Assembly (NCBI GenBank): GCA_003151975.1
Contig: PLZD01000010.1
Span: 62,001 to 126,000, forward strand
Source: Elusimicrobiota bacterium
GTDB lineage: Bacteria; Elusimicrobiota; Elusimicrobia; UBA1565; UBA9628
Length of the DNA: 64,000 bases
Direction of reading: 5' to 3'
In this document: positions 1 through 64,000 of the stretch, piece after piece
Position numbering within the stretch: the first letter of the stretch is position 1
How the letters are laid out: each line of letters begins with the position of its first letter
Notes under the pieces: model-generated
Databases searched by the model: none
What the model was told of the DNA's origin: nothing
Seen by the model: the letters and a program-made list of their open reading frames with translations, nothing else
Program-made: the position numbers and the translations under genes

Positions 1-691
1 CGGATTCTGGATTCAGATCCTAGCCGACTTTTCGGCTTATACCGATATAGCGCGGGGCTCGGCACGGCTGCTGGGATTCAGGCTGGTCAGGAATTTCTAC
101 GCCCCCTACACGTCGCGCTCCATCTCGGAGTTTTGGCGACGGTGGCATGCGTCGCTTTCATCATGGATTCGGGATTATCTCTATATCCCCCTTGGCGGCT
201 CAAGAGTCGCTCCCGCCCGCCACATCTTCAATGTTCTCGTGACCTGGAGTCTGTGCGGCTTATGGCATGGCGCAGCCTGGAAATACGTCGCCTGGGGATT
301 TTTCCACGGGCTTCTTATACTGAGCGAGCATTTGGCGCCGCCAAGGAAGAGGCCGCTTGTCTGGGCGGTGATCAGCACCAACATCCTCGTCATCCTCGGA
401 TGGATCATTTTCCGCGCGCCATCTCTGGACCTGTTATTTTCTTATTTTTCTTTCGACGCGCTCGTCCTGTCCCTATCGGACTGGAAAGTCGCATACGCCA
501 TCATGACCATCTTCCTCTTCTATTCGTTGCCGTGGGGGCTTAAAATCGCCTGGAATCGCTACCAGGCCCTCACTCCGTTGACGCAAAGCGACCGCCGTGA
601 GCTTCGGGTAGTGTGGTATGTGACGGGCGTAGCCTTGATCGTCCTGTTTGGAAAAATTCACTCCAATGCCTTTATCTATTTTGAGTTTTAG
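1..691 (+). CDS. MBOAT-family membrane O-acyltransferase (AlgI-like), 3' part
   Basis: This gene enters the window already open (codon phase starts at base 2), leaving 229 C-terminal residues. Visible family signatures are DFSAYTDIARG, then FWRRWHASLSSWIRDYLYIPLGG, cited here as FWRRWH and YLYIPLGG, then LWHGAAW, whose His is the invariant MBOAT catalytic residue, followed by hydrophobic segments. AlgI/DltB-type MBOATs move acyl (often acetyl) groups across the inner membrane onto extracytoplasmic glycans. The next gene overlaps its 3' end and encodes an SGNH-type partner, the usual AlgI-AlgJ/AlgX arrangement, which supports a role in glycan O-acylation. The acceptor is unknown. The N-terminal half lies outside the window. 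Confidence 0.9.
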   Translation, partial: GFWIQILADFSAYTDIARGSARLLGFRLVRNFYAPYTSRSISEFWRRWHASLSSWIRDYLYIPLGGSRVAPARHIFNVLVTWSLCGLWHGAAWKYVAWGFFHGLLILSEHLAPPRKRPLVWAVISTNILVILGWIIFRAPSLDLLFSYFSFDALVLSLSDWKVAYAIMTIFLFYSLPWGLKIAWNRYQALTPLTQSDRRELRVVWYVTGVALIVLFGKIHSNAFIYFEF

Positions 692-1691
692 AAAGATCAT
701 CTCATTGGCCTACCTGGCCCTGGCGTTGGCCGGGGGTGCTCTCATCACGCTTGCCTTTTCACACCAGGCGCAAGCACGCTTTTTCCTCGTCAAACCGTAT
801 GATTTCGCTTCCGAGCTCGAGGCACGCCGCCCCGACTTGATACTGGTGGGAAACTCGTGGGTCTTTTCCAACATCGACAAAGCCTTGCTTGAAACCGAGT
901 TGAGCGTCCGGCTGGGGCGTCCTATTCGGGCTTTGTTCGCCACTGAGGGCGGCTCCACCGCCGCATGGTCCTACCTTGTGCTCAAGAACCAGATCGCGGC
1001 CAGCGGCGCAGCCGGCATTCCTGTCGGAATCTTCACCACTGGGACAAGCCTCACCAATCTCGACTGGGACTTCAACGCCCGCCAGCTGTGGTCGCTAGGC
1101 AAGCTGTTGTCCAACGACGAGGAGGCGTTCCTCGCGAAGCTGGATCGGCGCCATCGCCGCCCCCTAGTGTTGCTGAGACATATGCCCGATCGCTGGTTGA
1201 TCTGCAAATATCTGCTGCGTCGATGGGCCAACATCTGGTTGAATTGGCTCCCGGGACCTCCGGATGCCCAGGCTCTTCTTGAAAGCCGATTTAGGTTGTC
1301 TCCGACGCGGTCCTTCGACCTGCTGAAGGCGATTACAGATGAGCCGGAGCCGCGGGACCAACGCGCTTGTCTCCATCTGGCGGAATGCGTCGACAAAACT
1401 TTTCTGCCTGATATGATCCAGACGATGAAGCGCTTTCGACTCTTCGTGGTGGAGATACGTCAGCGACCGGGCACGCTGGACCCGCAGGCCATGTCGGCCT
1501 ATCGCCGGGACCTTTCGCGGTACCTGAGCGACAATGGCGTGGTCTATATTTCGCTGAGATCGCGGCGGGAACTCGGTGACACGGGTTTGTTCCATGACGA
1601 GAACCACTTGAACCAGCGGGGCCGAGCGATAAACACGCGCCTGGTGGCGGATGAGATCATCCGCCAAAAATTATTTTCTAACTCCTATTAG
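648..1691 (+). CDS. SGNH-hydrolase-like O-acyl transfer partner protein (AlgX/DHHW-like)
   Basis: This 347-residue protein has an N-terminal membrane or signal segment (about residues 16-36) and SGNH-type signatures. GNS at 68-70 supplies the nucleophile block and DENH at 317-320 the catalytic Asp/His. It overlaps the MBOAT gene by 44 bp (26 bp if the second Met at 666 is used), so the two are probably translationally coupled. Proteins of this kind work in the periplasm and finish acyl transfer begun by the MBOAT protein. The motifs and pairing are seen directly; the acetyl specificity and substrate are inference. The stop overlaps the convergent next gene by 4 bp. Confidence 0.75.
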   Translation: MEKFTPMPLSILSFRKIISLAYLALALAGGALITLAFSHQAQARFFLVKPYDFASELEARRPDLILVGNSWVFSNIDKALLETELSVRLGRPIRALFATEGGSTAAWSYLVLKNQIAASGAAGIPVGIFTTGTSLTNLDWDFNARQLWSLGKLLSNDEEAFLAKLDRRHRRPLVLLRHMPDRWLICKYLLRRWANIWLNWLPGPPDAQALLESRFRLSPTRSFDLLKAITDEPEPRDQRACLHLAECVDKTFLPDMIQTMKRFRLFVVEIRQRPGTLDPQAMSAYRRDLSRYLSDNGVVYISLRSRRELGDTGLFHDENHLNQRGRAINTRLVADEIIRQKLFSNSY

Positions 1692-3244
1692 AGCTTGTCG
1701 GGATACTTCGCTGGCGTGATCAGCGAGGTGGCGTAGACGGCGGCGTACTGCAGGCCGCGCAGGAAGCGGCCGGTGGGGGTCATCTTTCTAGACGGTATAT
1801 GCGAGGGGGCTTCGCCGGGGCGCATCGCGAGGTTGGCGGTGATGGCTTGGTCGGGGGAGATGATGATGTAGGGCTCGTGGTGGATCTTGCGCAGCTCCCA
1901 GCGCGAGTTGAGATAGCCGAAGTAATGGAATGAGACTGGGTTGGTTCCCTGACGGCCCGCCGCGATCCAGCGCTGCTCCACTTTTTTCGCGAAGGCGCGG
2001 ACCCGGCCGCTGCCGCCGTCAGCGGTGAGCGGTTCGATGTCGAAATCGCTCTTGGGCGTCGCCGCCCCGAGCGCGAAGCTGCCGATGAGGATGACGCCCG
2101 TGATGCGGTCCGGGGCGCCCTGGGGCTCTTCCTTTATAACGTCAAGCACGGTTTGCTTGAACTCCGCGAGGATGGCGTCGGCGATGCCCTTGTTTTGGAA
2201 CTCGTCGGTCTTGGCCATGACCGGCAGGCCGTCGAAGAAGGGCGCGATCTTATCAGGCGTCATTGTGGAAGCCTTGAGCATTTGGTCGCGGACGTTGGCG
2301 CGAAATTTTGAGGCCGCGCGGCGCTTGTTGTTGAAGAGCATGGCGCGGTCGACGAAGCCGTCGAAGGCGGCGATTTCTTTCTCAGTGATGCCGGGACCGT
2401 CGAAGAATTTCCTGAAAGTCGCGCGCGCCTCTCTTACGACCTCGGCGTCCTCGACGGGGCCAAATCCCGGGACGTAGAAGTAGCCGGTCTGGCCGAAGAT
2501 GCGCATCGTGGCGAAAAATTCGCGAGGGTGCGACACGATGGGCGGCACGCCCGAGTCGCGAAGCTTCTGCCAATAACCGAGGTAAGGGCCCCACTTGTTG
2601 CGGATGTTCGTGTAGACGTAGAACCAAATATTGCGAACCCAGAGGTCGCCGTAATGGAGGCGTTCCGGGATCGTCGGGCGCGGATCCTTCGCAGGCTTCT
2701 GCTCGGGAACGATGACGCCTGAGGCGAGGTTCTCTCTCTGCCACGGAGCGAGCTCGCCGCTCGCGGAGGTCTCGCCGTAAACGGGCGCGGCCGTATCGCT
2801 GGCCGAGGCCTTGATCGACGGGTCGATGAGCTTGGCGGCAAGCGCGCTGGACTGCTCGTCGCCGACTCTCCCGGCGTTTTCAGGTGAGAGCTGTGCGAGG
2901 ACTTGATTGGTTCCCGGGGTTACGGTCGGCGGCAGATTCTCAGCCTCGACCTGCGCTTTGGGCCCATCCACCGACGGGGCAACGGGGTTGATCTCGGCGG
3001 CTGGAAAAATCGTGGGAGTCTGGAGACTCTCTTGCGGGAGTTCGGTCGCGGTCTGGGCGCCCGGCGTCAACGGAACGGCGGCGTTGACGCTGAGAATCGG
3101 CGCCGGCGGGAGAGCTTTGGGCGCCGCGAGATTGAGGCCCGAGGGCGGACCGACGGGCGCGTCGCGCTCGATGGCTCCGGCAGGAAATGCCAGAGCAAGG
3201 CAGAGCGCGACCGCGATCCACGGCTGGCGCAAGACTGCTTTCAT
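1688..3244 (-). CDS. exported protein with a nucleotidyltransferase (GSx10DxD) motif
   Basis: This is a 518-residue protein. The chosen ATG at 3244 has a strong AGGAAGG Shine-Dalgarno four bases upstream and begins a classic signal peptide (MKAVLRQPW, a hydrophobic run, then AGA). An in-frame ATG at 3268 would only add eight residues ahead of the signal. Residues about 20-180 are Pro/Ala/Val-rich and look unstructured. Near residue 388 the sequence GSFALGAATPKSDFDIE matches the nucleotidyltransferase fold signature GS-x10-DxD (Asp about 400 and 402). Such enzymes need intracellular NTPs, so an exported one is odd: it may have lost catalysis or use another substrate. A function is not assigned. 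It is convergent with the SGNH gene. Confidence 0.7.
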   Translation of the reverse strand: MKAVLRQPWIAVALCLALAFPAGAIERDAPVGPPSGLNLAAPKALPPAPILSVNAAVPLTPGAQTATELPQESLQTPTIFPAAEINPVAPSVDGPKAQVEAENLPPTVTPGTNQVLAQLSPENAGRVGDEQSSALAAKLIDPSIKASASDTAAPVYGETSASGELAPWQRENLASGVIVPEQKPAKDPRPTIPERLHYGDLWVRNIWFYVYTNIRNKWGPYLGYWQKLRDSGVPPIVSHPREFFATMRIFGQTGYFYVPGFGPVEDAEVVREARATFRKFFDGPGITEKEIAAFDGFVDRAMLFNNKRRAASKFRANVRDQMLKASTMTPDKIAPFFDGLPVMAKTDEFQNKGIADAILAEFKQTVLDVIKEEPQGAPDRITGVILIGSFALGAATPKSDFDIEPLTADGGSGRVRAFAKKVEQRWIAAGRQGTNPVSFHYFGYLNSRWELRKIHHEPYIIISPDQAITANLAMRPGEAPSHIPSRKMTPTGRFLRGLQYAAVYATSLITPAKYPDKL

Positions 3245-3254
3245 TGTCCTTCCT

Positions 3255-3282
3255 ATTATAGAGGTCATACGGGACTTGTGAC
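3255..3282 (-). promoter_or_regulatory. possible sigma70 promoter of the exported nucleotidyltransferase-like gene
   Basis: On the minus strand GTCACA (3282-3277), a 16-bp spacer and a perfect TATAAT (3260-3255) stand just before the gene. If used, transcription would start near 3248 and the leader would be only about four bases, removing most of the Shine-Dalgarno noted for this gene. Either the promoter or the ribosome site is therefore coincidental, or the transcript is near-leaderless. Confidence 0.4.
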
Positions 3283-3336
3283 ATGGTCCTTAGACCCAAA
3301 CGGGACCCCTCCCAATAGGCCTAGGGGCGGCACCCC

Positions 3337-3376
3337 TAAAAAAGGGGAGCCCCCCGCGCCGTTTCAGGGGGCTCCC
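3337..3376 (-). terminator. Rho-independent terminator of the HEAT-like protein gene
   Basis: A perfect 10-bp inverted repeat, GGGAGCCCCC at 3345-3354 and GGGGGCTCCC at 3367-3376, encloses a 12-base loop. On the minus strand it is followed by a run of T (complement of the A-run at 3338-3343). It lies about 20 bp past the stop codon at 3398, in the correct orientation for that gene. Confidence 0.85.
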
Positions 3377-3397
3377 GGTTCTGCTCCGAAGTGCGGC

Positions 3398-4513
3398 TTA
3401 CTGCGGCTTGACTTCCGGCGTCTTCGGATCGCCGATCAGCCCGCGGACCTGCTCGAGGCCGCCGGTGAGCTCGGCTTTGAGGACTGGCTCCGTCTCCACC
3501 GTCAGACGGCCCGCCAAGAGCTCCTCGCCGCGCTTGGCGTCGAGGTACTTGCCGACGACCGCCTTCTTGACGGCCTCGGCGGCGCCCCGCCGCGTTTCGG
3601 GATCGCCTTTTGAAAGAGCGACCTCGATTGCCGGCAAAGCGCGCTTGACCAAGGAGGGCCGAGCGCGCATCAGCTTGATCCCGCGAGACAGCGCCGAGCC
3701 TTCGGCGGTCTGCATGAAGGTCCCGAACATGCCCGCGCTGATCCAGGGCATCATCTTGGGTTTGTCGATGAGGCCGACCGCCTCGAGCCTTTCAAGGCTG
3801 GGGCCGAAGGCCGCGGCGTCGCCGATGTTCTCCAGCGCGATCACGCAGGCCGAGATCACCTTGTAGTCGTCGGTCGACTTCATCAGCGCCGTGATGGGCT
3901 CGACGGCCTTGGCTCCGCCCGTCCGCCAAAGCAGATTGGGCAGCTCCGGGCCTTCGATCGCGCCTTGCTGGCCCATTTCCTGAATCTTCGCGTATATCGC
4001 GGCGCCGCCGACGGTGTGGGTGCCGGCGATCGCGCTCAGCACGGCCTTGCGCTCCTCGCTCGAGCCGGACTCAAGCGTCTTGATGGCGTAGTCGCGAGAG
4101 ACCGGTCCGCGCACCCGCGCGGCCAGAAAACCCGCCACGCGCGCCTTGAGCTCGTCGGGCGCCGAGGACTCGGCGCTGACCGACTCGACGATCTCGATGC
4201 CGGCCTGCGCCAGCTCGGATGCGGAAGCCTTCGAGAGCTGAGACTTGCCGTACTCGGGTCCCTCGAGCTCGTCGAGCAGGCTTCCCAGCGCGACCTGCTT
4301 GCCGATCTCGGTGCCGTCCTTCAGGCTCGGCAGGTAGGTTTCAACGACTTCATCGACCGTGACGGCCGTCGTCTCGTTCTGCACTGACTCCACGGTCTTG
4401 GTTTGCGGCTTCTCCTTTGACGGGTCCGGCTGTCTGTCCAGGTACCACTGCCCGACGCTGACGATGGCCAGCAGGGCGATGCAGCATCCGGCCACTATCT
4501 CCACTTTTCTCAT
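3398..4513 (-). CDS. membrane-anchored HEAT-like repeat protein of unknown function
   Basis: This is a 371-residue protein from the ATG at 4513, which has GGGAG eight bases upstream. An in-frame ATG at 4546 lacks such a site and would put extra residues before the membrane segment. After MRKVEIV comes one hydrophobic anchor (about residues 6-20), then a charged linker rich in Lys/Glu/Thr and a long alpha-helical region. The region has repeated Ala/Leu/Glu helical units of about 30-40 residues (for example around RKAVLSAIAG and KVISACVIALENIGDAA), as in HEAT or armadillo-like solenoids that bind other proteins. It probably faces the periplasm. It has its own terminator and is divergent from the methyltransferase. 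No specific partner can be named. Confidence 0.6.
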   Translation of the reverse strand: MRKVEIVAGCCIALLAIVSVGQWYLDRQPDPSKEKPQTKTVESVQNETTAVTVDEVVETYLPSLKDGTEIGKQVALGSLLDELEGPEYGKSQLSKASASELAQAGIEIVESVSAESSAPDELKARVAGFLAARVRGPVSRDYAIKTLESGSSEERKAVLSAIAGTHTVGGAAIYAKIQEMGQQGAIEGPELPNLLWRTGGAKAVEPITALMKSTDDYKVISACVIALENIGDAAAFGPSLERLEAVGLIDKPKMMPWISAGMFGTFMQTAEGSALSRGIKLMRARPSLVKRALPAIEVALSKGDPETRRGAAEAVKKAVVGKYLDAKRGEELLAGRLTVETEPVLKAELTGGLEQVRGLIGDPKTPEVKPQ

Positions 4514-4551
4514 GTTAGTTCTCCCGGCTAGCCTCTGCGTCCTCATCGGAC

Positions 4552-4563
4552 TTAGGCGCCTAA
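4552..4563. promoter_or_regulatory. perfect 12-bp palindrome TTAGGCGCCTAA between divergent genes
   Basis: This palindrome is centred in the 104-bp gap between the HEAT-like gene (-) and the methyltransferase gene (+). A TATACT box on the + strand at 4568-4573 starts four bases beyond it. The position would suit an operator for one or both genes, but short palindromes also arise by chance in GC-rich DNA. Confidence 0.3.
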
Positions 4564-4617
4564 TCGCTATACTCCGGAGCGCGTGCGGGACTTACATCGA
4601 AAGAGGTACGATACGCC

Positions 4618-5373
4618 ATGCCGCGGCAGACGAAGTGGACCAAATCATTTTTCCGCGAGGAGATTTTTCATCCCGGAGAGCCGGCCGCGATGCAGGCCGC
4701 GCCCGCGGAGGCGGTTTTCGTTCTGCGCGCTCTCGGCCTGCGCAAAGGAGGTAAGCTTCTCGACCTCTGCTGCGGCACCGGCCGTCACAGTTTTGAGTTC
4801 GCCCGTCGCGGAATGCTGGTCACGGGACTTGACGCGACCAAAGAGTACCTTTCCGAGGCGCGCGCGAGGCTGGGGCCAAGAGTCAATCCCGTTTTTCTCC
4901 TTGGAGACATGCGGCGCATGTCCTGCCAGGGCGAGTTCGACGCGGTGGTCAATCTCTGGACGAGCTTCGGTTATTTCGAGGACCCGGCCGACGATCTGCG
5001 CGTCTTGGAGGGCGTCCGGCGCGCGCTCAAGCCCGGCGGGAGGTTTCTGATCGATCTTGTCGACGCGGATTGGAATCGCCGCCATGCACACGCGACAAGC
5101 TGGTTTCGACGCTCCGACGGCACGCTCGTGCTCGAGGAGATTGCGATGCGCGAAGGCCGCGACCCCGGCCTGCGCAATGTGTGGACCGTCCTGACTGACG
5201 GCGAGAGGCCCCGCCGTGCCGCGTTCTTCGTGCGCAGCTACGACAAGGCGCGTCTCTGCGCGCTTCTGCGGCGGGCGGGGCTCGAACCGTCGAAGTTTTG
5301 GGGCGGCCTCGAAGGGGAGCCGCGCCGGCCGGACTCCCGCCGGCTTGTCGTCCTGGCGCGAAAACCGCGCTAG
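4618..5373 (+). CDS. class I SAM-dependent methyltransferase
   Basis: This is a 251-residue soluble protein. The SAM-binding motif I, LLDLCCGTGRHS, occupies about residues 47-58, followed by an acidic residue (GLDATKEYL) at the end of the next strand and a post-motif ALKPGGRFLIDL near 135. This is the standard class I (Rossmann) methyltransferase layout, of the Methyltransf_25/11 type. The N-terminal residues (KWTKSFFREEIFHP) resemble small-molecule methyltransferases seen in many phyla. An AGAGG precedes the ATG by about ten bases. Substrate unknown. It is convergent with, and overlaps by 4 bp, the next minus-strand gene. Confidence 0.8.
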   Translation: MPRQTKWTKSFFREEIFHPGEPAAMQAAPAEAVFVLRALGLRKGGKLLDLCCGTGRHSFEFARRGMLVTGLDATKEYLSEARARLGPRVNPVFLLGDMRRMSCQGEFDAVVNLWTSFGYFEDPADDLRVLEGVRRALKPGGRFLIDLVDADWNRRHAHATSWFRRSDGTLVLEEIAMREGRDPGLRNVWTVLTDGERPRRAAFFVRSYDKARLCALLRRAGLEPSKFWGGLEGEPRRPDSRRLVVLARKPR

Positions 5374-6398
5374 TAGCCCGAGGACCAGTCGGTAGGAGCG
5401 CTCTTCTGGTTTGAGGGGCTCGTGGGAGTCGGAGCTTGGCCGGGCCAGCGGTCGGGAGTTTTTGGCGCCGGGTGCAACGGTATGGGCTGGGCCGGGCTCA
5501 CGCCGATCGGCGATGGATTGGGCGGCGGCGGCTTGTCGGGAGTTCCGACGAAGATGCCGTGGTCGGCCGCGCCGGAGCCGGAGACCCCCGGAGCGGCGGC
5601 CGCGGGCGGCATTGCGGTCTGGAAGCGAACCGGGTCGGCCGCTCCATCGACCGTTTGCGCCGAGACGGCCGCTTGGCCGGGATAGCGGTCCGGAGTCTTC
5701 GGCGGCGGGTGAAGCGGGATGGGTGCTGGCTTCTTCTTTGGCGGCGCGGGTTTGGCGGCCTGGGTCGGCGGGGCGGCGGTAGAGAAACCGGGCTTTGCCG
5801 CCGCGGCTTGCGGCGCCGCAGAATCCCGAGTCTTTGCCGAGCCGCCCGCCGACCAAACATTATGGTCGGATTGCGGCCAGAGATTCATCAGGAACATCGT
5901 GGGCTGCTGCTCGGCCTCCTGCTCCTTGAAGCTTTTGACGTGGAGGTGCGGGCGCGCGTCTTGCACGGCCGTGCGCGGAGCCCCCGTGTTGTCCGCCCAC
6001 GGAGGCGGCGCGGGCAGCAGCTCGTTTGTGGCCGTCTGAGGGGGCGCCGCGGTCGGGCGCGGCGGCGCGGGCGGCGGAGCCAGGGTTTGGTCCTGCGCAG
6101 CGGGAGCCGGGAGCTCGTGCGCGACCATTTTAGTCGAATCGACGGCGAGGTCCGAGGATGCCGGCGCGGAGGACGGCATATCCAAAGCGGTATTGGTCAC
6201 GCGCGGCACCTCGTTGAAAGGACGGATCGCCGGTTCCTTGAAAAGCGAGCTCAGGGCTGGTGCTGCGGCTTTGTAGGCCAAGCCCGCCAGCGGCAAGCCG
6301 AGTATGGCCGCGGCGGCATAGGCGAGCTGCGCGCTGCGCTTGCGGCGCGCCGCGGCGGAAAGGGGCGAAACCGACTCGGGGAGGGAGGGCTGCGTCAT
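5370..6398 (-). CDS. proline-rich single-pass membrane protein with a duplicated motif
   Basis: This is a 342-residue protein. A basic stretch (ARRKRSAQ) is followed by one transmembrane helix at about residues 25-45, then a long Pro/Ala-rich region with low complexity. Two near-identical 20-residue blocks, beginning PIPLHPPPKTPDRYPGQ (about 226) and PIPLHPAPKTPDRWPGQ (about 305), stand out as a repeated module. The topology is a cytoplasmic N-terminus with a Pro-rich periplasmic arm, as in TonB-like or cell-wall-spanning linkers, but no known domain is recognised. A strong promoter lies directly upstream. That promoter shares its -10 block with that of the neighbouring SprA-like gene, suggesting common control. 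Function unknown. Confidence 0.6.
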   Translation of the reverse strand: MTQPSLPESVSPLSAAARRKRSAQLAYAAAAILGLPLAGLAYKAAAPALSSLFKEPAIRPFNEVPRVTNTALDMPSSAPASSDLAVDSTKMVAHELPAPAAQDQTLAPPPAPPRPTAAPPQTATNELLPAPPPWADNTGAPRTAVQDARPHLHVKSFKEQEAEQQPTMFLMNLWPQSDHNVWSAGGSAKTRDSAAPQAAAAKPGFSTAAPPTQAAKPAPPKKKPAPIPLHPPPKTPDRYPGQAAVSAQTVDGAADPVRFQTAMPPAAAAPGVSGSGAADHGIFVGTPDKPPPPNPSPIGVSPAQPIPLHPAPKTPDRWPGQAPTPTSPSNQKSAPTDWSSGY

Positions 6399-6415
6399 GG
6401 TGCCCCGCTCTCTCG

Positions 6416-6444
6416 AGTGTAACAGCCGAATGCGGTCATTTCAA
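6416..6444 (-). promoter_or_regulatory. sigma70-type promoter of the proline-rich protein gene
   Basis: On the minus strand TTGAAA (6444-6439), exactly 17 bp, then TACACT (6421-6416) preceded by TG in the extended position. The predicted start near 6409 leaves a leader of about 11 bases before the ATG at 6398. The -35 begins four bases after the stop of the SprA-like gene, so this gene can be transcribed independently of it. Confidence 0.7.
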
Positions 6445-6447
6445 GGG

Positions 6448-9400
6448 TTAGAATTGGAAGGTCAAAGTCGTCCCGAAGGAGTAGGAGATGAAATCCTCCT
6501 CGTGCAGGAATTTATGCCATTCGCGGGAGAGGGCGCCGTTGAGCGTCATGCGCAGGTTCTTGGCGATCTCGTAATCGGCGCTCGTGTTGAAACTGGCCAG
6601 CTTGAAGTTGTCGATCTGGGTCACCGGGGAGGAGCGCAGGGCCAGCGACATGGTCGTGGTCCAGATGATGCGGTTTGAGAACAAGATCGGCCGCGTGGTT
6701 CCGGGCAGCATGAGGCCGCGCGGCAGGGCCAGATCGCCGCGCACGAGCAGGCTTGGGGTGATCACGGTGAGGTTCTGAGTCTGGACGCCGGTGCCGAGCG
6801 CGGTCAGGTCGTGCGAGTAGTCCACCTTGGGCGTGAACCGAAACTTCTTGATGTCGAAGGTCGTCTGAACCGTCGAGTCCTGGTGCTGGGTCTTCTGGGT
6901 ATTCTGCGAGACGACGAGGTCCTCGGCGATGGATTGGCGCGCGTTGAAGCTGAAGAGGCTGTCGAAGCGCTTGACGATCATCGAGCGCAGGTCTCCGCCG
7001 ATGGTCTGATCGCGGTTTTCGGTCACGCCGACGTTGAGGACCTTGTGCTCCTGGAGCTTGAAGTTGAGCTGGGTGTTGCTCATCCAGCCCTCGGTGTACC
7101 AGAGCTGCTCGAGCTTGCTGATGCTCGCGATCATGTCGGGGACGGTTGTCGATGTCGTCTTTGATCCCGTTCCCGTGACGTTCTGGCGCTGGATGCTGAG
7201 GACGTAGTTGTTCGAGATGGAGATGGTCTTCAATGCGGCCAGCCGACCCCGGATGTCGTAGGAGTCCAGCGGCGACCAGCGCTGGGTCGTGTTGTAGGTG
7301 TCGCGAAGCGTCTGGCTCTGGAGCACGGACGCGGGCCCTTTGGGATGCAGGGGAGTCCTGATCCACAGCGCGCCGGTCGTGTCGAGCCGGTCCTCGACCT
7401 GATTCCAAACATCGCCGTCCTGGAGCTGGTAGCCCGAGACGATATTCATTGAATGAAAGAGCTTCGTCCGTTTCCAGATGTCCGCGATCGCGATCGGCAG
7501 AGAGACCGAGCCGTTGGCGTTGCGGTTGACGGTCTTGATGTCGCCGGGATTGAAGACATAGGTCGAGTTGAACACGATGAAGGTCGAGACGTTGAGGACG
7601 TTGCTTTCCTGGGTGTCGATCTTGTAGCTGACCTGCGGGTTCAGCCATGAAAACACGCGATAGTTCGAAGTAAATCCCACCGCCTCATGCAGCGACTTGT
7701 CGTAGGACGATGTGACCGGCACCCCGATATTCTCGGTGTAGTCGTCGCGATGCTCCCGGACCTTCGTCAGAGAATAGTCCGGATTGAGGGATGCGCCGGT
7801 CCACGGGATGAAGGAGAGCCTGCCCCCGAACGTCTGCGTGCGCTCGAACGTGTTGATGTTGCCGGGCTGTTCTTGCACGATCAGATTGTCGAAATTGACC
7901 TTGTAGGTCGAGTAGCTGTAATTGGCATCGACCGTCTTGGGCAGGAAGCGGCTCTTCACCGGGACGCCGTACTGCAAGGTCGAGCCGTAGGTGTTGCGGT
8001 CGTCCAGGCGCGTGAGCTCGTCATACGAGATCCGGTTGCGCGTGTAGTTTAGTCCGACGCGCGGCAGGGCCGCTTTATTGAGGCTTGCCGAGGCGCTGCC
8101 CGCCCACGTCGTTACTTCGCCGGACTGCAGGAGATTGGTGATGTTCGAAAGAGTGCCGACGTTGGCGGTGTTCGGCGTGACCGAAACGTTTCGCGACAGG
8201 TTGAAGGCCAACGGCATATAGGACAGGCGGGTGTAGTTGAGATATCCAGAGTCCGCGCGATTGTCCTGGTTCGAAACGACGGACGTCGGCGTCTGGAAGT
8301 TCCTGTCGGTCTGCCGGTACTTGTACCCAAACGTGGCCCAGCCGGGGACCTCGAAATCGGTCGCGAGCTTGGCCGCGTAGCCGTTGCGGGCGAGCGGCTG
8401 CGCCATGTGGATCTCATCGAGCCACACGATGCCCTGGGTCTGCGTGCCGGGCGCCGTTGGTCCGCCGACGATCCTGCGCACGCCCATGACCATCTCGGCG
8501 ATGCCGGAGAGGTTCGGAACGCCGGAGCTGATCACCACCGTGCCGGGCGTCGAGGCCTGCCAGGTATCTGCGACGGAATTGCCCCGCGAGTCGTTTTGAT
8601 AGACGCGGATTTTCTTCCAGCCTGTGAAGTTGATCGGGAAGTTGACCTCGAAGAAATTGCTGTCGTCGCCGACGCGCAAGAAAAAGTTGTGATCGGTCGT
8701 GTTGATGTGGTTGGTGTCGGCGTTTCCGTAGACCAGGAAATTGAAGAAGCGGTGCTGGCTGATATCGATGGGGTGCGAGAAGATCCGCTTGGTCGTCACC
8801 ACCGAGGGCTGGCCCGCGACGATGGTCATGCTCGCGAATGCCAGCTGCAGGGATTGCTCCGAGATATTGGTCGTGTTGCTCTGCTGTTGGACGTTGGCCA
8901 CGCTGCCGTAGAGATCGTTGAAGACCGACTGCGCGTCCCCGCCGGCGTTGAAAATGGGCGTATAGTTGGGGTTGTCGACGTTGTTGACCGGGGTCACTAC
9001 CATGTTCTCTGGGCCGACGGGCGTGGTCCCGCGGGAGGGATCGGTGGGCTGCCCTGGCAGCCACGTGGATCCCACGACGGCGATGCGAGCGAAGTTGATG
9101 GCGCTCGAGGCGACGCCGGCCCCGGCGCGCTGGATGGTGACGCGGATGTTGTGGATGTTGGTCCAGTTCGAGATCGTCGCCGAGGTGATGTTGAGCGGGA
9201 TGTCGAGCGTGGTCCAAGTGTTGATGTTGCCGCCGAAGTCGATGTTCTGATGGCACTGGTTGCCGCCCGTCTCGGGCAGACAGCTTTGGTCTACGCCGCT
9301 GACGACGGTGCCCAGGTACCCGAAGTCTCCGCCCGTGAAGTCCTGCGGATCGAGCCTACCGTTGCCGTTGAGGTCCTCGGTGTCGAGTTTGCCGTTGCCC

Positions 9401-12084
9401 GCGCCCACCCGGATCGACTTTCCGGCTCCCGGCCCCGTCGTCGGGGCATAGAGCCAGCCGATGTCCTTGCCGGAGGTCACTAGGCCCGTGCAGTCGGTGT
9501 CCTCGGTTTTCGGCGCGTTTGATATGATCTGCCCGGACTGGCAATTGAGCGTCATTCCGCCCGTGCCGTCGGCGTCCTCGTTGATCGCGCCCAGGTGGAA
9601 GTTGATGAGGTTGTGCGAATTGTCGCCGTTCATGACGACCTCGAGCAGCGTCCGCTGCGAGAAGTCGATGCCCGAGACCGAGAAGGGGAAGACGACCGAG
9701 ACCTCCTCGCCGACCGCCAGAGGGCCGTAGTTGTAGCTCAAGACCGCCTGGGTTTGATTGCCGGTCGCCTGAGCGCGGGGGTTGATCGTCAGAACCGGGA
9801 TGTTCTCGTTTTGGAGACTGAAGTGAGTGGGATCGGCCGGCTGGCCCGTGCCCGACGCGCCGAAGCTTCCCGTTTGATTGGCGGAAGGGTTCGAGGCGAT
9901 TTGCCACGAGGTGAAGAAAAGCGACGCGCTGTCCTCTTGCTTGATGCCCTCCATGTTGTCGACGATCGCAAACGAGTTGAGGTTGAGGTCCTGGTGCGAG
10001 CCGGCGAGTTCTCCCGAGAGGGTCTTCATCTTGAGCTTCTTGCCCAGGGAGATGTCCTTGACCTGCGTGTCGACGTCGAAGACGAGCAGGCTTTGGCCAA
10101 GCTCGGTGATCGAGGGCGTGGTGGGCGATTTCGTTCCCGCCTGATAAAGCAAGGTCGTGCCGATCGTGACGTGCTTGTTGATCTCGTAGGAGACGCGGGT
10201 GCCGAGCAGGGACTGGTTCGTGATGCCCGCGAACGGCGAGACTTCGAAGCTGATGTCGATCTCCGAGGTCGGGCGGATGCGGTCCTCGTTGAAGAAGGTG
10301 ATGAAGCCGGCGTCGTAGTCGATGAAGTAGTCCACGTTGCGGTTGAGCCGCTGGTTGTCGAGGATGACGACTTCGCTTTGCGCCACGAGGTTGGGCTCGA
10401 GCGTGAAGGTCTTGAACCGGAAGCTGAACTCGGTGTGCAGAATGTGCTCGTTAACCGGGGTCGGGGCGTAGAGCTGCGGGTCGATCGTCGAGGAATCTCC
10501 CAGGACCGAGAAGGGATGCAGGAGATTGAAGAGGCCGTTGGTGAAATCGACGGTGATCGACTCGGGATAATGCTGAATGGGATTGAGGGTCGCTCCGATG
10601 TCGTTGCGGTTGAGGTCGAGGACCTTGAGGATGAAGTTGCCGCGCCCGTTGTCGGGGACGATCTGCGTCTGGCCCATCGTGTAGAAGGTCTTAAGCTCGC
10701 GGTTGTAGCCGACCTCGTCGGCCGTGCAGCTCGAGCACTCGATCGGGGCGTCGCCGGCCGTTTTGATGAGCTTGAAAAGCCCGCTGCCGCCCAGCCTGAT
10801 CGTGTTGGAGGAGGACTCCAAGGTGACGTGATTGCCGCTGGCGTCGATGACGTCGATGGCGAGCACGAAGTTGGGCTGGGCCGGCAAGCGCAGGGTCATG
10901 ACCCCGGTGATGTAGTTGATGGTGTAGTCCTGACCGGCGAAGAGCTGGTTGAAGACGCCCGTGAAGGTCGAGGTTCGCAGCACGAGGTCGTCGACGGTCA
11001 GCAGCTGCGTGTTGGTGTTGGTGTTCCCGGCGATCTGCGTCGCTTGGAAGATGCGCTCGCTGCCGGCGCGCAGAGGGAGGCGGCTCACGTTGCCGAAGGT
11101 CATGTCGTAATACTGGCGGCGCAGGTAGGCGGAGTCCAGGATGTCCTCGGTGACGAACTGGGTGTTGCCGAAGAACTGCTTGGTTTTCGTGGTTCCCTTG
11201 GTGCGGCTTCCGACGAAGGTCGCCTTGACGCCCTTGTACTTGATGTCGGCCCGGATGCCGAAGAGCTGCTTGTTGTAGGATACGAACTCGGTCGCGGGCA
11301 GCGAGAGATCGATGTCGCCGAACGAAACGTTCTGAACCACCTCGCCGGGGTCGCCGCTGTAGACCACCGAGATGTCCTGGTGGTTGACCTTGGTGTCGTC
11401 GTAGTCGACGTTGACCGTGATCTTGGGACCGACCTTGCCCTGCATGCGCAGCTGCAGCTGCTGCTGGATGTCGAAGAGGTTGGTGGTCTGCGGCCGGCCA
11501 GAGAGGACCTGCGGGTTGATGAAGCGCTTCTCGGAGTAAGACATACCGATCACCTTGCGGCCGGTGACCGAGAGGCTCGTGCCGTAGGTCGGCATCTCGA
11601 TCTCGGGCGGCGGCGGCTTGGGCGCCGCCGTCGAGATGTGCGGGCCGAAATATCCGGGCAATGAGATGGGGTTCTCGTCGATGTTGACGCCGAGCTCGCG
11701 GTCGAGGCGGGCTTTGTTCCACTTTTGCTGGCTGTACTGGAAGGGATTGAGGTCCTGCTCGAACAGAATGAAGTCCTTGCCGGGAGTCGCTTGGGTCGAG
11801 GCCGGGGCGACCTCGAAGATGTGGTCGGGATCCTCGCGGTCCAGAAGCAGGAACTTGCCCAGTCCCGCGGGAAGCGTGATGGGAGCCTGAGGCTGCTCGC
11901 TCTCAGTCGGAATTTGAACGCCCTCGAGCGTTTCCGCGGGCTTCTGCTTCTTCTCGACGGAGGGCTCAGGCGCGAAGTCGGGGTCGTAGGGCGTCGAGAA
12001 TTGCGCGAAGGCGCCATGGCGCGCGAGGGCGCCAAGCACGAGGAGGGCCAGCAGGCCGAGGAGCCGCAGAATCCGCTTTGACAA
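6448..12084 (-). CDS. SprA-like giant outer-membrane protein
   Basis: This is a 1878-residue protein starting at a TTG (no ATG occurs in the first 160 codons). A signal peptide (about 1-27) is followed by a region with SprA/Sov-family features. These are FGDIDLSLPATEFVSYNKQ near 255-273, an FFGNTQF segment near 304, YFIDYDAGFITFFNEDRI near 586-603, and VDNMEGIK near 708 followed by SWQIASNPS. The last block corresponds to the conserved DDFEG-type block of SprA. The C-terminal half is beta-rich with alternating aromatic residues and ends in LTFQF, as outer-membrane barrels do. SprA is the translocon of the type IX secretion system in Bacteroidetes. No PorV, GldK-N or other type IX gene is visible here, so the secretion role is an inference from family only. 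Confidence 0.72.
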   Translation of the reverse strand: MSKRILRLLGLLALLVLGALARHGAFAQFSTPYDPDFAPEPSVEKKQKPAETLEGVQIPTESEQPQAPITLPAGLGKFLLLDREDPDHIFEVAPASTQATPGKDFILFEQDLNPFQYSQQKWNKARLDRELGVNIDENPISLPGYFGPHISTAAPKPPPPEIEMPTYGTSLSVTGRKVIGMSYSEKRFINPQVLSGRPQTTNLFDIQQQLQLRMQGKVGPKITVNVDYDDTKVNHQDISVVYSGDPGEVVQNVSFGDIDLSLPATEFVSYNKQLFGIRADIKYKGVKATFVGSRTKGTTKTKQFFGNTQFVTEDILDSAYLRRQYYDMTFGNVSRLPLRAGSERIFQATQIAGNTNTNTQLLTVDDLVLRTSTFTGVFNQLFAGQDYTINYITGVMTLRLPAQPNFVLAIDVIDASGNHVTLESSSNTIRLGGSGLFKLIKTAGDAPIECSSCTADEVGYNRELKTFYTMGQTQIVPDNGRGNFILKVLDLNRNDIGATLNPIQHYPESITVDFTNGLFNLLHPFSVLGDSSTIDPQLYAPTPVNEHILHTEFSFRFKTFTLEPNLVAQSEVVILDNQRLNRNVDYFIDYDAGFITFFNEDRIRPTSEIDISFEVSPFAGITNQSLLGTRVSYEINKHVTIGTTLLYQAGTKSPTTPSITELGQSLLVFDVDTQVKDISLGKKLKMKTLSGELAGSHQDLNLNSFAIVDNMEGIKQEDSASLFFTSWQIASNPSANQTGSFGASGTGQPADPTHFSLQNENIPVLTINPRAQATGNQTQAVLSYNYGPLAVGEEVSVVFPFSVSGIDFSQRTLLEVVMNGDNSHNLINFHLGAINEDADGTGGMTLNCQSGQIISNAPKTEDTDCTGLVTSGKDIGWLYAPTTGPGAGKSIRVGAGNGKLDTEDLNGNGRLDPQDFTGGDFGYLGTVVSGVDQSCLPETGGNQCHQNIDFGGNINTWTTLDIPLNITSATISNWTNIHNIRVTIQRAGAGVASSAINFARIAVVGSTWLPGQPTDPSRGTTPVGPENMVVTPVNNVDNPNYTPIFNAGGDAQSVFNDLYGSVANVQQQSNTTNISEQSLQLAFASMTIVAGQPSVVTTKRIFSHPIDISQHRFFNFLVYGNADTNHINTTDHNFFLRVGDDSNFFEVNFPINFTGWKKIRVYQNDSRGNSVADTWQASTPGTVVISSGVPNLSGIAEMVMGVRRIVGGPTAPGTQTQGIVWLDEIHMAQPLARNGYAAKLATDFEVPGWATFGYKYRQTDRNFQTPTSVVSNQDNRADSGYLNYTRLSYMPLAFNLSRNVSVTPNTANVGTLSNITNLLQSGEVTTWAGSASASLNKAALPRVGLNYTRNRISYDELTRLDDRNTYGSTLQYGVPVKSRFLPKTVDANYSYSTYKVNFDNLIVQEQPGNINTFERTQTFGGRLSFIPWTGASLNPDYSLTKVREHRDDYTENIGVPVTSSYDKSLHEAVGFTSNYRVFSWLNPQVSYKIDTQESNVLNVSTFIVFNSTYVFNPGDIKTVNRNANGSVSLPIAIADIWKRTKLFHSMNIVSGYQLQDGDVWNQVEDRLDTTGALWIRTPLHPKGPASVLQSQTLRDTYNTTQRWSPLDSYDIRGRLAALKTISISNNYVLSIQRQNVTGTGSKTTSTTVPDMIASISKLEQLWYTEGWMSNTQLNFKLQEHKVLNVGVTENRDQTIGGDLRSMIVKRFDSLFSFNARQSIAEDLVVSQNTQKTQHQDSTVQTTFDIKKFRFTPKVDYSHDLTALGTGVQTQNLTVITPSLLVRGDLALPRGLMLPGTTRPILFSNRIIWTTTMSLALRSSPVTQIDNFKLASFNTSADYEIAKNLRMTLNGALSREWHKFLHEEDFISYSFGTTLTFQF

Positions 12085-12123
12085 GTTGTCCCGATCGCTT
12101 CCGCGCCCCCGGCGAGGCGCTCG

Positions 12124-12146
12124 TACCGTGCAGATCGTGCACGGTA
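12124..12146. promoter_or_regulatory. 23-bp perfect palindrome in the leader of the SprA-like gene
   Basis: TACCGTGCA (12124-12132), five bases, then TGCACGGTA (12138-12146). It starts about three bases after the predicted transcription start (about 12149) and lies 40 bp before the TTG start codon. It could be a repressor site over the initial transcribed region or a stable 5' hairpin in the mRNA. Confidence 0.55.
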
Positions 12147-12155
12147 ACGTTTCCG

Positions 12156-12184
12156 AGTGTAACAGGGGGGTGTTACCTTGTCAA
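12156..12184 (-). promoter_or_regulatory. consensus sigma70 promoter of the SprA-like gene
   Basis: Minus strand: TTGACA (12184-12179), a 17-bp spacer, then TACACT (12161-12156) with an upstream TG in the extended -10 position. The spacer holds a second small palindrome, GTAACA/TGTTAC around six G (12159-12176). The 12-mer CGAGTGTAACAG (plus strand, 12154-12165) is identical to 6414-6425 at the promoter of the proline-rich gene. Confidence 0.8.
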
Positions 12185-12257
12185 GAGTTAGACGTTTCCT
12201 AATAGTGTCACGAAAAGAGCTGATCCTGGCTGATCTTTCTTGCGCCTGCGGCGGGCG

Positions 12258-12278
12258 GCTTTCGGCGCAGCCGAAAGC
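12258..12278. terminator. hairpin immediately after the TMTC-like gene
   Basis: GCTTTCGGC and GCCGAAAGC form a perfect 9-bp stem with a 3-base loop, beginning at the last base of the stop codon of the TMTC-like gene. In that gene's direction no T-run follows. The T7 run lies on the other side, so the hairpin plus T-run reads as an intrinsic terminator only for plus-strand transcription. It may act as a processing or weak bidirectional terminator. Confidence 0.4.
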
Positions 12279-13774
12279 TACTTTTTTTGGGACGACTTTT
12301 CGCGCAAGGCGCGAAGGGCGAGACCCAAATTCCGCAGCGTGTCGTAGTCGCCGGGGTTGGCTTCAAGGTCGAGGTGGAATTGCTCGCGCGCATCCTCCCA
12401 ACGGCCTTCGTTCATGTAGACCGCGCCGAGATTGCTGTGGGCGCCGCGCATCTCGGGCTCGAGCGCGATGCAATTCGAGTACTCGGCTTCGGCGTGGGAA
12501 TAGTCTTTTTCCATCACGTACGCGAGGCCGAGCTGGCTGTGGACCACCGCCGAATCGGGCGAATAGACCGCCGCGCGTCGCCACGCCGAAAACGCGTCGC
12601 GGTAAGAGGACTCGTTCGTCCAAGATAAAGCGGCCAACGCCGAGAGCAGGAGGCCGGCCGCCGCGGCGCGGGATCCGCGTCTGAGGTCGAACTCGGCGAT
12701 GAAGTCGACGCGGGAAAAAAATACGAGCGCGCCGAGCAGCGGAAGATACAGCCGGTATTCGTAAAGGACCGGCTGGATGTGTTTGTCGGGATAAACGAAC
12801 GAAGGCGCCAGAAACAAGACGAACCAAAGCAACCCCCAAAGCGCGGTCGGCCGCTGAGTCGGCTTGATCCGCAAGAAGGCCAGCGCCGCGATCACGACGG
12901 CCGCAGCACCCCACGCGTACGGCGAGTCGGGCAAAATCGGATAGGGAGAAAGATTGAGCGGCAGCAGCGTCTTGCCCCAGTAGACCAGCAAGGCCGGCAG
13001 ACCGGCGAGCACGGAGCGCGCGCCGCCGGGCACGCTGTAGTCGCTTTGCGGGTGAAGCACGATTTTCCTGATAACGCCCCAGGCCCCGAGCTCAGCCGCC
13101 CACCCCGCCAGGATCAGCCGTCGCCAGAAGGCGGGCGTCGGACGGTTGTCGACGAGAACGGAGTAAGACAGACAGGCCAGCGACACGACGATGGCGAGCT
13201 CCTTGGTCAGGAAGGCTCCGGCGAGCAGGGCGAGGTGCGCCAACGCCCAGCGCGGTTTGCCGCTCTCGAGAAAAAGCTGAAAGCAATGGAAGGAGCCCAG
13301 CGCCCAGAGCGCGAAGACCGTGTCGGTGCGGCCGCAGACCCAGGCCATGGCGCTGGAGAGCGCCGGGTGCGCGGCGAACGCGGCCGCAAGCAAGAACGCC
13401 GGAGCCCGTTTGCAGAATCGGGACAGAATTCTGAACACAAGCGCGCAGGAGGCCGCGTGGAAGACGATGTTGGAGGCATGCCAAAGCCCGACGGCGCCGC
13501 CCCACAGGTGGGCATCGACCATGAAGGTGGAGATCAGCAGCGGGCGGTAGAAATGCCCGCTCGTGCCGATGAAAGCGTCCTTGCGGAATAAGACTGAAAA
13601 GTTGCGCCAGTCCGCCAGGAAATCGAACTGCTTTTGAAGGAAGATGTTGTCATCGAGATAGATGAGGCCGAAGTTCAGGCAGCGGGCATACAGGACGAAG
13701 ACCAACGCCGCAAGCCACGCGTACGGGCGGAAGTCTTTGAGCAGAGCGTCCTGCGCGGCGCGCGGGCCGGCCAT
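12278..13774 (-). CDS. TMTC/O-mannosyltransferase-like membrane protein with C-terminal TPRs
   Basis: This is a 498-residue polytopic protein with about ten hydrophobic segments. The first periplasmic loop carries YLDDN (Asp-Asp at 41-42), the diacidic signature of GT-C glycosyltransferases that use a lipid-linked sugar donor. After the last membrane span come tetratricopeptide-type repeats at about 412-490 (LGLAYVMEKDYSHAEAEY; LGAVYMNEGRWEDA; LRNLGLALRA). GT-C plus TPR is the layout of the TMTC family of protein O-mannosyltransferases. It is the last gene of the 23.6-12.3 kb operon; its ATG overlaps the previous stop by one base. It may transfer a sugar to a protein or a glycan outside the membrane. 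Donor and acceptor are unknown. Confidence 0.7.
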   Translation of the reverse strand: MAGPRAAQDALLKDFRPYAWLAALVFVLYARCLNFGLIYLDDNIFLQKQFDFLADWRNFSVLFRKDAFIGTSGHFYRPLLISTFMVDAHLWGGAVGLWHASNIVFHAASCALVFRILSRFCKRAPAFLLAAAFAAHPALSSAMAWVCGRTDTVFALWALGSFHCFQLFLESGKPRWALAHLALLAGAFLTKELAIVVSLACLSYSVLVDNRPTPAFWRRLILAGWAAELGAWGVIRKIVLHPQSDYSVPGGARSVLAGLPALLVYWGKTLLPLNLSPYPILPDSPYAWGAAAVVIAALAFLRIKPTQRPTALWGLLWFVLFLAPSFVYPDKHIQPVLYEYRLYLPLLGALVFFSRVDFIAEFDLRRGSRAAAAGLLLSALAALSWTNESSYRDAFSAWRRAAVYSPDSAVVHSQLGLAYVMEKDYSHAEAEYSNCIALEPEMRGAHSNLGAVYMNEGRWEDAREQFHLDLEANPGDYDTLRNLGLALRALREKSSQKK

Positions 13775-14877
13775 CAGACCTCGGAGTAGGCCTTCTCGTA
13801 GGCGGCGATCATGTCGAGCAGGGAAAAGCGCTCGTTGATGGTCGCCTTCGCGGCAAGCCCCAGGCGCTGGCGCAGCTGGGCGTCGGCGCTGAGCTCGAGA
13901 ATGCGCTTGGCCAGCGCCGCGGCATTGCGCGTCGGCGCGAGCAGGCCGTTCTTCCCGTCGGAGACGGCCTCGACGATGCCGTCGACGGCGGAAGCTACGA
14001 CGGGCAGCCCCATCGCCATGGCCTCAAGCAAAGCGTTGGGCAGGCCTTCCCAGAGCGAGGGCAAAACGAAGATGTCGAGAGCCGACAGCCACGCGGTCAC
14101 GTCGTCGCGCTCGCCCAGCAGCTGGACGCAGTCCTCGAGCTTGAGCCGGCGGATCTGCGCCTCGAGGCTGGCGCGCTTGGGGCCCTCGCCGATGAGCAGG
14201 CAGCGCACGGCGGCCCTCCCGCGCAGGCGCGCCACCGCATCGACCAACGTCGACTGCGACTTCTGCGCATCGAGACGGCCGACGGTCCCGAGCAGGATGT
14301 CGTGCGCGCCGAGCCTCAGCTCGAGCCTTTTTTGCGCGCGGTCGGTTTTGGAAACGGGCCAGCGCGCGATGTCGACGCCGTTGTAGATGGTCATGAGCTT
14401 GCCCGGCTTGTAGCCCTGGCGCTCGACGAGCCAGCGCCGGCTGGCCTCGGACTCGGAGATCAGCAGGTCGTCGCCGCCCTTGAGCGCGCGGTCGACGAGC
14501 AAGGTGAAGGCCGAGCGGGTACGGTAGCTCACGCGCGGCGAGCTGACGAGCTTGAATTTGTGGTTGGCGCGCCGCTTGGCCAGACGGCAGAGCTGGATGG
14601 CCTGGTACATCACGGCGTGCACGATGTCGGGCTTGGCTTGCTCGATGAGGTCGCTGAGCGCCTTGACGTCCTTGAATCCCGGCCGGCCCTTGAGCTCCAA
14701 CGAGCGGACCTGCACGCCCATGTCCGCGAGCTTGCGGCCGTAGTAGCCGAGGGGCTTGAGGCTGACGACGCCCGCCACGTTGAAGCGCTTGGGGTCGACG
14801 AGGCTCGCCAGGGAATAGAGCGTCTTCTCAGCGCCGCCGAGCGTCGTCGACGTGCTGACGAAGAGGATCCGCCTCAT
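13774..14877 (-). CDS. GT4-family glycosyltransferase
   Basis: This is a 367-residue GT-B fold enzyme of the Glycos_transf_1/GT4 type. The true start is the ATG at 14877 (MRRILFVSTSTTLGGAEKT), giving the standard N-terminal strand plus GGAE loop; upstream in-frame codons are the other frame of the neighbour. Landmarks are NGVD at 166-169, a GEGP loop at 230-233 and the donor-binding EGLPNALLE (E-x7-E) at 277-285. It would add one hexose or hexosamine from a nucleotide donor to the growing lipid-linked glycan in the cytoplasm. It lies two bases after the upstream aminotransferase gene in the same operon. Linkage unknown. Confidence 0.88.
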   Translation of the reverse strand: MRRILFVSTSTTLGGAEKTLYSLASLVDPKRFNVAGVVSLKPLGYYGRKLADMGVQVRSLELKGRPGFKDVKALSDLIEQAKPDIVHAVMYQAIQLCRLAKRRANHKFKLVSSPRVSYRTRSAFTLLVDRALKGGDDLLISESEASRRWLVERQGYKPGKLMTIYNGVDIARWPVSKTDRAQKRLELRLGAHDILLGTVGRLDAQKSQSTLVDAVARLRGRAAVRCLLIGEGPKRASLEAQIRRLKLEDCVQLLGERDDVTAWLSALDIFVLPSLWEGLPNALLEAMAMGLPVVASAVDGIVEAVSDGKNGLLAPTRNAAALAKRILELSADAQLRQRLGLAAKATINERFSLLDMIAAYEKAYSEV

Positions 14878-14879
14878 TT

Positions 14880-16028
14880 TTAAGCCGTTTGCAGTTGGCG
14901 CTTGCGCGCGGGAGCCAGAAAACTCTTGACCGCCGCGCAGACCCGCTCGATCTCGACGCGCTTGAGCTCGGGGAACATCGGAAGCGCGAGGTTGGAGTTG
15001 GCCGCCTCTTCCGCGACGGGAAAATCCCCTTTGCGGTAGCCGAGGTCTCGGTAGGCCGGCTGCAAATGCACGGGGATCGGATAGTAGACGCCGCAGCCGA
15101 TGCCCGAGGCCTGAAGACTCTTCATGAGCGCGTCGCGCTTGGCGGGTTGCGTGCGTACGACGTAGAGATGGAACGAGTGGTAGTCGCCGCCCGAGCCCAC
15201 CTCCGGAAGGCGCAGGCCCAGGTCCGCGAGGCCCGCGTTGTAGAGTGCCGCGACCTTGCGGCGCTTCTCGATCCACGAGGCCAGATGCCTGAGCTTGACG
15301 CGCAGCACGGCCGCCTGCAAATCGTCGAGACGGTCGTTGCCGCCGACGAACTCGTGCTCGTAGGCCGAGCCCACCGCGCGTCCGCCGTGGCGCAGTTGGC
15401 GGCAGAGGCCGGCAAGCTTCTCGTCGTTGGTCGCGATCGCGCCCGCGTCGCCCGCGGCGCCCAGATTTTTCGACGGATAAAAGCTGAACGCGGACATGTC
15501 GCCCATGGAGCCGGCCAAATGATTGCGCCGGCGCGTGAGGTGCGCCTGGGCGCAGTCTTCGAGCACCTTCAAGCCTTTGGACTTGGCCAATGCGGTGATG
15601 GCCTCCATGTCGGCCGGCTGGCCGTAGAGATGAACCGCGATAACGGCCTTGGTCTTCGGCGTGATCGCCTTGGCGATGCTCTTGGGATCGATGGTGAGCG
15701 AGCGCGGGTCGACGTCGGCGATTCTGGGGATTGCGCCGACCGCGGAAACGGCAGTGGCGGTCGCGATGAAGGTAAACGCCGGGACGATAACCTCGTCGCC
15801 GGGGCCCACGCCCATCGCCTTGAGCGCCAACGAGAGCGCCGAGGTCCCGGAAGAGACGCCGACGGAAAACTTGGTTCCCATGGCCTTGGCGAACTCTTCT
15901 TCAAACGCCTTTCCTTCGGGCCCGAGGATGTACGCCCCCGAGTCCAGGCTCTTGAGCACGGCGCGGCGCAGCTCCTTGCTGATGCCTTGGTACTGCGCGG
16001 CGAGATTCATCAACGGTATCGGTTTCAA
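14880..16028 (-). CDS. DegT/DnrJ/EryC1 family sugar aminotransferase
   Basis: This is a 382-residue PLP enzyme. SSGTSALSLAL near 59-69 binds phosphate, Asp158 (VLEDCAQAH) contacts the pyridine nitrogen, and Lys187 in FYPSKNLGA is the Schiff-base lysine. All are intact. Family members aminate keto groups on nucleotide sugars (C3 or C4). It follows the WbaP-like gene with a 4-bp overlap. The 3- versus 4-position and the sugar are not determinable from sequence. It could belong to a different branch from the fused aminotransferase upstream in the same operon. Confidence 0.88.
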   Translation of the reverse strand: MKPIPLMNLAAQYQGISKELRRAVLKSLDSGAYILGPEGKAFEEEFAKAMGTKFSVGVSSGTSALSLALKAMGVGPGDEVIVPAFTFIATATAVSAVGAIPRIADVDPRSLTIDPKSIAKAITPKTKAVIAVHLYGQPADMEAITALAKSKGLKVLEDCAQAHLTRRRNHLAGSMGDMSAFSFYPSKNLGAAGDAGAIATNDEKLAGLCRQLRHGGRAVGSAYEHEFVGGNDRLDDLQAAVLRVKLRHLASWIEKRRKVAALYNAGLADLGLRLPEVGSGGDYHSFHLYVVRTQPAKRDALMKSLQASGIGCGVYYPIPVHLQPAYRDLGYRKGDFPVAEEAANSNLALPMFPELKRVEIERVCAAVKSFLAPARKRQLQTA

Positions 16029-17488
16029 TAGGCCCCCTTGGCGAAGAACATCGCCGGCACGGTTTTGAGGATGATTTCGAGATCGAGCCCGAGCGACCAG
16101 TGCTCGACGTAGAACAGGTCCAGCGAAAATCTTTGCTCGTTTGAAACGTCCGAGCGTCCCGACACCTGCCAGAGCCCGGTGATGCCCGGCAATATGTTCA
16201 TGCGCTTCTTGGCGGTCGCGCCGAAATCGCGCTCCAGGCTTTCGAGCTCGCCCGTGGTCAGCGCCAGCGGCCGAGGGCCCACGACGCTCATCTCGCCCTT
16301 GATCACGTTGATGAATTGCGGGAACTCATCGAGTGAGAAGCGCCGCAGCCATTTGCCGACGCCCGTGATCCTGGGATCGTTCTTGGCTTTGAAGAAGGCG
16401 CCCTTGTGCGTGTTGAGCTCCTTGACGCTCTCGATCTTGGCCTCGGCGTCGGCGACCATCGTGCGAAATTTGTAGGCGAAGAAGACGCGGCCGCGGAAGC
16501 CGTAGCGCTTCTGCTTATATAGGATCGGGCCCGCCGAATCGAGTTTGATGAGCAGGCAGACGAGCGCCAGCGGCACCGAGACCGCCGCCAAGAGCAAAGA
16601 GCTGAAGATCAGGTCGAAGGTTCGCTTGGCGAGGAAGTTGAGCGGCGTCAGCTGCGAGTGCTCGATGCGGTAGGCGGGAAGGCCCAGGCTGTGGTTCATT
16701 TGAATCTCGCCGAGGCGCAGTTCGAGGAGGTCCGGCACCATCGTGAAGCGCACGCCGTTGGCCTCGCAAAGCTCCGCGGCCTCGAGAATGCGCGAGTGCG
16801 CAAGAGAGGAGCGGAGAAGAATCAGCTCGTAATAGGAGCTCGTGCGCAAGGCCTTATCCAGTTCGTGCGATGGCGGCAGTTCCCCGATCTCGGAGATCTC
16901 GGCCTCGGGGTGGCGCGCGCGGATGCGGCCCGTTATCATGTCGGCCACAGCGCCCCGACCCACGATGATCACGGGCCGCGCGGCTTCAAAGAGGGAGAGC
17001 ATTTCATCGAACCAAAGCACGAGGGCTTGTCCGACCGAAACGAGCACCGCGCTGATGGGCCAAGCGAGCAAAAGCATCATGCGCGAGTACTCGAGCCGGC
17101 CGTAGATGTAGGTCGCCACCAGGCTTGCCGCCGTGCCGAGGATGCAGCCCTTGACGATCTGCAGGAAGCGGTCGGCGCCCTTCATCCACGGGCTGTTGTA
17201 GAGTTTTGAGGAGTACCAGAAGATCGCAAGCCACAGCGGGATCAGCGCCGGCAGTATGCGCTGGTAGAGCGACCACGGCGGGGCATCGCCGCCGGGAATC
17301 GGAAAGCGCGCGACCCAGGCGGCGGAATCAAAGCGCAGCAGATAGGCGAGGCGGTAGGCCAGCGCGATGGCCGCCGCATCCGAAATCAGATGCAGGGCCG
17401 TGCGCACCGCGTGGCGCAGCCAGGGCGGCAGGCGCGCGGCTGAGGCGGCTTGCTTGCGGGACCTTGCCGGCGTCAGCAGCGGCGTCAC
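16025..17488 (-). CDS. WbaP-type undecaprenyl-phosphate sugar phosphotransferase
   Basis: This is a 487-residue enzyme, probably starting at a GTG (17488) that overlaps the previous stop as GTGA. An apparent longer N-terminus is only the other frame of the upstream gene. Four hydrophobic helices (about 33-52, 75-93, 112-131, 137-158) precede a CoA-binding-like cytoplasmic domain (VIIVGRGAVADMI, 173-185). The C-terminal bacterial sugar transferase domain covers about 285-487, with KRTFDL, KFRTM, SLDEFPQF (385-392) and VGPRP (403-407). This family links a sugar-1-phosphate from a UDP-sugar to undecaprenyl phosphate, the first membrane step of repeat-unit assembly. The window holds no other such enzyme. 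Confidence 0.92.
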   Translation of the reverse strand: MTPLLTPARSRKQAASAARLPPWLRHAVRTALHLISDAAAIALAYRLAYLLRFDSAAWVARFPIPGGDAPPWSLYQRILPALIPLWLAIFWYSSKLYNSPWMKGADRFLQIVKGCILGTAASLVATYIYGRLEYSRMMLLLAWPISAVLVSVGQALVLWFDEMLSLFEAARPVIIVGRGAVADMITGRIRARHPEAEISEIGELPPSHELDKALRTSSYYELILLRSSLAHSRILEAAELCEANGVRFTMVPDLLELRLGEIQMNHSLGLPAYRIEHSQLTPLNFLAKRTFDLIFSSLLLAAVSVPLALVCLLIKLDSAGPILYKQKRYGFRGRVFFAYKFRTMVADAEAKIESVKELNTHKGAFFKAKNDPRITGVGKWLRRFSLDEFPQFINVIKGEMSVVGPRPLALTTGELESLERDFGATAKKRMNILPGITGLWQVSGRSDVSNEQRFSLDLFYVEHWSLGLDLEIILKTVPAMFFAKGAY

Positions 17489-18441
17489 TGGCCGCCCTCG
17501 TCCGGCGTGGAATCTTCGATCAAGAAGCGCGGGCGGCGGCGGGCCTCGTCGAGCGCGCGCCACAGATACTCTCCGAGCACTCCCATCATGGCCCACTGCA
17601 TGCCGCTGACCATCAGAAGTAGGGCCGCGAAGCGACTCCAGCCCTCGCCCAGCGTGGAGAGATCCGGGTTGAGGAGCTCCCAGGCAAGCCAAATGCCGCC
17701 CGCGAGCATCGAGAGAAGGCCGAGGGCCGAGATCAGGCGCATGGGCTGATACGAGAAAGAGACGATGGAGTCGAGCGCGAGCTTGAGCTTCTTCTCGAGG
17801 CTCCAGCCTGATTCCCCGTGCAGGCGGGCCTTCTTGTCGTAGACGACGCCGGTCTGCTTGAAGCCCATCCACGTGATCATCGCGAACACGCTGAAGTGGT
17901 TCTCGTGGAACTGGCGCAGGGCCTCGGCCACGCGCCGGTCCAGCAGTAGGAAGTCGGCGCCTTCGGCCGGCATATCTTTGAGGCCGACGAAGCGGCGCAT
18001 CATGAAATAGTAAAGCCGCGACATGAACAGAGACCCGGCGCCGACGCCCTCGCGTTTGGAGCGCACGGCCCAGACGACCTTGAAGCCTTCCTTCCACTTT
18101 GCGAGCAGTTCCGGTACGACTTCGGGAGGATCCTGGAGGTCGGCCGCCATGACGACGGCGCACGCGCCTTTCATTCGCTCGAGGCCGCAAAGAATTGCGC
18201 GGTGCGAGCCGAAGTTGCGCGTGAAGCGCACGCCCCGGACCCGAGGGTCCTTGGCCGCCAGATCCGACAAAACCTTAAAGGTCTCGTCGCGCGAGTGGTC
18301 GTCGATGACGATCCACTCCCACTTCGCGGCGCCATCGAGTTCCGCGACGAGCTTCTCGTAAAGGAGCGGAAGGTTCTTCTCCTCGTTGAAGGCGGGCGTG
18401 ACGATGGAAAGCTCGGGAGCGGGGCTAGACGCGCGCTTCAT
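17485..18441 (-). CDS. GT2 bactoprenol glycosyltransferase (GtrB/ArnC-like)
   Basis: This is a 318-residue enzyme with a GT-A domain: IVTPAFNEEKN near 13-23, VIDDHSRDET near 45-54 and DLQDPP at 101-106, which holds the metal-binding acidic motif typical of polyprenyl-phosphate glycosyltransferases. Two C-terminal transmembrane helices (about 229-250 and 267-290) match the GtrB/ArnC/DPM-like architecture. Such proteins charge undecaprenyl phosphate with one sugar for later transfer by a GT-C enzyme in the periplasm. The TMTC-like GT-C protein at the end of the same operon is a plausible user. That pairing is inference. Confidence 0.85.
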   Translation of the reverse strand: MKRASSPAPELSIVTPAFNEEKNLPLLYEKLVAELDGAAKWEWIVIDDHSRDETFKVLSDLAAKDPRVRGVRFTRNFGSHRAILCGLERMKGACAVVMAADLQDPPEVVPELLAKWKEGFKVVWAVRSKREGVGAGSLFMSRLYYFMMRRFVGLKDMPAEGADFLLLDRRVAEALRQFHENHFSVFAMITWMGFKQTGVVYDKKARLHGESGWSLEKKLKLALDSIVSFSYQPMRLISALGLLSMLAGGIWLAWELLNPDLSTLGEGWSRFAALLLMVSGMQWAMMGVLGEYLWRALDEARRRPRFLIEDSTPDEGGQ

Positions 18442-20932
18442 GAGGTATCAGCTCCTCCAAAGCGGCGGCGACCCGCGCTTGGTCTTCTTCGGTCATGCCG
18501 GGGAAAAGGGGCAGGATGAGGCAGCGCTCGCGGGCGATTTCGCTTTCCTTGAGTCGCGAGCAGCGGTCTCCGGGGCATTCGCAGCGCGTCTCATCAGCGT
18601 AGCACGACCAAGGCTCGGAGGCGTAAGCGGGTTCGAGGTGCGCGCACATGATGCCGGGCCGCGTGTCGACGCCGCGCCCGCGCAGCTGCGCCTGCAGCCG
18701 GTCGCGGTCGACGCCGTCGGGCAAACGAACGCAGTAGCTCTGCCAGTTGCTGCGCGCCCACGCGGGCTCGTGCGGCAGGCCGAGGCCCGCGACGCGGCCG
18801 AGGATTTTCGCGTAGCGCTCGGCCAAACTTCTGCGCTCTGCGACGAGACCAGCCAGGCGCTTGAGCTGCTCGCGGCCGACGGCGGCCTGGATGTCGGTCA
18901 GGCGATAGTTGTAGCCGAGCACGGGATAGGTCTCGATCGAAGGCGCGCCGGCCTTGTCGCGCGAGGCGGCGTCCATGCTCATGCCGTGGTGGCGCCAAAG
19001 GCGGAACTTGGCGTCGAAATCTTTATTGGACGTGGTGAGCATGCCGCCGTCGCCGGTGGTCAAGACTTTTCTCGGGTGGAACGAGAAGCAGGCGATATCG
19101 CCGAAGGGCTTGCCGATTTTTTCCCACTGGCCATTAACCTTGATCTCGGAGCCCGCGGCGCAGGCGGCGTCCTCGACGAGCGGGATCTTCTTGGTCTTGG
19201 CGAGTTTGGTGAGCGCGGCGAGATCGCAGGGCATGCCCATCTGATGCACGGCGAGAATCGCCTTCGTCTTGGGGCCGATCAGCGGCGCGATTTTCGCGGG
19301 ATCGATGTTGTAGGTGCCGGGCTCGATGTCGCAGAAGATCGGAACGGCCCCGCAGTAGCGCACGGCATTGGCCGTCGCGATGAAAGAGTGGCTGACGGTG
19401 ACGACCTCGTCGCCGGGGCCGACGCCGACGGCCTTGAGCGCCAGATGCAGCGCCGTCGTGCCGCTCGACACTGCGCAAGCGTACGGTGCGCCGACGAATT
19501 TGGCGAACTCCGTTTCGAAGGCGGCGACCTGCGGGCCCTGCGTCACCCAGCCGCTCGAGACCGCGGCGGCGGCGGCGTTGGCTTCTTCCGCGCCGAGCGC
19601 GGGGCGGGCCAGCGGAAGTTTTTTGAGCTTCGGTTTCGCGTGCGTGCCGGACGCCCGGCCGATGCCCAGATAAAAGAGTCCGGCGGCGCGCGCCTCTTTG
19701 GCGTCCCAGAGATTGCGGCCATCGACGACGGCCTTCAAGCCCGCTTTGGCGAGCTTCTTGAAATCGAGCTTGGCGTAGGGCTTGTGGGCGGTATTGAGAA
19801 CGATCACCTCGGCGTCCTCAATAACGCCGGGCGTGAAGCCGTGGGCCTTGATCTCATCGTCCGAGTAGAGCGGGTCGTGCAGGAAAGTTTTGGCGCCGCG
19901 CGCGGCGAGCGCGTCTTTGAGCAGGTAGGCCGTCGAGCAGGCGTCTTCCTTGACCTCGGGGCGAAAGCCCAGGCCCAGGATCAAGACGCGGCGGCCGGGG
20001 AGCGGCGCCCACTCGCGCTCGAGACGGTCGAGAGCCTTGGCGCTCTGCGCGTCGTTGACGAATCTCGCGCGTTCCGAGAGGGACTGCGGCGCGCCGCGCC
20101 GTCTGGCGTCATTGTTGAGAAAATAGGGATAGACCGGCGTGCAGTGTCCGCCGACGCCGATGCCCGGAGAGAGCAGCGCGCTCTCGCCGTCGGTGTTGGC
20201 CGCCGCGATGACGGAGGCAAGGTCGACGCCTATCAGCTCGGCGTAGCGCGCCAGCTCGTTGGCCAGCGCGATGTTGACGTCGCGGTAAACCATGCCCGCA
20301 AGTTTCGCGAGTTCGGCTGATTCTAGAGAACCAAGGTTGTTTGCCGGTGCGCCGAGAAATTGAGAATAGAACTCCGAGGCGCGCTTGGCGCAGGCCGGGG
20401 TCAGGCCTCCGACGATCTTGGGATTCTTCTCGAGATGCTCGAAGACCTTGCGGCTCTTGACGCGTTCGGGGGAAAACGCGAGGTGGAAATCTTTTCCGGC
20501 GGCAAGCCCGGACTCTTCGAGCAGAGGCTTGAGCGCCGCGCGCGTCGTGCCGACGGGCAAGGTCGTCTCGAAACTGACGAGTGCGCCCTTCTTTAAGCCT
20601 TTGGCGATCTCGCGCGCCGCGGACGAAATCAGCGACAGGTCGGCCTCGCGGGCGGCGGTCAGCAGAACGGGAACGATGACGACGATGACATCGGATTTGG
20701 CCGCGGCCTCGGAAATCTTCGTCGTGGCCTTGAGCCGTCCGGCTTTTACTGTTTCCGCGATCGCCTCGGGCAGGCCGGGCTCGTCGACCGGAGATTTGCC
20801 CGCGTTGATGGCGTCGACGACCTTTGGGTTGATGTCGCAGGCGAGCACGTCCGCGCCGCGGCGCGCGAATTGGCAGGCCAAGGGCAAGCCCATCTTGCCC
20901 GCGCCGACGACGGCGACTGTGATCTTGTTCAT
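18425..20932 (-). CDS. fusion: nucleotide-sugar 6-dehydrogenase (WbpA/WecC-like) + DegT aminotransferase (WbpE-like)
   Basis: This is an 835-residue single reading frame from the ATG at 20932, which overlaps the epimerase stop as ATGA. Residues 1-425 are a UDP-sugar dehydrogenase: GAGKMG at 10-15 binds NAD, and the GVGGHC block ends in catalytic Cys264. A short Lys/Pro linker (about 427-440) leads to an aminotransferase (about 440-835) with SSGTTALHL near 489, Asp588 and Schiff-base Lys622 (HPRKVLTTG). Near 790 is a Cys-rich insert (CYADETRCECPGDRC) that could bind metal. In the known Wbp pathway WbpA oxidises C6 of UDP-GlcNAc and WbpE aminates C3, with WbpB acting between them. A WbpB-like gene is three genes upstream. 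The same operon contains the other steps. Confidence 0.88.
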   Translation of the reverse strand: MNKITVAVVGAGKMGLPLACQFARRGADVLACDINPKVVDAINAGKSPVDEPGLPEAIAETVKAGRLKATTKISEAAAKSDVIVVIVPVLLTAAREADLSLISSAAREIAKGLKKGALVSFETTLPVGTTRAALKPLLEESGLAAGKDFHLAFSPERVKSRKVFEHLEKNPKIVGGLTPACAKRASEFYSQFLGAPANNLGSLESAELAKLAGMVYRDVNIALANELARYAELIGVDLASVIAAANTDGESALLSPGIGVGGHCTPVYPYFLNNDARRRGAPQSLSERARFVNDAQSAKALDRLEREWAPLPGRRVLILGLGFRPEVKEDACSTAYLLKDALAARGAKTFLHDPLYSDDEIKAHGFTPGVIEDAEVIVLNTAHKPYAKLDFKKLAKAGLKAVVDGRNLWDAKEARAAGLFYLGIGRASGTHAKPKLKKLPLARPALGAEEANAAAAAVSSGWVTQGPQVAAFETEFAKFVGAPYACAVSSGTTALHLALKAVGVGPGDEVVTVSHSFIATANAVRYCGAVPIFCDIEPGTYNIDPAKIAPLIGPKTKAILAVHQMGMPCDLAALTKLAKTKKIPLVEDAACAAGSEIKVNGQWEKIGKPFGDIACFSFHPRKVLTTGDGGMLTTSNKDFDAKFRLWRHHGMSMDAASRDKAGAPSIETYPVLGYNYRLTDIQAAVGREQLKRLAGLVAERRSLAERYAKILGRVAGLGLPHEPAWARSNWQSYCVRLPDGVDRDRLQAQLRGRGVDTRPGIMCAHLEPAYASEPWSCYADETRCECPGDRCSRLKESEIARERCLILPLFPGMTEEDQARVAAALEELIPHEARV

Positions 20933-21888
20933 TTTACGGCGGCGGTCAATTGGCTGCGGTGCCACTCCAAAGTTTCAGTCAGGCCTTGCTCGAGGTCGAC
21001 CTTGGGCTCCCAGGCGAGAAGCCGCCGGGCCTTGTCGATGACCGGCACGCGCGCGCGCACTTCGGCGCGCACGACGTCCTTGTGCTTGATCTCGGAGCCA
21101 GGAGAGAGGCGCGCCACGCGCCGGGCCAGGCCCAAGGTCGTCTCGACCTCGCGCGGGTTGCCGATGTTGAAATCTTGCCCTGCGGCCTCTTTGCGCGTCA
21201 GGCACGCCACGGCCGCGTCGACGAAATCGGAGACGTAGCACCACGCGCGCAGCGGCGTGCCGTCGCCGTAGACGGTGATCGGCTTGCCCGAGAGGACCGC
21301 GGAGCAGAAATTGGCGACGGCGCCTTCGCCGGTCTGGCGCGGGCCGTAGACGTTGAAGGGCCGCAGGATGGTGCAGGCCATGTTGTGAGCCTCGCCCATG
21401 CGCATGACGAACTGCTCGCCAGCGAGCTTGCTGGTGGCGTACACCCAGCGCTTGTCCGAGACGCCGCCGATCTTGTGGCCCGCGAGCTCGTCGACCCACA
21501 GCGCGTCGGGGCCGAAGACCTCGGAGGTCGAGGCGTAAATGAATTTCTTAACGCCCGAAGCCGCCGCCGCCTCGAGCATATTGACTGTGCCGAGCAGGTT
21601 GACGCGCAAAGTCTCGAGCGGCCGCTCGTAATAGCTCGAGACGCCCGCGATCGCGGCCAGATGGATGACGGACTCCACGCCCGAGAGCGCCTTGTCGATG
21701 GATTTTCGGTCGAGCACGTCGCCGTTGAGGAAGCTCACGTTGCGGTGTTCCTTGAGCTCCGGTATGTGCGCCAGCGAATTGCGGCGCAGATTGTCGAGCA
21801 GGACGAGTTTGTTCTTGGGGCACAGACGCTCGGCGATGTGCGTGCCGATAAAACCCGCGCCGCCGGTGATCAGAATTTTTCCGTTCAT
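20929..21888 (-). CDS. NAD-dependent nucleotide-sugar epimerase/dehydratase
   Basis: This is a 319-residue extended SDR. GGAGFIG (9-15) binds NAD; catalytic ASTSEVFG near 119-126 and YATSK (Tyr150, Lys154) are intact; NVYGPRQ and a C-terminal GWxP-like AWEP block fit UDP-hexose 4-epimerases and 4,6-dehydratases. Context places it with a WbpB-like oxidoreductase, an acetyltransferase and a dehydrogenase-aminotransferase fusion, so it probably shapes the same UDP-sugar. Whether it epimerises or dehydrates cannot be read from sequence. It overlaps both neighbours by 4 bp. Confidence 0.85.
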   Translation of the reverse strand: MNGKILITGGAGFIGTHIAERLCPKNKLVLLDNLRRNSLAHIPELKEHRNVSFLNGDVLDRKSIDKALSGVESVIHLAAIAGVSSYYERPLETLRVNLLGTVNMLEAAAASGVKKFIYASTSEVFGPDALWVDELAGHKIGGVSDKRWVYATSKLAGEQFVMRMGEAHNMACTILRPFNVYGPRQTGEGAVANFCSAVLSGKPITVYGDGTPLRAWCYVSDFVDAAVACLTRKEAAGQDFNIGNPREVETTLGLARRVARLSPGSEIKHKDVVRAEVRARVPVIDKARRLLAWEPKVDLEQGLTETLEWHRSQLTAAVK

Positions 21889-22562
21889 TTGTTCCTCATG
21901 CGGATAATCTTAGCCGGCACGCCCGCTGCGATGGCCATGGCGGGAACGTCCTCGGTGACGACGGCTCCGGCGCCGATGATCGCGCCGCGCCCGACGGTGA
22001 CGCCCGGAAGCACGACGGCGTTGGTGCCCACGTCGGCCCAGTCGTTGATGCGTACCGGCGCGATGATGAGATCTGTTTTTAAGATGGGAATATTGAGGGG
22101 GCGCCCGGTGTGCTCGGAACCAAGGATTTTAGCGCCCGGGCCCCAGCCGACATATTCTCCGATAACCAGATCTCGAGCGTCGAAATAGGATTGGGGGCCG
22201 AGCCAGGAAAAATCGCCGATGACACAGCGCCCGTCGAAGCGCCCTTGAAGATAGCTTTGGGCCCCGAGAAAAACGCCGTCGCCGATCTCGAAAGTCTCGG
22301 CGTGCTTGAAGCCGAAGTTGGCGCCCACCGTGACGCCATGGCCGAAGCTCTTGCACAGGGCGCGCAGTACCGCGCGGCGCATGACATGGCTCTCGAAATC
22401 GTCGCCGAAGGAGGAGCGCGCGTAGGTCGAGAGCAGCTCGTCTTTGGAAAGCGTTTTCTTAAGTCGGCGTGCGAGCTCGAGCTCGGAGGCGGGATCGGGC
22501 GCTGCCGTCTTGCGGCCGTGGACGGCTTTGACGACGCGCGAGCGCGACTTAGCTGCGTGCAT
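21885..22562 (-). CDS. left-handed beta-helix sugar acetyltransferase
   Basis: This is a 225-residue protein with an alpha-helical N-terminus (about 1-70) and a hexapeptide-repeat region. IGDGVFLG, VIGDFSWLG, VIGEYVG, GTNAVVLPGVTVGRGAIIGAG (shown as VTVGRG and AIIGAG) and VPAKIIR form the stacked coils and C-terminal cap of the CatB/WcaF-type acetyltransferases. The active His of this family may be in GSEHTGR. It would acetylate an amino or hydroxyl group of a nucleotide sugar using acetyl-CoA. In the Wbp-like context it is the best candidate for the WbpD step, although its sequence looks closer to the CatB/WcaF branch. Confidence 0.82.
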   Translation of the reverse strand: MHAAKSRSRVVKAVHGRKTAAPDPASELELARRLKKTLSKDELLSTYARSSFGDDFESHVMRRAVLRALCKSFGHGVTVGANFGFKHAETFEIGDGVFLGAQSYLQGRFDGRCVIGDFSWLGPQSYFDARDLVIGEYVGWGPGAKILGSEHTGRPLNIPILKTDLIIAPVRINDWADVGTNAVVLPGVTVGRGAIIGAGAVVTEDVPAMAIAAGVPAKIIRMRNK

Positions 22563-23625
22563 GGACTGCGGGAAGCTCGACGGGCTGGCCCCGGTTCTGC
22601 ATCGAGCGCGTCGCCGCCTCCAAAAGCTGGATCGTACGCAGGCCGGCCTCGCCGGGGGTCAGAGGCTTCTCCTTGCCGGTCACGCAGGCGGCGAAGTGCT
22701 TGGCCTCGACCTTGAGCGCTTCGGTGATGTCGATCTGCGGGGCCCACATGTCGCCGGCGCGGTAGCCCACCAACATCTTGTAGACGCTCTCGGCGTCGCC
22801 GTTGAGCGTGATGCCCTTGTCGTAGATTTTGATCTTTTCGCTGGGCTCGAGGTCGTCGTACACGATCATCTTCTTTGAGCCCGCGATCAAAGTTTGCCGG
22901 AGCTTGACCGGCGAGAGCCAGTTGGCGTGCACGTGGCCGATGAGCTTGTCGTCGAAGAAGAGCGTCAGATAAGCGGTGTTCTCGGGCTTGCCGGGGACGT
23001 GGGAGATGCCGGTCGCCGAGACCGCGACGGGCTTCTTCGACAAAACGAAGTCCATGATCGAGAGGTCGTGCACGGCCAAGTCCCAGACCACGTTGACGTC
23101 GTGCTGGAAGAGGCCCAAGTTCACGCGAACCGAGTCGTAGTAATAAATGTCGCCGAGCTCGCCTTTGGCGATGAGCTCGTGGATCTTGCGCACCGCGCCC
23201 GTATAGACGAAGGTATGATCGACGCTTAAAATCAGCTTGCGCTTGGCGGCTTCCTCGATGAGCTCGAGGCACTGCTCGGTGGAGGAAGCAAGCGGCTTGG
23301 TCACGAGCACGTGCTTGCCGGCCTTGAGGGCCTGCATGGCCAGCGCGTGATGCGTCGAAACGGGGGTCGCGATGATGACCGCGTCGACCTTGGGGTTCTC
23401 GATGAGCTCCTTGGGGCTCGTCGTGATGATGGAGCCGGGATGGCGCTTTCGCGCGATCGCGGCAAGATTCTCCTTAAGATCGGCGATAGCGATGAGATCG
23501 GTGTCCGGGCAATCGGCGAAATTGCGCGCCAGGTTCGGGCCCCAGTAGCCGTAGCCGATGACGCCGACACCGATAGGGCCTTGCCGGGTCGCGGGGTGGA
23601 TTTTTCCGTCGGGGGAAGGACACAT
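22549..23625 (-). CDS. Gfo/Idh/MocA oxidoreductase (WbpB/WlbA-like), first gene of operon
   Basis: This is a 358-residue enzyme. The start at ATG 23625 is preferred because a TATAAT box at 23644-23639 would place the RNA start only about seven bases upstream; an in-frame ATG at 23694 lies outside that transcript. GYGYWGPNLARNF (24-36) is the nucleotide-binding loop typical of WbpB/WlbA. The usual EKP motif reads TKP (109-111), keeping the functional Lys. HDLSIMD near 185 carries the conserved HD. WbpB/WlbA oxidise C3 of a UDP-N-acetylhexosaminuronate before amination. The following genes supply acetyltransferase, epimerase and the dehydrogenase-aminotransferase fusion, as expected for a diacetamido-uronic acid pathway. 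Confidence 0.88.
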   Translation of the reverse strand: MCPSPDGKIHPATRQGPIGVGVIGYGYWGPNLARNFADCPDTDLIAIADLKENLAAIARKRHPGSIITTSPKELIENPKVDAVIIATPVSTHHALAMQALKAGKHVLVTKPLASSTEQCLELIEEAAKRKLILSVDHTFVYTGAVRKIHELIAKGELGDIYYYDSVRVNLGLFQHDVNVVWDLAVHDLSIMDFVLSKKPVAVSATGISHVPGKPENTAYLTLFFDDKLIGHVHANWLSPVKLRQTLIAGSKKMIVYDDLEPSEKIKIYDKGITLNGDAESVYKMLVGYRAGDMWAPQIDITEALKVEAKHFAACVTGKEKPLTPGEAGLRTIQLLEAATRSMQNRGQPVELPAVHARS

Positions 23626-23638
23626 ATAAGGAATAGGT

Positions 23639-23644
23639 ATTATA
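23639..23644 (-). promoter_or_regulatory. -10 box of the Wbp-like operon
   Basis: A perfect TATAAT on the minus strand lies 13 bp before the ATG at 23625; no convincing -35 is seen 16-18 bp upstream. The implied leader is about seven bases. It has no GTTCA-N5-TGAAC element, unlike the three operons further right. Confidence 0.55.
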
Positions 23645-23684
23645 CAAAATTGCCGCTGGGCCTGGAAACTCGGCGCAATCCGGC

Positions 23685-23690
23685 TATACT
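23685..23690 (+). promoter_or_regulatory. -10 box giving a leaderless GTG transcript
   Basis: TATACT on the plus strand ends six bases before the GTG at 23697, so the expected RNA start coincides with the start codon. TGGAAA stands 16 bp upstream as a partial -35. It is divergent from the Wbp-like operon promoter. Confidence 0.5.
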
Positions 23691-23696
23691 TCAATT

Positions 23697-24854
23697 GTGA
23701 GCCCCCTTATCCCGCTGGCCGCCTGCCTTTTGAGCCCGATTCTCGCGGGAGAGATCAGGACCGTGCCGCCGCTGGCCGAGCCGGTCTCGGCAGTCACGCC
23801 CGTCTTGAGTCAGTTGCGCCTTGATTTGGCCGCGCTTCAATCTTCGGCGGTGCTGCCCCAGTTGCCGGTTTCGGTTTTGACGACTCCGGAGGCTTTCGCC
23901 GGCCTTCAGAAAGCGGTCGATGACGCCTCGCGATTGAAAGCGCCCGAGATTCAGACGGACGCCCTGCGCCGCGTGGAGCTCGCACAACAAGTCTTGGGCC
24001 GGTTCGATCCCAACGAGTTCGCCAAATTGCCCGAAGCGCAGCAAGAGTCGACGCTTTCCAAGCTTTGGACGGGCTGGAAGGACCGAGGCCTCGTCGACGC
24101 GGGTACTCAGAACGACCCAGGCGGAACGCTTGACCGCTTGATTGTCGCGGGAGTCGAGGACCGCGCGTTGACCTCGGCCAACAAGAGTTCTTTCTTGGCC
24201 GTCGGCGTGCTGGGCTATCCGTTGGCGGATTCGCTCTGGCTCATGCGCACGCGCATCGGCGACGCCCTCGAAGAGAATACTTTGAACTACCCGCGGGGCC
24301 AGCGCTGGCACACCGACGACCACACGCCCGAGTTTCTCGGCACGACTAGAGAAGCGCAATCTCTCGTCGATACTTGGGGCGGTGCGACGGACTTCGGCCG
24401 GCAGATCGTGGCGGCGGTCAAAGAGGGCAAGAGCGAATTCCCGAAGAGCGCGGTCGTGTCGCCTGCGGCTGCCAGCGCGTTCGCCGCTGTCGCCCGCGAG
24501 CTCAAGGAGAACAAGGACGACGCGGCGCTGGCCTATCTTTCCGGCCAGGACCCGACCTTTTCGGCGTTCCTGCTCGACGCCAAGAAGCCCGGCTACTACC
24601 TCTACAACGGCGACAAGAGCGTGGTGGCGCGGATCATGGCGACCAAAGCCGCGTCAGCGCTCGGCGTGCGGCGCATCAACAAGCCCGACGGTGACAAGGT
24701 GCACGCTTCGACTTATTTTTACCGGCCCGCGCGCGTGGCCCAACGCCTCGCGTCGATGGAGAAGCTAAAGGTGGATTCTTACGACGACGACGCGAGAAAG
24801 CGTCTGGCGGAATATGGGCGCCGCGCCGCGGCGCTGGCCGGCCAGCTTCCCTGA
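23697..24854 (+). CDS. exported protein of unknown function
   Basis: This is a 385-residue protein starting at GTG. The first 17 residues (MSPLIPLAACLLSPILA) are a signal peptide. The mature part is mainly helical, with a Val/Leu/Pro-rich opening and a middle segment (TLNYPRGQRWHTDDHTP, about 200-216) that contains a compact His/Asp group. A Lys/Asp-rich C-terminal region ends in GRRAAALAGQLP. I do not recognise a family. It sits alone on the plus strand between two minus-strand polysaccharide operons and ends exactly where the next convergent gene ends. It may be an envelope protein unrelated to the sugar genes. Confidence 0.6.
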   Translation: MSPLIPLAACLLSPILAGEIRTVPPLAEPVSAVTPVLSQLRLDLAALQSSAVLPQLPVSVLTTPEAFAGLQKAVDDASRLKAPEIQTDALRRVELAQQVLGRFDPNEFAKLPEAQQESTLSKLWTGWKDRGLVDAGTQNDPGGTLDRLIVAGVEDRALTSANKSSFLAVGVLGYPLADSLWLMRTRIGDALEENTLNYPRGQRWHTDDHTPEFLGTTREAQSLVDTWGGATDFGRQIVAAVKEGKSEFPKSAVVSPAAASAFAAVARELKENKDDAALAYLSGQDPTFSAFLLDAKKPGYYLYNGDKSVVARIMATKAASALGVRRINKPDGDKVHASTYFYRPARVAQRLASMEKLKVDSYDDDARKRLAEYGRRAAALAGQLP

Positions 24855-26357
24855 TCAGCGCGGTCCCGTTAACTTCTCGAGCGAGCCGTTCGCGTACGAG
24901 TATAGATAGACGGGGTAATCGTAGCGGATGCCGGGCCTGAGCTCGACGCCGTCTTTTGCGAACCGCGTTTGGGGCCAAACGACGTCGGCCGCGATGTCTT
25001 TGCGCCCCGTGGAAAGCCGCAGAGCGGGCCCGATGTCCCAATGCGCGCCGAAGGCCAGCGCTCCGCCGGGTTCAATCGTATCCGGCGCGTCAGACAAAAG
25101 GATCATCGCCGGACTCGGCAAGTCCTTGGTCCGCGGAACCAGTTGACCGACGATATCCTGCTGAAGGGTCCATGCGCGCGCCCATTGCAAGGAATTGCCC
25201 CAGTCGCCGAGCGCCATCCCTCCGACGATGACCGCGAGCACGACGCCCGCCGCCGTGCGCGAACGCGAGGCGAGGAAGTCCAGACCGCACGCCCAGAATA
25301 TTCCGCCCGAGAGCGCGATCACGCCGTTGGTGCGGCTCATGACGCCGAAGACCATCGGCATGTAGTCGGCGCTCGCCGCAAAAGGCGCGACGGCGCCGAG
25401 AAACGCGCCAACGGCGGCGCCAAGCGCTGACCAGCGCGCCGCGCGCGCGGTCCTACCCGCATCAGTGCGCGAAGACCAGACCCAGAACGCCGCGACGGAG
25501 AGAAGCAGCGCGCCGAGAACCGCCGACGATCCCAAGCCCTCCCAGGCCACCGGCGTCATGCGATGCACCACATCGACGACGCGGTTGGTCGCGCACTCAA
25601 AACCGGCTTCGTACGCTCTGACCGCGTGTGCCGCCGAGAAGCCGACCGCGCGCGGGTTGCGGTGAAGGATCAAGGAAACGACGGCGCGCTGCCAAGCGAG
25701 CGCGAGCGCGAGGCTTCCGGCGTAAGGAAGAAATTCAACGATGAGAATTTTGAGGGAGGATTTGCGCTTCTCGGCGAGATCTCGCGCGAGCAGGCCGCCG
25801 AAAAGCATCAGCGGAAGGAACGCCGCGATCTCGTAGTTGAGCACGCCGAACAGATAAAGGAACTGAGACCACGCGAGGTCGCTTTTCTTTTTCTTCTCGA
25901 CCCAGCGCAAATGCAGGATCAGGCTCGCCAAGGTCAGGTCGACGGTCACGATCATGGCCGACGAACTCAGCCATAGATGCGTGATCGCGTGCGTCGGGAA
26001 GATCAGGATGAGCGCGGATGAGAGCAGTGCTAGCGTTTCGCTTTTCGTTAGGCGCGAGAGCAGAACAAAGATCAGCCAGCCCTCTAAAATCTCGGCGGCG
26101 AGATAAAAAAGCTGGTAGGGCAGCGGGTGCAGGCCGCCGAGCGCGAAGAGAAGCGGATACTGCAAGCTCTCCGCGGGCCGCTCGAGGACGAGGCCCGCGT
26201 AATACTTGATGCCGCCCCAAAGACTTCCCGCGTCGTGCAGACGCTCGAGGTTGATCCAGTCGTCGTGGTAGAAGCCCATGCGCCAAGCAAACGGCGCGAA
26301 GACCGCGAGCTCGAGTGCTGCCAGGAGCAGGAAGGGTCCCGCTCGCTTGGAGCTCAT
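24855..26357 (-). CDS. polytopic GT-C-like membrane protein
   Basis: This is a 500-residue protein from the ATG at 26357 (overlapping the previous stop as ATGA). About ten to eleven hydrophobic helices fill residues 8-430, and the first loop carries HDDW at 31-34, a diacidic motif as in GT-C glycosyltransferases such as PMT/ArnT-like enzymes. The hydrophilic C-terminal 90 residues would be periplasmic. It closes the regulator-led operon. It probably transfers a sugar from a polyprenyl phosphate, with the GT2 enzyme two genes upstream as possible donor maker. The family is not closely matched, so the assignment rests on topology and motif. Confidence 0.6.
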   Translation of the reverse strand: MSSKRAGPFLLLAALELAVFAPFAWRMGFYHDDWINLERLHDAGSLWGGIKYYAGLVLERPAESLQYPLLFALGGLHPLPYQLFYLAAEILEGWLIFVLLSRLTKSETLALLSSALILIFPTHAITHLWLSSSAMIVTVDLTLASLILHLRWVEKKKKSDLAWSQFLYLFGVLNYEIAAFLPLMLFGGLLARDLAEKRKSSLKILIVEFLPYAGSLALALAWQRAVVSLILHRNPRAVGFSAAHAVRAYEAGFECATNRVVDVVHRMTPVAWEGLGSSAVLGALLLSVAAFWVWSSRTDAGRTARAARWSALGAAVGAFLGAVAPFAASADYMPMVFGVMSRTNGVIALSGGIFWACGLDFLASRSRTAAGVVLAVIVGGMALGDWGNSLQWARAWTLQQDIVGQLVPRTKDLPSPAMILLSDAPDTIEPGGALAFGAHWDIGPALRLSTGRKDIAADVVWPQTRFAKDGVELRPGIRYDYPVYLYSYANGSLEKLTGPR

Positions 26358-27448
26358 CTCCGGTAGAGGTCGGAAAGGCGCTTGAGCGAATCTTGGTGGC
26401 TGAAGACTTTGGCCACGCGCTCTTGGCCGGCGTCGCCGAGCTTCTTGCGCAGCGAGCGATTGTCGACGAGCTTGAGGCAATACTCGAGCAGTTCTACTTC
26501 ATTCTTGGCCAGATACCCGGTCTCGCCGTGGATGATCGCGTCGCGGTTGGCCGGAATGTCGGAGGCCACGACCGGAAGGCCGTGCGCCATGGCTTCGAGC
26601 ACGGAGTTGGCCAGCCCATCCCAGCGCGAGTAGTGCACGAAGAGGTCCAGGCCGCGGAGCTTTTCCTGCGCTGCCTCGGGGGAGACCCAGCCCGTGACCT
26701 CGACTTTAATGAGCATGTTCATGTTCTCGAGGTGTTGGCGCACGGCGGGCTCGTTTTCGCCGCCGCCGATCCAGACGCAGCGCAGATTGTTGCGCGAGTC
26801 GGTCAGGCGCTGGCAGAGGTTGACGAAGGCGTCGGGGTTGCGCGCGGCGGTCAACCGCCCGCAGCCGCCGACCATGGTGCCATCGTGCGGGATCAAAGTC
26901 GCGCGGCCTTCGCCGAGGTAGCCGTCGCAGACGGTGTGGACCTTGGCGCCGAGAGTCTGGGCCAGCTCGGCCTCCGACGGAGAGACGGCCACGATCTCGC
27001 CGATGCGCGAGACCAACTTCTCGAGCGACTTGTAGAGCTGGCGCGAGGCGTTGCCCCGGTCCTGCTGCAGGAAACCGTAGCCGTGCGGCGAGTAGTAGAT
27101 CTTGGGGACGCGCGCCGCCTTGGCGGCGAGCCTGCCGAGAAAGCCCGCTTTCGAGGAATGCAGATGAACCACGTCGGGCTTCTCGGCTTTGAAGATCGCC
27201 TTGAGCCGTCGCAAAGCGGCAAGATCATTGCCCGGGCTGATCTCGCGCGTGAGCTCGGGAACATGGATGGCCGTCTTGGCGCCCGAGGCCTTCTGACGGT
27301 ACTCGTCGGGGTTGCCGTCGCGCGTGTTGAAGACAAGACCCACGTCGAAGAGAGACGGATCGAGGCCGTTGCAGATGGCCGCGACCTGGTTGCCCGTGCC
27401 GCCTGGGCCGCCGCATTCGAGGACTTGCAGTATTTTTATTTTAGTCAC
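26354..27448 (-). CDS. GT4-family glycosyltransferase
   Basis: This is a 364-residue GT-B enzyme. The N-terminal strand ends in a glycine-rich GGPGGTGN loop (13-20). VVHLHSSKAG (93-102) is the usual acceptor-domain His region. The donor-domain motif reads DGLANSVLE (277-285), with Asp in place of the first Glu of E-x7-E, a conservative change. IGGGENEP near 227-234 is the phosphate loop. It overlaps the upstream GT2 gene by 8 bp. Cytoplasmic assembly of the lipid-linked glycan is the likely role. Confidence 0.87.
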   Translation of the reverse strand: MTKIKILQVLECGGPGGTGNQVAAICNGLDPSLFDVGLVFNTRDGNPDEYRQKASGAKTAIHVPELTREISPGNDLAALRRLKAIFKAEKPDVVHLHSSKAGFLGRLAAKAARVPKIYYSPHGYGFLQQDRGNASRQLYKSLEKLVSRIGEIVAVSPSEAELAQTLGAKVHTVCDGYLGEGRATLIPHDGTMVGGCGRLTAARNPDAFVNLCQRLTDSRNNLRCVWIGGGENEPAVRQHLENMNMLIKVEVTGWVSPEAAQEKLRGLDLFVHYSRWDGLANSVLEAMAHGLPVVASDIPANRDAIIHGETGYLAKNEVELLEYCLKLVDNRSLRKKLGDAGQERVAKVFSHQDSLKRLSDLYRR

Positions 27449-28142
27449 AGATTCGGTAGCGCAGCAGGCACCAGAGATAGGTCAGGCCGTCTTTCCATGT
27501 GATCTTTTTTCCCTCCGCGTAGGTACGGCCGCTGTAGGAGATCGGGACTTCGTAGAGCCGCAGGCCGCGCTTGCAGACTTTAGCGGTGAGCTCGGCCTCG
27601 ATGCCGAAGCGCGAGGATGAGAGCGGGATGGCCTTGAGCGCGGCGGCGTTGAACGCCTTGTAGCAGGTGCCCATGTCGGTCAGGTTGACGTCGTAGAGAA
27701 TGTTGGTCATCAGCGTGAAGATCTTGTTGCCGAGGTAGTGCCAGAAGAGCAGCACGCGATGCGGGCCGCCCAAAAAACGCGAGCCGTAAACGACGTCGGC
27801 GCGCCCGTCGAGCAGAGGCGTGAGCAGGGCCGTGTAGTCGCGCGGATCGTACTCGAGGTCGGCGTCCTGAATGATCACGAAATCGCCGGAGGCTTTGGCG
27901 AGCGCCGTGCGGATGGCGGCCGCCTTGCCTTGGTTTTGGTCATGGAGTAGGACCTTGATCTGATCCTGCGGCAGATTCTTGAGGAGGTCGCGCGTGCCGT
28001 CGGTCGAGCCGTCATCGACGACGATAATCTCCTTGTCGACGGGAAGCGAGACCTCGCGTACGCGCCGCACGAGCTCGACGACGGTCGGGGCTTCGTTGTA
28101 CGCGGGGATCAGGATGCTCAGGACTTTCTGGGCCACGGTCAA
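27441..28142 (-). CDS. GT2 polyprenyl-phosphate glycosyltransferase-like (DPM1 type)
   Basis: This is a 233-residue GT-A enzyme. LSILIPAYNE opens the domain, VVDDGSTDGT near 41-50 binds the nucleotide and DADLEYDP near 93-100 holds the metal-binding motif seen in dolichol-phosphate mannose synthases. No C-terminal helices are evident. The listed start is a TTG (28142) overlapping the previous stop as TTGA. A GTG two codons later (28136) follows a TATAAT at 28147-28142 and could be a leaderless alternative. It probably charges a polyprenyl phosphate for one of the GT-C proteins. Confidence 0.85.
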   Translation of the reverse strand: MTVAQKVLSILIPAYNEAPTVVELVRRVREVSLPVDKEIIVVDDGSTDGTRDLLKNLPQDQIKVLLHDQNQGKAAAIRTALAKASGDFVIIQDADLEYDPRDYTALLTPLLDGRADVVYGSRFLGGPHRVLLFWHYLGNKIFTLMTNILYDVNLTDMGTCYKAFNAAALKAIPLSSSRFGIEAELTAKVCKRGLRLYEVPISYSGRTYAEGKKITWKDGLTYLWCLLRYRICD

Positions 28143-29335
28143 TTATAGGATTTCACGCCGGAAATTTCCTTGTTGGTCTCGGCCCAGGCCCAGACGAACA
28201 GGATGAGCGTGGTCGCGAGCTCGTTTTGGAAGGCGACCTCGGTGATGTTCATCGCTAGAAATCCGACGATGGCTCCCCAGGCCCAAAGGTTCCAGGCGTT
28301 CGGGTTGGCGCTCGCGCGGCGATACGCCCGGAGCGTCAGGACCCCGAGCGCCGCGGCGAGCGCGGCGAACCCGACGATGCCTCGCTCGGCCAGTTGGTGG
28401 AGGTAGAGGTTGTGAGCCGAGCCGAAGTCATCCTGATTATAATTGATGCCTGAGATGTAGCTCCCGAACACCGTCTTGAAATTGCCCTGTCCCACGCCAA
28501 ACCAAGGATGGTCGAGAAAGACCCGCCAGGCCACCGACCAGAATTGCCAGCGCGCCAGCGACGGATTAAGCGTCCCCGGCGCGCTCTGCGACAACAGAAG
28601 CGTCTCGAGGTTCCTGCCCCCGGTCGGCATGATTTCCCAGACTCCGAATGTGGAGATGAGAAGGACCACGGCGGGAATCGCCCAGCGGCGCAAGGTTTTG
28701 TCGAACCAGCACACGGCCGCAAATCCCGCGGCCAAACCGATGACCGCCGCCCGCGTTTGATTGAGCACGAGCGCGGCGTAAGCCAAGACGAGAAATCCGG
28801 ACGCACACCGCTTCGCGAGGGGGGACTCGAGACCGGCTTCTTTTCTTCCCCAGAAGCACGCGCCGCCGAGAACCGCGCAAGCCATCATTTCCCCGTAGGT
28901 GACCGGATGCACGAAGGCGTGGGCGCGCAGCCAAGCGTCGCCGATGCGCTGTGTCGCCGATTGAAAGAGGCCGATGAGCGCCGCGAGCCCAAAGGAGAAC
29001 GCGAACACGCGCTCAAGGTGAAGCTTAGGGCGAAAGCCCAGAGTCGTCAGCATGACAAAGAGCGCCAAGGGCTTGTGCCAGTCTTTGCCGGTCTCGTGGA
29101 GACTGCGCCAAGGCGAAAGCCCGCTCACCGAGACGAGCATGCCGACAATAGAGTAGATCGCCAGGGCCGCAATCGCGGGCTTCCTTTCCGGCTTCCACGG
29201 GCCGCGCTGAGTCGCGGTCAGGTAGAACGTTGAGAACATAAGGATGCCCAGGGAGCAGTTCGTCAGGGAGATCGAGAACGGAAAGAAGAACGCCACCAGC
29301 GGCAGACCGAGGGCGATGAAGTCTGAGACGCTCAT
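28139..29335 (-). CDS. O-antigen ligase/polymerase (Wzy_C/WaaL family), copy 2
   Basis: This is a 398-residue polytopic protein with about ten transmembrane helices. The large periplasmic loop contains the family block DHPWFGVGQGNF followed by GSAHNLYLHQLAERG, whose H-N-x-x-L pattern is typical of WaaL/Wzy_C proteins. The adjacent gene (29340-30473) is clearly a paralogue: PVTYGEMMA, LAAGFAAVCW, EIMPTGGR/EVMPNGGR, SAHNL(Y/F)LHQLAERG and NITEVAFQNEL are shared. Such proteins either join a finished O-antigen to lipid A core or polymerise repeat units. It may handle one of the two tasks and its twin the other. Confidence 0.85.
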   Translation of the reverse strand: MSVSDFIALGLPLVAFFFPFSISLTNCSLGILMFSTFYLTATQRGPWKPERKPAIAALAIYSIVGMLVSVSGLSPWRSLHETGKDWHKPLALFVMLTTLGFRPKLHLERVFAFSFGLAALIGLFQSATQRIGDAWLRAHAFVHPVTYGEMMACAVLGGACFWGRKEAGLESPLAKRCASGFLVLAYAALVLNQTRAAVIGLAAGFAAVCWFDKTLRRWAIPAVVLLISTFGVWEIMPTGGRNLETLLLSQSAPGTLNPSLARWQFWSVAWRVFLDHPWFGVGQGNFKTVFGSYISGINYNQDDFGSAHNLYLHQLAERGIVGFAALAAALGVLTLRAYRRASANPNAWNLWAWGAIVGFLAMNITEVAFQNELATTLILFVWAWAETNKEISGVKSYN

Positions 29336-29339
29336 GGAA

Positions 29340-30473
29340 TTATGCCGGACGGCCTTGCGACCAGCACCAAATGAAGAGCAGGAGCGTGGTCATGAGTTCG
29401 TTTTGGAAAGCCACCTCGGTTATATTCATGAAGAGAAACGCGATCATGGCTCCCCAGGCCCACAGGTCGCGCGCGTCGGAACTCTTCTGGGCTCGGCGCC
29501 AGGCGCCCAGCGTCAGAACGCCCAGGACGAAGACCAATGCCGCCGCGCCCAGAAGCCCGCGTTCGGCCAGCTGATGCAAGAAGAGATTGTGAGCGGAGCC
29601 CCAAACTGCCTGCTTTTCAATAGCACCGTGAAAATAATTAGGGAAAAGCTCGTTGTAATTTCCGGGACCGACGCCCGTCCACGGGCGATCGCGGAACATG
29701 CGCCACGCGGCGCCCCACATTTGAAACCGTCCTTGCTGGCTTGCGTGAAGGAGAGCCGAGAACGAACGACCGCCGTTCGGCATGACCTCCCAGACCAAAG
29801 CGGCCACGGCCAGGGCGCCTGCGCCTGGCACCATCCAGCGGCGCAATCGTTCCTTGAGCCAGCACACCGCGGCAAAGCCCGCGGCCAGGCCCAGCGCCGC
29901 GCCCCGCGTTTGACTGAGTATCAGCGCCGCGCCGCACAACGCCAAATAAAATGCGAGCCAGGGGCGTCTTGCTTCCTTGTGGGCGAGCAGGCACAGCCCG
30001 CCAAGCAGCGCCAGCGCCATCATTTCCCCGTAAGTCACTGGATGGAACCAGCCGTGCGCGCGCATCCACATCCAGCCCACGCGCTCGGTGGCCGACTGCC
30101 AGATGCCGACGATCGCGGCCGCCGAGAAAGCGATGGCCAAGGCCCACGGCACGCGGGTCTCGCGCTTGGCGCTGAAAGAGGGAAGTAGGACGACTATAAC
30201 CCACAGCTTATGCCAGTCTTTGATCGCGTCGTGGTAGCTGCGGCCGGGATCGGTGCCGAGCGCGGCGGTCGCAAAGCCCACGCAGGCGTAGACGACGATG
30301 GAGATGAAGATGAGATTCCAGCTGCGCCGCCATTTAAGCGGCCCGACGACCAGTCCCGCCAACGCCAGAGGGCTGAGCACGCCCAGGATAATGTTGGTCG
30401 CGCCGAGCGAGAACGGCAGGACGAGCGCGAGCGCGAGCAGGCCGGCCTCGATCGCGTCGGGAAGTCGCCTCAT
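29340..30473 (-). CDS. O-antigen ligase/polymerase (Wzy_C/WaaL family), copy 1
   Basis: This is a 377-residue polytopic protein with the same order of conserved blocks as its downstream twin. PVTYGEMMA lies in the third or fourth helix, RPWTGVGPGNY and WGSAHNLFLHQLAERG in the periplasmic loop, and NITEVAFQNEL near the end. It overlaps the upstream methyltransferase by 4 bp and is separated from its twin by four bases. The pair looks like a tandem duplication followed by divergence. In the membrane it would act on undecaprenyl-linked glycan. Confidence 0.85.
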   Translation of the reverse strand: MRRLPDAIEAGLLALALVLPFSLGATNIILGVLSPLALAGLVVGPLKWRRSWNLIFISIVVYACVGFATAALGTDPGRSYHDAIKDWHKLWVIVVLLPSFSAKRETRVPWALAIAFSAAAIVGIWQSATERVGWMWMRAHGWFHPVTYGEMMALALLGGLCLLAHKEARRPWLAFYLALCGAALILSQTRGAALGLAAGFAAVCWLKERLRRWMVPGAGALAVAALVWEVMPNGGRSFSALLHASQQGRFQMWGAAWRMFRDRPWTGVGPGNYNELFPNYFHGAIEKQAVWGSAHNLFLHQLAERGLLGAAALVFVLGVLTLGAWRRAQKSSDARDLWAWGAMIAFLFMNITEVAFQNELMTTLLLFIWCWSQGRPA

Positions 30474-31381
30474 CGTTTGCGCGCGACGAGCTCAACGGAG
30501 TCGCGCGTATCGAGGTAGAGGAATTTGTCGCGGATTCCTAGGCCGTCGACCAGCGCCTCCACCGCGCGGTAGACGGGCTTGGGATAATTGGTCAGCCGGC
30601 TGAGCCAGTAGCTCCAGGTGAAAATGCGGCCGAAGGATTTGGCCTCAACGACTTCGTAGCCGTTCTTCTCGAGCAGTCGGGTCAGGGTCTCTCGCGAGAA
30701 ATAAAAGATGTGCGCGGGGCGCAAGCCCCACCAGCGCCCGCCCAAGATCTTGGCTGAGAGGCTCTCGCAGTCGGGGGTGACGAGATAGATGAGTCCTCCA
30801 GCCTTTGTGACCCGAGCGCATTCGCGCAGAACGGCGCCGGGATCGGAAACGTGCTCGATGACGTCGAGCAAGGTCACCACGTCGAAGTTTCCGTCGGGGA
30901 ATTTCGCCTCATCGAGCGTCGAGGCCGCGATCTTGATCTTGAGGTGCTCATCGCAGTATTTTCGTCCCCAGATCGACGGCTCGACGCCAGTTACGTCGAA
31001 GGAAACCCGCGCGGCGTTAAGAAAGAATCCCGCGGCACTGCCCACGTCGAGCAGGCTGCCGGACTGCGCGTGGCGGCGAATCAGTGCCAAGGAGAGGTAG
31101 GCGTTCATGCTGCGCGCTTCGGACTGCGCGAAATATTCCTCGTCCTTGTTCTGCGCGTACTCCTCTAATAACCCCGATGCCTTCACTCGCGGGGAGGTGT
31201 AAAGCAGGCCGCAGTCGAGGCATTGCCGGATCGTGCCGTAGGCGCCGAACTTGTCGGTCGTCGCGGCGTAAGAGCCGTCGGCCGATGGCGGCCAGCCCTT
31301 CATCGCCGAGAATTTCACGCGCGAGCGATTGCCGCCGCAGAGCGCGCACGCGACTTCTTCGAGCTCGGGTTCAGCGGCCAT
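30470..31381 (-). CDS. zinc-ribbon class I methyltransferase
   Basis: This is a 303-residue protein. Two Cys pairs at the start (C12-x2-C15 and C54-x2-C57) form a rubredoxin-like metal site, as in many sugar C- or O-methyltransferases of polysaccharide clusters. SAM motif I is SLLDVGSAAGFF at 109-120, with a VVTLLDVIEHV block near 170 and RLLEKNGYEVVEA near 245. It overlaps the upstream glycosyltransferase by 11 bp. It probably methylates a nucleotide sugar or glycan end. The target is unknown. Confidence 0.82.
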   Translation of the reverse strand: MAAEPELEEVACALCGGNRSRVKFSAMKGWPPSADGSYAATTDKFGAYGTIRQCLDCGLLYTSPRVKASGLLEEYAQNKDEEYFAQSEARSMNAYLSLALIRRHAQSGSLLDVGSAAGFFLNAARVSFDVTGVEPSIWGRKYCDEHLKIKIAASTLDEAKFPDGNFDVVTLLDVIEHVSDPGAVLRECARVTKAGGLIYLVTPDCESLSAKILGGRWWGLRPAHIFYFSRETLTRLLEKNGYEVVEAKSFGRIFTWSYWLSRLTNYPKPVYRAVEALVDGLGIRDKFLYLDTRDSVELVARKR

Positions 31382-32519
31382 GCGAGTGAGGAAGGCAGGA
31401 GGAGATGGCGGATTTTAGCCGCGCGAAAGCTTTCTCGTGCGTGTGCTCGGCGGCCAGGCGCACGCGCGCCGCGCGCCGCGTCGGGCTCTCGGTGTCGGGC
31501 AGAGCTTTGGCCGTCTCGACCCATTCCGTGGGCGTGCGGCAAAGATAGAGATGCTCGTGGAAGTCTGCGAGCGCGGGAAGAGGGCTCGCCAGCACGGGCT
31601 TGCCCGTGGCGAGGCACTCGTAGATCTTGGCCGGAAGTATGCCGCGGTTGTACTCGTCGTTGACGTAGGGCAGGATGAGCGCATCGAAATGATTGAGGGA
31701 CTTGGCCAGCTGCTCGGGCGTGACCGCGCCGCGCAGGGTCACCGTCTTAGGCAGAGGGGGAGGAGTATGTCGGACGGGGCCGATGAGCTCGACGCTAAAT
31801 CCCGCTTCCGCTAACGCCTTGATCGGGGCGTAGTCGATCTCGCCGCGCAAGGTGCCGAAATAGCAGAAGCGGCGGTAGTAGGGCCGTGGCGTGCCGCCCA
31901 AGAAAAAGTCGGAAGCGACGCCGTGGTGGAACTGGATCACGTTGGCGTGGTGCGGCTGTTTGTCGTCGCGCAGGGTCGAGGATGTCGTCGCCACGAGCGA
32001 ACTGCGGCGCATGAGCTCATTTTCGGTCTTGGCGAGATCACGGGGCTTGGCGGGGTGCCCGTGAAAGTTGTCGACGCAGTCGTAGACGGTCACGGCGGGC
32101 TTGAGCAGGTCGAGAAGCCCCAAGGTCGTCACCGTTGGCAGATAGGCGATCGCGACGGCCCCCGGCTTGAGTCCCAATCGGTGCAATTTGGCAGACAACC
32201 GCGGCAGAAAGAGATGCTCGTTGACGCGGCGCAAAGGCCCAGTCGGCGGCAGGACCGCGGGATTAACCACGTGGATGCCTTTAGGAACCGGCGCGAGGGT
32301 TTTGTGCTTGCCGCGCGCCAAGCCCGCGAGCTTGCGCCCCACGCGGGCCGCGTCGCGCAGGCTGGGAGCGCGAAAGCCGGTGTTCTCGACGAAGTAGACC
32401 TCGTGGCCGGCCGCGGCCCACTGCACGGCAAAAATTTGGTGGCGCTGCCAGGCGGCGTTCCACTCGACGCTCGAGAGCACGAGGATCTGGCGGCCGGCGA
32501 GGGGATCGTGGGCGGACAC
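31371..32519 (-). CDS. GT-B glycosyltransferase
   Basis: This is a 382-residue protein starting at GTG. Features are the opening strand ILVLSSVEWN, a VENTGFR loop, VTVYDCVDNFHGH near 145, a FGTLRGEIDY turn that begins the donor domain, and the acidic donor site YNRGILPAKIYECLATGKPVLAS (quoted as KIYECLATGKPV). The pattern matches glycosyltransferases related to GT4 and to family members such as the teichuronic/GumK-like enzymes. It sits four bases after the sugar-phosphate isomerase gene. It most likely adds one residue to the lipid-linked glycan. Confidence 0.8.
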   Translation of the reverse strand: MSAHDPLAGRQILVLSSVEWNAAWQRHQIFAVQWAAAGHEVYFVENTGFRAPSLRDAARVGRKLAGLARGKHKTLAPVPKGIHVVNPAVLPPTGPLRRVNEHLFLPRLSAKLHRLGLKPGAVAIAYLPTVTTLGLLDLLKPAVTVYDCVDNFHGHPAKPRDLAKTENELMRRSSLVATTSSTLRDDKQPHHANVIQFHHGVASDFFLGGTPRPYYRRFCYFGTLRGEIDYAPIKALAEAGFSVELIGPVRHTPPPLPKTVTLRGAVTPEQLAKSLNHFDALILPYVNDEYNRGILPAKIYECLATGKPVLASPLPALADFHEHLYLCRTPTEWVETAKALPDTESPTRRAARVRLAAEHTHEKAFARLKSAISSCLPHSHGR

Positions 32520-32523
32520 GGAT

Positions 32524-33501
32524 TTAGAGCCCGCGCGCGCGCAGGTCGTGGATCTGCACGAGGCCGATCGGGCGGCGGCGCGCGTCCACGACGGGCAGCA
32601 CGCTGAAGGGGGTCTTGCGGTCCTCCATGACCTCGACGGCGGAGGCCGCGAGCGCCTCGGGCCGGATGGTGGTCGGGCGCGGGTTCATGATGCTGCGAAT
32701 CGACAGCGAAAGAATGTTTTTGCCGCTCTGCAGGGCGCGGCGGATGTCGTAGTCGGTGACAAGTCCCGCGAATTTCCCGCGCGCGTCGACGATGCAGACG
32801 GCACCCGCCTGCAAGCGCGTCATTTCTGCGAGCAGCTCGCTGACGGTGGCTTTGAGCCCCACCACGGGATTGGACTCGCCGCTGCGCATGATGTCGGCGA
32901 CCTTGAGCGTCAGCCGCCGGCCCAGGCGTCCGCCGGGATGGTTGCGCGCGAAATGGGCCGTCTTAAAGCCCTTGAGCTTCATGAGTGCTACGGCAAGAGC
33001 ATCTCCTACGGCCAACGCAGCCGTTGTACTACACGTCGGGGCGAGATTGAGAGGGCAGGCCTCGTCGTCGATGGGCGTCACGAGGACTAGGCCCGCCGCG
33101 CGCGCCAAGGTCGACTTTGGATTAGCCGTGATCGCGATGATCTGAGCGCCGACGTTGCGGATCGCGGGGAGCAGGTGATTGAGCTCATCGGACTCGCCGG
33201 ATTTTCCGATGGCGACGATGAGGTCGTCGCGCTGGATGAAGCCCAGGCCTCCGTGCATGGCCTCGCTCGGATCAAGATGCGCCGCGGGAGTCCCGGTCGA
33301 CGAGAAAGTCGCCGCGATTTTCTGGGCGATCAGGCCCGACTTGCCCACGCCGGTCAGCACGACCTTGCCGCGGCATTTTGAAAGCCACTCGACGGCCTGA
33401 GCGTACGAGCCGTCCACGGCGCGGCCGACCTTGCGCAGGGCGCTGGTCTCGAGGTCGATGACCCGACGGATTTCCTTGAGCGTCTGAGCGCGTCTAGACA
33501 T
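32524..33501 (-). CDS. kpsF: KpsF/GutQ-type arabinose-5-phosphate isomerase (Kdo pathway)
   Basis: This is a 325-residue protein from the ATG at 33501, overlapping legB by 8 bp. The SIS domain (about 30-180) has TGVGKSGLIAQK at 50-61 and AIGKSGESDEL at 97-107, the phosphosugar-binding loops of KdsD/KpsF/GutQ. The C-terminal half is a CBS pair (IMRSGESNP, LVTDYDIRRAL, VQIHDL), the normal length and order for the family. It interconverts ribulose-5-phosphate and arabinose-5-phosphate, the first step to Kdo. Its place in a capsule/O-antigen operon resembles KpsF in group 2 capsule loci. It may be a dedicated second copy. Confidence 0.9.
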   Translation of the reverse strand: MSRRAQTLKEIRRVIDLETSALRKVGRAVDGSYAQAVEWLSKCRGKVVLTGVGKSGLIAQKIAATFSSTGTPAAHLDPSEAMHGGLGFIQRDDLIVAIGKSGESDELNHLLPAIRNVGAQIIAITANPKSTLARAAGLVLVTPIDDEACPLNLAPTCSTTAALAVGDALAVALMKLKGFKTAHFARNHPGGRLGRRLTLKVADIMRSGESNPVVGLKATVSELLAEMTRLQAGAVCIVDARGKFAGLVTDYDIRRALQSGKNILSLSIRSIMNPRPTTIRPEALAASAVEVMEDRKTPFSVLPVVDARRRPIGLVQIHDLRARGL

Positions 33502-34492
33502 TGTAGAGAGCGTCCTTGTATTGCCCGCGGTGCCGCTCGACGTGGCCGATCGTGGCGGCAAGACCCCGCTCGAGGCTGACTTGCGGCTTCCAGCCGGTCA
33601 ATTTCTTGATCTTGCGGTTGCCGCACACGAGCTTGAAGACTTCGCTTGCTTGCGGCCGCAAGCGTTTGGAATCGAGAGCGATCTTGCAGCGGCTCTTCGT
33701 GATCTTCATGATTTGGCGTGCGGTCTCACCGATGGTCACACCGCGGCCGGAGCCGATGTTGACGACCTCGCCGATCGTGCGGGGAGACTGCGCGATCGCC
33801 AGGAAGCCCGCGACGGTGTCGGTGACATAGTTGAAGTCGCGTACCGGCGTCACGGAACCGAGTTTGATCTCCGCCCGGCCCGAAAGAGCCTGGCTGATGA
33901 CTGTCGGGATCACGGCGCGCGCCGATTGCCGCGGGCCGTAGGCGTTGAAGGGACGGGCGACCGCGACCGGAAGCCGGAACGAGCGGTGAAAGCTCTCGGC
34001 GAGCTTGTCGGCCCCGATCTTGGACGCCGAATAAGGCGATTGGCCCTGCAAAGGATGGTTCTCGTCGATCGGGGTATAGAGCGCCGTGCCGTAAACCTCG
34101 GAGGTCGAGGTGTGCACGAGCTTGCGCACGCCGCGCGAGCGGCAGGCCTCGAGCACGTTGAGAGTCCCGCCAATGTTGGTCGCGACGTACGAGCTGGGCG
34201 CTATGTAGGAATATGGAATCGCGATGAGCGCCGCGAGGTGAAAAACGACCTCTTGGTCCTTGGCGAGCTCGCTCACGTAAAATGGATCGGTGATGTCGCC
34301 CGACCAGACGTCGACGCGGGGCTTGAGTTCCTTGCTCAGATCCTCGAGAAAGCCCCAATGGCTGCGCGAGTTATAGCGCACCAAAGCGCGGACTTTGGCG
34401 CCGCGGCGAGCGAGTTCCTCGGTGAGATGGCTGCCGATGAAGCCGCCGGCGCCCGTGACGAGGACGCGCACTCCTTTCCAGTTCTTTGCCAC
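33494..34492 (-). CDS. legB: LegB-type nucleotide-sugar 4,6-dehydratase
   Basis: This is a 332-residue extended SDR, taking the GTG at 34492 as start. That sets the NAD motif GAGGFIG at residues 14-20 and gives a length normal for the family; a start at 34549 would overlap the regulator gene by 47 bp. FHLAALIAIPYSY, HTSTSEVYGTA, HPLQGQSPYSASKIGADKL (catalytic Tyr154, Lys158), RPFNAYGPRQSARAVIPT and KLGSVTPVRDFNYV are the hallmark blocks of the LegB (TIGR04180-type) dehydratases of the legionaminic acid pathway. The substrate in Campylobacter is GDP-GlcNAc. It is 13 kb from the rest of the leg genes but under the same type of promoter-operator. Confidence 0.9.
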   Translation of the reverse strand: MAKNWKGVRVLVTGAGGFIGSHLTEELARRGAKVRALVRYNSRSHWGFLEDLSKELKPRVDVWSGDITDPFYVSELAKDQEVVFHLAALIAIPYSYIAPSSYVATNIGGTLNVLEACRSRGVRKLVHTSTSEVYGTALYTPIDENHPLQGQSPYSASKIGADKLAESFHRSFRLPVAVARPFNAYGPRQSARAVIPTVISQALSGRAEIKLGSVTPVRDFNYVTDTVAGFLAIAQSPRTIGEVVNIGSGRGVTIGETARQIMKITKSRCKIALDSKRLRPQASEVFKLVCGNRKIKKLTGWKPQVSLERGLAATIGHVERHRGQYKDALYNV

Positions 34493-34502
34493 TGAGGAGA
34501 TT

Positions 34503-35063
34503 CTAGGAGATTCGGAAGTCGATGTTGTCGAAATCGACGAGGCCGACAAAACGCCGTCCGTGGGCGCTGCGCGGCGGACCCTGGAGGGTCGCGGTCAGAA
34601 CGAGATCGGCCTCGGACGGGACTTGTTCGAGGCGGTCGTAGTACGAGAACTGGGCGTCGGGGAAGGCCAGGCCCGCGATGGCCTCACGCAGCAGCGCCGA
34701 GATCTCATCCTGCGAGACGATATGAAAATGGCGTCTTCCGGCGTCGTACTCGCGGCGCAGGAGGGTGGTGATGTTGTCCTGAATTTGGCGGAACAGGCGG
34801 ATCGTGTAGACGGTGTAGTGGTAGGCCTTATGCGTCTTCTCCATGGCCCCCTTGATCGTCAGCAGATACTGCGTGCGCTTCCAGTCGAGCTGGGTGACCT
34901 TGATGTAGCCTTTGCGGGCCAGGCGCTGGATCAAGAGATTTGTCGTGCCCAAGGAGAGCCCGACGCTTTGGGAGAGGCTGCGCTGGGTGTGCGTGGGCTT
35001 TCGCGAGATTTCCTGGATCAGTGCGAACTCCTTCTGGGCCAGGTGGCCGCCGTCGGTGTTCAT
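34503..35063 (-). CDS. MarR-type EPS-associated transcriptional regulator with an extra C-terminal domain
   Basis: This is a 186-residue protein from the ATG at 35063, which has GAGG nine bases upstream; the ATG at 35078 would have almost no leader and no ribosome site. Residues 12-75 form a winged helix: TQRSLSQSVGLSLGTTN is the recognition helix region and ARKGYIKV the wing. This is the pattern of the MarR-type regulators linked to exopolysaccharide clusters (TIGR04176-like). Those proteins are about 100 residues; here about 90 more (95-186) form an alpha/beta domain of unknown type that could sense a ligand. The gene follows one copy of the GTTCA-N5-TGAAC operator and opens the third operon, so autoregulation is likely. 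Confidence 0.82.
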   Translation of the reverse strand: MNTDGGHLAQKEFALIQEISRKPTHTQRSLSQSVGLSLGTTNLLIQRLARKGYIKVTQLDWKRTQYLLTIKGAMEKTHKAYHYTVYTIRLFRQIQDNITTLLRREYDAGRRHFHIVSQDEISALLREAIAGLAFPDAQFSYYDRLEQVPSEADLVLTATLQGPPRSAHGRRFVGLVDFDNIDFRIS

Positions 35064-35078
35064 CGTGTCATGCCTCAT

Positions 35079-35103
35079 TGTTCAAATAATGAACATTGTA
35101 TCA
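35079..35103 (-). promoter_or_regulatory. composite promoter-operator, copy C (regulator operon)
   Basis: Minus strand: TG-A-TACAAT (35103-35095), then without a gap the inverted repeat GTTCA (35094-35090), five bases, TGAAC (35084-35080). The outer T/A pair extends the arms to six. The TG of the extended -10 is part of the TGA stop of the upstream methyltransferase. No consensus -35 is visible. The predicted RNA start (about 35088) lies inside the repeat, so a bound protein would block initiation. Confidence 0.82.
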
Positions 35104-35811
35104 AATTTTGACGAAAGCGATCAGATAGATGCGGGCAAAACCGTGGCGCCATCTCTTATAAAGGATCAGCGGCGAGACCGCCAATTCGAAGAGGCGGTAA
35201 GCCTGCGGCCCCGAGATGAGGCCGCCCCAGCGCTTGAAAATGAACTCATAATGCTTGCCCGTGACCAGGCGCAGGCGGGAGTCCGCGCGCAGCTCTTTGA
35301 TGAGCCGGTCGTAGTCGAGGCAGTCAGGCGCGCAGACGTCGGAGGCCGAAAGCAGGAAGGCTCCGCCGGATTTAAGGGAGTCGATGATGTTCGAGACCGC
35401 GCGCCTCTGCTCGTCGTAGGCGTTGATGCGCGTGAATGGGTAAATCTCGCGCGAGAAGATCAGGTCGTACTTGCCCGGCTCGCGGAAATCGGCGACGTTT
35501 TTCTTTAACGCCTCGATCCCGGGGCTCAAACTTCGGATCAAGGCCACGCCCTCGTCGGTGTGCTCGGCGGCGATCATCCGGCAGCCGGCCTCGTTGAAGG
35601 CCTCCGCGATGTGTCCCGCGCCGGCGCCGAGGTCGAGTCCGAGGTTCGTCGCGGGAAGCCTGAAGTCCGCGATGCGATTGAGAAACGCAAGGTAGCCGGA
35701 GACCATGCGCCGCGCGTCATTGGGCGCCGTCGTGTGCGGCGCGCGCTCTTGGGGCGCTGCCGAGACGATCGCGGGCTCGGCGTCGGCGAGCTTGCGGAAC
35801 TCGGAGCCCAT
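35101..35811 (-). CDS. class I SAM-dependent methyltransferase
   Basis: This is a 236-residue protein. SAM motif I is LGLDLGAGAGHIAE at 57-70, followed by IAAEHTDEG at the acidic strand end. The rest is typical of Methyltransf_11/25-like enzymes, with an aromatic, basic C-terminus (YKRWRHGFARIYL) that may touch membrane or lipid-linked substrate. It ends the 41.8-35.1 kb operon; its TGA stop contributes the TG of the next promoter. It overlaps the upstream acetyltransferase-like gene by one base. Confidence 0.78.
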   Translation of the reverse strand: MGSEFRKLADAEPAIVSAAPQERAPHTTAPNDARRMVSGYLAFLNRIADFRLPATNLGLDLGAGAGHIAEAFNEAGCRMIAAEHTDEGVALIRSLSPGIEALKKNVADFREPGKYDLIFSREIYPFTRINAYDEQRRAVSNIIDSLKSGGAFLLSASDVCAPDCLDYDRLIKELRADSRLRLVTGKHYEFIFKRWGGLISGPQAYRLFELAVSPLILYKRWRHGFARIYLIAFVKI

Positions 35812-36785
35812 CAGGAGTCTCCCACGCCCTTGGCCTTCAAGGCCCAGCCGAAGCCGCGCCGAGCGAGGTCAAACGTGGACCAGTCCCATTCACCGAGAAA
35901 TTCGACGAGCTTGGCGCGCGTGCCTTTCTTGAAGTCGAAGACGCCGCGCGCCTTGTCGGGGTCGGCGCCTCCCATGTCGTAGGATTTCACGCCGAGCTTT
36001 TGGCACTGCGTGATCAGCGCCCAGAAAATCGCGTAAGAGGCGTAGTTCTTACGGCCTTCGTTGGAGGCGGCCGCGAGCAGGTCCCAGGCTCGGTCGCCTT
36101 GGCGCACGCAGGCGCGCAGCGCGACCGGCGTTCCGTCCTGCGCGTCGGCGCGCATGAGGATGATGCCGTCCTTGAGATGGCTCAGCAGGGAGGTCAGCTC
36201 GCCTTCGACGAAATGCTCCTTGATTCCTTTCCAATCCTCCATGCGGCGGTAAACCTTGATGAGCTCCTCGGCCTTCGGGTCCTGCCAATGCACGGGCGGC
36301 GCGCAGCGCTTTTGGCCGCGGCGCAGGTTGTGGCGCCAGTTTTCCGTCAGACCGTCGAACAAAGTCTTCTCATCCTTCGTGAGGTCGAAATGGAAAGTCA
36401 GCGCGCGGTTGAACGGATGCTTCGGGCGCTTCCAGCCGGCGGAGAATAGCGCCGCGGCTTGCTCGGCATTCTGCTCGCGGTAGGAGCACATGCGGAAATA
36501 GCAAAGGCCCAAGCCCTTGGTCAGCGCGCGGCGCATGTCGTCGTTCCATAACGACGGTTCGCCGACGGGTCCGCCGCGGCTCCAGAGCACGCTGCCGCCC
36601 GGGAATTTCTTGTAGAGCGCTTGGACCATGGCGCGGTCGCCCGCGATCGCGCGCCGCAGCCGCCAGCCTTGCGAGAGCTTGTGCCGGGCCCAGCCCGAGG
36701 ATTGGTAGACGTTGTGATCGGGCAAGGCGAGCAGGGCGTCGTCCCACCGCGCGTCGTCGCCGTCGAAGAGTTTCCAGGCTACCAT
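35811..36785 (-). CDS. FemAB/GNAT-fold acyltransferase
   Basis: This is a 324-residue protein. The N-terminal half has a GNAT-like subdomain (SSGWARHKLSQGWRLRR); the second half has WRHNLRRGQKR near 148-158 and ALRACVRQG, with YASYAIFWALI and YDMGGADPDKARGVFDFKKG (given here as YDMGGADP) at the end. That is the BioF2-like/FemAB (Acetyltransf_6) pattern, in which two GNAT folds transfer an aminoacyl or acyl group. In glycan loci such proteins often N-acylate an amino sugar, perhaps the one made by the adjacent aminotransferase. The donor is unknown. Confidence 0.75.
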   Translation of the reverse strand: MVAWKLFDGDDARWDDALLALPDHNVYQSSGWARHKLSQGWRLRRAIAGDRAMVQALYKKFPGGSVLWSRGGPVGEPSLWNDDMRRALTKGLGLCYFRMCSYREQNAEQAAALFSAGWKRPKHPFNRALTFHFDLTKDEKTLFDGLTENWRHNLRRGQKRCAPPVHWQDPKAEELIKVYRRMEDWKGIKEHFVEGELTSLLSHLKDGIILMRADAQDGTPVALRACVRQGDRAWDLLAAASNEGRKNYASYAIFWALITQCQKLGVKSYDMGGADPDKARGVFDFKKGTRAKLVEFLGEWDWSTFDLARRGFGWALKAKGVGDS

Positions 36786-37828
36786 AGAAAATAGACGAGA
36801 TAAATCCCGCGGTAATGCTCCGGGGCCGTGGAGGCGACCGCCGACGGCAGATCTGGCCAGCTCATCGGCTCAAAGCCGAGGCGCGCAAGCCTCGTGAAGG
36901 CCTCGTCATGCCTGCGCTCATCGAGACGAAAAGGGAATCCCTGCGGGACTACCGCTGGCGGCAAGTGCGGGAATACCGGCTGGAGGCCGAGCGCGGAGAT
37001 TTCTTTGCCGACAAGCTCGTAGAGCGCGCGGCGGCGCGCGGTTTCGAGCGAAGGCGAAGAAAGGCGCAGCGGCTGCGCGAGCTGCGCGCAAGGAAGCTCG
37101 GGCCCCGGAAGAAATTTCTCCGAGGCGGGATCGCCGGGCGGCAGGCGACTGCCCGACTTGAGTTGGCGTAGTCGCCGCAATCCGTTTAGCGCGCCGAGCG
37201 CCGCTTTGGCGCCTGCAAGTCCGGCGATCGTGCGCGCCGAGCTCTTGACGAGAGAGCGCAATCCAGCCTTGGCGAAGGGCGACTGAGGCTCGAGCCCCCA
37301 ATCGCCGCCCTTGCCGGTGGCGGCCAGCGCCGCGCCGTTGGGCAGCGCCAAAGTCTTGCGCAGACTAAAAATTCCCAAGTCGGCGCGCGCCCCGAGCAGG
37401 GCGCCGCGCTCGTCGCGGCTGAATAAACCGTGCGCGTTGTCCTCGACGATCAGCGCGCCCGTCAATTCCTTGTAGCGCTGGAACGGCGAAAGGTCGGCGG
37501 GGAAGCCGAAAAAGTTGACCGCGATGATGGCGCGGGCCTTGGGCCAGTCTTTAGGATCCGTGGCTGGAGCCAGCGCGCGATTCACAGGATAAAAAACGGG
37601 CTCGGCGCCGACGGCGGCGATCGACGAGAGCAGATCACGGCAAACGAACTCAGGCACGAGCACCTTGTCGCCGCGCGAGACTTTCGCGGCGCGTAAGCCG
37701 GACGCGAGCGCGCGGCGCGCGAAGCTGAAATAGCGGAGCGGAACGTCGGGCAGCAAATCCTCGAGACGCCAAGGCGCGGGAGCTTTCGGCGGGCAGTAGA
37801 CGGTCGCGGCGGCCTGATTGAGGTTCAT
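36779..37828 (-). CDS. DegT-family PLP-dependent aminotransferase (divergent)
   Basis: This is a 349-residue protein from the ATG at 37828, overlapping the GT2 gene as ATGA. The family landmarks are VLVPEFVCRDLL near 56-67, IVEDNAHGL (Asp130) and the Schiff-base Lys158 in FSLRKTLALPNGAAL. The N-terminal domain is shorter than in ordinary DegT proteins and resembles the aminotransferase at 57.5-58.6 kb (VLVPEFVC versus VAIPNSVC). It would aminate a keto-sugar nucleotide. The downstream FemAB/GNAT protein may acylate the new amine. Sugar unknown. Confidence 0.8.
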   Translation of the reverse strand: MNLNQAAATVYCPPKAPAPWRLEDLLPDVPLRYFSFARRALASGLRAAKVSRGDKVLVPEFVCRDLLSSIAAVGAEPVFYPVNRALAPATDPKDWPKARAIIAVNFFGFPADLSPFQRYKELTGALIVEDNAHGLFSRDERGALLGARADLGIFSLRKTLALPNGAALAATGKGGDWGLEPQSPFAKAGLRSLVKSSARTIAGLAGAKAALGALNGLRRLRQLKSGSRLPPGDPASEKFLPGPELPCAQLAQPLRLSSPSLETARRRALYELVGKEISALGLQPVFPHLPPAVVPQGFPFRLDERRHDEAFTRLARLGFEPMSWPDLPSAVASTAPEHYRGIYLVYFLW

Positions 37829-38733
37829 TTCGCAGTCTTGATTTTCGCGACGATCCACTCCGCCGCCGTCACGGGGTTCTTCCAGTCGAGGGGGTAAGTC
37901 GTAAGCGCTCGAAAGGCGTAGGATTTCGCGGACGCGGTTTCTCCCTGAGCGATCAAAGCGCGCGCGGCCGCGCGCCAGACCCAGGCTAGGCGGCGCTTTT
38001 TCTTTAATTCCGTGCGCCAGCCGTTCTCGGGCAGGCGGGAGAAATGATCGCGCAGCATAGCTTCGAGGTTCGTGTGATGGTAGACCACTTTGCTCGAGGC
38101 GCCGAGCGGGTCCACGATCCAAGTGCCGAGGATATCCGGGAAAAAGTGAAAGCGGCAGACTTCGGCTAGGCGAATCCACGCGTCGTAATCTTCTACGGTA
38201 TTAAAACGCGGATCCTCGCGAAAGCCTCCGATCCGGTCGAGCTTGGATTTCTTGACGATCACGCAGGACGGCGACAGCGTATTGCCTTTGAAAATGAGCC
38301 GCTCGTGCATCTTGGGAACGGCGGGGCCGTGCTTGGTCACACCGATGATCTTGCCGTCCTTGACGATCTCCTCGTTGTGGCAGACGAGGTCGGCCTCGGG
38401 ATGCGCGTCGAGCTCGGCCAATGATCGCGCGAGTTTCTCCGGGCGCCATAGATCATCGTGATCGAGAAAGCTGATGAGGTCGGCGGTCGACTCGCGGATG
38501 CCCGTGTTGCGGGCGCCGGCAATCCGCTTGTTCTCCTGACGCACGCAGCGGCCCTTGAGTTTTCGGTCCGAGAGAAACCAGTCGACGACCTTCTTAGTGT
38601 CGTCTTTCGAACCGTCATCGACGACGACGACCTCGAAGTCCTTGAAGGTCTGAGCGGCGACCGTCTCCAGCGTTTTGCCGATGAACGCCGCGGCGTTGTA
38701 GGCCGGTATGACGATCGAGACTCGTGGAGCCAT
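37825..38733 (-). CDS. GT2-family glycosyltransferase
   Basis: This is a 302-residue GT-A enzyme. VSIVIPAYNAA opens the fold, VVVDDGSKDD (36-45) binds the nucleotide, and SFLDHDDLW (88-96) carries the DxD-type metal site (DHDD 91-94). The helical C-terminal 100 residues include basic stretches (KKKRRLAWVW) but no transmembrane segment. Capsule and O-antigen repeat assembly on the cytoplasmic side is the expected role. The start overlaps the upstream reductase stop by one base. Confidence 0.87.
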   Translation of the reverse strand: MAPRVSIVIPAYNAAAFIGKTLETVAAQTFKDFEVVVVDDGSKDDTKKVVDWFLSDRKLKGRCVRQENKRIAGARNTGIRESTADLISFLDHDDLWRPEKLARSLAELDAHPEADLVCHNEEIVKDGKIIGVTKHGPAVPKMHERLIFKGNTLSPSCVIVKKSKLDRIGGFREDPRFNTVEDYDAWIRLAEVCRFHFFPDILGTWIVDPLGASSKVVYHHTNLEAMLRDHFSRLPENGWRTELKKKRRLAWVWRAAARALIAQGETASAKSYAFRALTTYPLDWKNPVTAAEWIVAKIKTAK

Positions 38734-39638
38734 TAGGCGCGCAGGACGAGAGAGTCTTTCATAGCCTTAAGGCCGTCCTCGAGCGCCACGGCGGGAACGC
38801 CGAGTTCCTTCTCCATGCGCGCGACGACAAAGGAGGTCTTGGGCGGCCGCGGCGCGATGCCAGGAAACGCGTCGGAGCCGACTTTGTCTATAAGCGCCGC
38901 GTCGAGGCCGAAGACCTTGGCGATCGCCAGCCCGAATTGGTGGCGGTTGACCGTGTCCTTGCCGCCGAGATGGAATATGCCCGAGGGTTTCTTCTTGATC
39001 ATCGCCCACATCGCCTTGCCGCAGGGAATGTTGAAGAGCGGGTTCTCGAAGACGTCGCCCACGAGCTGCACGCGCTCGCCGCGCATGAGCTTATCGTAGA
39101 TCCACGTGGCGGGATTGGGGCGGGTCGCGATGTGGTTCCAGCCGTACATCAAGATGGGCCGCGCGATCGTCCAGTGCGCCAGCGTCTCCTGCACGATCTT
39201 CTCGCAGTCGACCTTGAGCTTGCCGTACTTGTTGACGGGCGCCACCGCGTCTTCCTCGCGGTAAGGCGCCTTTTTGCCGTCAAACACGGCGTTAGTAGAA
39301 ACGTAGATCAGGTGGATGCCCGCCTTGCGGCAGGCGGAGGTGATGTTGAGCGTGCCGACGATGTTGGACTCCAGGCTCTCGGCGTAGTGCTTCTCGACGT
39401 AGTCGACCGACGCGATGCCCGCCGCGTGCACGACGGCGTCGAACTTGTGTTTGGCGAAAAGCTTGTCGACCGCGCGCTTGTCGCGGATGTCGAGCACCAA
39501 GTGCTTCATGCGCGAGTCCTTGACCTCATAGGCGCGCTGATGCAGGCCGAGCAGGCGGAAGCCCGCGGGGGCCGTCTCCTCCATGCCTTTGCCGAGCAGG
39601 CCGGTCGAGCCCGTGATCAGAACAAGCGGCTTGCTCAT
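38733..39638 (-). CDS. RmlD-like NAD(P)-dependent sugar reductase
   Basis: This is a 301-residue SDR from the ATG at 39638, overlapping the previous stop as ATGA. LVLITGSTGLLGKG (5-18) binds the cofactor, VSTNAVFDG (113-121) and YGKLK (Tyr138, Lys142) are catalytic, and GIFHLGGKDTVNRHQF near 232 matches RmlD-type 4-ketoreductases (dTDP-4-dehydrorhamnose reductase family). It probably reduces a 4-keto deoxysugar made by a dehydratase of the cluster. No rmlA/B/C is in the window, so dTDP-rhamnose itself is not implied. Confidence 0.8.
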   Translation of the reverse strand: MSKPLVLITGSTGLLGKGMEETAPAGFRLLGLHQRAYEVKDSRMKHLVLDIRDKRAVDKLFAKHKFDAVVHAAGIASVDYVEKHYAESLESNIVGTLNITSACRKAGIHLIYVSTNAVFDGKKAPYREEDAVAPVNKYGKLKVDCEKIVQETLAHWTIARPILMYGWNHIATRPNPATWIYDKLMRGERVQLVGDVFENPLFNIPCGKAMWAMIKKKPSGIFHLGGKDTVNRHQFGLAIAKVFGLDAALIDKVGSDAFPGIAPRPPKTSFVVARMEKELGVPAVALEDGLKAMKDSLVLRA

Positions 39639-40666
39639 TCTTTCTCCGCCGCCGTGAAAAGGATGTTGCCGCGCTCGCGGCGCGCCGCGTAGCTCAGCCA
39701 AAACGCGCCGGCCACGGGCGACAGCAGGACCTTGGCTCCGGCCGCGTAGACGCCGAAGAGTTTTTGGCGCAGGCCTTTGTCGGCGAGCGCCCCGGGGAGC
39801 GCCTCGCTTTGAGACAACTCCGTGACGCTGGCCGCCTCGGACGCGCCTTTCTTGAAGAGGACTCTCTTCGCCAGGCGCAGCGCGGGTTTGACGCCCCAGT
39901 GCAAGGTCATGATCTCCAGAAAATAGGAAAACTCGAGCGACGACGCTTCTTGCCTCACGACCTTGAAACCTTCGCGCTCGAGAAACGAGCGCAGCGCCGT
40001 CGGAGTCCAGCGCGTGAAGTGATGTGGAGGGAAATCGTACTCTTCGCGGCCGTAGGGCATCGGGCGCAGGGCGTTAGGCAAGGTCACGACGAGCGTGCCG
40101 CCGGGTTTGAGCAGGCGGCGGGCTTGCTTGGCCAGCTCGCGCGGCTCGGGTGTGTGCTCGAGCACGTCGAAGAGGGTGACGGCGTCGAACTCGCCTTCCT
40201 TGCGCGAGCCGCAGAAGGCGGACCAGTCGGAGGCGTGCGCCTCGATGCCGCGCTTTTTGACCTCGGCGACCTTGCGCGGATCGTAGTCGAAGCCGACGGC
40301 GTGCCATCCCGAGCGCTTCGCCAGATCGATGAAGCCGCCCTCGCCGCAGCCGACGTCGAGCACGCGCCCCGCCGGGAGGTTGAGCCGGAAGAACTCCGAA
40401 AAGCGCGCGTCGTCCTCGGGCGTCTTCTGCGGCTCAAGCGGCACGGCCTTCGAATACCAGTCCGCACCGACGGCGACGCGCGGTTCAGAAAAGACGACGC
40501 CGCAGCCCGAGCAGGCGTAGAGACGGTAGAGAGTGTTTGCGTGGCGGTCGTAATGCGTCTCGACTAGACCGATGACGGTCGAGGAGCAGGCGCAGCAGGA
40601 GACGGCGGGCGCGGCGTCCGCCGAGGAGAAAGAGTGAACTCCGGAAGAGTGAACGTCTGACACCAT
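39635..40666 (-). CDS. zinc-ribbon class I methyltransferase
   Basis: This is a 343-residue protein, similar in plan to the methyltransferase at 30.5-31.4 kb. An N-terminal Cys set (C24/25, C27, then C52-x2-C55) is followed by VLDVGCGEGGF (102-112), FDVLEHTPEPRELA, and LKPGGTLVVTLPN. The extra C-terminal region of about 100 residues is partly hydrophobic. Methyltransferases with such Cys pairs are common beside NDP-sugar genes and act on deoxysugars. It begins two bases after the aminotransferase gene. Confidence 0.82.
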   Translation of the reverse strand: MVSDVHSSGVHSFSSADAAPAVSCCACSSTVIGLVETHYDRHANTLYRLYACSGCGVVFSEPRVAVGADWYSKAVPLEPQKTPEDDARFSEFFRLNLPAGRVLDVGCGEGGFIDLAKRSGWHAVGFDYDPRKVAEVKKRGIEAHASDWSAFCGSRKEGEFDAVTLFDVLEHTPEPRELAKQARRLLKPGGTLVVTLPNALRPMPYGREEYDFPPHHFTRWTPTALRSFLEREGFKVVRQEASSLEFSYFLEIMTLHWGVKPALRLAKRVLFKKGASEAASVTELSQSEALPGALADKGLRQKLFGVYAAGAKVLLSPVAGAFWLSYAARRERGNILFTAAEKE

Positions 40667-40668
40667 CT

Positions 40669-41838
40669 TTAGCGCAAGACCGCGCGCACGGCGTCGATCA
40701 CGTCGGCGGCGTCCTCGTCGGTGAGCTTGGGCGAAAGCGGCAGGGAGAGGGTCCTCTCCGAGATGAACTCGGCGTTGGGAAAATCGCCGGGCTTGCAGCC
40801 GAGAAGCTTTCGGTAGTACGGCTGAAGATGGCAGGCGATGTAATGAACCCCGGTGCCGATGTTGAGCTTGGTGAGCTCATTGAGGACTTGGTCGCGCGAT
40901 TTGCCGAGGCGGTCGACATCGATGTGCGGCGTGAAGAGGTGGTAGGCGTGGCGCGTGTCCTTCTCGGGCGCGGGCGGCAAGAAAGCGGGCAAGCCGGAGA
41001 AAGCCTCCATGTAGCGATTCCAAAGGACCTCGCGGCGCTTCCAGTAGCGGTCGACGCGCGGGAGTTGGTGGATGCCGAGAGCGGCGGCCATGTCGGTCAT
41101 GTTGTACTTGAAGCCCGCGTAGACGACCTCGTAATGCTTGTAGCCGTCGTCGGAGAAGCGCTTCCAGGCGTCCTTGCTCATCCCGTGCAGCGCGAGAATC
41201 TTGATCTTGTCGGCGTACTCGGAATCGTTGGTCAGCACCATGCCGCCTTCGGCCGTGGTAATGTTTTTGGTCACGTAGAAGCTCAGCGCGCCGAACTCGC
41301 CGAAGGTGCCGGCCTTCTTGCCGTGGTACTCGGTCTCGACGGCGTGCGCGCAGTCCTCGACCAGCGCGAGCTTGTGTTTCTTGGCGATCGCGGTCAGCGC
41401 GTCCATGTCGCACGAGCGTCCGGCGAAATGCACGGGCAGGATGGCGCGAGTTTTCTTAGTGATTTTCTTGGCGACGAGCTCCGGGTCGATGTTTTGCGTC
41501 TGCCGGTCGCAGTCGACCATCACGGGCCTGGCGCCCGCGTGCAGGATGGCGTTCAGTGTCGCGCAGAAAGTCATCGGCGTCGTGATGACCTCGTCGCCGG
41601 GCTTAAGGTCGAGCGCCAAAAGTGAAAGGTGCAGGGCCGCGGTCGCCGAGTTGACCGCGACGGCGTGCTTGACGCCTTTGTACTTGCCGACCATCTCCTC
41701 GAATTTCTTGACCTTGGGGCCGGTGCCGATCCAGCCCGAGCGGAGGGTGTCGACGACTTCCTGGATCTCGGCTTCCTCTATAAGGGGGCTGCCGAAGACG
41801 AGGAAATCCTTGCGAATCTTGGGGGTTTGAGCCTTCAT
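40669..41838 (-). CDS. DegT/ArnB-like sugar aminotransferase, first gene of operon
   Basis: This is a 389-residue PLP enzyme. FGSPLIEEAEIQEVVDTL and SGWIGTGPKVKKFE are the N-terminal blocks of ArnB/PglE-type C4 aminotransferases. VNSATAALHL binds phosphate, and Asp162 (LVEDCAHAV) and Lys191 (YVTKNITTAEGG) are catalytic. Among the six aminotransferases of the window this one is most like C4-transaminases of 4-keto-6-deoxy sugars. It starts the middle operon directly after copy B of the promoter-operator, with a leader of only about 11 bases. Confidence 0.88.
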   Translation of the reverse strand: MKAQTPKIRKDFLVFGSPLIEEAEIQEVVDTLRSGWIGTGPKVKKFEEMVGKYKGVKHAVAVNSATAALHLSLLALDLKPGDEVITTPMTFCATLNAILHAGARPVMVDCDRQTQNIDPELVAKKITKKTRAILPVHFAGRSCDMDALTAIAKKHKLALVEDCAHAVETEYHGKKAGTFGEFGALSFYVTKNITTAEGGMVLTNDSEYADKIKILALHGMSKDAWKRFSDDGYKHYEVVYAGFKYNMTDMAAALGIHQLPRVDRYWKRREVLWNRYMEAFSGLPAFLPPAPEKDTRHAYHLFTPHIDVDRLGKSRDQVLNELTKLNIGTGVHYIACHLQPYYRKLLGCKPGDFPNAEFISERTLSLPLSPKLTDEDAADVIDAVRAVLR

Positions 41839-41840
41839 AC

Positions 41841-41864
41841 GTTCAGAATATGAACATTATAGCA
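41841..41864 (-). promoter_or_regulatory. composite promoter-operator, copy B (middle operon)
   Basis: Minus strand: TG-C-TATAAT (41864-41856), immediately followed by GTTCA (41855-41851), five bases, TGAAC (41845-41841). The TATAAT contains the TAA stop of the upstream rfbG gene, so the promoter is embedded in the end of that gene. No consensus -35; its place is taken by another inverted repeat (41861-41882). Confidence 0.82.
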
Positions 41865-42912
41865 GATATTCCTTTATCTGCTGGCGCGTCAGTTCGATCG
41901 CGCTGCTGCCTTCGGCCGAGGCTTTGTACCACGAAGCAGTCTCCTTTATAGAGGAGTTGAAGTCGAGCCGCGGGCTCCAGCCGAGCTTTCGCGCCTTCGT
42001 CGCATCTAGGCGAAGCACGCGCGCTTCATGCAGAGGACTTTTCTTGATCGCGATTTTAAGCGAAGCGCCCCACGCTTTCGCGAAACCCTTCCCGAGCTGC
42101 AGGACCGAACGCGATTGCGATACCTCCGGACCGAAATTCCAGGGGCCGGAATATCGCGCGGGCTCGGCGCGCAGCTTGAGAGCGAGCAGCATATAGCCGT
42201 AGAGCGGCTCGAGCACGTGCTGCCAAGGCCTCACGGCATTCGGGTTGCGCAGAACGAGCGTTCTGCGTTTCTGAATCGCCGTCACAATGTCGGGAACCAA
42301 GCGGTCTTCGGCCCAATCGCCGCCGCCGATCACGTTGCCCGCGCGCGCGGACGCCGCGCCGAGTTTTGGCCGATCGTTCAAGAAGCTGTCGAGATAAGAC
42401 TTGAAGACCATCTCCGCGCAGGCCTTCGAGGCGCTGTACGGATCCTCTCCGCCAAGGGCGTCGTCCTCGCGGTAGCCGCGAGCGAAATTCTTGTTGAGGT
42501 AACACTTGTCCGAGGTCACGTAGACCAGGGAGCGCACGGAAGGACAGCCGCGCACGGCCTCGAGGAGGTTGGCCGAGCCGATCACGTTGGTCTCGAAGGT
42601 TTCCTCGGGCTTTGCGTACGCGCGGCGAACGAGCGCCTGCGCCGCGAGATGAAAAACAAATTCCGGCTTGGCGGCCTTCAACGCTTGCGCGAGTTTGCGC
42701 GCGTCGCGGATATCGCCGTCCTGGTGGCGGATCAAGTTCTTGAGGCGCAGTTTGTGGAACAGGTCGTGCGGGTGTTCGGGCGGCAGGGCGTAGCCAGTGA
42801 CTTTCGCGCCGAGATCATTGAGCCACAACGAAAGCCACGCGCCCTTAAAGCCTGTGTCGCCGGTCACGAAAATGCGCCGGCCTTTGAAATCCGAAAGAAG
42901 CGGTGCCTTCAT
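41857..42912 (-). CDS. rfbG: CDP-glucose 4,6-dehydratase
   Basis: This is a 351-residue SDR. FVTGDTGFKGAWLSLWL at 15-31, FHLAAQALVRRAY, VTSDKCY (132-138), DPYSASKACAEMVF (Tyr159, Lys163), ASARAGNVIGGGDW (187-200) and RPWQHVLEPLYGYMLLA match RfbG blocks almost residue for residue. The enzyme forms CDP-4-keto-6-deoxyglucose, the precursor of dideoxysugars and related residues. Its usual supplier RfbF (CDP-glucose pyrophosphorylase) is not in the window and must be elsewhere. It is the last gene of the legF-legI operon and carries the next operon's promoter in its 3' end. Confidence 0.93.
   Translation of the reverse strand: MKAPLLSDFKGRRIFVTGDTGFKGAWLSLWLNDLGAKVTGYALPPEHPHDLFHKLRLKNLIRHQDGDIRDARKLAQALKAAKPEFVFHLAAQALVRRAYAKPEETFETNVIGSANLLEAVRGCPSVRSLVYVTSDKCYLNKNFARGYREDDALGGEDPYSASKACAEMVFKSYLDSFLNDRPKLGAASARAGNVIGGGDWAEDRLVPDIVTAIQKRRTLVLRNPNAVRPWQHVLEPLYGYMLLALKLRAEPARYSGPWNFGPEVSQSRSVLQLGKGFAKAWGASLKIAIKKSPLHEARVLRLDATKARKLGWSPRLDFNSSIKETASWYKASAEGSSAIELTRQQIKEYLL
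41861..41882. repeat. 8-bp inverted repeat AGCAGATA-N6-TATCTGCT upstream of copy B
   Basis: The repeat lies inside the last codons of rfbG and overlaps the TGC of the extended -10, occupying the -35 region of copy B. It could be a second protein site or an RNA hairpin that ends the rfbG transcript. No T-run follows it in that direction. Confidence 0.4.
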
Positions 42913-44153
42913 CCGCGAGCCTCCGCAAGAAGCGACTTGTATAAATCGATGTAGCGCGCGACCGACGCTTTGGCAGTAAAGCGCTCTTGAAATCTTATGG
43001 AAGCGGCCTTGCCGAGTTCTTCGCGCAACGAGGCGTCTTTGCAGAGCGAGCCCAGCGCGCGGGCCAGCGCGTCCGAATCTCCCGGCGCGACCACGAGGCC
43101 GCTCGCGCCGTTTTCGATCTGCTCGGCGACGCCGCCCACTTGCGTCGCGACGACGGGCTTTGAGAGACTCATCGCTTCGAGGATGACATTGGGAAAATCT
43201 TCAAAGCCGGTCGAGGGCAGCGCAACGATGTCGGCCGCGTTAAAAAGATCGAAGTGCTTCTTTTCCCAGCCGAGGAACAGCACGTCGCCTTCGAGGTCGA
43301 GAGATTTCGCCAGCGCTTCGAGCTCGGCGCGGATCGTGCCGTCTCCGCCGAGCGCGGTCACGGGAAAGGGGGAGAGGCCATCTTTCTTTAATTTGGCCAG
43401 CGCCTCGAAGAGCACCGCGTGGCCTTTGCGCGGCTCGAGCACGGCCACGACCGCGATCAGTGGGCGCTCTTTGGCGACGCGCAGGCGCAGGCGCACGGAC
43501 TCGGGGGCTTCCGTCACGGCGCGCGCGGCGATGCCGTTGGGCAGGACGGCGGTTTGCCTTTGCGAGAGGCCGAGAAATTGCGCGAACGCGTCGCGCGCGT
43601 CGTTTGAGGCCGTGACGACAAGCGTTGCGGAGTCCGCCGCGAGATGATCCATTGGCCAGTCGAGCCAGCGGTCGGGGCCGCGATAAGGCACCGGCAGATT
43701 ATTGATCATGTGCACCACGCGCTTGACGCCCGCCAGCCGCGCCGCGGGGCCCGCGGCCAGGCACGAGACCGCGCCCGGAAAGCCGCCATTGTTGATGTGG
43801 AGTACGTCGATCTTCTGTCCTGAGAGCGACGCGTAGATTTTGCAGAAGTCCCAAAGGAAGATCCAATACTTGACGAGAAGGACGCGCGTGAGCGCCTTGT
43901 AGAGAATGCGCAGCGGCGCGGGCCAATCGTTGGCCAGGCCCGAAACTTGATGGAAGTCGAGGATATCGAGCGGGGTGAGCTTGGGTGGATTGGGCACGCG
44001 CGACTTGAAGCCTTCTTCGTACTCCGTGGTGGGGCGATAACTAAAGCTGACCTCGCACTCGCGCGCGAGCCGCTCGTCGGCGAAAAAATTGGCGAGCATG
44101 TTCTCGCAGCCCGCGAAGTAATCGCAGTCGGAGTGAAACCTAATTCGCATCAT
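42909..44153 (-). CDS. GT4-family glycosyltransferase
   Basis: This is a 414-residue GT-B enzyme. The ATG at 44153 overlaps the upstream stop (a second ATG is the next codon). The N-terminal domain includes VLHINNGGFPG and RVVHMINNLPVPY; the donor domain has NGIAARAV, LEPRKGHAVLFEAL, GGDGTIRAELEAL and the E-x7-E motif EDFPNVILE. An aromatic-rich insertion near 85-105 (KYWIFLWDFCKIY) may lie on the membrane. It probably adds a sugar to the lipid-linked repeat unit. The preceding gene is an acetyltransferase that could modify the same residue. Confidence 0.87.
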   Translation of the reverse strand: MMRIRFHSDCDYFAGCENMLANFFADERLARECEVSFSYRPTTEYEEGFKSRVPNPPKLTPLDILDFHQVSGLANDWPAPLRILYKALTRVLLVKYWIFLWDFCKIYASLSGQKIDVLHINNGGFPGAVSCLAAGPAARLAGVKRVVHMINNLPVPYRGPDRWLDWPMDHLAADSATLVVTASNDARDAFAQFLGLSQRQTAVLPNGIAARAVTEAPESVRLRLRVAKERPLIAVVAVLEPRKGHAVLFEALAKLKKDGLSPFPVTALGGDGTIRAELEALAKSLDLEGDVLFLGWEKKHFDLFNAADIVALPSTGFEDFPNVILEAMSLSKPVVATQVGGVAEQIENGASGLVVAPGDSDALARALGSLCKDASLREELGKAASIRFQERFTAKASVARYIDLYKSLLAEARG

Positions 44154-44731
44154 TCCTTCGGCGGAGCGTCCTGCCTCGTCATGATGCGCGCGGGATTTCC
44201 CAGGGCCATGCCGTAATCGGGCACGTCCTTGTGCACGACGGCATTGGCCCCGACCACCGCGTTGCGGCCGACCGTGACGCCCGGGAAGATCGCGGCTCCC
44301 GTGCCGATCCAACACCCGCGCTTGAGCCGCACCGGCCCTTTGACCTCGAGGCCCTGGCTCAGGATGGATTTTTCGGGGTCTTTGTATTTGTGATCGACGT
44401 CGGCGATGTAGACGCGATCGGCGATCATGACTTCTTCCTCGATGACGATGTCGCTGAAGGCGTTGGCGTGGAAGAAGCGGCCGATGTAGCAGCCGTCCTT
44501 GATGACCAAGGTCGGCTTGCCGTCTTCGCGCGGGAAGCAGTTGAGCCAAGCGTGCTCGCGGATGTGCACGCGTGCGCCGACCTCGACGCAATTGGGATGC
44601 GCCAAGGCGGAGACGGGTTCCACGATGGAGCCGGCGCCGAACGCGCGGAAGCGTCCGCGCACGAGCGTGGTCCACACGCGCGTGCGGAGGCGTCTTGCCA
44701 TCGCGGCGCAGAATTCGAGAAGTCCTTGCAT
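44150..44731 (-). CDS. WcaF/CatB-like left-handed beta-helix acetyltransferase
   Basis: This is a 193-residue protein. Hexapeptide coils run from about 40 to 175 (VEVGARVHIREHAWL, IGRFFHANAFSDIVIEEEV, GCWIGTGAAIFPGVTVGRNAVVGANAVV, of which IGTGAAIFPG and VTVGRNAVVG are the clearest). A DVDHKY loop carries the probable catalytic His. The closing VHKDVPDYGMALGNPARI is the usual cap. It O- or N-acetylates a sugar using acetyl-CoA. The gap to the upstream LIC12162-family gene is one base. Confidence 0.84.
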   Translation of the reverse strand: MQGLLEFCAAMARRLRTRVWTTLVRGRFRAFGAGSIVEPVSALAHPNCVEVGARVHIREHAWLNCFPREDGKPTLVIKDGCYIGRFFHANAFSDIVIEEEVMIADRVYIADVDHKYKDPEKSILSQGLEVKGPVRLKRGCWIGTGAAIFPGVTVGRNAVVGANAVVHKDVPDYGMALGNPARIMTRQDAPPKE

Positions 44732-44732
44732 G

Positions 44733-46481
44733 TCAAATCTCCTGAGCGGCCTTGATCCAGAGCTTTGCCCAATTTGGATCGCTCTTGGCGTAAATCTTGC
44801 AGAATTCGGCGCGGGACTGCTGGACGTTTTCGCTGCGCCACCATTTCATGGGATCCTTGAGGATCCATGCGGCTTGGGCCGCGGCCGCCTCGACGGTGTC
44901 GTGCAGCATTCCGCCCACACGCAGGGCTTCGAGCGCGGGCTTGGCGGCGGGCCGGCTCGGCCAGAGATTGGGATCCCAGAACAGCAAAGTGGGAACGTTG
45001 GATGATAGCGCCTGCAGCGGCGACTGCAGCGGGTGGTCGATGACGACGAGTTTAAAGCCGTCGAGGCGCTCCTGCCAGGGCTTGCCCTCGAAGCGCACGC
45101 CGGGAAAGCGCGCCTTCATGCGCTCCTTATGGCCCCAGCCGAAATCCGGCGCGTTGATCTGCAGGCTCATCGCGTCGCGGACCCACTGCGGAAGCAGGCC
45201 CACGAAGCGTTCCCTCTGCTTGAGATAGTCGTAGAAGCGGTGCCAGAGCGGCATGCGGTCGAATCCCGCGGAGTAGGGATAGCGCGGCAGCGAGGTTCCG
45301 AGCAGCAAAGTCTCCTGCGCGCCGGCTCCGCGCGGAGCCGGCGACGAGACGCGGCGCGGGTCGGGCATGGGTTTGAGGCGCGCGCCCGCGGAGGCTTCTT
45401 CAGTCCAGCCCCAGGTCCAATATTGATCGGCCACCGAGCGCTCGTGCTTCTCGCCGGTGGTCGGCGCCTGCAGGCCGTCGCCGTCGTCCTGGCAGACCGC
45501 GACGCGCCCGTTGCGCTCGACGCCCTCGGCGACGAGCATCTTGAGATACTCGTCGTGCAGCAGTCCCCGTCCTACCAATAACCTTTGAGGAGCGCGGGGC
45601 CAGCGAGAAAGCACGTGCTCGCGCCAACGGTGATAGCCCTCCAAGAAGAGCGTCGGGAAATGCGTGGGCAAAGTGCGCGCGATGAGCTTCTCGACTTCAC
45701 CGTGCGCCGGGAAGTTCGACAGGCGAGCGCGGCGGGCAGGCTCCGGGGCGAAATTGAGATTGGCGGGAAGCTGCTCGCCCACGGGCCAAAGCTTGCCCTT
45801 GGAGTTCTTGACCAAGGACCAGCCATCTTTGCCCTCTAATCCTAGGCCGCCGAAATAAGCCTTAGAGAACTCCCAGGAGCGCAGGCCGCGCGCGGCGCCG
45901 AGCACGACCTCGCGCAGGGCGCCCTTGACGCCGCGCTGAGGCCGAGGCATGAGGTCTTTCTCCTCGCCCGCGGGAAGGCGCGCGACGGGAAACTGGCGCC
46001 CCATCGCCGTCATGATCTCCGAGTACAGCTGCAGATGATAGGAGTCCTTGAGCAGGCGATAGTGGTGATCGTTGGTGTTGCGCGGTACGATGAAATCCTG
46101 CGGATCGAGGCCCATCGTCTCGAGCCCCGGATTATGGCGGAAGGCGGCGTCGAGATGCAGCCAGTGGTCGGCGACAACGGCGACGTGCGCGAGAGCCCAC
46201 GGACGCAGCAGGATGCGCCAATACTTGGGCGAGCGCGAGATGCCCAGCATGTCGTTGAGCGCGGCGCCCAAGAAATCGACGAGGCGCTCCGGCACGTCCT
46301 CGGCGCACTGGCGCGTCAGCAGGTCGGAGCGCCCGGACTCGTTCCACGGGCTTTCCATTATCTTGCCGCGGGCGCCCGTCCATTGCGCCATCTTCTCGCG
46401 CGGCAGGCACCACATGCCGAGATAAAGGAGCTCGCGGTCCTTGTCCCAGAACTCGGTCAGCGCCGTCGTGGCTAGGAACAT
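44733..46481 (-). CDS. LIC12162-family transferase
   Basis: This is a 582-residue protein whose N-terminus, MFLATTALTEFWDKDRELLY, then LGMWCLPREK and SPKYWRILLRPWALAH, matches the LIC12162 family of putative transferases known from Leptospira O-antigen clusters (TIGR04331 type). A GT-B-like C-terminal part includes VVIDHPLQSPLQALSSNVPTLLF (shown as QALSSNVPTLLF), where a nucleotide-sugar site would lie. The family lacks a proven reaction. Its position beside the legionaminic genes makes a nonulosonate- or sugar-transfer role a reasonable but untested guess. It overlaps the upstream gene by 10 bp. Confidence 0.8.
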   Translation of the reverse strand: MFLATTALTEFWDKDRELLYLGMWCLPREKMAQWTGARGKIMESPWNESGRSDLLTRQCAEDVPERLVDFLGAALNDMLGISRSPKYWRILLRPWALAHVAVVADHWLHLDAAFRHNPGLETMGLDPQDFIVPRNTNDHHYRLLKDSYHLQLYSEIMTAMGRQFPVARLPAGEEKDLMPRPQRGVKGALREVVLGAARGLRSWEFSKAYFGGLGLEGKDGWSLVKNSKGKLWPVGEQLPANLNFAPEPARRARLSNFPAHGEVEKLIARTLPTHFPTLFLEGYHRWREHVLSRWPRAPQRLLVGRGLLHDEYLKMLVAEGVERNGRVAVCQDDGDGLQAPTTGEKHERSVADQYWTWGWTEEASAGARLKPMPDPRRVSSPAPRGAGAQETLLLGTSLPRYPYSAGFDRMPLWHRFYDYLKQRERFVGLLPQWVRDAMSLQINAPDFGWGHKERMKARFPGVRFEGKPWQERLDGFKLVVIDHPLQSPLQALSSNVPTLLFWDPNLWPSRPAAKPALEALRVGGMLHDTVEAAAAQAAWILKDPMKWWRSENVQQSRAEFCKIYAKSDPNWAKLWIKAAQEI

Positions 46482-47959
46482 GGGGAAAGGGCGAAAAGGA
46501 AGTCGGCGATCCGTTGGTCGATCTTCCCGTCGGGAGGAATGTGGCGCTCGCGCGCGACCTCAGGAGGCACATCGAGCTCTAGAGCCAGCGCCGCGAGCAC
46601 GGCGCGCTCGAAGTTGGCGTAGCTTGCGGTCTCGTCGTAAAGCTGAAAGCGGGGATCGAGACTCAGAATCTGGCAGGGATCGCCGGCGCAGTTGACGAAG
46701 AGCGTTTTCTTGCCGCGGCCGACGAAAAAAGCCTCGTAGCCGATCGTCGAGTTGAAGCACAACACAAGACGCGAACGGGCGATGCTTTCGTAGCTTTCGC
46801 CGCGGCCCTCGTTGCTGAGAATCTCTATGGCGGGCGAGAAAAGCGCGCGCGCGCGGCCGACGACATGATCGCGGACTTCGGTGTTGGCGCCGTAAGGCCT
46901 CAGCTGGAAGGCGGCGCGGAGCTCCGGGTGCTTCTCGACGAGCGCTGTCAGATTGCGGAAGACGGTCTCGAACGAGGTCCCGATTTTCTCGCCGAGGTCG
47001 CTCAGTGGCCAGAGTCCTTGATCGATGAGCAGAATGTCGTAGCGCACGGGCTCTTGGCTGCGCCTTAGCTCTTCGAGTCTCTTGAAATGCCGATCGAGGT
47101 TCAAGGCGCCAACCGGCTCGACGCGGGCCGCGCGCACCTTGAGCGCGCGGCAGAGCTTTTCGGTGTAGGAGCCGAACGCGAGGTAGTCGTCGACCATGCC
47201 GAAGGCGAAGGCGGGGTGATAAAGTCTTTCTCCGTTCTGCAGGACGACCAGGCGTCCACGGCAGCTTTGCTTGAAGGCTAGATAGCGCGACGGGTGGTTC
47301 TGCTCGTCAGAGGAGGTCACGAAGTGGCGGCAAGGGTAGCGCCTGAAGTGGCCATCGAACACGGCGTATAGGCTTAACGCCCGGCGATAGGCGGCAAGAA
47401 TGTTCTGTCCGCTTCGGCGCGAGAGACGCCACAACGAGAGCGCCCACATAGGCGCGGCGAAAAGTTTTAGAAGAATCGACGGTGCGATCGTGCTCGTAAG
47501 ATGCTCGACTTCCGGCCAGCCGGCGGGGCTCGGCCCATGGCTGGGGCTCATGCGTTTGGAACCAGGCAAGCGTTCGTAGATGCGGCGAAACCAGAATTCG
47601 AAATGATTTTGGTCGATAGCTTCGAAGTCGAAGTCGACCATGGACTGTTTGCGCCACAAGACGCGCTTGGTCAGCAGGAAGTTGAGCGGGTGCAGCACGA
47701 GCTTGATGAATGAAGCGGTGAGGTTCTCTTCGCGCCCTGGCCGCTCGGGACGGCTGTCGCAATAAATCTTGGCCATGAGCTGCGCGAGCTCGTCCTCGCC
47801 GCAGCCGGTGAAGCTTTTGAGGTAGCGGAACGGCGCGTCATCGCGATGTTCGCGGGCGAATTGTTCGGCGTCCTCGACGAAGTTCAGACGAGGATCGTCG
47901 ATGGGGGGCCGAGCTGAGTCTGGCAAGGTCGTCGTCATGCGGTCCGTCGCGCCGCTCAT
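46472..47959 (-). CDS. putative surface-glycan transferase of unknown family
   Basis: This is a 495-residue soluble protein from the ATG at 47959, which overlaps legC as ATGA. The C-terminal half has GT-B-like features: VLQNGERLYHPAFA, YDILLIDQGLWPLSD, FQLRPYGANTEV, and LVLCFNSTIGYEAFFVGRGKKTLFV (quoted as CFNSTIGYEAFFVGRGKK). The last resembles the nucleotide-binding edge of CDP-glycerol/sialyl-type transferases, in which a Ser/Thr and Glu contact the donor. I cannot place it in a named family. It sits between legC and the LIC12162-family gene, so a nonulosonyl- or related transferase is possible. Confidence 0.6.
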   Translation of the reverse strand: MSGATDRMTTTLPDSARPPIDDPRLNFVEDAEQFAREHRDDAPFRYLKSFTGCGEDELAQLMAKIYCDSRPERPGREENLTASFIKLVLHPLNFLLTKRVLWRKQSMVDFDFEAIDQNHFEFWFRRIYERLPGSKRMSPSHGPSPAGWPEVEHLTSTIAPSILLKLFAAPMWALSLWRLSRRSGQNILAAYRRALSLYAVFDGHFRRYPCRHFVTSSDEQNHPSRYLAFKQSCRGRLVVLQNGERLYHPAFAFGMVDDYLAFGSYTEKLCRALKVRAARVEPVGALNLDRHFKRLEELRRSQEPVRYDILLIDQGLWPLSDLGEKIGTSFETVFRNLTALVEKHPELRAAFQLRPYGANTEVRDHVVGRARALFSPAIEILSNEGRGESYESIARSRLVLCFNSTIGYEAFFVGRGKKTLFVNCAGDPCQILSLDPRFQLYDETASYANFERAVLAALALELDVPPEVARERHIPPDGKIDQRIADFLFALSPCS

Positions 47960-49107
47960 GCGCTTGCGATGACGCCGGCGACCGCGGCGATGTCGTCCTT
48001 GGTCAGCGACGCGCTTGAGGGGATGTTGAAGGACGTGCTCCAGAGCTTCCGGGTGACGGGAAGGTTCTCGCGCGGGAATTTCGCCAGCGGTTTTTGCAGG
48101 TGGCAGGGTCCCCAAATCGGGCGGCTGGCGAGTTTCTTCTCGTTGAGTCTCCTTAGGAGAGTTTGTGCTCGCTTGGGAGTGTCGGCGATCACCGTGTTGA
48201 GCCAGAAATTACCGCGAGCGCCTTCGGGCTCCCAAAGAAGCCGCACTCCGGCGACGCCTTTGAGCGCCGCGCGATACCAGGCCGCGATGCGGCGCTTCTG
48301 CTCGACGAATCTGTCGAGCTGCTCGAGCTGGGCGAGGCCGAGGGCCGCGTTGATGTTGGGCAGCCGGAAGTTGTAACCGACCGCGTCGTGCCAAAAGGCC
48401 CCCGCGTCGGACTTTGCCTGGGTCGAGAGGTGCTTGGCTCGGGTCGCGAGCTTCTCGTCGTCGGTCAAGATCATGCCGCCGCCGCCGGTAGTGATGATCT
48501 TGTTGCCGTTGAAGCTCAAGACCCCGAGCCGTCCAAAGGTCCCCAGCGCCTTGCCGCGGTACAGCGAGCCCACGGCCTCGGCGGCGTCCTCGACGATGGG
48601 AACGCCGAACTCACGGCAGACCGAAAGCAGGCGCTCGAGGCGAACGGGATGGCCGAAGGCGTGCATCGGCACGCAGGCGGCGATGCGCCGGCCGCTCTTG
48701 CGGTCGACGAGTTTTTTCCCCGCGCGGCGGCAGTTGGTCTTAAGGTAGCGCTCCACGGCGTCGGGATCGAGTCCGAACGTCGCTTCCTCGACGTCGATGA
48801 AATGGGGCGCAGCTCCGCGATAAATCACTGCGTTTGCTGTGGCGATAAAGCTCAGGCTTGGGACGAGAACCTCGTCGCCGGGACCGACGCCGGCGAGCTC
48901 AAGCGCCAGCTGGAGCGCCGCGGTCCCGTTGACCACGGCCACAGCAAATCGCGCGCCGCACGCCTGGGCGGTCTTGCGCTCGAAGAGGTCTACGAACCGG
49001 CCGGCCGTCGAGACCCAGCCCGTGTCGAGGCACTCCTTGACGTATTTCCACTCGTTGCCGGCAAACGAGGGCTCGTGCGTCGAGTAGATAGGCTTGGTGC
49101 TTTTCAT
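47956..49107 (-). CDS. legC: LegC-type aminotransferase of the legionaminic acid pathway
   Basis: This is a 383-residue PLP enzyme. STHEPSFAGNEWKYVKECLD, TGWVSTAGRFVDLFE, ARFAVAVVNGTAALQLAL, FGHPV, EDAAEAVGSLYRGK (Asp174) and LSFNGNKIITTGGGGMIL (Lys203) are the hallmark sequence of the LegC (TIGR04181-type) family. It aminates C4 of the 4-keto-6-deoxy nucleotide sugar produced by LegB. It is downstream of ptmE (4-bp overlap) in the same operon. The high agreement along the whole length leaves little doubt about the family. Confidence 0.94.
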   Translation of the reverse strand: MKSTKPIYSTHEPSFAGNEWKYVKECLDTGWVSTAGRFVDLFERKTAQACGARFAVAVVNGTAALQLALELAGVGPGDEVLVPSLSFIATANAVIYRGAAPHFIDVEEATFGLDPDAVERYLKTNCRRAGKKLVDRKSGRRIAACVPMHAFGHPVRLERLLSVCREFGVPIVEDAAEAVGSLYRGKALGTFGRLGVLSFNGNKIITTGGGGMILTDDEKLATRAKHLSTQAKSDAGAFWHDAVGYNFRLPNINAALGLAQLEQLDRFVEQKRRIAAWYRAALKGVAGVRLLWEPEGARGNFWLNTVIADTPKRAQTLLRRLNEKKLASRPIWGPCHLQKPLAKFPRENLPVTRKLWSTSFNIPSSASLTKDDIAAVAGVIASA

Positions 49108-50183
49108 GCGTTATCGGAGAGGGCTTCGAACTCGCCGTTGGCGCGCTCGAATTCCTTGTGGCCGCCGATATCAAGCCAATATTCCTGGATGGGAAAGCAC
49201 GCGACGCCGTCCTTGCGGCGCTTGCGGATCGCGGAGATGAATTCGGGCATGTCGCAGCGACGGTTCCTCGGCAGCCAGCGCAGGGTCTTGGGCTCGACGA
49301 CGTAGATGCCGGCGTTGACGAGCCAGCGCTGGACGGGTTTCTCAACGAAGGCCTCGAGGCGGTGTTCGTTGAGCTCCACGACGCCGTAGGGCACCTGAAT
49401 TTCGTGGTGCTTGACGCAGAGCGTGGCGAGCGCTTGTTCCGTCTTGTGGAAATCGAGCAATGCCGCGAAGTTGACCTTGGTCAGAATGTCGCCGTTGACG
49501 ACGAGCAGCGGATCCTTTAGGTGCCGGGCGGGCACCAAGCGCAGCGCGCCTGCCGTTCCGAGAGGCTTCTCCTCGGCGACATAGTCGATCTCGACGCCCC
49601 AGCGGCTGCCGTCGCCGAAATGCCGCTCGATCTGCTCGGCGAGATAGTTGACCGTGAAAACGAAGTGGCCGAAGCCCGAGGAAATGAGCTGCTCAAGCAG
49701 GTGCTCGAGGATAGGCTTGTCGCCCAGGCGCAGCATCGGCTTCGGCGTGTTCTCGGTCAGGGGGAGCAGCCGCTTGCCGTAGCCTCCCGCCATGACGACG
49801 ATCCGGTTGGGAAAGCGTTTGGGGATCAGGGCGTAGTCGACCATCGCCGCCAGGCCTTTGAGGCGGCCTCGGCGATCGACGATCGGGATGTGCGCTCGAG
49901 GCCGCTCGCGAAACGCGTTGCTGATCTGCTCGGGCGTCATCTCGTCGGAAACGGTGACGGGCTTGGGGTTCATGACCTCGCTGACCGGGCAATCGAGATT
50001 CTTTCCCGCCAGCAGCGCCTTGCGTACGTCGATGTCGGTGATGATGCCGAGCAGGCGCCGCTCCTTGTCGACGACGAGCGCCGCCGAGAAGCGTACTTCG
50101 GTCATGACCTTCATCGCCGCGCGCAGCTTCGCCGTCGGCGGCATCGCGATCTGAGGATGCTTCTTCAAAAGGTCCGAAGACAT
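49104..50183 (-). CDS. ptmE: PtmE-like hexosamine-1-phosphate guanylyltransferase with CBS pair
   Basis: This is a 359-residue protein in two parts. A CBS pair at about 1-120 (ALVVDKERRLLGIITDIDVRKAL and HIPIVDRRGRLKGL, seen as GIITDIDVRKAL and HIPIVDRRG) precedes a nucleotidyltransferase at about 125-355 with MAGGYGKRLLPLTENTPKPM and VNGDILTKVNF. This is the architecture of PtmE, which in Campylobacter makes the GDP-hexosamine used for legionaminic acid. Nucleotide specificity (GTP) is from the family and context, not seen directly. It is flanked by legH and legC with one- and four-base overlaps. Confidence 0.88.
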   Translation of the reverse strand: MSSDLLKKHPQIAMPPTAKLRAAMKVMTEVRFSAALVVDKERRLLGIITDIDVRKALLAGKNLDCPVSEVMNPKPVTVSDEMTPEQISNAFRERPRAHIPIVDRRGRLKGLAAMVDYALIPKRFPNRIVVMAGGYGKRLLPLTENTPKPMLRLGDKPILEHLLEQLISSGFGHFVFTVNYLAEQIERHFGDGSRWGVEIDYVAEEKPLGTAGALRLVPARHLKDPLLVVNGDILTKVNFAALLDFHKTEQALATLCVKHHEIQVPYGVVELNEHRLEAFVEKPVQRWLVNAGIYVVEPKTLRWLPRNRRCDMPEFISAIRKRRKDGVACFPIQEYWLDIGGHKEFERANGEFEALSDNA

Positions 50184-50821
50184 TAGGCCCGCTCTCCTGT
50201 CACGCGCATACCGCGCGCTTTGGCGCCGGCCGGAACGTCCTTATGGACGACGGAGCCAGCACCTATGTGCGCGCCGTCGCCGATCTTGATGCCTGGCAGT
50301 ACGATCGCGCCGGCGCCGATGAAGACGCCCTCGCCCAGCCGCGCGTCGCCGCAGAGGATGGCGCCCGGGCCGATGAAGCCGTGAGCGCCGACGACGCAGT
50401 CGTGCTCGACGATGGCGGACGTGTTGACCACGGTGTTGGCGCCGATGGACGCGCCGGGATGCACGACGGCGTTGGTGAGTAGTTGGCAGCCCGCGCCGAG
50501 CTTGACCGACTCGGAGCAGTGCGCCGATTTCGCTTTCACGGGAGGGAAATTGTGGCCTGTCGCTGCGAGCTTCTCAAAAAGCGCGCGCCGCGCGTTTGTC
50601 GAGTTCGCGCCGCCCACGCCGTTGGCGAGCGCGACCGACCCCGGGGCGTGGTCCTTGAGCGCTTCATCGCCGCCGAGCACGCGAGCGCCGTCGACGATCT
50701 TGCCCTTGAGCGCGGGGTTGGGGTCGAGGCAGCCCAGGATGGAGGCGCCCGAGGACTTGAGAGCGTCGATGACCACGCGCGCGTGGCCGCCGGCGCCGAG
50801 CACGATGTAGTTCTTAGTCAT
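50183..50821 (-). CDS. legH: NeuD/PglD-family sugar acetyltransferase (LegH role)
   Basis: This is a 212-residue protein. A Rossmann-like N-terminal domain ([17 protein letters not shown] at 5-21) leads to a beta-helix with [27 protein letters not shown] (shown as [19 protein letters not shown]). The HDC motif holds the catalytic His of PglD/NeuD enzymes. [21 protein letters not shown] and [10 protein letters not shown] form the C-terminal coils. In the legionaminic pathway the LegH step acetylates the 4-amine formed by LegC. Pathway position is inferred from neighbours; the family assignment is clear. Confidence 0.87.
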
Positions 50822-51971
50822 GAAATTTTTTCCTCAGGAGCGGCTCGCCGAGCGGGATCGTTTTGAGGACGCCGATCATGCTTTGCGCCGTCCGCCCCTC
50901 GCCGTAGGGATTCTTGCCGGTGCATTGCGCGCGAAACGCGCGCGACAGGGCACGGTTGATAGCCTTTGAGATCGCGGGCGCCGTGCCTGGGCAGTCGATG
51001 ACCGAGGACGCGCGCAAGCGGCCCGCTTGGCGGTCGCCGATGTTGACCGTGGGGCGCTTGAGGCTCGGCGTTTCGATAATGCCGCTCGAGGAATTTCCCA
51101 CGACGACGTCGCACAGCCGCATGAGGCTGAGATAACCCTGCTGGCCCAACGAGGCGACGGCGGTCGCCCGCCCTTTGCGGCGCGCGACATAAGCGTCGAC
51201 ACGGCGGTTGAGCGCGCGGCCTCCGGCGTCGGCGTTGGCGTACGTGAACACCGTGCGCAGGCCCGATTTGTCGAGTGCGCTCAGCAGCGCGTCTAGCGTC
51301 TTGTCGGGTTTTCCGTTTCGCGAGAGCGAAGCCGGGTGCAGGGTCGCTAGCGCGATCGGCGAGGACAGCTTCATTCCTAAACGCTTTTCGAGCGCGCCGC
51401 GATCGAGGAACTTCGCGCGCCGGATGTATTCGAGTCCGGGCGCGCCGGTGTTAAAAACCCGCCACGGTTCTTCGCCCATGCGGATCAGCCGGCGCCGGTA
51501 CGGCTCGGCGGCGGCAAAATGCAAATGCGAAAGCTTGCTGAGCGCGTGGCGGACCTGCTCGTCGAGTACGCCCTCGGAGGATTCGCCGCCGTGGATGTGC
51601 GCGATCGGCACGCGCAGGGCGACGGCCGCGGCGGCCGCGGCGAGCAGTTCGATGCGGTCGCCGAGAACCACGAGGATGTCGGGCTGAAGTTTAGCGAGCG
51701 CTGCGGCAAAACCGGCGGTGCCGCGCGAGACGGCGCGCGCGGCCTCCAATGCCGAGTCGTCCTTGGCCAGCATCGGCACCAGGGCCGCGGGCGAAAAGCC
51801 GTCCTTGCGGATCTGCGTCACCGTGCGGCCGAAATCTTTCGAGAGGTGCGAGCCGGTGGCGATGAGCTGGAGCTTGAGCGCGCGGTCGTGCTTGATGCCG
51901 TCGAGCAGCCAGTAGAGCAGGCCGTAGTCGGCGCGCGAGGTGGTCAGGACCGCGATCTTGCGCCGCTTCAT
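50814..51971 (-). CDS. legG: LegG/NeuC-type hydrolysing NDP-sugar 2-epimerase
   Basis: This is a 385-residue enzyme of the UDP-GlcNAc 2-epimerase fold. [16 protein letters not shown] near 8-23, [24 protein letters not shown] (about 145), and [23 protein letters not shown] (seen as [12 protein letters not shown]) are classic NeuC/LegG signatures. The enzyme hydrolyses the NDP-diacetamido sugar, releasing a 2,4-diacetamido-trideoxy-mannose for the synthase. It overlaps the fused legF-legI gene as ATGA and legH by 8 bp. Confidence 0.93.
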
Positions 51972-53674
51972 CGCGAGATCATGTCCCAGGTCAGCACGCC
52001 GTCCTCTCTGACCGCTTTACTGAGCGCGCGCCCGATCAGGCCGTCGAGCTCGGCGGGCGCGATTCCCGTGCCGGGGCGCTTGGCCGAGAGGTCCGCGCGC
52101 GCGAGCACGTGCCCTTCGGAGAGGTCCCGGGCGGCGACCAGGCTCCGCCTGGCGACCTTGCGGTTGGCCGCCTCGCAGGGTGCGACCGTCTTGATCCCGT
52201 CGCCGACCGCGGATTCGACGAGGCGCACGCCGTTTACTAGCGCCGCCAATTCGCTTGGCAAAAGAGAAGCCTTGTGATCCGGGCCGGGAAGCTCGCGGTC
52301 GAGCGTGAAGTGCTTCTCGATGACGCAGGCGCCGCGCGCGGCGGCGGCGAGCGCGACCTCGATGCCCAAGGTGTGGTCGGAGTAGCCTGCGGGCAGGGCG
52401 AAGGCCTCGCGCAGAGTGTCCATCGCGGCGAGATTGGCTTCATCGGCGGGCGCCGGGTACTCGCTGACGCATTGCAGCAAAGTCAGCGGCGCCTCCGAGA
52501 CCTCACGGATCCAGCCCACGGCGTCGGCGACCTCGGAGAGCTCGCTCATGCCCGTCGACAGGATCAGCGGCCGGCCTTTGCGCGCGACGTGCTGGAGCAG
52601 GGCTTTGTTGGTGATCTCGCCGGAGGGAAGCTTGAACAAGGACACTCCGAGCTTGTCGAGCAGGTCGGCGCTGCCCTCGTCGAACGGGGTGGAAAGAAAC
52701 AAGATGCCTTCCTTCTCGCAGCGCTCCTTTATAAGGCGGTGGGCTTTCCAATCGAGCTCGAGCCGCGCGAGCATTTCTGTTTGCGAGGCGTCGGAGGTTT
52801 TCTGGTAGTCGGCCTTTGGCGCGCCCTTGGAGGCCAGTCGGTCGGCCTTGAAAGTCTGAAACTTGACGGCGTCGGCCCCCGCGTTCTTGGCGGCCGAGAC
52901 CATCGCGAGCGCGCGCTCGACGCTGCCGTTGTGGTTGACGCCCGCCTCGGCGATGATGAAGACGGGAGAGCGCTTGGCATTGGCCGGCTCGCGGCGCAGC
53001 AGCGCTTGCGCGCGGGCCCAATCCAGCGGCGTGTCGACGTCGACGGCTTCCTCGGGCGGGATGATCAGCGCGCGCTCGTCGGGGCCGCGGAACGAGCGGC
53101 GCTTGAGCAAATCCTGGCGCGAGACGAGGAAGATCGACCCCTCGAGCGCGTAGGCCGGCGGCAATTTTTGGCGCGGCGGCGGGCTCTTGATCTGCGGCAA
53201 GAAAGGGGAGAGCCGGCCGGTTTTCTTATCGACGCGGCAGCACCAGTAAGGATGACTCGGAGCCGTGGTCACCGACACCACGCCGCGGCGATTTTTCTTG
53301 AATAGGGAGACGGCCTTTCGGATCGTGGCGGCGGTGCGAAAGGGCGAGGTGGGCGCGAGCAAGAGGACCGCGTCGGGGCGGTAGCCCTCTTCGTTCTCTA
53401 GGCGCTTAAGCAGGTGCACGGCGGTGTCGGCGATGGGGGAGTCGTCTTTGGCCAGCGCCTTGGGCCTCAGCCAGGGGACTTCGACGCCGTGGCGGCGGGC
53501 CACCGCGGCTATTTTCGGGTCATCGGTGCTGACCCAGAGCCGGTCGAGGCAGGCGGCTTGGCGCGCGGTCATGATGGCGCGGCCCAGCAACGGAATCCCG
53601 CCGAGCGGCTCGATGTTTTTGCCCGGAAGGCCCTTGGAGCCTCCGCGGGCGGCGATGAGGCCGAGTATCTTCAT
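51968..53674 (-). CDS. fusion: CMP-nonulosonate synthetase (LegF) + nonulosonate synthase (LegI)
   Basis: This is a 568-residue single frame. Residues 1-225 are a CMP-sugar synthetase: IAARGGSKGLPGKN at 7-20, LLLAPTSPFR, and VDVDTPLDW (211-219), all required signatures. After about 10 linker residues, residues 238-500 are a NeuB-type synthase with IIAEAGVNHNGS (240-251), KFQTFKADRL, STPFDEGSADLL, KLPSGEITN, LSTGMS and CVSEYPAP. Residues about 505-568 are the SAF domain. The synthase condenses phosphoenolpyruvate with the six-carbon sugar from LegG, and the other half activates the product with CTP. Having the last two steps in one chain is unusual and implies product handover. It opens the operon under copy A. 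Confidence 0.92.
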   Translation of the reverse strand: MKILGLIAARGGSKGLPGKNIEPLGGIPLLGRAIMTARQAACLDRLWVSTDDPKIAAVARRHGVEVPWLRPKALAKDDSPIADTAVHLLKRLENEEGYRPDAVLLLAPTSPFRTAATIRKAVSLFKKNRRGVVSVTTAPSHPYWCCRVDKKTGRLSPFLPQIKSPPPRQKLPPAYALEGSIFLVSRQDLLKRRSFRGPDERALIIPPEEAVDVDTPLDWARAQALLRREPANAKRSPVFIIAEAGVNHNGSVERALAMVSAAKNAGADAVKFQTFKADRLASKGAPKADYQKTSDASQTEMLARLELDWKAHRLIKERCEKEGILFLSTPFDEGSADLLDKLGVSLFKLPSGEITNKALLQHVARKGRPLILSTGMSELSEVADAVGWIREVSEAPLTLLQCVSEYPAPADEANLAAMDTLREAFALPAGYSDHTLGIEVALAAAARGACVIEKHFTLDRELPGPDHKASLLPSELAALVNGVRLVESAVGDGIKTVAPCEAANRKVARRSLVAARDLSEGHVLARADLSAKRPGTGIAPAELDGLIGRALSKAVREDGVLTWDMISR

Positions 53675-53686
53675 GCTGTCAGAGGA

Positions 53687-53711
53687 TGTTCAAAGATTGA
53701 ACATTATACCA
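53687..53711 (-). promoter_or_regulatory. composite promoter-operator, copy A (leg operon)
   Basis: Minus strand: TG-G-TATAAT (53711-53703), then directly GTTCA (53702-53698), five bases, TGAAC (53692-53688); outer T/A extend the arms to TGTTCA/TGAACA. The predicted RNA start near 53696 lies within the repeat, with about 22 bases of leader to the ATG at 53674. It shares TGnTAYAATGTTCA with copies B and C. A plus-strand TATAAT begins 27 bp to the right. Confidence 0.85.
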
Positions 53712-53737
53712 TAATGCTCGAGGAATCCACATTAAGT

Positions 53738-53743
53738 TATAAT
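53738..53743 (+). promoter_or_regulatory. -10 box of the plus-strand methyltransferase operon
   Basis: TATAAT ends 12 bp before the ATG at 53756, implying a leader of about six bases. No clear -35. It is divergent from copy A and the two promoters share an 80-bp AT-rich gap, so the GTTCA-N5-TGAAC protein might also influence this one. Confidence 0.5.
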
Positions 53744-53755
53744 AGCGAGATTTCC

Positions 53756-54883
53756 ATGGGAGCGAAAGCACTTTCCGCCTCCGTCTGCGAGGCCTGCGGG
53801 CAAGAAAATCGACGCGAGGCCCTCTTTTGCCGGCGCTGCACCGCCCCCGTCGCGGTCGCGGCCCTCGGAGAGTTCGACGCGGACGATCAAAGGCTTTGTC
53901 TGCGGGCGCTTTTCGAGGTTCTTTCCGAATCGACGGCGGGCCGGCGTCGTTCAGTGGCCGATGATAGGCTTTGGCGGAACTATCTCTCGGCGTTTTGGCT
54001 CAGGCCCGAGACGGCGCTGGTCTTGTACGCCGAGGCGCTCGCGGTGCGCGCGGCCCTGTCCCGCGCTCGCGGGCCGCATCTCGACCTAGGCTGCGGCGAC
54101 GGCATACACGCCGCCTTGCGCGGAGGCTGGCGCTTCACGGACGACTTCGACGCATTCCAATCGCTCGATCCGTCGGCGCGCGACATTTACAACGCTTGGA
54201 ATCCGAAGGATTTTCGCGCCGTCACCGTCCACCGCGCGCGCAAGATCGATTTCGGCGTCGATATCAAGCCGACCGCCGTCTCGCGGGCGAAGGCCTTGGG
54301 GGCGTTCTCGCGCGTCGAGCGCGCCGACGCGACGCGCTTGCCTCTCAAAGACTCCAGCGTCGGCAGCATTTTCTCGAACATGCTGCGGGACCTGGGCGAG
54401 CCGCTGCCGGCGGCGCTCTCCGAATGCCGGCGTGTGCTCAAGGATGACGGCGTCCTGCTGATTTCGGCGATGACGCCGGAATATCCGCGCCGTCTTTATT
54501 TCGCGCCGGCGGCGCTGCGCGCCGAAAAAAAGGGTGAAAGCGCCATGGCTCGGCGCCTTCTGCGTTTGGACCGCGGCCGCAGCGTCTTCTGTCGGCGCCA
54601 ACTCACGGCGCCTCAATGGCAGACGCTCCTCCGGAAGAGCGGATTTAAGTTAGAGGGCGTCAGGCCGTTGATCGGCTCGCGCGTGATCCGCTTTTGGGAC
54701 GTGGGGCTTCGTCCGTTCAGCCTTCCGCTGCTGAATGCTCGTCGGCGCTGGGATAAGGACGGCAGTCTCGTCCGGATCAAGCGCATGCTCGTCGGCGCGC
54801 TGGCGCATGCCCTGGCGCCCCTGGCCGCCGGAGTGCTCGACGGCAAGCCATGCATGCATCTGATCGTGGCGAGGAAGGCATGA
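53756..54883 (+). CDS. zinc-ribbon SAM-dependent methyltransferase
   Basis: This is a 375-residue protein. The ATG at 53756 is preferred because it follows the TATAAT box at a near-leaderless distance; upstream in-frame codons would be untranscribed or in the promoter. Cys11-x2-Cys14 and Cys25-x2-Cys28 form an N-terminal zinc ribbon. SAM motif I is LDLGCGDGIHAAL near 109-121 and the post-motif ECRRVLKDDGVLLISAM is typical of class I enzymes. The next gene (a deacetylase) overlaps by 4 bp. It probably modifies a sugar of the locus; substrate unknown. Confidence 0.78.
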   Translation: MGAKALSASVCEACGQENRREALFCRRCTAPVAVAALGEFDADDQRLCLRALFEVLSESTAGRRRSVADDRLWRNYLSAFWLRPETALVLYAEALAVRAALSRARGPHLDLGCGDGIHAALRGGWRFTDDFDAFQSLDPSARDIYNAWNPKDFRAVTVHRARKIDFGVDIKPTAVSRAKALGAFSRVERADATRLPLKDSSVGSIFSNMLRDLGEPLPAALSECRRVLKDDGVLLISAMTPEYPRRLYFAPAALRAEKKGESAMARRLLRLDRGRSVFCRRQLTAPQWQTLLRKSGFKLEGVRPLIGSRVIRFWDVGLRPFSLPLLNARRRWDKDGSLVRIKRMLVGALAHALAPLAAGVLDGKPCMHLIVARKA

Positions 54884-55833
54884 GCCAAAGCGCGCTGGCC
54901 GTCATGTATCACTACGTCTGGCCCGACGGCAAGCCCGTTCCTGGCGGCATCAGGCCTTTGCTTGCCTCCGAGTTCGAGGCCCAGCTAGATTGGCTCTCAG
55001 AGCGCTACCGCATCGTCTCGCCCGACGATTTTCTGGCCGAGGTCGCCCGCGGCTCCTGGAAAGGTAAGCCGCCGTGCCTTCTGACCTTCGACGACGGTAC
55101 GCGCGACCACGCCGAGGTCGCAGCACCTATACTCGCGCGCCGCAAATTAAGCGGCGTTTTCTTCGTGCTGACGTGGCCGTCTGACGTCGGGCGAATGCCG
55201 CTGACCCATTTAGTGCACTGGCTGCTCGGCCGAGACGAGAGCGAGGTTTGGGGGGGGTTCGAAGCGTACGCCGAGCGCGAACTCGGCGGTGCCGCGGCTT
55301 TGGGCGACGCGGCGCAAGCAAAGCGCATCTATCACTACGAGACGCCGCTGCGCGGGCGCATAAAGTACGCGGCCAACATGGCGCTGGCTCCTGAGTCGGC
55401 GCGCAAGGTCGTGCGCGCGGCGCTCGCCGGCGCGGGCATCGATGAGGCCGCTCTCGCGCGCGACTGGTTCGCGTCCGCCGAGCAGATTTCCGCGATGCGC
55501 AAGGCCGGCATGGTCATCGGCCTTCACGGCTGCAGCCATCAGAGCCTGCAGGTTTTGGGCGGCGAAGGCATGGCCGAAGAGATTCGCTATGGCTCATCGT
55601 GGGTGGCCAGGGTCGCGGGCGAGAAGCCGCGCTGGTGGGCGTGTCCGTTCGGCGGCAGCGGCGCCTCGGAGTCCGCGCACGCCGCGATGAACGAGGCTTT
55701 AAAAAATACCGGCCTCTCCGCTTCGGTCACGACGCGACGCGGCTACGTCCCAGCCGGCTGCGATCCGATGTCGGTGCCGCGCTTTGACTGCATAGACCTG
55801 CCGCCGCGCCAAAAGTCGGCGCCGGCCGCGTGA
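54880..55833 (+). CDS. NodB-type polysaccharide deacetylase
   Basis: This is a 317-residue protein from the ATG at 54880, which has GAGGAAGG just ahead and overlaps the previous stop as ATGA. TFDDG at 69-73 supplies the catalytic Asp pair and HGCSH (His216, His220) the metal-binding histidines of carbohydrate esterase family 4; a long insertion separates them. No signal peptide is seen, so it may work in the cytoplasm on a lipid-linked or nucleotide sugar, as in some O-antigen loci. It would remove an N-acetyl group. It is followed by a GNAT gene that could re-acylate the freed amine. Confidence 0.82.
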   Translation: MSQSALAVMYHYVWPDGKPVPGGIRPLLASEFEAQLDWLSERYRIVSPDDFLAEVARGSWKGKPPCLLTFDDGTRDHAEVAAPILARRKLSGVFFVLTWPSDVGRMPLTHLVHWLLGRDESEVWGGFEAYAERELGGAAALGDAAQAKRIYHYETPLRGRIKYAANMALAPESARKVVRAALAGAGIDEAALARDWFASAEQISAMRKAGMVIGLHGCSHQSLQVLGGEGMAEEIRYGSSWVARVAGEKPRWWACPFGGSGASESAHAAMNEALKNTGLSASVTTRRGYVPAGCDPMSVPRFDCIDLPPRQKSAPAA

Positions 55834-56744
55834 GCGCGATGGCGCCCGAAATCCGCCTCTCGCGGCCCGAGGACCGCGACGCTTTGCTCTCCTTTATCGA
55901 GCGCATGGGCTTCAACCCGCGCGACGCCGCCACATGGGACGGCCTCAAGATGTGCGCGATGACGGCATGGGAGGGAGCGGAGCTCGTCGGCGCGATTCCG
56001 CTCGAGCCGCGGGTGGTTCGTCTCGGCCGAGAGCGCAAGGCCAAAGCCCTGCATCAAACGGTCGTCGCCGTCGCGGAGGGTCACCGCGGAGCGGGACTCG
56101 GCTCGCGCATGCAGGACGAGATCGCGCGACTGGCTCCTGACGGGGCAGAGTTCTTGAGCGTCTATCGCGAAGAGCCAGAGAGTCCCGCCTACCGTTGGTA
56201 CGCCAAAACCGGTTTTCGTCCCGCGATGCACATCGACTCTTGGTTTTGCGATGAGCCAGAGGGGAAATCCGCGGGCGTCGAGTTCTCTTCCGCGCGCGAA
56301 GGACTCGACGGGTTGGAGGCGTCCTGGCGTCGCTGGGCCGACGAGTCGGCGGGACTCATCGACCGAGGCTCGCGGCCACTCTCGCGCTGGCTTGCCGTGC
56401 ATCCCTACCGCGGACGCTATGATTTTGTGCTGGCGCGCGCCGGCGAGGCTTATGCCTTGCTCGGCGTCGGCACGATGCACAGCGACACCCAACGCGTCGA
56501 TATTCTTGAGCTCGTCGCGGGGCCGGGAGGCGAAGGCGTGCTGCTCGGCGCGATCAAAGGTTGGGCCGCCGGATCGTCCTTGCGGCCCATTCGATGGCCG
56601 CTCGCCGAAGACGATCCCATGGAAGCCGCGGCGGCGGCGCATGAATTCGAACCGCGTTGGGGCTTCGACTACCTCGTAAAGCCTCTCGGCGGCCTCGTTC
56701 TGCCGGACGGTCAGTGGCGCTACGCGGGCATCGACTACGCCTAG
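55830..56744 (+). CDS. GNAT-family N-acetyltransferase
   Basis: This is a 304-residue protein starting at GTG (55830), overlapping the deacetylase stop as GTGA. The N-terminal GNAT domain has VVAVAEGHRGAGLGSRMQ near 71-88, the acetyl-CoA pyrophosphate loop (R/Q-x2-G-x-G/A), and YRWYAKTGF, the usual Tyr-containing end. The C-terminal half has no clear family and may be a second, degenerate GNAT-like domain. Coupling to a deacetylase suggests swapping one acyl group for another on an amino sugar, which is inference. Confidence 0.78.
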   Translation: MSAMAPEIRLSRPEDRDALLSFIERMGFNPRDAATWDGLKMCAMTAWEGAELVGAIPLEPRVVRLGRERKAKALHQTVVAVAEGHRGAGLGSRMQDEIARLAPDGAEFLSVYREEPESPAYRWYAKTGFRPAMHIDSWFCDEPEGKSAGVEFSSAREGLDGLEASWRRWADESAGLIDRGSRPLSRWLAVHPYRGRYDFVLARAGEAYALLGVGTMHSDTQRVDILELVAGPGGEGVLLGAIKGWAAGSSLRPIRWPLAEDDPMEAAAAAHEFEPRWGFDYLVKPLGGLVLPDGQWRYAGIDYA

Positions 56745-56762
56745 GCGCGCGCGCCGGCAATT

Positions 56763-56771
56763 TGATAAAAT
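56763..56771 (+). promoter_or_regulatory. extended -10 promoter giving a leaderless transcript
   Basis: TG-A-TAAAAT ends six bases before the ATG at 56778; the expected RNA start falls on the start codon. No -35 can be recognised in the GC-rich upstream DNA, consistent with extended -10 promoters that do without one. Confidence 0.55.
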
Positions 56772-56777
56772 CCCCAA

Positions 56778-57539
56778 ATGGCATCCGACAAGAGCGCAAA
56801 GACCCCCGAAGCGTGGCAGATCTGGGCTGACGAGCCCGAGGTTCTCTCTACCTTGGCCAAGCGCGCCAAGAACGAGCTGCCGCAGATGGAGTGCACCAAG
56901 CAGCTCGTCAAGTTGCTGCGTTCCGCCTATAAGCCCGGCCTGCGCGTGCTCGACGTCGGCTGCAATGCGGGCCATTATCTGCGGGGTCTGCTTGAGATCG
57001 ATGCGAAGATGAATTACACCGGCGTCGACGCCTACGCCACGTACATCAATGAGGCCAAGAAGATTTACAAAGGCTTGCCCAACGCGAAGTTCGCGGTCAA
57101 GGACATCTTCAAGCCGATCTTCCCTGACGAGCCCTTCGACATTACATTCTGCTGCAACGTCCTGCTGCATCTGCCCGATTTTCGCGCGCCGCTGCGTCAC
57201 GTGCTGGAAAGCACGCGCACGGTTTGCTTTGTGCGCACGTTGGTCGCGGACAGCGCCTCCATCGTCAAGCATGTTCAGGGAGAGGAGTTCGACGATCAGG
57301 GCAACCCGAAGCGCTTCGCTTTTGAGAACACCTACACCCCATCGATGATCTCCAAGTGCGCGGCCGCGGCGGGCTGGAAGGCCGAATTCATCGAGGACGA
57401 GTTCGACGCCGAAGTTCTCGCCGCCGAGCACAAGAAGCTCAAGGCCGGGACCGGGACCGCGATCATCGGCGGCAAGCAGGCCGACGGCAACATCATCTTC
57501 AACTGGAAGTTCATACGCTTCACCCGCGCCCGCGGCTGA
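56778..57539 (+). CDS. class I SAM-dependent methyltransferase
   Basis: This is a 253-residue protein, probably translated from a leaderless mRNA. SAM motif I is RVLDVGCNAGHYLRG (56-70) with GVDAYATYI as the acidic strand end and FDITFCCNVLLHLPDF as the post-motif. The C-terminal YTPSMISKCAAAAGWK is the lid found in CmoB- and sugar-methyltransferase-like proteins. Substrate unknown; the following aminotransferase gene overlaps its stop, so the two act on the same pathway. Confidence 0.8.
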   Translation: MASDKSAKTPEAWQIWADEPEVLSTLAKRAKNELPQMECTKQLVKLLRSAYKPGLRVLDVGCNAGHYLRGLLEIDAKMNYTGVDAYATYINEAKKIYKGLPNAKFAVKDIFKPIFPDEPFDITFCCNVLLHLPDFRAPLRHVLESTRTVCFVRTLVADSASIVKHVQGEEFDDQGNPKRFAFENTYTPSMISKCAAAAGWKAEFIEDEFDAEVLAAEHKKLKAGTGTAIIGGKQADGNIIFNWKFIRFTRARG

Positions 57540-58621
57540 TCGGCCGCCTCTCCGAGCTTCACGAACGGTCCCGCGTCCTCCTGACCGGCAACGCGACGGC
57601 CGCCATCGCGCTCGTCCTTCAGGCACTCGGACTCAAGGGAAAAAACGTCGCCATTCCCAACAGCGTCTGTCCCAACGTCCCGATGGCCGTTTATTATTCC
57701 GGCAACGTTCCGGTGTTTCTCGACGCGGATCGCCGGGATTGGGGGCTTTCCCGCCGCGCGCTCGAGAACTGCGGCGAGCGCATTGACGCCGTGCTCGCCG
57801 TGCACGCGTACGGCGCCGTCTGCCGCATCGGCGAGATCGCCGCTTTCTGCCGCAAGCGCGGCGTGCCCCTCGTCGAGGACCTCGCCGTCGCGCAGGGCGC
57901 CCGATTCGGCGGGCGTCCCGCGGGAGCGTTTGGCGACGCGTCCGTGGTCAGTTTCGGCGCGGGCAAGATCGTTTCCTACGGCTACGGCGGAGCGGTCATG
58001 ACGGATGACGCAAGCCTTCTCGCCGCGGTCGAAAGGCTGCAGTCGCGCCTGCCGCCGTTTTCTCGCGCGCGGCGATTGGCCGCGCGCGGCGTCATGCTGG
58101 GGCTTCGCGACGACTACAACCGCTGGCTCGGCCGCGACATCAACGGCTTCTGGCGCACATTTCGCAGACGCGCCCTGTCTTCGCGGGACGCCTTCCTGCA
58201 CCGATTCTCGCCGGCTTGGGAAGACGGGATCGGCCTGGGGCTTTCGGGTTTGCCGAAGAACCTCGCCGGCCGCCGCCGCCGCGCCGCTTTTTTGAAGCGT
58301 TCTTTGCGGAGCGCCGATCCGCGCAAGCTTCGCGTCTTCGCGCCCCCCGCGGGCTCCGTCGATTGGCGCTTCAACGTGCTGCTGAACGGCGGACGCGACG
58401 ATCTTTTGAGAAAGCTGCTCGCCAAGGGGTGCCCCGTCAGCAGTTGGCAGATGCCGGCGGACCTTCTTTTTGGATCACGCGCCGCGCGACGAGGCCCGAT
58501 GGACGTCAGCGATGAGATCGGAGAGAAGATTCTAAATCTTTGGGTCAACGACGAGGTCGACGACGGCTATCTCGCCGATATTTCGGCCGAAATTCTCTCG
58601 CAGACCCGCCGCGAGAAGTGA
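57536..58621 (+). CDS. DegT-family aminotransferase with no canonical start codon near its N-terminus
   Basis: This protein is about 361 residues if it begins at the CTG (57536) that overlaps the methyltransferase TGA. The only in-frame ATG/GTG/TTG upstream is the GTG at 57356, inside the methyltransferase gene, and it would add 60 Arg-rich residues that look like an out-of-frame reading. Homology-like sequence starts at LIGRLSELHE. VAIPNSVCPN, VEDLAVAQGA (Asp115) and FGAGKIVSYGYGG (Lys144) are intact PLP-enzyme motifs. The shortened N-terminal domain resembles the aminotransferase at 36.8-37.8 kb. Its 3' end overlaps the convergent gene by 55 bp. Confidence 0.68.
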   Translation: MIGRLSELHERSRVLLTGNATAAIALVLQALGLKGKNVAIPNSVCPNVPMAVYYSGNVPVFLDADRRDWGLSRRALENCGERIDAVLAVHAYGAVCRIGEIAAFCRKRGVPLVEDLAVAQGARFGGRPAGAFGDASVVSFGAGKIVSYGYGGAVMTDDASLLAAVERLQSRLPPFSRARRLAARGVMLGLRDDYNRWLGRDINGFWRTFRRRALSSRDAFLHRFSPAWEDGIGLGLSGLPKNLAGRRRRAAFLKRSLRSADPRKLRVFAPPAGSVDWRFNVLLNGGRDDLLRKLLAKGCPVSSWQMPADLLFGSRAARRGPMDVSDEIGEKILNLWVNDEVDDGYLADISAEILSQTRREK

Positions 58622-60129
58622 TCGGGGCGCTCGCCGCCCTCGATACCGCAAAACTCCCTTAACGCCTGGCGCGGGACGGGCCGGCGTTCGCGCAGGTTAC
58701 TTTCCAAAGCCGCCGCGTCGCGCGCCACGAAATCGTTCGAAGTCGATAGTGGAGGCGGAATCTCGCCGGGGCTCAAGTGAAAAAGGAAGTAGTCCTTGCC
58801 GCGAAGCATCGTCTCGAAGATCGCCGTGGAAGCGGGTCCCACGGCCGCGTCGGCCTGAGCCAGAACGTCGTGAAAATTCTCGTCCTTGTAGAAGTCGATG
58901 GGGCAGCCGGGAGGCAGCCGCTCGGCGAGGCCGCGAAAATACTCGGCGCGCGCAAGGCCAGGGTGGACCTTGAACAGAATCCGGGCCGCTCCCAGACGGC
59001 GCAGCAGGCCCGCGGTCTCCAAGAACTGTCTCTCCTCGCAGCCTTCATAGTAAAGCGTCGAGCTCCAAATCCGCAATTGCCCGAGAACGAGAATCGCCGA
59101 TCCTCCGACCTGCGTTAACGGGCGGGGCGGCGGCGCGGGCAGGAAGCGGTCGAAGCCCGGAGAGCCGGCGACTTCGAGGCGCTCCTCGGGAACGCCGAGC
59201 TTTCGGTAGTTGCCCTTGTCCGTCTCGCCCCAGGCCAGGATGCGGTCGGCGTCGAGATCTCCGCAGATGAGCACTTCGTCAGTGGTGTAGCCGGCGGAAG
59301 GAAATCCATGCTCGAGCAGCCAGACGGGCACTCCATGTTTCTTCCCTAAAGTCAGCAAGAGCCGGGCGTCGGACGAGGAATCCTCCGGCAGAAGCACGAG
59401 GGAGGGCAAGTTGAGAAGTAAGGCCTTCTCATAAGCGAGGCACTTGGCGGCCATACCCTCAAGCCGCGACAAGAAAGGCATGAAAAGCGAACGAGTGAAC
59501 TCGTCTGCAAAATCATGGCCGTCGCAATGGAACAAGCCGCGCCACGCCGACAGCGCGGAGAGCTCGGTCAGCTCCGCGCGCATCCGGGCAAGCCGCCGCG
59601 TTTGGTCCGCGCTCAGCACGGTGGGCGCGGGGTCGAATACGCGCGCGCCGCGCCGCAAGGAGGCCAGCGCATTGCGAAGTCCGGGAGGACGGCCGAGGGC
59701 GAAGTCGAGTCCGAAACCGAGTTCTTCGGCGCGCGGGGCCCAATAGGGCCACAGCGGCCGATTGGAAGGCGAGCCGAGCACCAAGACCGCCTTCTTGCTC
59801 CGCGGAACCGCCCTCGCTAAAGCGCAGAAAGCCCTCAACGCGCGCGCCTTGAGGTCGTCGCGTCTCCAGTCGAGCGAGAAGTCGGGAAGCGGAGAGAACA
59901 TTTTTTTCCCGTCGTCCTCGAGGAACCCTCCGTAGCGCGGATCGCGTCCCAGCGCCGCTTGCCGGAAGAGGTCGGCCAGCGGGATGGCCAGGTCGAAGCG
60001 GAAGGCGCCGGCCAGCGAAAAGCCTTCGAAGTCCGTGAGGTCGCGCCCGGCGGCGATGGGCCAGCCGCGCAGGGCGGCGGCCGCCTTCTTTTGCGCGGCG
60101 ATCAGCGCTTCGTCCAGTGCCAGGTCCAT
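58567..60129 (-). CDS. putative GT-B surface-glycan transferase (CDP-glycerol/sialyl-type fold)
   Basis: This is a 520-residue soluble protein. The C-terminal half has VWLLEHGFPSAGY, YRKLGVPEERLEVAGSPGFD (quoted as PEERLEVAGSPG), ILFKVHPG and AAVGPASTAIFETMLRGKDYFLF (given as GPASTAIFETMLRGKD). H-P and the Ser/Thr-x3-E block match GT-B transferases related to capsule polymerases and CDP-glycerol transferases, which use CMP- or CDP-linked donors. It shares the operon with CMP-nonulosonate genes, so a nonulosonyltransferase role is attractive. It is not a recognised named family. Confidence 0.62.
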   Translation of the reverse strand: MDLALDEALIAAQKKAAAALRGWPIAAGRDLTDFEGFSLAGAFRFDLAIPLADLFRQAALGRDPRYGGFLEDDGKKMFSPLPDFSLDWRRDDLKARALRAFCALARAVPRSKKAVLVLGSPSNRPLWPYWAPRAEELGFGLDFALGRPPGLRNALASLRRGARVFDPAPTVLSADQTRRLARMRAELTELSALSAWRGLFHCDGHDFADEFTRSLFMPFLSRLEGMAAKCLAYEKALLLNLPSLVLLPEDSSSDARLLLTLGKKHGVPVWLLEHGFPSAGYTTDEVLICGDLDADRILAWGETDKGNYRKLGVPEERLEVAGSPGFDRFLPAPPPRPLTQVGGSAILVLGQLRIWSSTLYYEGCEERQFLETAGLLRRLGAARILFKVHPGLARAEYFRGLAERLPPGCPIDFYKDENFHDVLAQADAAVGPASTAIFETMLRGKDYFLFHLSPGEIPPPLSTSNDFVARDAAALESNLRERRPVPRQALREFCGIEGGERPDHFSRRVCERISAEISAR

Positions 60130-61169
60130 CAGCGGGAAGGGCCGATCAGCAAGCCGGCCACGCGCCGGGCTCCCGCGCCGTCGACGAGACGGCGGCCCGC
60201 GCGCGACATGCGCGCCAGGCGTTTCGGGTCGTCCAGGAGCCGGCCCACGACGGTGCGCAGCTTCGCGTCGGGAAAAGGGACGACGGCTCCCGCTCCCGCC
60301 GCGCAGTCGGCGCGCTCAAGCCCCTTGATGATCGCGCGCTGATTAGCGAGGTCTTGGAGCAGCACCGCGGGGATCCCGAGACATGCCAGCTCGTAGCTCG
60401 TCGTGCTCGCGGCGCTGACGGCCAAGGTCGCCCGCCCCATGAGAGCGACGAGATTTTTAGGGTCGTGGTGAACTGTCGCCGCGTGATACGCCTTGCGCGC
60501 CGAGAGCCGCAGCGCGTCGATGCCCGCGTACGCGGCGCCGGCGACGATGTCGAACGCGAAGGGCATTGAAAGCGCGTCGAGAGAGCGCAGAGCCCTGACC
60601 GTCAGTCCGCCAGAGTCCGAGCCCCCCATCATGACCAGGACCCGCGGCGTGCCGCCGCGCTTGCGGAGAGAGCGCGCGTGGGCGAAGGAGGGTCTCAACA
60701 GGGCGTATCGCGGCCCAAGAAGAAAACGCGTGCGGGCGCCGGAGTAGCGCGATCGCCGGGCGCCGGCGTTCTGATTGAGCACGAGATCCGCCGTGAAGCG
60801 GCCGCCCGGCCCGTCGTTGATGGCCAGCAGCCGCGCGCCGCCGTCTTTGACGAGTCCGAGGTAGGACGCGTCGATGAAATAGGAATCCGTGACGACGGCG
60901 CGAGCGCCCATGGACAGGGCGAGATTCGCGAGTCGGCGGGCGTCCGCGTTCCAGGAAATGCCGACGGGGACGCCAACGATCGCGCAGTCCGCGGCGCGGA
61001 TTTTGGCGAGGACGGAGCGCTCTCGCGCGCGCGTCACGAAGACCACGCGCGCGCCGAGGCGTTTGAGCCCGGCCGCCAAAGAGAGGCAGCGCATCACGTG
61101 GCCCAAGCCGATGTCATGGCCGCCGTCGGCGCGGATGAGGACCGTCGGCCGCAAAGCCCGCGGGCTCAT
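60129..61169 (-). CDS. pseG: PseG-like NDP-sugar hydrolase
   Basis: This is a 346-residue GT-B-fold hydrolase from the ATG at 61169. IRADGGHDIGLGHVMRC (12-28) contains the PseG signature, with His24 at the position of the catalytic His of the Campylobacter enzyme. NDGPGGRFTADLVLNQNAG, FLLGPRYALLRPSF and VMMGGSDSGG (LVMMGGSDS) are further family blocks, and SAASTTSYELACLGIPAV the donor site. PseG cleaves UDP from the diacetamido-trideoxy-altrose precursor of pseudaminic acid. Other pse genes (B, C, H, I) are not seen and may lie beyond the right edge. Confidence 0.83.
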   Translation of the reverse strand: MSPRALRPTVLIRADGGHDIGLGHVMRCLSLAAGLKRLGARVVFVTRARERSVLAKIRAADCAIVGVPVGISWNADARRLANLALSMGARAVVTDSYFIDASYLGLVKDGGARLLAINDGPGGRFTADLVLNQNAGARRSRYSGARTRFLLGPRYALLRPSFAHARSLRKRGGTPRVLVMMGGSDSGGLTVRALRSLDALSMPFAFDIVAGAAYAGIDALRLSARKAYHAATVHHDPKNLVALMGRATLAVSAASTTSYELACLGIPAVLLQDLANQRAIIKGLERADCAAGAGAVVPFPDAKLRTVVGRLLDDPKRLARMSRAGRRLVDGAGARRVAGLLIGPSR

Positions 61170-61170
61170 C

Positions 61171-61938
61171 TCACCAGGCCGAAAGCCCCCCGTCGACGGC
61201 GAGGCACTCGCCAGTGATGTAGGAGGCCTCATCGGAGGCGAGGAAGGCCACGGCGGAGGCGATCTCGTCGCGCTCGGCCATCCGGCCGAGCATCGTCTTG
61301 CGGCAATAGTTTTTCACGAAGGCCTCGGGCTGGCGGCCGGGGGCCGCGACGCCGCCGGGGGCGACCGCATTGACGCGTACGCCGCGCGAGCCCCATAGGC
61401 CGGCGAGGTAGCGGGTCAGCCCGACGGCGCCGGCCTTGACCGCGGCGTAGTTGGCCGGCGCTGGCGACATGCCGGCCGGATAGATCGAGTGATCGACGCC
61501 GGCCAGCGCGTAGACCGAGGAAAGAACGACGATCGAGGCCGGCTTGCCCTTGAGGCGGTCGACCATTTCGCGCGCGCAAAGAAAGTGTCCCGCAACGTCG
61601 ACGCCGAAAAGCGCCGTGAATTTGGCTATGGTGTGCTCGGCGACGGATTTTGGCAGGCCTTCGCGAGACGACGCGTTGGCGACGAGTATGGACGGCAGCC
61701 GCTTGGCGGAGGCCAGCTCGTCGAAGGCCAACTTGATGCTGGCTTCGTTTCCCAAGTCTAGCTCGAGCGCGACGAGCCCGGGTATTCGGAGCTCTTTTTT
61801 GAGCGCCGCGGCGCGCTCCTTCGTGCGCGAGGCCGCCACGACGCGGGCGCCTTCCTCGCTGAGCCTGCGGACGATGGCGCGGCCCAGGACGCCGGTGGCG
61901 CCCGTCACGAGCGCGGTCTTGCCTTTGAGTCCCCTCAT
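61171..61938 (-). CDS. short-chain dehydrogenase/reductase (PtmA-like)
   Basis: This is a 255-residue classical-type SDR with a strong GGAGGA five bases before the ATG (61938). TALVTGATGVLGRAI (8-22) binds NAD(P), VVLSSVYALAG holds the catalytic Ser and YAAVKAG the Tyr/Lys pair; YITGECLAVDGGLSAW is the standard C-terminus. Genes of this type (PtmA) flank CMP-nonulosonate synthetases in flagellar and capsule glycan loci. In Campylobacter PtmA is thought to act early in legionaminic acid supply. Here it lies between the synthetase and pseG genes. Confidence 0.82.
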   Translation of the reverse strand: MRGLKGKTALVTGATGVLGRAIVRRLSEEGARVVAASRTKERAAALKKELRIPGLVALELDLGNEASIKLAFDELASAKRLPSILVANASSREGLPKSVAEHTIAKFTALFGVDVAGHFLCAREMVDRLKGKPASIVVLSSVYALAGVDHSIYPAGMSPAPANYAAVKAGAVGLTRYLAGLWGSRGVRVNAVAPGGVAAPGRQPEAFVKNYCRKTMLGRMAERDEIASAVAFLASDEASYITGECLAVDGGLSAW

Positions 61939-62633
61939 CACTTCCTCCGGGCCAGCAGGAATTCGCACAAATCGAAATCGAAAGTCGTGGCGACGTGCAC
62001 GGAGCGCTCCTCCGGCGTCTCGACGACGCCGAGTCGCGGCCCGAAGAAATGCCCGACCTCGCGCAGCCGCTCCAGGCGCGCGATCTTGATCGAGCCGTTG
62101 GGCCTTAGGACGGGGGGCAGAAGCGTGCGGTCCTTGATGTATTGAGTGCCGAACCACATTCCCCACTCGTCGGATTTCTCGGACAGAGCCCAATGAAAAT
62201 AATGCGGGTCGATGGGCGTCGCGCTGGCCAAAAAGTCCAGGTCGCCGCGCGAGAAGCGGTCCACGGACGCCTTGATGTCGTCCGACGAGCGCAACGGCGA
62301 GCTGGGCTGCAGGCAGACTAACGTGTCGATGGTTCGGCCTTTCGCCGCGAGATGCTCGGCCATGCGCTGGCACGGAGCGTGGGAGGCCACCATGTCGCCG
62401 CAGAGCTCGGCCGGCATAAGAAACGGGACTTGCGCGCCTCGGCGCCGCGCCTCGAAGGCGATGGTCTCGTCCTCCGTACATACGAAAACGTCCTTGAAGA
62501 GGCCGCTCTCGAGCGCGGCCTCAATGGAATAGGCGAGCATCGGTTTGCCCGCGAGCGCACGCAGGTTCTTGCCGGCCAGCCGCTTGGAGCCGGCTCGAGC
62601 CGGGATCGCGCAGAGCCAGGAATCAAGCGCCAC
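61938..62633 (-). CDS. CMP-nonulosonate (sialic-acid-like) cytidylyltransferase
   Basis: This is a 231-residue protein; the GTG at 62633 has AAGGAG seven bases upstream, which decides the start. CAIPARAGSKRLAGKN, VCTEDETIAFEA and LVCLQPSSPLRSSDDI are the conserved NeuA blocks. The C-terminal VHVATTFDFDLCEFLL matches the acidic end that closes the active site. It couples CTP to an eight- or nine-carbon keto acid. The window has three such domains (with 51.97-53.67 and 62.62-63.36 kb), implying more than one nonulosonate. Which acid this one uses cannot be read. Confidence 0.87.
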   Translation of the reverse strand: MALDSWLCAIPARAGSKRLAGKNLRALAGKPMLAYSIEAALESGLFKDVFVCTEDETIAFEARRRGAQVPFLMPAELCGDMVASHAPCQRMAEHLAAKGRTIDTLVCLQPSSPLRSSDDIKASVDRFSRGDLDFLASATPIDPHYFHWALSEKSDEWGMWFGTQYIKDRTLLPPVLRPNGSIKIARLERLREVGHFFGPRLGVVETPEERSVHVATTFDFDLCEFLLARRK

Positions 62634-63360
62634 GGGTCTTCTCCTTAATATAGGGTCTCCGGGCAATGGGCTCAAGCGCGGACTTCCCGTCCCGAGCCTT
62701 CAGCCCTCGAGCCAGGATCTCAGCCAATTCCAGTTCCTCGGGGTGGTCGATGTCGAGGCCGCGTGAGGCGTCCATGGGCGCCAGATGGAACGGCTTGCCG
62801 TAAAAGTTCTTTTGAGCCGTGAAGTCTTTGGAGCGGATCCACCAGGCGGCGCCCGTGGGACAAACAGCCGTGGCGAGCGTTTGGCTGCGGACCTTGAACT
62901 TGTCGCCAAAGAGCCAGCCGCCCCGTCCCGTCTTGTCCATAGTCATGGCCCAATGCGGGTAAACACCGCGATAAGGAACGGCCGAGATTTGAAAGAGGCG
63001 CCGGCCTTGGCGGAAGGTCCGATATTGCTCCACGACGTCCGAGGCGCGCCGCAGCGGGCAATTGGGCATCATGAGGCAAAAGACCTCGGCGGGCCGCGCT
63101 TGGAGCGCGTGCAGCGCGACTTCGACGAGACCCGCCGAATCGGAGGCAAGCGCCGCGGGGCGGGGCAAATAGGTCGCGCCGTACCACCTCGCGATGTCGC
63201 CTATGGCCGGAGAATCGGTCGAGACGAGCACATCGTCGAAAAGGCCCGCGTTGCGCGCGGCCGCGATCGCATAGGCGATGAGGGGATGTCCGAAGAAGGG
63301 CGCGATGTTCTTTCCGGGCACGCGCTTGGAGCCGCCGCGGGCTGGAATGAGCGCGATCAC
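62623..63360 (-). CDS. pseF: PseF-like CMP-nonulosonate cytidylyltransferase
   Basis: This is a 245-residue protein; the GTG at 63360 overlaps the aldo/keto reductase stop as GTGA. IALIPARGGSKRVPGKN (2-18), LVSTDSPAIGDIARWYGA and FCLMMPNCPLRRASDV match the CMP-sugar synthetase fold. QISAVPYRGVYPHWAM and GLDIDHPEELELAE are close to the PseF branch, where this region follows the substrate-binding loop. With PseG next but two downstream it points to a pseudaminic-acid-like sugar. It overlaps the next gene by 11 bp. Confidence 0.82.
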   Translation of the reverse strand: MIALIPARGGSKRVPGKNIAPFFGHPLIAYAIAAARNAGLFDDVLVSTDSPAIGDIARWYGATYLPRPAALASDSAGLVEVALHALQARPAEVFCLMMPNCPLRRASDVVEQYRTFRQGRRLFQISAVPYRGVYPHWAMTMDKTGRGGWLFGDKFKVRSQTLATAVCPTGAAWWIRSKDFTAQKNFYGKPFHLAPMDASRGLDIDHPEELELAEILARGLKARDGKSALEPIARRPYIKEKTRGA

Positions 63361-64000
63361 CCGCGCATCCTCCAAAGAGAAGGGTTGAGAAGCTCGACGG
63401 GAGCACCGGAGAGAGCGGCCTCTAGGCGCGCGCATTGATCTTCGTTCAAGACGGGCCGCTGGAATAAATGAACGGCCTCGGTCAGCTGAGCTTGAGTCTC
63501 GACGCCGACGACGACGCGCGCGATCCAATGTTGGGCCCTGGCGTAGGCGAGGCACAGATCGGCCCGGCTCTCGCGGTCGAACGACCGCGAGAGCGACTCG
63601 AGCTTCGCAATCCACGGAGCGCCGTCAAACCCCGCCCTGTCCCAGTCCGGCGCGTCGGCCGCAAGGAGGCCTTGGAGCAAGGCGCTACGCGCGTCGAGCG
63701 TCAGATCCTTCCTCCCGCGGGCAAGCGCATCGATGCCGGTCGCTTTCCAGCGCCAATCGAGCGCGTTGAAAGGAATCTGCAGGCGGGTCATCTCCTGCTC
63801 TTGGAGCGCGGCGCGCGCCTCATCAGGGGAATAGACGGAGACGCCGAGCTCCGCGATACGTCCCTGCGCCTTAAGCTCCAAAAGCCGGCGCCAGAGAGCG
63901 CCGCCATGCGAGGTCCTATGCTCGACGCGGTGGAGGAGGAGGGCGTCGAGGCGGGTCCGTCCGAGGGCGAGGCAAGAACGCTCGACGCTGTCGTCGACGC
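63357..64000 (-). CDS. aldo/keto reductase, C-terminal part
   Basis: The gene runs off the right edge; 213 residues remain. The readable frame contains RTRLDALLLHRVEH, whose LLLHR includes the catalytic-type His of aldo/keto reductases. It is followed by LLELKAQGRIAELGVSVYSP (the LGVSxYxP block) and the C-terminal GVETQAQLTEAVHLF, where the GxxxxxQ nucleotide loop is expected. Such reductases accompany CMP-nonulosonate synthetases in several flagellin-glycosylation loci and may act on a keto intermediate. The N-terminal Asp/Tyr/Lys residues are outside the window. Confidence 0.8.
   Translation of the reverse strand, partial: VDDSVERSCLALGRTRLDALLLHRVEHRTSHGGALWRRLLELKAQGRIAELGVSVYSPDEARAALQEQEMTRLQIPFNALDWRWKATGIDALARGRKDLTLDARSALLQGLLAADAPDWDRAGFDGAPWIAKLESLSRSFDRESRADLCLAYARAQHWIARVVVGVETQAQLTEAVHLFQRPVLNEDQCARLEAALSGAPVELLNPSLWRMRG

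Follow-up and report, generated by a model that had tools for sequence, protein, structure and literature searches.

Among the surface-polysaccharide genes of an Elusimicrobiota genome lies a gene for a MarR-type regulator, which follows a copy of a short inverted repeat and encodes additional residues after its DNA-binding domain. Which promoters would this regulator read, and what would its C-terminal part contribute? By "the window" we mean the whole stretch of 64,000 nucleotides that was analysed.

The regulator gene and its operator

The regulator gene and its promoter have the following features.

34503..35063, minus strand: regulator coding sequence, 186 aa plus stop, with the ATG at 35063
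ATG at 35078, minus strand: alternative regulator start, which would yield 191 aa
34857..35039, minus strand: winged helix-turn-helix of the regulator, residues 9-69
34743..34856, minus strand: long helix of the regulator, residues 70-107 (AlphaFold2), with a probable role in dimerisation
35080..35094, minus strand: operator copy of the regulator gene, GTTCATTATTTGAAC, an exact GTTCA-N5-TGAAC
35095..35100, minus strand: -10 box TACAAT of the regulator, flanked by the operator and by the stop codon that ends the upstream gene (35101-35103)

A sequence-only reading had predicted autorepression from an operator at the regulator's own gene. The geometry supports this prediction, with GTTCA-N5-TGAAC placed directly after the -10 box. 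The -35 of this promoter is weak by eye. The upstream, methyltransferase-like gene ends in a stop codon that is directly followed by the -10 box (35095-35103). This places the regulator promoter inside an extended series of genes on one strand, and transcription may also read through it.

Exact copies of GTTCA-N5-TGAAC are found in the window at 35080, 41841 and 53688 only. All three are 2-16 bp from the start codon and, on the coding strand, directly 3' of TACAAT or TATAAT. A search of the window with two mismatches gave 17 sites versus 14.5 expected, which is the chance level; the signal in the window is the three exact sites.

The whole genome (4.64 Mb) has nine exact sites, compared with one for the reversed control. 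A -10-like hexamer adjoins six of the nine and none in the reversed control. These six sites are on one contig and all have the same orientation. They precede the regulator, the DegT aminotransferase, the LegF-NeuB fusion, pseB, a PglK/MsbA-type ABC transporter and a GalE-like epimerase. The other three exact sites (C26:145795, C34:36580 and C55:193224) lack such a hexamer and were regarded as chance occurrences.

The regulator is present once in this genome. It had been called the only regulator of the window, and a scan of about 40 window ORFs, the 1878-aa ORF at 6448-12084 excepted, revealed no second DNA-binding regulator.

Genes under the operators

The other two operators of the window and the genes of the predicted regulon are as follows.

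41841..41855, minus strand: operator copy before the DegT aminotransferase, with -10 TATAAT at 41856-41861
40669..41838, minus strand: DegT/PseC-like aminotransferase, the first gene under the 41841 operator
53688..53702, minus strand: operator copy before the LegF-NeuB fusion operon, with -10 TATAAT at 53703-53708
51968..53674, minus strand: fusion of a cytidylyltransferase (LegF/NeuA type) with NeuB, 568 aa (TIGR03569, 436.5 bits, cut-off 399.65; PseF, 127.6 bits)
47956..51971, minus strand: NeuC/LegG, NeuD/LegH, CBS-nucleotidyltransferase and LegC, in the same run as the LegF-NeuB fusion
33494..34477, minus strand: legB-like 4,6-dehydratase, directly downstream of the regulator (TIGR04180, 467.6 bits, cut-off 475)
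32524..33561, minus strand: KpsF/GutQ-type sugar-phosphate isomerase, after the legB-like gene (TIGR00393, 287 bits, above cut-off)

NeuB, NeuC, NeuD and LegC exceed their curated cut-offs, and LegB is slightly under its own. Judged by these profile matches, the genes under the operators encode a near-complete putative pathway of the legionaminic-acid type. Elsewhere in the window, one ORF (18425-20965) fuses a UDP-glucose dehydrogenase with a DegT aminotransferase.

In other genomes, the first genes under such operators include those for NeuB, WbuX, a PseG/PseH-like protein, PseC, HisF/WbuZ and a Wzz-like protein. The operons headed by the regulator vary as well: leg genes in L068, pse genes in L078, and KpsF-DegT in L062, L065, L067 and L071. 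The targets are mostly nonulosonic-acid and other nucleotide-sugar genes. NeuB is present in 28 of 37 genomes with the regulator and in 64 of 258 without it, a difference that genome size may confound, and it is absent from 9 of the 37.

Coupling of operator and regulator across genomes

For a survey of 295 Elusimicrobiota genomes, we defined the promoter-operator unit as TANNNT-GTTCA-N5-TGAAC. The regulator was found in 37 genomes and the unit also in 37. The two coincide closely, with the unit in 33 of the 37 regulator-positive genomes and in only 4 of the 258 regulator-negative ones (Fisher p 7e-35, uncorrected for kinship). The exact unit is absent from four regulator-positive genomes. This association supports the earlier suggestion that one regulator would read all three sites of the window.

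Homologues with the C-terminal extension were collected from Elusimicrobiota, Omnitrophota, Spirochaetota and metagenome-assembled genomes labelled Aerophobetes and Clostridia, labels that may be wrong. Of 36 extended homologues, 33 have an operator with at most one mismatch in the 260 bp upstream, and the remaining three have no nearby site. A motif-blind scan of 16,384 dyads (1024 five-base half-sites x 16 spacings) was led by GTTCA-N5 and its register shifts, in 29 of 36 extended homologues. The same dyad leads the scan in all six Spirochaete extended homologues and in 17 of 27 short Spirochaetota members. In Chelatococcus (Alphaproteobacteria), two exact operator copies lie upstream of a 235-aa homologue.

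The operator half-sites are nearly invariant. In 92 distinct units, not all of them independent, the interior of the -10 box reads TAA at the positions that the search left free, and a TTGACA-like -35, which the search did not require, is common, mostly at 17 bp.

Family placement of the regulator

The regulator shares its winged helix with TIGR04176, whose short members have a similar recognition helix (mostly SLG-x-x-N) and, like the regulator, occur in surface-polysaccharide clusters. A TIGR04176 member of Sulfitobacter faviae, for example, precedes legB-legC-neuC. The recognition-helix motif of the regulator is SLG-x-T-N (S37, L38, G39 and N42) and is common to most short relatives. Unlike TIGR04176 members, the regulator has an alpha/beta module.

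TIGR04176 matches the regulator with 50.7 bits (E 1.5e-13), below its curated cut-off of 88, and none of 18 relatives reached that cut-off. The match spans residues 16-107 of the 191-aa form, after which about 80 residues remain; the 186-aa regulator is thus much longer than the model of about 105 positions, which covers a winged helix and a C-terminal helix. HTH_24 scored 38.8 bits, above its cut-off of 21.9, and PF01047 scored 24.1 bits against a cut-off of 24.6. A tree built on the shared winged helix plus the start of the long helix split extended and short rows with support 99/96. Many other forks were unresolved because the alignment has 96 columns, and the Chelatococcus row formed a long branch. 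Since score, length and grouping all set the regulator apart from TIGR04176, we file it in a putative sister clade with an added domain, which would work in a MarR_EPS-like way and has the operator in common with the family.

In its predicted structure, the regulator has the winged-helix fold of the broad MarR superfamily. The fold matches E. coli MarR (3voe) with Z 13.3 and rmsd 1.2 over 77 residues, and FabT (6jbx, with DNA) is the top match both by sequence and by Foldseek. The alignments to MarR-superfamily structures (3voe, 6jbx, and PcaV 4fht) mostly end around residue 85-95, and none of these structures convincingly covers the C-terminal module.

In the literature searched, we found no experimental paper on TIGR04176, nothing that links legionaminic acid to a MarR-type transcriptional repressor, and nothing on nonulosonic acid in Elusimicrobiota. 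Two papers name an EPS-associated MarR, only in passing (PMC10599003, PMC8007912).

The operator in short relatives without the extension

Co-occurrence of the extension with the operator had also been raised as a question. It is borne out in the extended homologues, but the half-sites are not specific to the extension because short relatives share them. Among 27 short Spirochaetota members of TIGR04176, searched with at most one mismatch, the N5 form was found in 20 and an N4 form in two. A single short member from Aliarcobacter has the N5 form with one mismatch. Short MarR_EPS members on Rhodobacterales plasmids (L144-L152) have the N4 form in nine of nine cases, six of them exact. In these Rhodobacterales, GTTCA-N4-TGAAC precedes the start codon by about 80-105 bp, with half-sites one bp closer than those in the window. 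A search of a phage collection for short TIGR04176-type members found none.

The Rhodobacterales sites prompted the idea that N5 belongs to extended and N4 to short proteins. It was rejected since the short Spirochaetota members mostly have N5.

Because TIGR04176 relatives without the extension use the same half-sites, the operator is a property of the superfamily, and the extension would not be the part that reads it. The simplest reading is that the operator predates the gain or loss of the extension. For TIGR04176, a named but uncharacterised family, there is now a DNA word to look for in any genome, which makes its regulons predictable from sequence. These would include genes for legionaminic acid, pseudaminic acid, capsule and export in phyla where genetic tools are scarce or lacking.

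The C-terminal module

Two features belong to this part of the protein.

34506..34739, minus strand: C-terminal alpha/beta module, residues 109-186 (AlphaFold2)
34704..34715, minus strand: conserved turn (G/A/S)-x-x-E of the module, residues 117-120, linking its strand 1 to helix 1

The additional residues had been described from their letters as what looked like an alpha/beta domain. AlphaFold2, run with 36 sequences, modelled the whole regulator with a mean pLDDT of 90 and agrees with that description: a winged helix (3-68) and a helix (70-107) are followed by a strand (112-117), a helix (119-130) and later strands at 138-142, 154-158 and 171-174. Folded alone, the module retained this layout with a pLDDT of 82, the last residues being poor. 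We are therefore confident, on the strength of these models, that the module would be an ordered alpha/beta domain and not a disordered tail.

The module is the least conserved part of the regulator, with a mean information of 1.77 bits versus 2.93 for the winged helix. Its conserved points are G109 and E120 (each in 33 of 36 homologues) and F113. In the 295 Elusimicrobiota genomes, every match to a module profile coincides with the regulator, and 36 of the 37 regulator-positive genomes have such a match.

There was no significant match to the module in Pfam, PDB sequences or PDB folds, and with the 36-row alignment no match to a Pfam family rose above noise. Because winged helices filled the fold search with the whole model, the module was modelled and searched by itself. 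Its best Foldseek match was then a sugar N-formyltransferase (E 0.19), and VIA-align against PDB gave a Z of at most 6.0; we regard both values as uninformative. CggR was rejected as a domain match, its Z of 13.4 being accompanied by an rmsd of 13.6. The C-terminal domain of the Chelatococcus homologue aligns in register with the module near G-x-x-E (hhalign E 0.0016, probability 16 percent) and has a weak match to CoA_binding_3 (E 0.034, below cut-off). No member of the 36-row alignment matched CoA_binding_3 or PglD-type Rossmann domains. Assignment as a PglD/NeuD-type domain was rejected, as the window's own NeuD shows no match to the module.

A mechanism for the regulator

We propose, with a probability of roughly 0.8, that the regulator is an autorepressor of surface-glycan genes, acting as a dimer on the palindrome after the -10 box of its own and other promoters, with possible tuning by a ligand. 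The long helix that follows the winged helix would hold the dimer together. It would read the palindrome TGTTCAA-N3-TTGAACA, just downstream of the -10 box and over the expected transcription start, and would block RNA polymerase at every promoter with the promoter-operator unit, its own included. Steric repression fits because the site directly follows the -10 box, and autorepression fits because the operator precedes the regulator gene. We infer binding, dimerisation and repression by the regulator; autorepression and the reading of all three window sites are strongly supported. The least certain step is the last one, in which the module would tune repression through a small molecule. That molecule would more likely be a common surface-sugar intermediate than one end product, which is likewise among the least certain points.

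Two departures from the repressor scheme are very improbable. The regulator might be an activator, as MarR-like proteins can act as activators, but activator sites are normally upstream of -35, and in most units the site comes immediately after the -10 box and covers the expected start, which is a repressor position. We give equally little credence to the MarR-like gene being a passenger, with GTTCA-N5-TGAAC read by another, unlinked regulator or serving as a 5' RNA hairpin. The sequence would indeed place the dyad at the start of the mRNA as well, but the unit tracks the presence of the regulator (33/37 versus 4/258) and the operator lies upstream of the regulator gene in several phyla.

The alternatives for the module are closer. 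It could be a structural or oligomerisation add-on, or a contact for a partner, with no sensing, so that the autoregulated protein level alone sets repression. This has somewhat less than an even chance. It agrees with the same operator in short relatives without the module, with the divergence of the module and with fold and family searches that found no ligand binder. It does not sit well with the retention of the module in 36 of the 37 regulator-positive genomes, or with the conserved (G/A)-x-x-E turn closing strand 1, which is the ligand-binding position of Rossmann-like folds. Alternatively, the module could be a sensor dedicated to one pathway sugar such as CMP-legionaminic acid, giving end-product feedback. 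The near-complete legionaminic-type pathway in its own regulon, the leg operon headed by the regulator in L068 and the enrichment of NeuB with the regulator (28/37 versus 64/258) point that way. We consider it improbable, because the operons headed by the regulator vary, with pseudaminic (L078) or KpsF-DegT genes (L062, L065, L067 and L071) in other homologues, and NeuB is missing from 9 of the 37 regulator-positive genomes.

More tentatively than the add-on, the module might be a sensor domain of a kind not described before and confined to this clade, which would gauge a common surface-sugar intermediate and loosen or tighten repression of the nonulosonic-acid and glycan regulon; this doubtful estimate is a joint one and includes an operator unchanged across Elusimicrobiota, Spirochaetota and other phyla. 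The role of the module is directly testable because proteins that have it and proteins that lack it read the same operator, and the promoter geometry is conserved. A comparison of operator readers with and without the module would reveal its contribution.

Unusual arrangements of the unit

In L060 (9932-9974), two back-to-back operator units drive the regulator gene and, in the opposite direction, a gene for a WbuX-like amidotransferase. At units with a distance of -6 (L053:6441, L104:186, L122, L123, L124 and L133), the target genes seemingly start inside the operator, with ATGAAC or TTGAAC. With start codons in this position, and provided that the usual sigma-70 spacing applies, the mRNAs of these targets would have no leader or almost none.
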